Shown piece after piece: positions 1-36,031 of a stretch of 36,031 nucleotides of DNA; position 1 is the stretch's first letter; each line of letters opens with the position of its first letter. The notes below the pieces were generated by a model. That model was not told where the DNA came from. It made no database searches and saw only the letters and a list, made by a program, of their open reading frames with translations. The position numbers and the translations under genes are program-made. The DNA comes from Lachnospiraceae bacterium (lineage in GTDB: Bacteria > Bacillota > Clostridia > Lachnospirales > Lachnospiraceae): positions 1 to 36,031 of the forward strand of contig JAILBX010000025.1 in assembly GCA_024680675.1 (NCBI GenBank). The letters run 5' to 3'.

Positions 1-1
1 T

Positions 2-544
2 TCAGAGGGTATAGCCAATTCGGGCGGAGTGGATATGTTCCTGTCATCTCTTGAAATGTTTTATGATTCCATAAAGGACAATAGTGAAGAAATTAAAAAT
101 GCATATATTAATGAGGATATCAGACTATTTACCATAAAGGTACATTCTCTGAAGAGCTCCGCAAGGATAATAGGCGCTTCTGATCTTTCAGATAAGGCCT
201 TTAAGCTGGAAGAAGCAGGTAATAAGGAAGATCGGGAGTTTATTGTTAATAATACAGGAGACTTTTTAGAAGAATATCTTTCCTTTGAGGAAAAGCTTAA
301 GGCAATCAAGAAGGAAGATGGAAAGGATGACAGAGCAGAAATTCCAAGGAGCGAGCTTAGTGATGCCTATGAAGCCATAAAGGAACTGGTACCGCAAATG
401 GATTATGATTCACTTGAAATGGTGGTGGGAGAACTTATGGAATACAGGCTGCCCGGGGAGGATGAGGAAAAGATCAGAGAGTTTTCAAAGAAGCTAAAGG
501 CCTTTGACTGGGATGCTATGCAGGAAATGGCAGATACTTTTTGA
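2..544 (+). CDS. Hpt (histidine phosphotransfer) domain protein, C-terminal part; 5' end lies outside the window
   Basis: The frame of ORF 29..544 is open to position 2 (SEGIANSGGVDM...). Contains VHSLKSSARIIGASDLSDKAFKLEEAG, matching the Hpt motif HxLKSSA. Probably the end of a larger signalling protein. Confidence 0.8.
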   Translation, partial: SEGIANSGGVDMFLSSLEMFYDSIKDNSEEIKNAYINEDIRLFTIKVHSLKSSARIIGASDLSDKAFKLEEAGNKEDREFIVNNTGDFLEEYLSFEEKLKAIKKEDGKDDRAEIPRSELSDAYEAIKELVPQMDYDSLEMVVGELMEYRLPGEDEEKIREFSKKLKAFDWDAMQEMADTF

Positions 545-576
545 CAGATAGTAAGGTTTGAAAAAAGGGGAAGAAT

Positions 577-1335
577 ATGTCGGAAGAAAGGATATTGGTA
601 GTAGCTGAAAAAGAGTCTTTTATTGTAAGAGCCCTTATTAAAAAAATGAGGGATTCGGGTATCAATTCAGAATTTGTTCCATGGAATATCTCAGATATAA
701 ATAAAGCCATGGACCACACCTTGCTGGTAACGGTTTATATGGGAGAGGGTAGCAGGATACAGTCCGATGTGCTTCATTTTTTGACAGATAAAATGTCAGA
801 TGAAGGAGCCCTTATGATGGCCGTGGGAAGTGAAGATGATATTAAATTTATAGAAAGCAAGGTTCCAAAGGAGTCACTGTATAAGTCATATATACGCCCC
901 CTTGATAATGAAGCCTTTGTAAATACTGCAAAGGATTTATATGACAGACTCTGTGCCGGAGAATTCAGAAAGAGCATATTGATCGTTGATGATGATCCAA
1001 GCTATCTTTCTCTGGTAAGGGAATGGCTTAAGGGCAGCTATAAGGTGTCAATGGTGACCTCAGGTCTTCAGGCTTTAAAGTGGCTTGGAAAAAACAAGGC
1101 AGATCTTATACTTTTGGATCATGAAATGCCGGTAACCACAGGACCGCAGGTCCTTGAAATGTTAAGAAGTGATGAGGAGACAAAGTCCATACCGGTTATT
1201 TTCCTGACAGGGAAAAGCGATAAAAAAAGTGTAATGGAGGTTGTGGCCCTTAAGCCGGAGGGTTATTTTTTAAAAACGATAATGAGGGAGGAATTGCTTG
1301 AAAATCTTAGAAAGTTCTTCCTGAAAGGAAAATAA
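577..1335 (+). CDS. Response regulator with C-terminal REC domain and degenerate REC-like N-terminal domain
   Basis: C-terminal KSILIVDDDPSYLSLVREWL...DLILLDHEMPVTTGPQVLEML...PVIFLTGKSD is a canonical receiver. N-terminal ERILVVAEKESFIVRALIKKM resembles a receiver without the acidic pair. Confidence 0.85.
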   Translation: MSEERILVVAEKESFIVRALIKKMRDSGINSEFVPWNISDINKAMDHTLLVTVYMGEGSRIQSDVLHFLTDKMSDEGALMMAVGSEDDIKFIESKVPKESLYKSYIRPLDNEAFVNTAKDLYDRLCAGEFRKSILIVDDDPSYLSLVREWLKGSYKVSMVTSGLQALKWLGKNKADLILLDHEMPVTTGPQVLEMLRSDEETKSIPVIFLTGKSDKKSVMEVVALKPEGYFLKTIMREELLENLRKFFLKGK

Positions 1336-1351
1336 TAAAGGGTAATATCAT

Positions 1352-3022
1352 ATGGTTAAGCTATTTCTTGTTGAAGATGAGATCGTCATGAGAGACGGTA
1401 TAAAAAGACATATAAATTGGAAAAAGGAAGATATAGAATTTGTGGGGGAGGCAAGCGACGGAGAGCTTGCCTATCCAATGATCCTGGATCTTAAACCGGA
1501 CATTCTTATAACAGATATAAAAATGCCCTTTATGGACGGACTTGAGCTTTCAAGTCTTGTTAAAAAGGAGCTTCCGGGAATACATATTATAATACTCAGC
1601 GGATATGATGAGTTTTCCTACGCTCAGCAGGCAGTTTCAATAGGAGTTACCCAGTATCTTTTAAAACCTATTACACCCAAAAAGCTTTTAGAGTCTATTA
1701 AAGAGGTTCAGGAAAAGATTGAGGAGGAGAGGATCCAGGCTTCTGAAGCCGATTGGTCACTGGAGGAGACAAAGGAAAAAAATGATATTGCAAAAACAAA
1801 GCTCATTGATGCGATAGTCATGAATTCCCTGTCTATGTCAGAGATCCTTGAACAGGGAAAAAATATTGATATAAATCTTACTGCAAGGTTTTACAGGATA
1901 GTTCTTTTACAGATCAACATAAAGGGGGAGCAGGGGGACGCCTTTTCCGAAACAAGAAACGATTTTATCGATAAGCTTATAATAATACTTGATAAGCAGA
2001 ATGCCTCCTGGCATATGGTTGACAGGGGTATGGACGGCTTCCTTTTTCTGGTGCTGGGGAATGAGGAAGAATCTATCTTAAAGGAGCTTGATGAGGGAAT
2101 AAATGAGATCGTTGAGATAATTAAGGAAACGCCCAATATGGACTATTTTATAGGGGTGGGTCCCATCGTCAACAGACTCAGTGAAGTAAGAAATACCTAT
2201 TTTGGGGCAACAAAAGCCCTTTCCCACAGATTTATGACAGGCTCCGATCATATAGTTTATTCCAACGGCAGCGGCAATAGTGGATCCAAAGATAAGGACA
2301 GGGAAGCAGAGGGGCAGGGCCTTGAGAAGGTCTCCTTTGATGCCTTTATTTCAGGTGATACATCCCATAAGGCCATTGAAACCTTTGTAAAAACAGGCTC
2401 CTATGATGAGATCGATCCTTTTATAGACGAGGTTTTTGAAAGGGTTGGTGAGGTTAATCTTAACTCCCTGGTATTTATGAATTATATTATCATGGACTGC
2501 TATTTTATACTGGCAAAATTTGTTAATCAGATAGGAGGGGATAATTCCGAGATCGAGAGTAAGATAGGAGATATAAACAGTCTCCTTTCCGATCTGAAGG
2601 ACTGGAGACAGGCCTCTGATTATCTGAAGGAATACCTGAAATGCACAGTAAACTTAAGAGACGGAAAGACTGCAAAAAAATACGGAAAGGTGCTTCAGAA
2701 GGCAATAAGCTATATAGATGAAAATTATATGAGAGAGGATATTTCTCTTAATACCGTGGCTGCTCAGGCCAATATATCACCTAATCATTTTTCGGCTATC
2801 TTTTCTCAGGAAATGGGAATAACCTTTATTGAATACCTGATCAAAAAAAGGATCGACAAGGCCTGTGAGCTCCTTATGACGACAGATATGAAAAGCTCTG
2901 AGGTGGCTTATAAAGTGGGATATAAAGATCCCCATTACTTCAGCTATACATTTAAGAAAACAGTGGGAATGACCACTAAGGAATACAGGGCACGGGGAAG
3001 AAATGCTGAAAAGGATCAATGA
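1352..3022 (+). CDS. YesN-like response regulator: REC domain plus C-terminal AraC-type HTH
   Basis: N-term MVKLFLVEDEIVMRDGIKRHINW...DILITDIKMPFMDGLEL; C-term AISYIDENYMREDISLNTVAAQANISPNHFSAIFSQEMGITFIEYLIKKRIDKACELL...GYKDPHYFSYTFKKTVGMTTKEYR (AraC HTH). Confidence 0.93.
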   Translation: MVKLFLVEDEIVMRDGIKRHINWKKEDIEFVGEASDGELAYPMILDLKPDILITDIKMPFMDGLELSSLVKKELPGIHIIILSGYDEFSYAQQAVSIGVTQYLLKPITPKKLLESIKEVQEKIEEERIQASEADWSLEETKEKNDIAKTKLIDAIVMNSLSMSEILEQGKNIDINLTARFYRIVLLQINIKGEQGDAFSETRNDFIDKLIIILDKQNASWHMVDRGMDGFLFLVLGNEEESILKELDEGINEIVEIIKETPNMDYFIGVGPIVNRLSEVRNTYFGATKALSHRFMTGSDHIVYSNGSGNSGSKDKDREAEGQGLEKVSFDAFISGDTSHKAIETFVKTGSYDEIDPFIDEVFERVGEVNLNSLVFMNYIIMDCYFILAKFVNQIGGDNSEIESKIGDINSLLSDLKDWRQASDYLKEYLKCTVNLRDGKTAKKYGKVLQKAISYIDENYMREDISLNTVAAQANISPNHFSAIFSQEMGITFIEYLIKKRIDKACELLMTTDMKSSEVAYKVGYKDPHYFSYTFKKTVGMTTKEYRARGRNAEKDQ

Positions 3023-4514
3023 GTTTTCAAAAAGAATACTGACAAGGATCAGGCTAAGATCTTTACTTATGATGCTGAGTATGGTTTTCTTCATACCTAT
3101 GATCATAATAATGGGCTTCCTTCTCTATAATCTTAATCAGTTTTTTCTAAGCTATGGTAAGATCGTTCAGAGTATAACCTGTGCAAATAACTATAATATT
3201 ACCTTTAAAGAAGAGATAGATTCAACGGTCTATCAGATGATAGCCAGATCGATGAATAAGTATGAGGTTGAAGTAAACCTTGACATGAAAAACCCGGATA
3301 GCCTTATAGATGAGGCAAAGGCCACCTTTACTGCTTTAAAGGAAGCACCCACAACAGATGAGGCCCTGGGACGCCTTGACAGTATAAGCAAGCTTTTGGA
3401 CACGCTGAAGGAAAGAGTTGATGAAATCGATGCAACTGTAAAAAAAACAGGCTACTATGATGAAAATATGAGCAGGCTGGATACTGATATCCGTATAATA
3501 ACAGAGCTTATCCAGGAAAGGATAACAGAGTACATTTACTATGAATCTGTTAATATGGAGAAGGTGCTTTCCAAGATGGAGGAAAGAAAAGATCTCCTTA
3601 TAAGATCAGTCTTTATAGCAGCCCTTATCCTTTTGGTCATATCAGGCTTTACAGCCCTTACCATCACGGAAAGCATCACAAAACCCATAAATGAGCTTTG
3701 TGATGTGGCCGGAAAGGTGGGAAAGGGTGACTTTGAGGTCAGAGCCGATAACCGTGAAAGTAATCCGGAGATAAGACAGCTTTCGGACAGCTTTAACAGT
3801 ATGATAGAACAGATCGGAAAGCTGGTGGAGAACATAAAAGCGGAACAGATCAATTCAAGAAATCTTGAACTCAGGCTCTTACAGGCTCAGATAAATCCCC
3901 ATTTTTTTTATAACACCCTGGATAATATAGTCTGGCTTTCAGAGGATGACAGAAAAGAGGATGTTGCGGCTATTGTTACAGCCTTATCCCAGTTTTTCAG
4001 AACAACTCTTTCGGGGGGCAGGTATTTTATCAGACTTGAAGAGGAAATAGCCCATATTGAAGCTTATTTAAAGATCCAGTCCTTTAGATACAGGGATATA
4101 CTTTCCTATAAGATAGATATAGCTAAAGAGCTTAAGGACTTTGAGATAATAAAGATGACCTTACAGCCCCTTGTGGAAAACGCACTTTACCACGGAATAA
4201 AATATAAGAGGGGAATGGGCCTTATAAGGATAGGTGCTATGGATATGGGGGATAATCTGCTTATCTTTGTGGAGGATGACGGTATCGGTATAAGGAAAGA
4301 GGAGCTGCTTGAGCTGCATAGGATAATAAAAGGGGATGAGAAACCAAGTCAAGATAATAAGGGCTTTGGAATGTCAAATGTGGCAGAGAGATTAAGACTT
4401 AATTATGGTAGAAATTATGGGATAAAAATAGAGAGTACTTATGGAAAAGGTACAAAAGTTGAGGTACTTATTCCCAAAATAATATATAAGGATGAAAATA
4501 ATGAACAAAATTGA
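3003..4514 (+). CDS. YesM-like sensor histidine kinase (TM-extracellular-TM-HAMP-His_kinase)
   Basis: Two TM segments, HAMP-like ITKPINELCDVAGKVGKGDFEVRAD, LRLLQAQINPHFFYNTLDNIVWL (His_kinase family motif) and an ATPase G-box. Overlaps the upstream RR gene by 20 nt. Confidence 0.93.
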   Translation: MLKRINEFSKRILTRIRLRSLLMMLSMVFFIPMIIIMGFLLYNLNQFFLSYGKIVQSITCANNYNITFKEEIDSTVYQMIARSMNKYEVEVNLDMKNPDSLIDEAKATFTALKEAPTTDEALGRLDSISKLLDTLKERVDEIDATVKKTGYYDENMSRLDTDIRIITELIQERITEYIYYESVNMEKVLSKMEERKDLLIRSVFIAALILLVISGFTALTITESITKPINELCDVAGKVGKGDFEVRADNRESNPEIRQLSDSFNSMIEQIGKLVENIKAEQINSRNLELRLLQAQINPHFFYNTLDNIVWLSEDDRKEDVAAIVTALSQFFRTTLSGGRYFIRLEEEIAHIEAYLKIQSFRYRDILSYKIDIAKELKDFEIIKMTLQPLVENALYHGIKYKRGMGLIRIGAMDMGDNLLIFVEDDGIGIRKEELLELHRIIKGDEKPSQDNKGFGMSNVAERLRLNYGRNYGIKIESTYGKGTKVEVLIPKIIYKDENNEQN

Positions 4515-4554
4515 TAAGATATCATAATTTATTCATACTTTGTTCATTTTTTTG
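4501..4554 (+). terminator. Probable intrinsic terminator between the histidine kinase and the ABC operon
   Basis: ATGAACAAA (4501-4509) pairs perfectly with TTTGTTCAT (4539-4547) and is followed by a T run. The stem is AT-rich with a long loop. Confidence 0.5.
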
Positions 4555-4677
4555 ATAAAAATAAGAACTTTTAAGATAAATAACTCTATGGTTTTGTGAA
4601 AATTGTCGGTATAAAATACAAAATGTAAATAGATTTTTGACATATTTTATGTCGGAACAAAACAGGAGGAAAATAAT

Positions 4678-5829
4678 ATGAAAAAGAAATTACTTAGTTT
4701 AGTACTTTCAGCTGTTATGGTAGCAGGACTTGTAGCAGGCTGTGGTTCATCAGCCAGCCAGACAACCGAGCCCGCAGCAGAACCTACAGAGGCAGCAGCA
4801 ACAGAGGCTGCAGCAGAGCCTACAGAAGAAGTAGCAGACGTTGAGGCAGCAGAAGCAGAGATAGCAAAGGAAGCTGCTGATGCAGTAGCTGACGGAGAGA
4901 CAATAACAATCGGTTTTGCACAGGTTGGACATGAGTCAGATTGGCGTACAGCTTCAACAAAGTCTTGTCAGGACGTTTTCTCAGCAGATAACGGATATGA
5001 TCTTACATTCGTAGATTGTGATAATGATTCAGCTGCTCAGCTTGAGGCAGTTCGTGGATTCATTGAGCAGGGTCTTGACTACATCATCATCGATCCTATC
5101 GTTTCAACAGGTTGGGATACAGTTCTTACAGAGTGTGAAGATGCAGGAATCCCTGTAATCGTTATTGACCGTACAATTGATGATTCTGACAAGTATGCAG
5201 CTTGGGTAGGATCTAACTTTAAGACAGAAGGTCTTGCAGCAGGTGAGTGGCTTAAGGCTTACGCTGAGAAGAACGGAATCAAGGAGATCAACGCTCTTGT
5301 TATTTCAGGAACTACAGGTGCTTCAGCTCAGATCGGTCGTTCAGATGGATTCAAGGAGATAGCTGACAGAGAAGGTTGGACAATCCTTGATGAGCAGACA
5401 GGTGACTTCACAGAGGAAGGCGGACAGCAGGTTATGGAGTCATACTGTAAGTCATATGACGGCAAGTTCAATGTAGTTGTTTGCCAGAACGATAACGAAG
5501 CTTTTGGTGCTATGACAGCTATGGACAATGCAGGTGTTAAGTATGGCCCTGGAAATGATGTTATCCTTATTTCCTTCGATGCTTGTACAGCAGGTCTTGA
5601 GGATGTTAAGGCAGGAAAGATCACAGCTGATTTTGAGTGTAACCCTCTTGCAGCTCCTTTCGTAGAGGAAGTTATCGCTCAGCTTGCAGCAGGTGAAGAA
5701 CCTGAGAAGGAAGTATATATGGAAGAGCATTGGTATGCACTTCCCGATGCTATAGTAGACTTCTCAATCGATGGAGAGGCTCAGACTATGACAGAAGTTA
5801 CTGATGATGTAATTGCAGCTCAGTATTAA
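4678..5829 (+). CDS. Sugar ABC transporter substrate-binding lipoprotein, YtfQ-like
   Basis: Lipobox VAGLVAGCGSS, Ala/Glu/Thr/Pro-rich linker, then TITIGFAQVGHESDWRTASTKS...QLEAVRGFIEQGLDYIIIDPIVSTGWDTVL, closely resembling YtfQ (galactofuranose-binding) proteins. Strong SD aggagg. Confidence 0.9.
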   Translation: MKKKLLSLVLSAVMVAGLVAGCGSSASQTTEPAAEPTEAAATEAAAEPTEEVADVEAAEAEIAKEAADAVADGETITIGFAQVGHESDWRTASTKSCQDVFSADNGYDLTFVDCDNDSAAQLEAVRGFIEQGLDYIIIDPIVSTGWDTVLTECEDAGIPVIVIDRTIDDSDKYAAWVGSNFKTEGLAAGEWLKAYAEKNGIKEINALVISGTTGASAQIGRSDGFKEIADREGWTILDEQTGDFTEEGGQQVMESYCKSYDGKFNVVVCQNDNEAFGAMTAMDNAGVKYGPGNDVILISFDACTAGLEDVKAGKITADFECNPLAAPFVEEVIAQLAAGEEPEKEVYMEEHWYALPDAIVDFSIDGEAQTMTEVTDDVIAAQY

Positions 5830-5871
5830 TCAAGGTTAAGGTATTACAGAAATATAAGGTAAGAACCTTGG

Positions 5872-5902
5872 GAGGCTCCGGATATCCCGGAGCCTCTTTT
5901 TT
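5872..5902 (+). terminator. Intra-operon intrinsic terminator/attenuator after the first binding protein gene
   Basis: GAGGCTCCGG-atat-CCGGAGCCTC stem followed by TTTTTT. Confidence 0.9.
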
Positions 5903-5946
5903 AAAAGAAAAAACCGGAGAAGGGTATCTATGAAAGGAGACAGACT

Positions 5947-7458
5947 ATGGATCAGGACGTTGTTTTAACTGCCCGAGGGATCACCATGACATTTCCCGGG
6001 GTAAAGGCTTTAAGCAACGTGGACTTTACCTTACGCAAGGGGGAAATTCATGCACTTATGGGAGAAAACGGTGCAGGAAAGTCTACGTTAATTAAATGTC
6101 TCACCGGTATTAATGATTATGAGGCCGGAGAAATGCATATTGCAGGAATAGAAGGTCCTGTAAAGAATCATTCAACAAGAGATGCACAGAATGTGGGTAT
6201 TTCAACAGTTTATCAGGAGGTTAATCTTTGCCCCAATCTTTCAGTGGCAGAGAATCTGTTCATAGGAAGAGAGCCTATGACAAAATTTGGTACTATCGAT
6301 CGTAAATCATATAATAAGAGATCCCAGAAGATAATGGACGATCTGGGAATTTCAGTTGATGTAACACAAAATCTTGAAAATTATTCCCTTGCTATTCAGC
6401 AGATGGTTGCCATTGCAAGGGCTGTAGATATGGACTGTAAGGTCCTGATATTAGATGAGCCTACCTCATCCCTGGATGAAGAGGAGGTTGAGAAGCTTTT
6501 CAAAGTAATGAGGATGCTTAAGGAAAAGGGGGTAGGTATCATTTTTGTAACCCATTTCCTTGAACAGGTATACGCCGTATGTGATAAGATAACGGTTTTA
6601 AGAAATGGTAACTTTGTAGGTGAGTTTACTGTTGAAGAGCTTCCAAGGGTAAAGCTTGTAGCGGCAATGATGGGTAAGGATTTAGATGATCTTGCCGAGA
6701 TCAAGGGAGAGTCCGTAGACTATTCCAAATCAGAGATGGAGATTTCCGCAAAGGGTCTGGCACATGTGGGAACAGTAAAGCCCTTTGATCTTGATATCCA
6801 TAAGGGAGAGGTTATCGGCGTAGGAGGACTGCTGGGTTCGGGAAGAAGTGAGCTGGCACGTTCTATATACGGAGCCGACAGGGCCAATACAGGTACTTTA
6901 AAGGTTAAGGACAAGGAGGTTAAGATCAGCCAGCCTATAGATGCAATGAATCTTGGTATGGGAATGCTGCCCGACGACAGAAAAGCAGAGGGCATAATAG
7001 GGGATCTTACTGTAAGAGAGAATATCATACTTGCTCTTCAGGCCAAGAACGGAATGTTTAAACGTCTGCCAAAGGCTAAGCAGGATGAGATAGCAGACAG
7101 ATACATTGATCTTCTGTCCATTAAAACAGCCAGCAAGGAAACTCTTATCAAGCAGCTTTCCGGAGGCAATCAGCAGAAGTGTATACTTGCCAGATGGCTG
7201 GCTACAAATCCTGATTTCCTTATATTGGATGAGCCTACAAGAGGAATCGACGTGGGTACAAAGACCGAGATCCAGAAGCTGATATTAAAGCTGGCAGGAG
7301 AGGGAAAGACTGTAATGTTTATTTCTTCGGAAATAGCCGAAATGGTCAGAACTTGTAACAGAATGGTCATAATGAGAGATGGCGAAAAGGTAAATGAGCT
7401 CGATGGTGACCTGACTGAGGAAAGAGTTATGAAAGCAATTGCAGGAGGTGAAGAATAG
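5947..7458 (+). CDS. Sugar ABC transporter ATP-binding protein (two ABC domains, YtfR/RbsA-like)
   Basis: Walker A GENGAGKSTLIKCLTG, duplicated ABC domain with LSGGNQQKCILARWLATNPDFLILDEPTRGIDVGTK. Confidence 0.95.
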   Translation: MDQDVVLTARGITMTFPGVKALSNVDFTLRKGEIHALMGENGAGKSTLIKCLTGINDYEAGEMHIAGIEGPVKNHSTRDAQNVGISTVYQEVNLCPNLSVAENLFIGREPMTKFGTIDRKSYNKRSQKIMDDLGISVDVTQNLENYSLAIQQMVAIARAVDMDCKVLILDEPTSSLDEEEVEKLFKVMRMLKEKGVGIIFVTHFLEQVYAVCDKITVLRNGNFVGEFTVEELPRVKLVAAMMGKDLDDLAEIKGESVDYSKSEMEISAKGLAHVGTVKPFDLDIHKGEVIGVGGLLGSGRSELARSIYGADRANTGTLKVKDKEVKISQPIDAMNLGMGMLPDDRKAEGIIGDLTVRENIILALQAKNGMFKRLPKAKQDEIADRYIDLLSIKTASKETLIKQLSGGNQQKCILARWLATNPDFLILDEPTRGIDVGTKTEIQKLILKLAGEGKTVMFISSEIAEMVRTCNRMVIMRDGEKVNELDGDLTEERVMKAIAGGEE

Positions 7459-7459
7459 A

Positions 7460-8551
7460 ATGAATACGGATAGAAAAAAAGCTCATTTTTTGACAAAAGT
7501 AAAAAATTGGCCCCTGCTTCTTCCGGTGGTCAGTCTTATCCTTGTTATGGCTGTAAACATAGTTCATGATGCGGCAACGGGAGTTAATCCCTTATCCTTC
7601 TTTATCATATCTCTTAATGAGACCACCAGTAACGGAACTATACTTTACGGCAGAATAATCGATATATTGAATCGAGGCAGTGAGGTGGCTATACTTGCTC
7701 TTGGAATGACCCTTGTGGTTTCCTCTTCTGCAGGAACTGATATTTCAGTCGGCTCTGTCATGAGTCTTTCAGCCTCATTTTGCTGTATGCTTTTAGCCGG
7801 TTACGGGGTTTCCTCCACAAATGAACTTGCAGTTCCTTTGGTAGTGGGAGTGCTTGCAGCTCTTTTTATGGGAGCCCTTTGCGGAGCCTTTAACGGGACA
7901 CTTGTTGCCTATCTTGGGATACAGCCTATGGTTGCGACCCTGATATTATTCTCGGCGGCAAGAGCCATAGGGCTGCTCTTATGTAACGATCTTATTGTTT
8001 ATGTAAGAAATGATTCCTACGGATATTTCGGAGGCTTTACAGGCCCCATTCCGACTCCCATAATAATAGCGGCAATATGTATAGCCATAGTTGCCATTAC
8101 CTTAAACAAAACCTCAATGGGTATGTATATCCAGTCGGTAGGTATCAATTCAAAGGCCAGCAGGATAGCGGGACTTAATTCAAAGAGGATCATTTTTCTT
8201 ACCTACCTTATCTGCGGTCTCTTTGCAGGAGTTGCAGGTCTTGTAAACTCTTCAAGGATCACCTCTGCAGATTCAAATAATATCGGACTCTATTACGAGA
8301 TGGATGCCATATTGGCGGTTGCTCTGGGAGGTAACAGTCTTGGAGGCGGTAAGTTTAATCTGGCAGGATCCATAATCGGAGCTTATACTATTCAGGCTAT
8401 AACAACAACCCTTTACGCTTTGGGAGTTTCAACCGATCAGGCACCGGTTTTCAAAGCGATCATCGTTATAATCATAGTTGCCATACAGGCACCTCCAATT
8501 AAGGCTTACTTTAGGAAAAAATCATTGGAAAAGGGGGTTGCTAAGGCATGA
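7460..8551 (+). CDS. Sugar ABC transporter permease (YtfT/RbsC-like)
   Basis: ORF track starts at TTG 7439, but ATG 7460 after aggaggtgaagaat is the likelier start. Multi-TM protein with GMTLVVSSSAGTDISVGSVMSLSA and ILAVALGGNSLGGGKFNLAGS. Confidence 0.92.
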   Translation: MNTDRKKAHFLTKVKNWPLLLPVVSLILVMAVNIVHDAATGVNPLSFFIISLNETTSNGTILYGRIIDILNRGSEVAILALGMTLVVSSSAGTDISVGSVMSLSASFCCMLLAGYGVSSTNELAVPLVVGVLAALFMGALCGAFNGTLVAYLGIQPMVATLILFSAARAIGLLLCNDLIVYVRNDSYGYFGGFTGPIPTPIIIAAICIAIVAITLNKTSMGMYIQSVGINSKASRIAGLNSKRIIFLTYLICGLFAGVAGLVNSSRITSADSNNIGLYYEMDAILAVALGGNSLGGGKFNLAGSIIGAYTIQAITTTLYALGVSTDQAPVFKAIIVIIIVAIQAPPIKAYFRKKSLEKGVAKA

Positions 8552-9567
8552 AAACAAGAAAGATGAACTCTAACACCGTACTGCTTCTTATAACCATTGC
8601 ACTTTTCTTTGTGCTTTATGGCGGTGGATGTATAGCATACAGTGGTAAAGGCTTTACCCATTTACAGACCTTCTTAAATATTCTTATCACGAATGCCGGT
8701 CTGATATGCGTGGCCTGCGGACTGACGGTAGTAATGCTTACGGCGGGAATAGATATTTCGGTCGGTTCACTGGTGGCTATGGACTGTATGATGCTGGCAG
8801 TTGGTATGGAAAAGGGCATAGGCGCAGTACCTATGTGTATTCTTATAATCGTTACAGGAGTTGTTTTTGGCCTGGTACAGGGATTCCTTATAGGCTATCT
8901 GAATATACAGCCCTTTATAGTAACAATGGCCGGTATGTTCTTTGGAAGAGGAATGACAGCAGTCATATGTTCAAAACAGGTTGCTATAACAGAAGCAATG
9001 AACTCTACCTTTTATTCCTGGGCCAATGCAAAGATCGTTCTTCCCTTTGGAGGTTATATGAACAATAAAGGTAAGTATATGGCGCCCTTTTTAAGGGTTG
9101 AGGTAGTTATAGCTCTTATAGTTCTTTTACTTACCTTCCTTATGCTCAGATACACTAAATTCGGCCGTGCTCTTTATGCGATCGGAGGAAGTGAGTCATC
9201 GGCGGTAATGATGGGACTTAATGTAAAAAGAACAAAAATGATGGCTTATGTGCTTTCTTCGGTTCTGACCTCAATTGGAGGAATCTGCTTCTGTCTGAAT
9301 ACCATGAGCGGTTCCGTTCAGCAGGCCTTGGGCTTTGAAATGGATGCCATTTCCTCAGCGGTTATCGGTGGTACTCTTTTAACAGGTGGAGTGGGTAATG
9401 TTATCGGTACCTTCTTTGGTGTCCTTATTAACGGAACAATATCATCCATAGTTAAGACTAACGGTAAGCTGGCAAGCTCCTGGCCTAACATTCTGACAGC
9501 GGCTTTATTGTTCCTCTTTATCGTTATTCAGAGTATTTTTGCTGCAGTAAGAGCAAAGAAAAAATAA
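8548..9567 (+). CDS. Sugar ABC transporter permease (YjfF/RbsC-like)
   Basis: Multi-TM protein with CGLTVVMLTAGIDISVGSLVAM and MDAISSAVIGGTLLTGGVGNVIGTFFG. 4-nt overlap with the upstream permease. Confidence 0.93.
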   Translation: MKTRKMNSNTVLLLITIALFFVLYGGGCIAYSGKGFTHLQTFLNILITNAGLICVACGLTVVMLTAGIDISVGSLVAMDCMMLAVGMEKGIGAVPMCILIIVTGVVFGLVQGFLIGYLNIQPFIVTMAGMFFGRGMTAVICSKQVAITEAMNSTFYSWANAKIVLPFGGYMNNKGKYMAPFLRVEVVIALIVLLLTFLMLRYTKFGRALYAIGGSESSAVMMGLNVKRTKMMAYVLSSVLTSIGGICFCLNTMSGSVQQALGFEMDAISSAVIGGTLLTGGVGNVIGTFFGVLINGTISSIVKTNGKLASSWPNILTAALLFLFIVIQSIFAAVRAKKK

Positions 9568-9598
9568 TATTTTTATTTAGATAACAGGTGGGGCTTCT

Positions 9599-10735
9599 AT
9601 GGGGAAAAGGATAAAGGGCTTAAGGTATATATTTTCTTTTATATTATGTCTTGCATTAACTGCCTGCTCCCAAAACATCGGTTCTGATGCAATAAAGACA
9701 GTTGATACAAAGGGAGAAGAGAGTTTTAAGAGAATATCGGAGGAAAATGCTGACGAAAGGATAGTAAAAAATTCCGGGAGAGAGCTTACTATAGGCTTTT
9801 CACAGGTGGGAGAGGAGTCCGATTGGAGACTGGCTTCCATAAGGTCGGTAAAGGAGGCCTTTTCCAATAAAAACGGCTACAACCTTATTTATGATAATGC
9901 CCAGCAGAAGCAGGAAAACCAGATAAAGGCTGTAAGGGAATTTATTGATCAAAATGTTGATTATATCATAATAGATCCCATAACAGAGCTGGGTTGGGAA
10001 AACACTCTTAAGGAAGCCAGGGAGGCCCAGATACCTGTTGTAATAGTGGACAGAAATGTCCGGGTTACGGAAGAGGGTCTCTTAAAGGCCTGGATAGGAT
10101 CGGATTTTAAGCTGGAGGGTGATAAGGCCTGTGCGTGGCTTAAGAGCTTTCTTGATAACAATAAGCTGATAGGAAGGATGAACATTGCACATATTCAGGG
10201 TACAATAGATTCTTCCGCCCAGCTTGGCAGAACGGCTGCTTTGGATGAAGCCCTCTCAAAGTATAATAACTGGAGACTTATAGCAAGGGATAGCGGAGAC
10301 TTTACTCAGGCCAAGGGTAAAGAGATCATGAAAAAGTTTCTGAGCCGATGGGGATCAGAGATAAATATTGTTTTTTGCGAAAATGACAATGAGGCATTTG
10401 GAGCGATCGAGGCTATTGAAGAATACGGGAGAAAAGTCGGAAAGGATATCAGAAAGGGAGAAATTCTGGTGATATCCTTTGATTCCACAAGGATAGGCTT
10501 AAAGAAGACCCTGGAGGGTAAAATAGCCCTGAATGTGGAGTGTAATCCGGATTACGGTCCAAGTCTTACCCAAATTGTTATGGATATTGAGGAAGGCAAG
10601 ACAGTATCCAAGGATCTGTATCTTGAGGAAAATCTTTTTTCAACAGTAGACTCCATAAAGGATGTAAGGTTAGAATCAAAGACCTATCCTGTGACAATAG
10701 TTACTAAAGAGCTTATAGAATCGCGAAATTATTGA
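9599..10735 (+). CDS. Second YtfQ-like sugar-binding lipoprotein, paralogue of 4678..5829
   Basis: Lipobox LALTACSQ, then LTIGFSQVGEESDWRLASIRSVKEAFS...QIKAVREFIDQNVDYIIIDPITELGWENTLKEA. Alignable throughout to the first binding protein. Confidence 0.9.
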   Translation: MGKRIKGLRYIFSFILCLALTACSQNIGSDAIKTVDTKGEESFKRISEENADERIVKNSGRELTIGFSQVGEESDWRLASIRSVKEAFSNKNGYNLIYDNAQQKQENQIKAVREFIDQNVDYIIIDPITELGWENTLKEAREAQIPVVIVDRNVRVTEEGLLKAWIGSDFKLEGDKACAWLKSFLDNNKLIGRMNIAHIQGTIDSSAQLGRTAALDEALSKYNNWRLIARDSGDFTQAKGKEIMKKFLSRWGSEINIVFCENDNEAFGAIEAIEEYGRKVGKDIRKGEILVISFDSTRIGLKKTLEGKIALNVECNPDYGPSLTQIVMDIEEGKTVSKDLYLEENLFSTVDSIKDVRLESKTYPVTIVTKELIESRNY

Positions 10736-10772
10736 TAAAAAATTTTATCTTAAATTATTTTTAAATTTTCTA

Positions 10773-10802
10773 TTGACAAATCTTAGATACATAGTGTAGA
10801 CT
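10773..10802 (+). promoter_or_regulatory. Putative promoter upstream of asnB
   Basis: TTGACA (10773-10778), 18-nt spacer, TAGACT (10797-10802). Confidence 0.5.
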
Positions 10803-10811
10803 CATTCAAGT

Positions 10812-10827
10812 AAGACAAAGGCGTCTT
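10812..10827 (+). promoter_or_regulatory. ANTAR-type antiterminator hairpin (P2-like) in the asnB leader
   Basis: AAGAC-AAAGGC-GTCTT: 5-bp stem, hexaloop with A1 and G4. Its 3' half lies in the 5' arm of the downstream terminator. Differs by one base from the gltB-leader hairpin. Confidence 0.7.
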
Positions 10828-10856
10828 GGAGACAATCTCCGAGACGCCTTTTTTTT
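10818..10856 (+). terminator. Leader terminator upstream of asnB
   Basis: AAGGCGTCTTGGAGA-CAA-TCTCCGAGACGCCTT stem followed by a T tract. Confidence 0.9.
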
Positions 10857-10888
10857 AATTCTAAAGCGGTAAACGGAGGTAAAGCAGA

Positions 10889-12541
10889 ATGTGTTCGATC
10901 ATTGGTTATTGTGGCGAAGGTGCAGCTGCAGAAGAGATAGCAGAAGCACTTTCGAAAACTGATTCAAGAGGTCCGGATGCCAGTCGTATTCTTGATACCG
11001 GCAAAGGATGGCTTGGATTTAACAGGTTATCTATTATGGGTTTAACAGAAGAGGGGATGCAGCCCTTTATGTACGGCAATAATAATACCTTAGCCTACAA
11101 TGATCAAAAGGATAATGAAAAGCTTTATAAATTGCCAAAGGATTGTGAGACAGCCATTGTATGTAACGGTGAGATATATGGATTCAGAAAATTAAAAAAA
11201 GATCTGTCCCAAAAAGGATACAGTTTTATAAGCGATTCGGATTGTGAGATCCTTCCGGCTCTTTACAGGGAATACGGAACGGATATGTTTGAAAAGCTGG
11301 ATGCCGAGTATGCACTGGTTATCTATGACAGGATAAATGATTCCTATATAGCAGCAAGAGATCCCATTGGTATCAGGCCCCTGTATTACGGCATAAGCAG
11401 TAAAGGAGTTTATTGTTTTGCTTCAGAGCCTAAAAACCTTTTAAAGCTGGTGGGTAAGATATATCCCTTCCCTCCCGGACATTATTTTAAGGACAATAAA
11501 TTCATAAAATACAGAGATATGTCAGAGGTTTCAAAGGTAATAGAGGATGATCTTGAAAAGGTATGTGAAAATATCCACGATCTGCTGGTTAAGGGAGTTG
11601 AAAAAAGACTTGATTCCGATACACCCGTAGGCTTCCTGCTTTCGGGAGGACTTGATTCCTCTTTGGTATGCGGTATCGCATCAAAGATGACTGATAAAGC
11701 GCTTAAGACCTATGCCATAGGAATGGATGTGGATGCCATTGATCTTAAATACGCCAAGGAGGTTGCAGAATATATAGGGTCTGAGCACCATGAGGTGATA
11801 ATAAGCAGGGAGGATGTTATTAAGGCTCTTCCCTTAGTCATAAAGGCTCTTGGAAGCTATGACATAACAACAATACGAGCTTCCATAGGAATGTATCTGG
11901 TCTGTAAGGCAATACATGAAGAATCCGATATCAGAGTCATAATGACAGGAGAGATATCAGATGAGATCTTCGGATACAAATATACGGATTTTGCTCCAAA
12001 TCCTGAGGAATTTCAGAAGGAAGCAAAAAAGAGGATAAAAGAAATACATATGTATGATGTATTAAGGGCTGACCGTTGTATCAGCGTAAATTCTCTGGAG
12101 GCAAGGGTGCCCTTTGGTGATCTGGATTTTGTGGATTATTGTATGGCTATAGATCCTGCAAAAAAAATGAATAAATACGGTAAGGGCAAGTACCTTTTGA
12201 GGCATGCCTTTGAAAAAGACAAGCTGATACCCGACTCCATATTATGGAGAGAAAAGGCTGCATTTTCAGATGCTGTGGGACATTCCCTTAAGGATGACCT
12301 GGCAGAATATGCAGAGGAAAGATATTCAGATGAGGAATTTTTAAAGGGTGTGGAAAAATATGAGCATGCAAAGCCCTTTACAAAGGAATCACTTTTATAC
12401 AGAGATATATTTGAAGAGTTTTATCCCGGACAGTCAGAAATGGTAAAGGACTTCTGGATGCCCAATAAAAACTGGGAAGGCTGCAATGTTAACGATCCTT
12501 CGGCAAGGGTATTGTCAAACTATGGAGACAGCGGCTGCTGA
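10889..12541 (+). CDS. asnB: Asparagine synthase (glutamine-hydrolysing)
   Basis: MCSIIGYCGEG with Cys2 nucleophile (class II amidotransferase), VCNGEIYGFRKL, GFLLSGGLDSSLVCGIASK (PP-loop), VNSLEARVPFGD. Confidence 0.95.
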   Translation: MCSIIGYCGEGAAAEEIAEALSKTDSRGPDASRILDTGKGWLGFNRLSIMGLTEEGMQPFMYGNNNTLAYNDQKDNEKLYKLPKDCETAIVCNGEIYGFRKLKKDLSQKGYSFISDSDCEILPALYREYGTDMFEKLDAEYALVIYDRINDSYIAARDPIGIRPLYYGISSKGVYCFASEPKNLLKLVGKIYPFPPGHYFKDNKFIKYRDMSEVSKVIEDDLEKVCENIHDLLVKGVEKRLDSDTPVGFLLSGGLDSSLVCGIASKMTDKALKTYAIGMDVDAIDLKYAKEVAEYIGSEHHEVIISREDVIKALPLVIKALGSYDITTIRASIGMYLVCKAIHEESDIRVIMTGEISDEIFGYKYTDFAPNPEEFQKEAKKRIKEIHMYDVLRADRCISVNSLEARVPFGDLDFVDYCMAIDPAKKMNKYGKGKYLLRHAFEKDKLIPDSILWREKAAFSDAVGHSLKDDLAEYAEERYSDEEFLKGVEKYEHAKPFTKESLLYRDIFEEFYPGQSEMVKDFWMPNKNWEGCNVNDPSARVLSNYGDSGC

Positions 12542-12626
12542 CAGTAGTATGAAGTACAGCAGGATTAAAATAAATACAAGGTAAATTTGTGCCATAAAAA
12601 ATAAAGCATAAAGGAGAGGAATAGCA

Positions 12627-14726
12627 ATGAGAAGAGAAAAGCTACCGGACATTTTTGGTTCAATGGTATTTGATGACAGAGTTATGAGATCAAGACTTTC
12701 TGAAAAGGTCTATAAGTCCCTTAAGAAAACGATCGATGAGAATGCAAAGCTTGATGAGGATGTTGCAAATGCTGTTGCAGAGGAGATGAGAGAATGGGCA
12801 TTGGAAAAGGGTGCTACACATTTTACTCATTGGTTTCAGCCTCTTACAGGCGTAACGGCTGAAAAGCACGACAGTTTTATCACACCATCTCCTGATGGCG
12901 GAGTGATAATGGAGTTTTCGGGAAAGGAGCTGATAAAGGGAGAGCCCGATGCCTCATCCTTTCCTTCGGGAGGCTTAAGAGCCACCTTTGAGGCCAGAGG
13001 TTATACAGCCTGGGATCCTACCTCCTATGCCTTTATAAAGGATCATACACTCTGTATTCCAACTGCCTTCTGTTCTTATTCGGGAGATGCTCTTGATAAA
13101 AAAACTCCCCTCTTAAGATCTATGCAGGCTCTTGATCGTCAGGCAAAAAGAATATTAAAGCTCTTTAAGGTTGATGCCAAATACGTAAGGACCAGTGTGG
13201 GACCTGAGCAGGAATACTTTCTTATAGACAGTGAAATGTATGAAAAAAGACCGGATCTTATCTATACGGGAAGAACCTTATTCGGGGCTATGCCGCCTAA
13301 GGGCCAGGAACTTGATGACCACTACTTTGGTGTTATAAAGCCAAGGGTTACAGCCTTTATGGAGGATCTGAATAATGAGCTGTGGAAGCTTGGTATCCTT
13401 GCAAAAACAGAGCATAATGAGGTTGCTCCCGCTCAGCATGAGCTGGCTCCCATATATTCAACAACAAATGTGGCAACAGATAATAACCAGCTTACTATGG
13501 AGATAATGCAGAAGGTGGCAAGAAAGCATGGAATGGTATGCCTGCTCCATGAAAAGCCCTTTGCCGGTGTGAACGGATCAGGAAAGCATAACAACTGGTC
13601 TATGGCAACGGATAGCGGAATGAACCTTCTTTCACCGGGAGAAACACCTTATGAGAATGCCCAGTTCCTTTTGTTCCTAAGCGCAGTAATTAAGGCTGTT
13701 GACGATTATCAGGATCTTTTAAGACTTTCGGTTGCTACTGCCGGAAATGATCACAGATTGGGAGCAAACGAGGCACCACCTGCCATCATTTCAATATTCC
13801 TTGGAGACGAGCTTACAGAGGTGCTTGAGGCAATAAAGAATGATAAGCCCTATAAGGGTAAGGAGAGGGAGCTTATGAAGCTTGGGGTTTCGGCCCTTCC
13901 GAGATTTTCAAAGGATACCACGGACAGAAACCGTACTTCACCCTTTGCCTTTACGGGTAATAAATTTGAATTCAGATCACTTGGATCCTCAAACAGCATA
14001 GCCTGCTGTAACATCATGCTAAACGCCGCAGTTGCGGAATCACTTAAGGAGTTTGCGGATGTCCTTGAAAAGGCTGATGATTTTGAAAATGCCCTTCATG
14101 ATCTTATAAAAAATACCATTAAGGAGCATGAGAGGATCCTCTTTAACGGAAACGGATATACAGAGGCCTGGGTAGAGGAGGCAACCAAGGTAAGAGGCTT
14201 GTCAAACCTGCGTACCACAGTGGATGCCATGCCTCATCTGCTGGATGAAAAAAATAAGACAATGCTTATGGCTCATAAGGTTTTCACTGAGTCAGAGCTT
14301 AAGTCAAGATGTGAGATAATGCTTGAAAACTACTGTAAAACAGTAAATATCGAAGGACATACCATGGTAGATATGGTAAGAAAGAACTACCTTCCGGCTA
14401 TAGAGGATTATCTTTATAATCTGGCAAAGACCACATCACTTATGAAATCGGTAAGCAGTAATGTAAAGTGTAATTATGAGATAACAACAATGGAGCGTTT
14501 ATCAGAGCTTACCGACTATATACTTGAAAGGGTAAAGGATCTTGAAGCTGCCCTGGAAGCCCTTAAAGAGTATGATGATATTTTAAAGACCGCAGAAGCT
14601 ATAAGAGATGATGTTATTCCAAAGATGGAGCATTTAAGAAAGCATGTGGATGAGGCGGAAATGCTTACCAGCGAAGACTGCTGGCCCTTCCCAAGCTATG
14701 GAAAGCTTTTGTTTTCGGTTTATTGA
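12627..14726 (+). CDS. glnN: Glutamine synthetase type III
   Basis: 699 aa, [86 protein letters not shown], all typical of GSIII. Confidence 0.95.
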
Positions 14727-14764
14727 TAAAGAAGGAATTAACAGTAAGGTTTTGTTTTGACGTA

Positions 14765-14811
14765 GTCATCCCACAATGGAGTGGATTCATTGCTGGGGTG
14801 ACTTTTATTTT
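14765..14811 (+). terminator. Intrinsic terminator/attenuator between glnN and amt
   Basis: GTCATCCCACAATG pairs with CATTGCTGGGGTGAC (one bulge, one G-U), followed by TTTTATTTT. Confidence 0.85.
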
Positions 14812-14876
14812 AGGCAAAATTGTGAAGAGCAGATATCATAGCAGATTCACATTTAGCAGAATAGGAGGAGATTAAT

Positions 14877-16649
14877 ATGACTGAGGAAATTTTAAAGGTT
14901 TTGGATGGAGAGGTATTTTCTGTCTGGTTTTTGATTGGCGCTGCATTTGTATTCTGGATGCAGGCAGGCTTTGCGATGTGTGAAGCGGGTTTTACCAGGG
15001 CTAAGAATGCCGGTAACATTATTATGAAGAACCTTATGGACTTCTGTATAGGAACTGTAATGTGGTTTATATGCGGTGCATCCTTTATGCTTGGAGAAAA
15101 CATTCTAAATGGTTTTATGGGTGGATTTTCCTTTGATGTATTTACTGATTACAGTAACTTTAACTATTCGGCCTTTGTTTTCAACCTGGTATTTTGTGCC
15201 ACAACAGCCACTATAGTATCGGGATCAATGGCAGAAAGAACAAAGTTTTCAAGCTATTGTATTTATTCCGCCATCATATCCGCTATAATCTATCCCATTG
15301 AGGCTCATTGGACCTGGGGCGGCGGCTTCCTTGCACAGTGGGGATTCCATGATTATGCAGGTTCAAACTGCATACATATGGTAGGTGGTATCTGTGCCCT
15401 GATCGGTGCCTGGATGTTGGGGCCAAGGATCGGTAAATATGAAAGAAATAAAGCAGGTAAGGTTACAAAAGTAAATGCTTTCCCCGGGCATAACCTGGTT
15501 ATAGCTGCTCTTGGTGTATTTATCCTCTGGCTTGGATGGTACGGCTTTAACGGTGCGGCAGCAACTGATGTTCCCACTCTTGGATCTGTATTTTTAACAA
15601 CTACAGTAGCACCTGCTGTTGCAACAGTAGTATGTATGCTATTTACCTGGATCAAGTACGGTAAACCTGATGTTTCCATGTGTTTGAACGCATCCCTGGC
15701 AGGACTTGTGGCCATAACAGCTCCATGTGACGTAACAGACTGTCTTGGTGCAGCTATAATAGGTGCGGTTTCAGGTCTTTTGGTGGTATTTGGTATCTGG
15801 TTCAATGATTACGTAACTTTCATAGATGATCCTGTAGGTGCAGTTGCAGTTCATATGTTAAACGGAATATGGGGAACTATAGCAGTAGGTCTTTTTGCAA
15901 CAAGCTCTGCTCCCGGATTTGCATTAGCAGGTATAAAGGAAGGATTATTCTATGGCGGCGGTGTTGAACAGCTTATAAAACAGCTTGGCGGAATGGCCAT
16001 AACAGCCTTATGGACAGTAGTTATGATAATTATAACCTTTTGGGTAATAAAGAAAACTATAGGCTTAAGGGTTGCGGAGGAAGAGGAGCTTGAAGGTCTT
16101 GATGTTAAAGAGCATGGTCTTACTTCAGCATATGCAGGCTTTTCAATAATGGATATAAGCGGAGCTGTAATGTCTGAAAACGAGAATACAAGCATTGGTA
16201 TCGGAGAGTATGAAATGGCCAGTGAGGCTCAGAGAAGAGCTTCCGTACCGGTTGAAAACCATGCAGAGGCAGTAAAGGGAAGCAGCTTATATACAGGTAT
16301 AAACAAGGTTGTTATAATCACCAAGCTGTCAAGATATGACAAGATTAAGAGAGCCTTGAATGAATTGGGTGTGACCGGTATAACAGTTACCCAGGTTACA
16401 GGATGCGGTATTCAAAAGGGTGCCGGCCAGATGTACAGAGGTGTTGAAATGGATATGACCTTACTGCCCAAGATCAAACTTGAGGTTGTAGTAAGTAAGA
16501 TACCGGTTGACAGTGTAATTGAAGTGGCTAAGAAAACCTTGTATACAGGAAAGATCGGAGATGGAAAGATCTTTGTATATCCTGTCAGCAAGGTGGTTAA
16601 GATCCGTACAGGTGAGGAAAACTTTGATGCATTACAGGATGTGGAGTAA
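14877..16649 (+). CDS. amt: Ammonium transporter (Amt) with C-terminal PII (GlnB/GlnK) domain fusion
   Basis: N-term FLIGAAFVFWMQAGFAMCEAGFTRAKNAGNIIMKNLMDF...AHWTWGGGFLAQWGFHDYAGS is Amt. C-term INKVVIITKLSRYDKIKRALNELGVTGITVTQVTGCGIQKGAGQMYRGVEM...YTGKIGDGKIFVYPVSKVVKIRTGEE is PII. Confidence 0.95.
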   Translation: MTEEILKVLDGEVFSVWFLIGAAFVFWMQAGFAMCEAGFTRAKNAGNIIMKNLMDFCIGTVMWFICGASFMLGENILNGFMGGFSFDVFTDYSNFNYSAFVFNLVFCATTATIVSGSMAERTKFSSYCIYSAIISAIIYPIEAHWTWGGGFLAQWGFHDYAGSNCIHMVGGICALIGAWMLGPRIGKYERNKAGKVTKVNAFPGHNLVIAALGVFILWLGWYGFNGAAATDVPTLGSVFLTTTVAPAVATVVCMLFTWIKYGKPDVSMCLNASLAGLVAITAPCDVTDCLGAAIIGAVSGLLVVFGIWFNDYVTFIDDPVGAVAVHMLNGIWGTIAVGLFATSSAPGFALAGIKEGLFYGGGVEQLIKQLGGMAITALWTVVMIIITFWVIKKTIGLRVAEEEELEGLDVKEHGLTSAYAGFSIMDISGAVMSENENTSIGIGEYEMASEAQRRASVPVENHAEAVKGSSLYTGINKVVIITKLSRYDKIKRALNELGVTGITVTQVTGCGIQKGAGQMYRGVEMDMTLLPKIKLEVVVSKIPVDSVIEVAKKTLYTGKIGDGKIFVYPVSKVVKIRTGEENFDALQDVE

Positions 16650-16691
16650 GGATCTTAAGCCGCTTTTCAATTAAATATTTACCCCCTAACG

Positions 16692-16722
16692 GGCAAAGTC
16701 CTTCCTTGAGGAGGACTTTGCC
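16692..16722 (+). other. Long stable hairpin between amt and purF, lacking a U tract
   Basis: GGCAAAGTCCT (16692-16702) pairs perfectly with AGGACTTTGCC (16712-16722). Followed by taaatg rather than T's. Confidence 0.8.
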
Positions 16723-16756
16723 TAAATGTGCGTATATAAGCAGAAAGGAAAAGGTA

Positions 16757-18139
16757 ATGGAGGAAATTTCTGAGGATAAATTAAAAGAAGAATGCGGAGT
16801 GATGGCAATCCTTTCAGGGGAAGAGGAGAACATTGCAAAGGATATTTACTATGGACTTACGGCTCTTCAGCACAGGGGTCAGGAATCTGCCGGAATGGCC
16901 CTTTCACAAACAAGGGGTCCTGTGGGGAACATTCAGCTTCTAAAGGGTATGGGTCTTGTAAATGAGGTCTTTAATAAAGAGGAGCTTAATAAGCTTAAGG
17001 GTAATATCGGAGTGGGTCACGTCAGATATTCCACCACCGGGGGAAGTGTGGTGGAAAATGCCCAGCCCATATCCATGAATTACATAAAGGGAACTCTTTC
17101 CTTAGTTCATAACGGGAATATAGTTAACAGTAAAGAGCTTAAGGAAAAACAGATGTACAGGGGACAGGCTCATTACACCACCTCGGATTCCGAGCTTCTT
17201 GCCTATGAGATAATAAATGAAAGGATAAGGAGCTCATCCATAGAAGAGGCGGTTAAGAATACTGCAGCCAGGATAAAGGGGGGATATGCCCTGGTGGTTA
17301 TGAGCCCAAGAAAGCTGGTTGCTATAAGGGATCCCCAGGGAATAAAACCCCTTATATTGGGGAAAAAGGGTAAAAGCTATATCATAGCCTCTGAAAGCTG
17401 CGCCATAAAAGTTCTTGGGGGAGAGGTGATCAGGGATATAGCTCCCGGGGAAGTGCTGACTGTATCCGAAAAAGGCCTTATAAGCGATAAAAGTCTCTGC
17501 AGAGAAAAAATCGCCCATTGTGTTTTCGAATATATATATTTTGCAAGACCGGATTCCGTAATTGATTCTGTTTCCGTTAGCGAGGCCAGATACAGGGCAG
17601 GAAGGGCTCTGGCAAAGAGGGACAGGGTTTGTGCGGATATAGTCTGTGGAGTGCCGGATTCAGGTCTGATAGCGGCAGAGGGCTATGCTGATGAAGCTAA
17701 GATACCCTTTTCATTCATCTTTCATAAAAACAGCTATATAGGAAGAAGCTTTATAAAACCCACAGATGAGGAAAGGAAAAATGCAGTAGAGCAAAAGCTC
17801 AGTGTCCTTGAAAATGTGGTAAGGGGTAAGCGCATTGTCCTGATCGATGATTCCATCGTCAGAGGAACAACTATGGGACAGATAATAACAATGTTAAGGA
17901 AGGCAAAAGCAACAGAGGTACATGTAAGGATAAGCTCTCCGCCCTTTTTATATCCATGCTACTACGGAACCGATGTACCTTCCTCTAATCAGCTTATTGC
18001 TTCAAAGCATTCCACAGAGGAGGTCAGGGAAAGGATAGGAGCGGATTCACTTTCCTATTTAAGGCTTGAAGATTTTAAGGAAATGGTAGGCGAGCTTCCC
18101 CTTTGCAGGGCCTGTTTTGACAATGATTATCCCGTATAG
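16757..18139 (+). CDS. purF: Amidophosphoribosyltransferase
   Basis: MEEISEDKLKEECGVMAIL (Cys nucleophile after propeptide), GLTALQHRGQESAGMAL, GNIGVGHVRYSTTGGS, VLIDDSIVRGTTMGQII (PRPP loop). ATG 16757 with SD is preferred over the ORF-track start 16706. Confidence 0.95.
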   Translation: MEEISEDKLKEECGVMAILSGEEENIAKDIYYGLTALQHRGQESAGMALSQTRGPVGNIQLLKGMGLVNEVFNKEELNKLKGNIGVGHVRYSTTGGSVVENAQPISMNYIKGTLSLVHNGNIVNSKELKEKQMYRGQAHYTTSDSELLAYEIINERIRSSSIEEAVKNTAARIKGGYALVVMSPRKLVAIRDPQGIKPLILGKKGKSYIIASESCAIKVLGGEVIRDIAPGEVLTVSEKGLISDKSLCREKIAHCVFEYIYFARPDSVIDSVSVSEARYRAGRALAKRDRVCADIVCGVPDSGLIAAEGYADEAKIPFSFIFHKNSYIGRSFIKPTDEERKNAVEQKLSVLENVVRGKRIVLIDDSIVRGTTMGQIITMLRKAKATEVHVRISSPPFLYPCYYGTDVPSSNQLIASKHSTEEVRERIGADSLSYLRLEDFKEMVGELPLCRACFDNDYPV

Positions 18140-18172
18140 AAAGAAAGATAAGATGTAAAAAAAATAAAATTG

Positions 18173-18201
18173 TTGACATAAAAGGGATAGGTGGTTAAAA
18201 T
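18173..18201 (+). promoter_or_regulatory. Putative sigma-A-type promoter upstream of gltB
   Basis: TTGACA (18173-18178), 17-nt spacer, TAAAAT (18196-18201). Confidence 0.8.
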
Positions 18202-18207
18202 GTTATA

Positions 18208-18225
18208 GAAGTCAAGGGAGACTTC
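18208..18225 (+). promoter_or_regulatory. ANTAR-type antiterminator hairpin P1 in the gltB leader
   Basis: GAAGTC-AAGGGA-GACTTC: perfect 6-bp stem with hexaloop A1/G4, at the predicted transcript 5' end. Confidence 0.75.
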
Positions 18226-18272
18226 GAGTTATAAATTAAGCAGTGATATAGTTTAAAGAAAGAGATCATAAA

Positions 18273-18288
18273 AAGACAATGGCGTCTT
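18273..18288 (+). promoter_or_regulatory. ANTAR-type antiterminator hairpin P2 in the gltB leader
   Basis: AAGAC-AATGGC-GTCTT: 5-bp stem with hexaloop A1/G4, overlapping the terminator 5' arm. Confidence 0.78.
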
Positions 18289-18314
18289 GGGTTAATACCT
18301 GAGACGCCTTTTTT
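18281..18314 (+). terminator. Leader terminator upstream of gltB
   Basis: GGCGTCTTGGGT-TAAT-ACCTGAGACGCC stem followed by TTTTTT. Confidence 0.92.
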
Positions 18315-18331
18315 CATTGGAGGTTTTCTTT

Positions 18332-21300
18332 ATGAGAGAGAAATTAAGAGAGTATGGTAAAAAGGATAATCAGGAAAAGGCTAAGGGTTTGTACAGCCCT
18401 GACTTTGAGCATGATAATTGCGGTATCGGAGCGATCATAGATATTGAAGGCCGATGGAGCCATAAGCTTGTAAGCGATGCTCTTTCAATAGTAGAAAATC
18501 TTGAACACAGGGCAGGAAAGGATGCTGAAGGAAAGACAGGTGACGGAGTAGGTATCCTGACACAGATCCCCCATAAATTTTTCGTAAAAAAAATGAAGGA
18601 GGAGGGTATAGAGCTTCCGGGCTACAGACAGTATGGAGTTGGAATGTTCTTCTTTCCTCAAAAGGATTTAGAGCTTAGACAGTCTAAGTCCATGTTTGAA
18701 ATAATTGTCCGAAAAAGCGGACTTAAGATATTAGGCTGGAGAAAGGTTGAATATGATCCCAAGGTTTTGGGTAAAAAGGCAAGGGAATGTATGCCCAATA
18801 TTTATCAGGTATTTATTGAACGTCCCCAGTCTGTAAAGGAGGATATTGATTTTGATCGTCTTCTTTATATAGTCAGAAGAGAATTTGAGCAGAGTAATGT
18901 CAACACCTATGTTCCATCTCTTTCTTCAAGAACCATAGTTTACAAGGGTATGTTTCTTGTAGGACAGCTCAGGACATTTTTTACCGATCTTATGGATGAG
19001 GACTATGAATCGGCCATAGCCATGGTGCATTCACGTTTTTCAACCAATACTGCTCCAAGCTGGAACAGAGCTCATCCCAACCGTTTTATAGTACATAACG
19101 GTGAGATAAATACAATAAAGGGAAATTCCGACAAAATGCTGGCAAGGGAAGAGACCATGCACAGCTCTATGTTTTCTGAGGAGGATATGACTAAGGTCTT
19201 TCCCGTTATATCACAAAGCGGATCGGACTCGGCAATGCTTGATAACACTTTGGAGTTTCTTGTAATGAGTGGAATGGAGCTGCCCCTTGCGGCAACGATA
19301 CTGATACCTGAACCATGGGCTCATAATGAAACTCTAAGTCAGGAGGAAAGAGATTTTTACCAGTATTATGCTACTATGATGGAGCCCTGGGACGGACCTG
19401 CATCCATTCTTTTTTCCGATGGAGACGTTATGGGTGCAATATTGGACAGGAACGGATTAAGACCTTCAAGATACTATGTCATGGATGATAATAGACTTAT
19501 TTTGTCATCGGAAGTCGGAGTCCTTGATCTTCCCGAAGAGCACATAGTAAAGAAGGAAAGACTTCATCCCGGAAAGCTTTTACTGGTTGATACCAGAGAG
19601 AAAAGGATCATTTATGATGAAGAGCTGAAAGAAAGATACGCCAAGAGGAATCCCTATGGGGAATGGCTTGACAGCAAGCTTTTAACCCTGACCTCCGTAA
19701 AGGTGCCTAATAAAAAGGTTGTAAATTATTCAAGAGAAGAAAGGGCCAGACTGCAGAAGGCCTTTGGCTATACCTTTGAAAACTATCATGACAGCATAAT
19801 GGCAATGGCCTTAAACGGAACGGAAGCCATTGGCTCCATGGGAGTTGACACGCCTATAGCTGCTCTCTCTACCGAATATCAGCCCCTCTTTTATTACTTC
19901 AAGCAGCTTTTTGCCCAGGTCACAAATCCGCCTATAGATGCAGGAAAAGAGGAAATAGTTACTTCAAGGACCGTATATCTTGGAAAGAACGGAAATTTAT
20001 TGGAGGAAAAGCCTGAAAACTGCCAGGTTCTTCAGATAAATAATCCGATACTTACAGACCTTGACCTCTTAAAGATAGAAAATATTAAAAAGGAAGGCTT
20101 CAAGGTAGCAAAGATCTCAATACTTTTCTATAAGAGTACCCCCATGAAAAGAGTATTGAACCACCTCTTTGTGGAAGTGGATAAGGCCTATAGAGGAGGG
20201 GCCAATATCCTGATACTTTCAGACAGAGGGGTGGATGAAAACCATGTGGCTATTCCCTCTCTCCTGGCGGTGGCATCAGTTCATAAGCATCTTGTTGATA
20301 CAAAAAAGTGTACTGCCATGTCTTTAATAGTTGAATCGGGGGAACCAAGGGAGGTACATCATTTTGCCACTCTCTTAGGCTATGGAGCTTCGGCTGTAAA
20401 CCCCTATCTGGCTCATTCCACTATAGCAGAGCTTGTGGAGGAGGAGCTTCTTGACAAGGATTATTATGCTGCGGTAGATGACTATGACAAGGCCATACTT
20501 TTCGGAATAGTAAAGATCGCTTCCAAAATGGGTATTTCCACGATCCAGTCCTATCAGGGCAGCATGATCTTTGAGGCAATCGGTGTTTCGGAGGATGTTA
20601 TAAAGGATTATTTTACAAAGACTGTAAGCCGTGTAGGCGGGATCAGTCTTGAGGATATAGGAGAAGCTGCAGACAGGCAGCACAGTAAAGCCTTTGATCC
20701 TTTGGGATTAAATGTGGATCTTGAGCTTACTGCCATGGGAAGGCATAAGGAGAGAAGTCAGGGAGAAAAGCACAGATATGATCCAAGGACCATACATATG
20801 CTGCAGCTTTCCGTAAGAGAAGGAAGCTATGAGAAGTTTAAAGAGTTTACCAAAATGGTGAACAGGGAAGAAAGCGGATATTTAAGAAGTCTTTTGGATT
20901 TTAAGCTTCCAAAGGAGGGAATACCTCTTGAAGAGGTGGAAAGTGAAGAAAATATAGTTAAGAGGTTTAAGACCGGAGCCATGTCCTATGGCTCAATATC
21001 AGAGGAGGCTCATGAAACTCTGGCCATCGCAATGAATCATCTTCATGGAAAAAGCAACAGCGGAGAAGGCGGAGAAAGCGATGAGAGGATAGCCTCAGCA
21101 GGAAGTGAGAATGACAGAAGCTCTGCCATAAAGCAGGTTGCCAGCGGAAGATTCGGTGTAACAAGTAAATATCTTGTAAGCGCAAAGGAGATACAGATAA
21201 AGATGGCCCAGGGAGCAAAGCCCGGGGAAGGAGGACATCTTCCCGGAAGGAAGGTTTATCCCTGGATAGCAAAAACCAGGCATTCCACCCCCGGAGTCAG

Positions 21301-22902
21301 TCTTATATCCCCTCCGCCCCATCATGATATTTACTCCATAGAGGATCTGGCCCAGCTTATATATGACTTAAAATGCGCCAATAAAAATGCGAGGATATCG
21401 GTTAAGCTGGTTTCAGAGGCAGGAGTAGGTACTGTAGCGGCAGGAGTTGCCAAGGCCGGGGCTTCGGTTGTGCTGATATCCGGTTATGACGGAGGTACCG
21501 GAGCAGCACCTTTATCATCAATACATAATGCAGGTCTTCCCTGGGAGCTTGGATTATCAGAGACTCATCAGACTCTTATACAAAACGGTCTGAGGAATCG
21601 GGTTGTAATAGAAACCGATGGCAAGCTTATGAGCGGAAAGGATGTGGCAATAGCAGCCATGCTTGGAGCGGAGGAATTTGGCTTTGCAACCACACCCCTT
21701 ATAACTCTTGGCTGTGTAATGATGAGACAGTGTCAATCGGATACCTGTCCCATGGGTATAGCCACTCAGAATCCTGAGCTTAGGAAGAATTTTTCAGGTA
21801 AGCCTGAGTATGTGGAAAACTTTATGATATATATTGCAAGAGAGCTGAGGGAAATAATGAGTTCTCTTGGAATAAGGACAGTTGAAGAGCTGGTGGGAAG
21901 AAGCGATCTTTTAAAGGTTAAGGATGAATTGAGTAAGAGTCAGCAAAAGCTGGATCTTTCAAGAATACTTTACAGAAATTCCAAGGAGCAGCTGTCCCAT
22001 AAAAAGGAGGATCTTTATGATTTTAAGCTGGAGAAAACAAAGGATGAGTCTCTGCTTTTAAAGGATCCGTCTATAATGAAGTCCATAAAGACGGGAGAGA
22101 AGTCAAAGATCGAGCTTCATCTTACAAGCACCGACAGAACCTTTGGAACCCTCTTAGGGGCAGAGATAACAAGGAATAATCCCGAAGGCTTAAAGGAGGA
22201 TACCATTGTCATTGATTGTCAGGGATCAGGCGGTCAGAGCTTTGGAGCCTTTATACCATCAGGCCTGACCTTAAGACTTTCCGGCGACAGTAATGACTAC
22301 TTCGGAAAGGGACTTTCAGGAGGAAAGCTTATAGTAGCTGCACCAAAGGAAGCAAAATATGATCCGGGAGAAAATATAATCATAGGTAATGTAGCCCTTT
22401 ACGGAGCAACCCTTGGGAAGGTCTTTGTAGCGGGAATGGCGGGAGAAAGATTTGCCATAAGAAACTCGGGAGCCATTGCGGTGGTAGAAGGTTTAGGAGA
22501 GCATGGCTGTGAATACATGACCGGAGGAAGAGTAGTCGTCCTTGGTCCTACCGGTAAGAATTTTGCGGCAGGAATGAGCGGGGGAATAGCTTATGTGCTG
22601 GATGAAAAGAACACCCTTTATAAAAATCTGAATAAAGAGCTTGTATCCATGGAAAAGGTGGAGGAAAAAGAGGATCTTGAGGAGTTAAAGAGGATAATCA
22701 CAGAGCATGTGGAAGCCACAGGTTCAAAGAAGGGAAAGAAGATACTTTCGGATTTTAACAGCTATATAGAAAGCTTTAAGAAGATAATACCCGTGGATTA
22801 TAAAGAGATATTAAGACTTACAGCCAGGGAAATGGAAAAGGGCACGGATCCTGAAACAGCCAAGATTGAAGCCTTCAAAGCATTTACAGGAGGGATAAGA
22901 TA

Positions 22903-22903
<1 letters not shown>
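18332..22903 (+). CDS. gltB: Glutamate synthase, large subunit
   Basis: GLYSPDFEHDNCGIGAIIDIEGRWSHK (Ntn Cys after propeptide), GEGGESDERI, KPGEGGHLPGRKVYPWIAKTRHSTPGV, CVMMRQCQSDTCPMGIATQNPELR (Fe-S). ATG 18332 follows ggaggt. Confidence 0.96.
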
Positions 22904-27087
<4,184 letters not shown>

Positions 27088-27088
27088 T

Positions 27089-30000
27089 ATGCCTAAGAGA
27101 AAAGATATAAAAAAAGTATTGGTCATCGGATCAGGACCTATAGTCATAGGTCAGGCCGCTGAGTTTGACTATGCCGGAACACAGGCCTGCATAGCCCTTA
27201 AAGAGGAGGGCTATGAGGTAATACTTGCCAATTCAAATCCTGCCACCATAATGACGGATAATACTATTGCTGATAAGGTTTATATGGAGCCTCTTACCTT
27301 AGAGTATATGGCAAGAATATGCCGCTATGAGAGACCGGATGCCATAATACCGGGAATAGGAGGTCAGACAGGCTTAAATCTTTCCCTTCAGCTTTATGAT
27401 AAAGGAGTTTTGGATGAGTGTGAAATAGAGCTTTTGGGAACGGATGCCGACAGTATAAGAAGGGCTGAGGACAGAGAGAGATTTAAGGAATTATGTGAGG
27501 AGCTAAAGGAACCGGTAGTGCCCTCAGCTATTGCAGAGACGGTTGAAGAAGGCCTTTTGGCAGCTGAAAAGATAGGCTATCCGGTTATATTAAGGCCTGC
27601 CTTTACCCTTGGAGGAACAGGAGGAGGCTTTGCAGCTGATCCCTCTGAGATGGGGGAAAAAATGAAGATCGCCCTTTCACTGTCACCGGTGCATCAGGTT
27701 CTTGTGGAAAAGAGCATTAAGGGCTATAAGGAAATAGAGTATGAGGTTATAAGGGATGCAAACAATACGGCTATCACAGTCTGTAATATGGAGAATCTTG
27801 ATCCTGTGGGGATCCATACAGGGGATTCCATTGTGGTAGCCCCAAGTCAGACTCTTACCAATAAGGAGTATCATATGCTCAGGGATTCAGCCCTTAAGAT
27901 AATCAGGGCCCTTAAGATAAAGGGAGGATGTAATGTTCAGTTTGCCCTGGATCCGGAATCCTTCAGATACTATGTTATTGAGGTCAATCCCAGAGTTTCA
28001 AGATCCTCAGCATTAGCTTCAAAAGCCAGTGGATATCCCATAGCCAGAGTCTCTGCCAAGATAGCCGTGGGGTTGAACCTTGATGAAATAAAGCTTAAAA
28101 ATACACCGGCTTGTTTTGAACCAAGCCTTGATTATGTTGTTACAAAGATGCCAAGATTTCCTTTCGATAAATTTGACCTTGCCTCCAATGTGCTCTCAAC
28201 CCAGATGAAGGCTACGGGAGAGACTATGAGTGTGGGCAGAACAATGGAGGAAAGCCTGCTTAAGGCCATAAGATCCTTAGAGGATGGAAAAAATCATATT
28301 CATCTTGAGAAATTCGATCTTAAAAATCTTTCAGACAAGAAGGGTAGCAGAGGCCGGGAGGAGGCTATAGAAAAGCTTCTTTCTTATATAGAGGACGGAA
28401 CCGATGACAGGATATACGCCATTTCCGAGCTCTTATGGCTGGGAGTCGACCCCCAGGTCATATATTTAAGAACCAGAATAGATATGTTCTTTTTGGATAA
28501 GATAAAGAATATAGTAGAGCATGAAAAAAAGATAGAGAAGCTAAGCCTTGAAGAAAAAGATAAAAATGCGGATTTTCTTGACAGGGATGCTCTTTATGAG
28601 GCTAAGTCCATGGGCTTTTCCGATTCTTATATAGCAGAGCTTTGTAAGGTAAGTGAAGAGGAGGTCTGGAATTTAAGAAGAAAATATAAGATATATCCCG
28701 TTTATAAAATGATCGATACCTGCGCCAGTGAGTTTGAAAGCTATGTTCCCTACTTTTATTCCACCTATGAAGAAGAAAATGAATCAAAGGTATCAGGAAA
28801 GAAGAAGATAATAGTACTGGGCTCAGGTCCCATAAGAATAGGTCAGGGAGTTGAGTTTGACTATTCCACGGTTCATGCATTAAAAACAATAAAGGAGCTG
28901 TCCTATGAGGCTATTGTTATAAATAATAACCCGGAAACCGTTTCAACGGATTATACCTCGGCAGACAAGCTTTATTTTGAACCTTTGACAACAGAGGATA
29001 TAATGAATATTGTTGAGCTTGAAAAGCCCCTGGGAGTGATCATATCATTAGGGGGACAAACAGCAGTAAATCTGGCAGAGCCTCTGGCCAAAAGGGGCGT
29101 TAATATAATAGGAACCGACAGCAGGGCAATATTTCTGGCTGAGGACAGGGATGCCTTTGAAAATATAATAATGGAATTAAATATTGCCCATCCCAAAGGC
29201 CTTGCGGTAACAGATATAGAGGAAGGCAAAAAGGCTGCCTCAGAGATCGGGTATCCCGTACTGGTAAGACCCTCTTTTGTTTTGGGAGGAAGGGCCATGG
29301 AGATAGTGGCCAATGAGGAAATGCTTGTCCATTATCTGAAAAATGCAGTTGAAGTGGACAAGGATAAGCCTGTATTAGTTGACAGTTATATAGTTGGAAA
29401 AGAGGTGGAGGTGGATGCCGTCTGTGACGGAGAAAATGTTTTCCTCCCCGGTATAATGGAGCTTGTTGAAAGAACCGGAGTCCACTCGGGAGACAGCATA
29501 AGTGTCTATCCCCCCTATTCCATATCAAAAAATGTAAAGGAAACCATAAGGGAATATACCAAAAAGCTTGGAATTGGTTTGGGAATAAAGGGTCTCTTTA
29601 ATATTCAGTTTATTGTAGACAGGGATGATAAGGTATATGTTATAGAGGTAAATCCCAGGGCGTCAAGAAGCGTTCCCTTTTTATCCAAGTCCTCAGGAGT
29701 CAATCTGGTAAATATTGCAACTAAGGTCATGCTGGGACATAGCTTAAAGGAACAGGGCTATGCCGACAGGGATATGATAGAGAAGGAGCAGTGGTATGTT
29801 AAGGCTCCTGCCTTTTCCTTTGAAAAGCTGAACGGAATGGATGCATATCTGTCTCCGGAAATGAAGTCAACGGGAGAGGCAATAGGCTATGATAAAAGCC
29901 TTAAAAGGGCCCTGTATAAAGCACTTCAGGCATCAGGCATCAAGATGAAGGAGTATGGGACGGTTATGGTAACCCTGGCAGATGAGGATAAGGAGGAAGC

Positions 30001-30331
30001 CCTGCCCCTTATCAGACGTTTTTATGAGCTTGGCTTTAATATAGAAGCAACGGCAGGAAGCGGTCATTTCCTTAAGGAAAAGGGAATAAGGACCAGGATC
30101 AGAGGAAAGCTGAGCGAAGGAAGCGATGAAATATTAAGGTCTATCAAAGCAGGCTATGTAAGTTATATAATAAATACAAGAGCCATACTTTCGGGAGTTC
30201 ATTATAAGGATGGCGTAGAGATAAGAAAATGTGCTATTTTAAATGGTGTGACCATGTTTACTTCTCTTGATACAGTTAGGATACTTCTTGATGTTTTAGA
30301 GGATATAACCCCAAGGATCTCAGTCATATAG
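27089..30331 (+). CDS. carB: Carbamoyl-phosphate synthase large subunit
   Basis: MPKRKDIKKVLVIGSGPIVIGQAAEFDYAGTQACIALKEEGYEVILANSNPATIMTD with a duplicated ATP-grasp architecture, 1080 aa. Confidence 0.98.
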   Translation: MPKRKDIKKVLVIGSGPIVIGQAAEFDYAGTQACIALKEEGYEVILANSNPATIMTDNTIADKVYMEPLTLEYMARICRYERPDAIIPGIGGQTGLNLSLQLYDKGVLDECEIELLGTDADSIRRAEDRERFKELCEELKEPVVPSAIAETVEEGLLAAEKIGYPVILRPAFTLGGTGGGFAADPSEMGEKMKIALSLSPVHQVLVEKSIKGYKEIEYEVIRDANNTAITVCNMENLDPVGIHTGDSIVVAPSQTLTNKEYHMLRDSALKIIRALKIKGGCNVQFALDPESFRYYVIEVNPRVSRSSALASKASGYPIARVSAKIAVGLNLDEIKLKNTPACFEPSLDYVVTKMPRFPFDKFDLASNVLSTQMKATGETMSVGRTMEESLLKAIRSLEDGKNHIHLEKFDLKNLSDKKGSRGREEAIEKLLSYIEDGTDDRIYAISELLWLGVDPQVIYLRTRIDMFFLDKIKNIVEHEKKIEKLSLEEKDKNADFLDRDALYEAKSMGFSDSYIAELCKVSEEEVWNLRRKYKIYPVYKMIDTCASEFESYVPYFYSTYEEENESKVSGKKKIIVLGSGPIRIGQGVEFDYSTVHALKTIKELSYEAIVINNNPETVSTDYTSADKLYFEPLTTEDIMNIVELEKPLGVIISLGGQTAVNLAEPLAKRGVNIIGTDSRAIFLAEDRDAFENIIMELNIAHPKGLAVTDIEEGKKAASEIGYPVLVRPSFVLGGRAMEIVANEEMLVHYLKNAVEVDKDKPVLVDSYIVGKEVEVDAVCDGENVFLPGIMELVERTGVHSGDSISVYPPYSISKNVKETIREYTKKLGIGLGIKGLFNIQFIVDRDDKVYVIEVNPRASRSVPFLSKSSGVNLVNIATKVMLGHSLKEQGYADRDMIEKEQWYVKAPAFSFEKLNGMDAYLSPEMKSTGEAIGYDKSLKRALYKALQASGIKMKEYGTVMVTLADEDKEEALPLIRRFYELGFNIEATAGSGHFLKEKGIRTRIRGKLSEGSDEILRSIKAGYVSYIINTRAILSGVHYKDGVEIRKCAILNGVTMFTSLDTVRILLDVLEDITPRISVI

Positions 30332-30372
30332 ATAGCTTTATGGAGTGTACAGAAAGGATAGGAAGGATCGAT

Positions 30373-31548
30373 ATGAATTATTCAATGGAAGAAGTTATGA
30401 AGTTTATAGAGGAGGAGGATGTGAAGTTTATCCGTCTTGCCTTCAGGGATGCCTACGGAGTTCAGAAGAATATCTCGGTTATGCCGGGGGAGGTGAAGAA
30501 GGCCTTTGAGGAAGGCGCCCCCATAAATGCCAGGAGGATAGCAGGCTTTTACAACTGTCCCTATGCATCCTTGTATTTGAAACCGGATCCCGATACCCTT
30601 GCCATCCTTCCCTGGAGACCTGACAGCGGGAAGGTTTTGAGGATGTTCTGTGATATGTATACTGCTGAGGGAGAAGAGTATGCATCAGATACCAGGCCCA
30701 TGTTGAAAAAGGCGGTAAAGGCAGCAAAGAATGCGGGTATTGAATTCAGGTTCGGAACAGAGACCGAGTTTTACCTTTTTAACAAGGATGAGGATGGAAA
30801 TCCAACCAAGATTCCCTATGATAAGGCCGGATATATGGACATTGCCCCTTTAGACAGGTGTGAAAATGTAAGAAGGGAGATATCCCTCACCATTGAGAGG
30901 ATGGGACTTACGCCTGAAAGATCCCATCACGAGAGAGGACCGGGACAAAATGAGATAGATTTTCACTATTCTAAGCCCCTTAAAGCGGCAGATCAGATGA
31001 CTACCTTTAAGATGGTTGTGAGTACCATGGCGGACAGATACGGTCTTGTGGCGGATTTTTCTCCCATGCCTTTGCCTGAAAATCCCGGGAACGGCTATCA
31101 TATCAATATCTATGCTGTGGATAAGGGGGGAAATGACGTTGTAAAGTATGCGGCTGCAGGAATACTTGACAAGATAAGGGATATCACTATCTTTCTTAAC
31201 CCGACTGAAGCATCCTATTCAAGACTTGGAAATAATACGGCACCGGATAAGGTGAACTGGTCAAGTGCCGGAGAGTCAGAGCTTTTATATGTGGAGACCT
31301 ATGCGGGAAAGACCAGGGTCGAATTAAGATCCCCGGATGCATCCAGCAATCCCTATCTTGTATATACCCTTTTAATTTATGCCGGACTTGAGGGAATAGA
31401 AAAAAAGCTGGAGCTTCCCACAGAAATGTCAGATGAAGCAATGTTTTTACCGGGCTCCAAGAAGGAGGCTGCAAAGCTGGCGATCAAGAGTGATTTTGTA
31501 AAGCGCATCGTTCCTGAGGAGATAATCAGAACGTATGTAAATATATAA
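30373..31548 (+). CDS. glnA: Glutamine synthetase type I-like (short)
   Basis: VKFIRLAFRDAYGVQKNISV, FRFGTETEFYLF, HHERGPGQNEIDFHYSKPLKAADQMTTFK, NPGNGYHINIYA, TRVELRSPDASSNPYLVY. ATG 30373 after aggaagga is preferred over the ORF-track start 30340. Confidence 0.93.
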   Translation: MNYSMEEVMKFIEEEDVKFIRLAFRDAYGVQKNISVMPGEVKKAFEEGAPINARRIAGFYNCPYASLYLKPDPDTLAILPWRPDSGKVLRMFCDMYTAEGEEYASDTRPMLKKAVKAAKNAGIEFRFGTETEFYLFNKDEDGNPTKIPYDKAGYMDIAPLDRCENVRREISLTIERMGLTPERSHHERGPGQNEIDFHYSKPLKAADQMTTFKMVVSTMADRYGLVADFSPMPLPENPGNGYHINIYAVDKGGNDVVKYAAAGILDKIRDITIFLNPTEASYSRLGNNTAPDKVNWSSAGESELLYVETYAGKTRVELRSPDASSNPYLVYTLLIYAGLEGIEKKLELPTEMSDEAMFLPGSKKEAAKLAIKSDFVKRIVPEEIIRTYVNI

Positions 31549-31559
31549 GGAGTAGCTTT

Positions 31560-32141
31560 ATGCCCAAAAAAGAAGACATATATCATTCCATACTGATCGT
31601 ATCCTCCTCAGAACAGTTTGGCTCCCTGGTTAAAGGCTTTTTTTCAGGATTTGTAACAATAGACTCCCAAAAAAGTGCTGCTCAGGCAAGAAGGTGTGTA
31701 CTTGAAAGGTATTATGATCTTATATTGATCAATTCCCCCCTTGCAGATGAGACAGGAGAGGATTTTGCCATAGATGTCACTGAAAGCTCTAATGCATCCG
31801 TGCTTCTTGTGAGCCCAAGAGAGCAGTACGAAGAGGTGCTTGAAAGATTGACAGAATATGGCGTACTTGTATTGTCAAAGCCTCTGCCAAGGAGAAGACT
31901 TGATAATGCCTTTAAGTTCCTTGGAGCACTTCAAAAGAGAATAAGAAATATTGAGGATAAAAACAGGGCTCTTGAGGAAAAAATGGAGGAATTAAGACTT
32001 GTTAGCAAGGCCAAGTTCTATCTGGTGGAGGAAGAAGGTATGACCGAAGACGAGGCTCATAAATACATAGGTAAAATGGCCATGGATAATGGTATCTCCC
32101 GAGGAAAGGCAGCAAGACGGATACTGGATGATGCAGACTGA
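31560..32141 (+). CDS. ANTAR-domain RNA-binding antiterminator with degenerate receiver domain (NasT/NitR/EutV-like)
   Basis: C-term EMRLVSKAKFYLVEEEGMTEDEAHKYIGKMAMDNGISRGKAARRIL is a clear ANTAR domain. The N-term receiver fold has IVSSSEQ in place of the acidic pair and LILINSP in place of the phospho-Asp. Confidence 0.92.
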   Translation: MPKKEDIYHSILIVSSSEQFGSLVKGFFSGFVTIDSQKSAAQARRCVLERYYDLILINSPLADETGEDFAIDVTESSNASVLLVSPREQYEEVLERLTEYGVLVLSKPLPRRRLDNAFKFLGALQKRIRNIEDKNRALEEKMEELRLVSKAKFYLVEEEGMTEDEAHKYIGKMAMDNGISRGKAARRILDDAD

Positions 32142-32162
32142 GGAAATTTTTAAAGATTTTAC

Positions 32163-32191
32163 TTGAAATATTGCCAATGTTAATATATAAT
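32163..32191 (+). promoter_or_regulatory. Putative promoter upstream of secG
   Basis: TTGAAA (32163-32168), 17-nt spacer, TATAAT (32186-32191). Confidence 0.8.
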
Positions 32192-32234
32192 AACTTTTGT
32201 TTTGTAATTGGTAATAATTTGGAGGTTTTTTAAT

Positions 32235-32477
32235 ATGGCAATCTTAAGAACAGTTTTGACTGTAGTATTTATATTGGTTTGTATAGTGCTTTCTACCATC
32301 GTTCTTATGCAGGAGGGTAAATCAGCAGGACTTGGAGCTATTTCCGGAATGGCTGACAGCTACTGGGGTAAGAATAAGGGAAGATCACTTGAGGGAAGAC
32401 TTGTAAAGATAACCAAGATCCTGGCCGTGGCTTTCCTGCTCTTAGCAATAGTACTGAATATCGGTAGTTTGGGATGA
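32235..32477 (+). CDS. secG: Preprotein translocase subunit SecG
   Basis: AILRTVLTVVFILVCIVLSTIVLMQEGKSAGLGAISGMADSYWGKNKGRSLEGRLVKITKILAVAFLLLAIVLNI. ATG 32235 after ggaggt. Confidence 0.94.
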   Translation: MAILRTVLTVVFILVCIVLSTIVLMQEGKSAGLGAISGMADSYWGKNKGRSLEGRLVKITKILAVAFLLLAIVLNIGSLG

Positions 32478-32495
32478 TCTGTAATGAGATTATGT

Positions 32496-32534
32496 AAGCA
32501 CTCTTAAGTATGACTTAGGGGTGCTTTATTTTTT
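32496..32534 (+). terminator. Intrinsic terminator between secG and rnr
   Basis: AAGCACTCTTAAG-tatga-CTTAGGGGTGCTT stem followed by TATTTTTT. Confidence 0.85.
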
Positions 32535-32572
32535 AAGATATGTTTTATTAAGGATTGATTTGAGGAAGTTTT

Positions 32573-34675
32573 ATGGATAGAAAAAAAATGATATTAAAGC
32601 TTATGGCAGAGCCTAAGTATGTTGCAATGAAGGAAAAGGAGCTTGCTGTTTTACTTCAGGTAAAAAAAGAAGACAGGGGAGAGCTTAGGGCTATTCTTGA
32701 TGAGCTTACAGAAGAAAAAAAGATTTCGATATCAAAAAGAGGCAAGTATTCACTCTACAGGGAGGAAAAGGTAATTGGAGTATACCGCCAGACCATGCAG
32801 GGCTTTGGCTTTGTAGAAGTTGAAGAGGAAAGAGAGGATTTTTTCATTCCCCAGGGAATGGCTTTAAATGCTATGCATGGGGACAGGGTTGAGATAAAGG
32901 AGCTTAGAAAAAGCCATGGAAGGAGAAGAGAGGCTGAGGTTATAAATGTAGTTGAAAGGGCCTTAAATACTATTGTAGGAACCTATGAAAGATCCAGAAA
33001 TCACTATGGCTTTGTCGTTCCTGATAATGCAAGACTTGACCAGGATATCTTTATACCCGTTGAGAGATCAAAGGGGGCTATGGATGGTCATAAGGTATTG
33101 GTTGAGATACTGGATTATGGATCTCCCGGAAAGTCTCCCGAAGGAAAGGTGATAGAGATACTGGGTCATATAACCGATCCGGGAGTCGATATTTTATCAG
33201 TCATAAAGGGATATAACATAGAAGTGGAATTTCCGGAAAAGGTCTTAAATCAGGTAGAAAAAACAGCCGATGAGATAAGCGAAAGGGATTTAAAGGGAAG
33301 AGAAGACCTGAGGGAGCTTAAACTTTTTACGATTGACGGGGAGGACTCAAAGGATTTAGATGATGCAGTAAGCATCTTACGGGAGGGAGAAAACTATTTA
33401 CTTGGGGTGCATATTGCCGATGTTTCCGCTTATGTAAAGGAAGGCAGTGCCCTTGATAAGGAGGCTTTAAAAAGAGGTACAAGTGTCTACCTTGTGGACA
33501 GGGTAGTACCTATGCTGCCAAGAAGACTGTCAAACGGTATATGCTCCTTAAATGAGAATGAGGACAGACTGGCTTTAAGCTGCCTTATGACAATAGATAA
33601 AAAAGGAAATGTTATAGATCACAGAATAGTTGAAACAGTAATAAGAAGCAAAAAGAGAATGACCTATACTGCCGTAAATGCCATACTTGAAGACGAGGAT
33701 AAGGCTATTATGGAGGAGTATGGAGATTTTTGTGATGATCTGAAGCTTATGGGAGAGCTTGCGGCAATATTAAGGGCTAAAAGAAAAAAGAGGGGCTCAA
33801 TAGATTTCGATCTGGATGAGGCAAAGATAATTCTTGATGAAAAGGGGCATGCCATTGATGTAAAGGCCTATGAGAGAAATACTGCCACAAGACTTATCGA
33901 GGAGTTTATGCTTATTGCAAATGAGACTGTTGCAGAGCATTTTTACTGGTTAAAGACACCCTTTGTCTACAGGATCCATGAAGATCCCGAAAGTGAGAAA
34001 ATGAGAAAGCTGGCCTCCTTTATCGGAAATTTCGGTTACGGCATAAGGATAAAGGGAGATGAGATACATCCAAAGGAGCTGCAAAAGCTTTTGGTTAAAT
34101 GTGAAGGAAAGCCTGAGGAAAATCTCATAAGCCGACTGACCTTAAGGGCTATGCAGAGGGCAAAATATTCCACCGAGTGTCTTGGGCATTTTGGACTTTC
34201 CTGCGACTTTTACTGTCACTTTACATCACCCATAAGGCGATATCCCGATCTTTTGATTCACAGGATAATAAAAGAAAGCCTTCATCAAAAGCTGAATGAA
34301 AAAAGACTTGGTCATTATGAAAAGATCTTACCTGATATCTGTAAGAGTACAAGCCGCAGTGAAAGGACTGCAGATGAAGCTGAGAGAGAGGTGGATAAGC
34401 TTAAGAAGGCTGAATATATGCAGGATAAGATAGGAGAGGTCTATGAGGGGGTTATAAGCGGTCTGACCAACTGGGGGATATATGTCGAGCTTGATAATAC
34501 GGTTGAGGGTCTTGTACATATATCAAAGCTTGAAGGCCACTATACATATAATGAAGACAGCTATGAGCTTATAGATTTTGAAAAGGGAAAAAAATATACA
34601 CTGGGCCAGAAGGTAAAGATAAGGGTAAATTCTGTCGATATGACATTAAGAAGTGTTGACTTTTTGATGGAATAA
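32573..34675 (+). CDS. rnr: Ribonuclease R
   Basis: RNB domain (LKLFTIDGEDSKDLDDAVSI, GVHIADVSAYVKEGSALDKEALKRGTSVYLVDRVVPMLPRRLSNGICSLNENEDRLALSC, TSPIRRYPDLLIHRII) and C-terminal S1. Confidence 0.97.
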   Translation: MDRKKMILKLMAEPKYVAMKEKELAVLLQVKKEDRGELRAILDELTEEKKISISKRGKYSLYREEKVIGVYRQTMQGFGFVEVEEEREDFFIPQGMALNAMHGDRVEIKELRKSHGRRREAEVINVVERALNTIVGTYERSRNHYGFVVPDNARLDQDIFIPVERSKGAMDGHKVLVEILDYGSPGKSPEGKVIEILGHITDPGVDILSVIKGYNIEVEFPEKVLNQVEKTADEISERDLKGREDLRELKLFTIDGEDSKDLDDAVSILREGENYLLGVHIADVSAYVKEGSALDKEALKRGTSVYLVDRVVPMLPRRLSNGICSLNENEDRLALSCLMTIDKKGNVIDHRIVETVIRSKKRMTYTAVNAILEDEDKAIMEEYGDFCDDLKLMGELAAILRAKRKKRGSIDFDLDEAKIILDEKGHAIDVKAYERNTATRLIEEFMLIANETVAEHFYWLKTPFVYRIHEDPESEKMRKLASFIGNFGYGIRIKGDEIHPKELQKLLVKCEGKPEENLISRLTLRAMQRAKYSTECLGHFGLSCDFYCHFTSPIRRYPDLLIHRIIKESLHQKLNEKRLGHYEKILPDICKSTSRSERTADEAEREVDKLKKAEYMQDKIGEVYEGVISGLTNWGIYVELDNTVEGLVHISKLEGHYTYNEDSYELIDFEKGKKYTLGQKVKIRVNSVDMTLRSVDFLME

Positions 34676-34736
34676 TGGGAAGATTTATAGAGCCTTATTT
34701 TATCAAAATAAGAGGAAGATTTAAAGAGGTAAGAAA

Positions 34737-35213
34737 TTGGCTAAGGATTCGGCGGGCGCTTTTAAGCTTATTGCCAACAATAAAAAAGCATATCATGATT
34801 TTTTTATAGAGGATAAGTACGAATGCGGCATAGAGCTTTTCGGTACTGAGATAAAGTCCATGAGAATGGGTAAATGCAGTATTAAGGAAGCCTATGTGAG
34901 GATCGAGAATGGGGAGGCTTTCATCATCGGAATGAATGTGAGCCCCTATGAAAAGGGTAATATCTTCAACAAAGATCCTCTTCGTACCCGAAAGCTTCTT
35001 TTACACAGGGCTGAGATCAACAAGCTTGCAGGAAAGATAGCGGAAAAGGGCTATACCATAATGCCCCTGCAGGTTTATCTTAAAAACTCCAGAGCAAAGG
35101 TTGAAATAGGACTGGCAAGGGGTAAAAAGCTCTATGACAAGAGGCAGGATATAGCAAAGAAGGATATGAGAAGAGAGGTGGAGAGAGAGTTTAAGGAAAA
35201 GATAAGGGGTTAA
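34737..35213 (+). CDS. smpB: SsrA-binding protein SmpB (TTG start)
   Basis: [80 protein letters not shown]. Confidence 0.97.
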
Positions 35214-35220
35214 ATATCAA

Positions 35221-35565
35221 GGGCCTGTACAGGTTTCGACGGGGATTTTGAAGTAAGGATAGCCATCCGTGTTCCCATATCACGTTAAAAATGGAAAATA
35301 AATATAAACGCTGAAGATAGAAATTTAGCATTCGCAGCCTAAGGGCTGCTGTCTGTTCCGGATAGCCTACTGTCCGGAGTACAGGCATCAAGGAGGTAGG
35401 GAACCTGTGCTTCAAAGCTTTGAGAAGCATAGAGATATATGAAGCTACTAAAAAGGGCAGCCTGTCATTTGGCGGTTCTTGGAGGGAATGATAAAAAAAT
35501 GACTGTGATGGGAGAGATCTTTAGGGACGAATTTTCGGACAGGGGTTCAATTCCCCTCAGGTCCA
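35221..35565 (+). ncRNA. ssrA: Transfer-messenger RNA (tmRNA)
   Basis: 5' GGGCCTGTACAGGTTTCGACGGGG; 3' GGACAGGGGTTCAATTCCCCTCAGGTCC (T arm and acceptor). The 5' GGGCCTG pairs with CAGGTCC at 35558-35564. Tag ORF at 35310-35342 reads GCT GAA GAT AGA AAT TTA GCA TTC GCA GCC TAA = AEDRNLAFAA*. Immediately downstream of smpB. Confidence 0.96.
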
Positions 35566-35577
35566 CTTGAATTCCGG

Positions 35578-35883
35578 GTGTCGAACCCCTACCAAACAAT
35601 TATGATAGGGGCTCGAAAGACCATGGGCTGTATTAGCCTTAATACGGGCTTTTTGAATGAAGAGAAGGACGATTTCCCACTGTCCATAGATGGGGTGCGG
35701 AAGTGGGTCCAAAATGAATTTGGTATCTACATAAGCAAATCAAGTGTGTGTGCCGTCAGAGATAAGTGCGGAGCTGATAAGCTGGAAGTTGGCGCTGCAA
35801 AAGCAATTCCGATACTTAGAAGCGATAAGGAGAAGGCAATTCTGGAAGCTTTCAAGGTTATGGGAGTGGTAAACAACGATTAG
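35578..35883 (+). CDS. Hypothetical protein, possible HTH/winged-helix-like; true start uncertain (GTG 35578, ATG 35602 or ATG 35623)
   Basis: ORF track. FPLSIDGVRKWVQNEFGIYISKSSVCAVRDKCGADKLEVG reads like a helix-turn-helix segment. No convincing SD for the upstream starts. Confidence 0.5.
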   Translation: MSNPYQTIMIGARKTMGCISLNTGFLNEEKDDFPLSIDGVRKWVQNEFGIYISKSSVCAVRDKCGADKLEVGAAKAIPILRSDKEKAILEAFKVMGVVNND

Positions 35884-35888
35884 AAACT

Positions 35889-35914
35889 AAAAGGGCAGAA
35901 CGATCTGCCCTTTT
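35889..35914 (+). terminator. Bidirectional intrinsic terminator between convergent genes
   Basis: AAAAGGGCAGA-acga-TCTGCCCTTTT, with A's upstream and T's downstream. Confidence 0.9.
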
Positions 35915-35927
35915 AAGTTACTCTATT

Positions 35928-36031
35928 TTATTGGTTTTCCGGCTTTTCATCTTCGCTGATATTATCTAAAGCATATCCCAGACACTGGATTACGACCTTA
36001 TTCATGGAAGTGTTGTAGGTCTGTGAAAGTG
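35928..36031 (-). CDS. C-terminal end of a small, possibly ribbon-helix-helix/antitoxin-like protein (truncated by window end)
   Basis: Reverse-strand reading frame ...LSQTYNTSMNKVVIQCLGYALDNISEDEKPENQ*. The helix-turn pattern resembles RHH/HicB-type C-termini. It sits convergent to a bidirectional terminator. Confidence 0.4.
   Translation of the reverse strand, partial: LSQTYNTSMNKVVIQCLGYALDNISEDEKPENQ

Follow-up and report, generated by a model that had tools for sequence, protein, structure and literature searches.

A glnA-linked ANTAR protein and candidate single-hexaloop antitermination leaders before nitrogen-assimilation genes of Lachnospiraceae and relatives

ANTAR leaders described so far

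In Enterococcus faecalis, the eut leaders (Ramesh 2012, PMC3369931; Walshe 2022, PMC8934654) carry two hairpins, P1 and P2, whose hexaloops have A at position 1 and G at position 4 (A1/G4); an intrinsic terminator shares the 3′ side of P2. The natural P1–P2 linker is 5–12 nt long; linkers of 14 or +20 nt impair or abolish function, and in vivo as well as in vitro EutV depends on both hairpins and on the short linker (PMC3369931, PMC8934654). In the current model, an ANTAR dimer prevails over the terminator by engaging P1 first and P2 afterwards, both being required; for EutV, P1 is needed in time, before the terminator forms (PMC8934654). EutV also binds isolated single hexaloops in vitro, with an affinity about that of the dual motif. 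Walshe 2022 left open how far single hexaloops act in ANTAR function and expected them where no transcribing polymerase sets a time limit (PMC8934654). A broader P1–P2 linker of 2–25 nt was accepted in PMC8164766.

Other ANTAR systems share parts of this design. AmiR of Pseudomonas and NasR of Klebsiella use A1/G4 loops with terminator overlap, as do the leaders described below, but have P1 plus P2 in both cases and sense through AmiC and a NIT domain, respectively. ANTAR control of GS/GOGAT genes is already known, from Ramesh 2012 (PMC3369931) and, insofar as PMC6316151 relates the work of Stutz 2007, from glnA-nitR and the nitrogen-assimilation cluster of Clostridium saccharobutylicum, where the ANTAR protein NitR is described as an inducer of GS/GOGAT genes that acts by antitermination under nitrogen limitation. 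Target gene and RNA loop type are shared with the ANTAR RNAs before glutamate synthase of Desulfotomaculum reducens; these were found by a two-hairpin model (PMC3369931), to which single-hexaloop leaders are invisible.

A nitrogen-assimilation cluster and its gltB leader

The window analysed here is a stretch of 36,031 nucleotides from a Lachnospiraceae bacterium whose assembly comprises 288 contigs and is 85% complete; the nitrogen genes and leader elements described below lie on the + strand. Its nitrogen-assimilation cluster consists of asnB (asparagine synthase, 10889–12541), glnA type III (glnN, glutamine synthetase, 12627–14726), an ammonium transporter that carries a P-II domain as a C-terminal fusion (PF00909 + PF00543, 14877–16649), a purF-like amidophosphoribosyltransferase gene (16706–18139), gltB (glutamate synthase large subunit, 18332–22903, with its ATG at 18332 and the mechanical ORF opening at 18317), a gltD-like small subunit gene (22903–24387), pyrG, carA and carB (24401–30331), glnA type I (30340–31548), and an ANTAR gene (31560–32141). 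The names purF-like, gltD-like, pyrG, carA, and carB are sequence readings. The Amt/P-II (GlnK-like) fusion sits within the regulated cluster, and a strong hairpin without a T run, GGCAAAGTCCTTCC-TTGA-GGAGGACTTTGCC, lies between amt and purF (16694–16721). The region 577–10735 is taken up by an ABC transporter cluster of the sugar type, which also encodes two periplasmic binding proteins, a histidine kinase, and a response regulator of the AraC type; it appears to be unrelated.

Upstream of gltB, a sigma-70-type promoter (18173–18201; 11/12 matches) was read directly as TTGACA (18173–18178), a 17-nt spacer, and TAAAAT (18196–18201), and ranked first within 9.5 kb in a promoter scan. Transcription is predicted to start near 18208, so that P1, GAAGTC-AAGGGA-GACTTC (18208–18225), with its 6-bp stem and the hexaloop AAGGGA, would form the 5′ end of the transcript. 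A 47-nt linker (18226–18272) separates it from the P2 antiterminator hairpin, AAGAC-AATGGC-GTCTT (18273–18288), and A1 and G4 are present in both hexaloops. The intrinsic terminator (18281–18314) has a 12-bp stem, GGCGTCTTGGGT-TAAT-ACCTGAGACGCC at 18281–18308, directly followed by TTTTTT. Because both use GGCGTCTT, P2 and the terminator cannot form together. For the 116-nt leader, the folding energy is −31.2 kcal/mol (z = −4.25), and 1 of 200 shuffles was equally stable. A preliminary description of this DNA had given positions for the leader and the sequences of promoter, P1, P2, and terminator, all of them correct on direct reading, and its statements on A1/G4 in both loops and on mutual exclusion through GGCGTCTT are borne out.

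Two other elements were considered in this leader and rejected. PyrR, the top match of an Rfam scan, scored 23.5 bits against a gathering threshold of 54 bits; an alternative weak P1, TTT-AAAGAA-AGA (18252–18263), has a linker of 9 nt and just 3 bp, one of them G-U.

Leaders with one hexaloop in the window and its relatives

A second leader, absent from the preliminary description, precedes asnB. Its whole extent, 10773–10851, holds P2 and a terminator only: a promoter, TTGACA-18-TAGACT (10773–10802), with a predicted start near 10809, a single hexaloop hairpin, AAGAC-AAAGGC-GTCTT (10812–10827), at the predicted transcript start, and a strong intrinsic terminator overlapping that hairpin (10817–10851). 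Because the hairpin begins ~3 nt after the predicted start, the asnB leader has neither a P1 nor space for one. An Rfam scan of this leader brought up no family near its gathering threshold. A weaker candidate for a third site lies before amt (14764–14812), where a bulged terminator has a 5′ arm that can form CCAC-AATGGA-GTGG (A1, G4); it folds at −23.3 kcal/mol (z −4.37), no promoter was seen there, and the strict scan did not pick it up. The explanation that we favour as a whole, and hold to be likely, makes the gltB leader one of two, possibly three, ANTAR-controlled attenuators in this cluster.

Relatives of these leaders were sought with a covariance model seeded with 13 P2–terminator elements, both window leaders included, in which the terminator pairs alone were imposed; E-values of the window leaders are therefore circular, being in the seed, and those of non-seed genomes are not (e.g., G306, 3.7e-9). 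The exact pattern AAGACANNGGCGTCTT matched 10 genomes among 195 relatives and so proved too strict; the covariance model was used instead. With the model, matches at E ≤ 0.05 were seen in 145 of the 195 relatives, several to a genome, and the P2–terminator element was found before nitrogen genes in many of them. About 110 leaders were fetched from relatives, and 113 distinct leaders were analysed for loop and promoter.

The P2 stem lies outside the structure imposed by the model. Over 102 leaders, 92% of its cells are paired, with 69 double changes against 21.7 in shuffles, and the terminator stems covary as well. The loop consensus in the 113 leaders is A-A-N-G-G-C, with A1 in 110, A2 in 113, G4 in 113, G5 in 110, and C6 in 106; the covariation and A1/G4 loop conservation that the preliminary description had expected of homologous leaders were both found. 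Part of this conservation is imposed by the terminator, within which lie the P2 3′ arm and loop positions 4–6. One might accordingly see here constitutive terminators with a 5′-end stability hairpin, the A1/G4 loop arising incidentally from the GGCGTC... sequence of the terminator. This we regard as very improbable: the core terminator stem includes neither the P2 5′ arm nor loop A1/A2, but the arm shows the pairing and double changes given above, A1 and A2 are nearly invariant, and the leaders are restricted to nitrogen genes.

The genes 3′ of the leaders are overwhelmingly glutamine and ammonium genes. The family set comprises glnA-III (34), asnB (16), purF-like (13, three of which resemble glmS), amt (8), gltB (7), carA (6), glnA-I (5), pyrG (2), and a dapF group (7); the names dapF, glmS, guaA, and gdhA, here and below, are sequence readings. 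A second search, in a named-genome collection, used a pattern of promoter and P2 in which a terminator was not demanded, and at least 119 records matched, nearly all of them Clostridia. Among the matches listed, an overlapping terminator is present in 101 of 123 distinct leaders, against 14 of 153 control CAANGGCG sites, and the P2 stem is complete, with 5 bp, in 116 of the 123. Among these listed matches, the genes downstream are glnA-III (37), amt (13), asnB (11), glnA-I (11), pyrG (6), purF-like (6), gltB (4), and carA (1), together with gdhA, guaA, and dapF. One matching record, L326, is titled Marsarchaeota archaeon and bears the clostridial pattern, probably because its contig was mis-binned or else by chance.

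Several leaders deserve separate mention. Single-hexaloop leaders precede dapF-like genes (L130, L137, L155, L158, L162, L172, L195) and an LL-diaminopimelate aminotransferase-like gene (L093, L115), which would tie lysine and cell-wall precursor synthesis to the nitrogen regulon. Four leaders of class family f35 (L229, L232, L242, L244) have the loop AAGGGT, an A/T-rich terminator stem, and a distance of 31–67 nt from the promoter, and may be a separate subtype. Upstream of gltB in L045, L059, and L060, promoter-proximal terminators with CGC-AATGGA-GCG or CGC-AAAGGA-GCG have 3-bp stems and were missed by the model; they represent a possible further variant.

In 101 of the 113 leaders, the −10 box ends 3–12 nt before P2 (shuffled, 10%), the mean −35 match is 5.7/6, and the spacing is mostly 17. 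These 101 leaders have no space for a P1, and about 90% of related leaders lack one. An upstream A1/G4 hairpin (≥4 pairs, 2–25 nt before P2), a count that is independent of the start-site position, was seen in 3 of the 113 leaders, at shuffle level (2.5%), and two of the three adjoin or sit within the promoter. The P1-like hairpins of L119 and L136, in or beside the −10 box, were rejected, as they would not be transcribed. The start-proximal form is also found in a class-wide sample, in 14 of 29 leaders.

P2 with A1/G4 and terminator overlap is common to the gltB and asnB leaders and the 113 related leaders; P1 is present at gltB in the window and in genomes G002 (AATGTC-AAAGGG-GACATT, aatgtcAAAGGGgacatt, linker 30) and G043 (TGTC-AATGGA-GACA, tgtcAATGGAgaca, linker 29), absent at asnB, and at chance level among the 113. 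P1 is real at gltB because the three orthologues keep its stem with compensatory changes on both sides. This recurrence, the perfect 6-bp stem, and the A1/G4 loop speak for a classical EutV-type dual hairpin, in which the motif needed would consist of P1 and P2 together and the other family members would have an unrecognised P1; a classical short-linker dual leader does exist in one class relative, L240. We nonetheless think this reading unlikely, since the gltB linkers of 47, 30, and 29 nt compare with 5–12 nt in eut leaders, where 14 or +20 nt already impairs or abolishes EutV function (PMC3369931, PMC8934654), and since the asnB leader of the same cluster, like 101 of the 113 relatives, leaves no space for P1. 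The EutV-type dual hairpin of the preliminary description is therefore not supported in that form, also on account of a receiver without a phosphorylatable Asp (see below), whereas its assignment to ANTAR-type antitermination stands on the exclusive P2 and terminator, A1/G4, covariation, and ANTAR co-occurrence. The gltB leader is very probably an ANTAR antitermination leader, though not the classical EutV motif: in place of P1 and P2 at 5–12 nt, there is a lone hexaloop at the predicted start site at asnB and in most relatives, or a pair 29–47 nt apart at gltB.

No report of single-hexaloop antitermination leaders was found in a library of open-access full texts. A large nitrogen-gene leader set of gut and rumen clostridia, mostly with one hairpin at the predicted transcript start, is apparently undescribed. 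The family and named sets, which may overlap, together contain more than 200 natural leaders in which a lone antiterminator hexaloop stands where the transcript is predicted to begin, and these open the need for P1 to a direct test.

The ANTAR protein and a proposed mechanism

The preliminary description had placed an ANTAR gene ~13 kb downstream, and it was located at 31560–32141, 13.2 kb away. Its NitR-like product of 193 aa has a pseudo-receiver, a coiled coil, and an ANTAR domain (PF03861, 49.4 bits against a curated cut-off of 27.3), the sole ANTAR domain of the 85% complete assembly. The C-terminal position of this domain and the antitermination logic, here read from sequence, resemble E. 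faecalis EutV. The receiver differs: in eut it is phosphorylated, whereas here a pseudo-receiver is encoded beside glnA. The receiver model scores 22.3 bits, below its cut-off of 30.2, the phospho-Asp position is Asn (DLILI-N-SPL), and the acidic pair is lost, with LIVSS in place. EutV/EutW-like kinase input is unlikely, because the phosphorylatable Asp and the acidic pair are missing; AmiR, too, has a non-phosphorylated pseudo-receiver (PMC3369936), and a second ANTAR protein clade, in other leader-bearing genomes, likewise lacks the phosphorylation site.

The ANTAR gene lies directly 3′ of glnA, as in glnA-nitR, both in the window, with a gap of 12 nt to glnA-I, and in 30 of 30 homologue loci examined. 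Judging from the protein sequence, the signal input is probably not phosphorylation but interaction, for which glutamine synthetase or P-II is suggested by the constant glnA neighbour and the Amt–PII fusion. Because glnA-I directly precedes the ANTAR gene and is itself preceded by P2–terminator leaders in some genomes, autoregulation is likely in those genomes.

Leaders and ANTAR genes occur together. At E ≤ 0.001, leaders are found in 99 of 146 relatives with PF03861 and in 2 of 49 without (Fisher p = 2e-16, a value that ignores shared ancestry). At the same threshold among these 195 relatives, the figures are 82 of 108 ANTAR-positive against 2 of 12 ANTAR-negative genomes within the family, and 17 of 38 against 0 of 37 in other families. 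A class-wide sample of 291 genomes, few of them shared, gave 57 of 145 against 8 of 146 (Fisher p = 7e-13, again ignoring shared ancestry). The ANTAR-negative carriers are relatives G023 and G028 and the 8 of 146 class genomes; some of the assemblies are incomplete, and weak matches may be due to chance. Conversely, 47 of the 146 ANTAR-positive relatives have no leader match at E ≤ 0.001.

That minority of ANTAR-negative genomes with leader matches would also fit real, regulated attenuators under the control of some metabolite, a different RNA-binding protein, or NusA-sensitive pausing, with ANTAR co-occurrence a reflection of lineage only. So would the substitution of several EutV contact residues: with a mapping that assumes a 2-residue offset, and with residue roles taken from PMC8934654, the window protein keeps Glu160, Met172, Lys147, and Lys149 and changes Tyr164 to His, Asn173 to Asp, and Arg175 to Gly. 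Against this, the loop retains exactly the A1/G4 letters read by ANTAR proteins, the association holds within the family, in other families, and in the class sample, and the ANTAR gene adjoins glnA, itself a target; we consider such a different factor quite improbable.

The reading that we prefer, and judge probable from the sequences compared, is that a glnA-linked, non-phosphorylated, NitR-like ANTAR protein stabilises a single 5′-terminal A1/G4 hexaloop so that transcription passes, P2 being enough in a large clostridial family. With P2 weak on its own (−3.2 kcal/mol) and the terminators strong (−19.7 and −26.2 kcal/mol), termination would be the default, and a protein would have to hold P2. 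Transcription would start at or a few bases before P2, making it the first RNA out of the polymerase. When active, presumably under glutamine or nitrogen scarcity, the ANTAR protein would hold P2, occupying the 5′ arm of the terminator, and RNA polymerase would read on; when the protein is inactive, the stronger terminator would displace P2 and transcription would stop after ~45 nt. At gltB, the 5′-terminal P1, 47 nt upstream of P2, would serve as an additional site of recruitment. Given the dependence of EutV on two hairpins and a short linker (PMC3369931, PMC8934654), one site alone might act too slowly or too weakly; early elongation, more abundant protein, or one that binds more tightly would perhaps replace P1.

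In its wider form, towards which we lean with less assurance, the proposal is of a clostridial global glutamine/nitrogen regulon (glnA, asnB, amt, gltBD, purF, glmS, carA, pyrG, guaA, dapF, and gdhA) under a glnA-linked pseudo-receiver ANTAR protein that needs one hexaloop, where the position of P2 at the start would remove the need for P1 by allowing capture within the first 30–45 nt. If true, it would identify a main system of nitrogen control in Lachnospiraceae of gut and rumen and in their relatives. Some leaders carry tandem P2–terminator units (L109 in G023 and, among class relatives, L230 in G253, L239 in G378, L246 in G237), two per leader and apparently three in G253, an arrangement that could give a steeper response.
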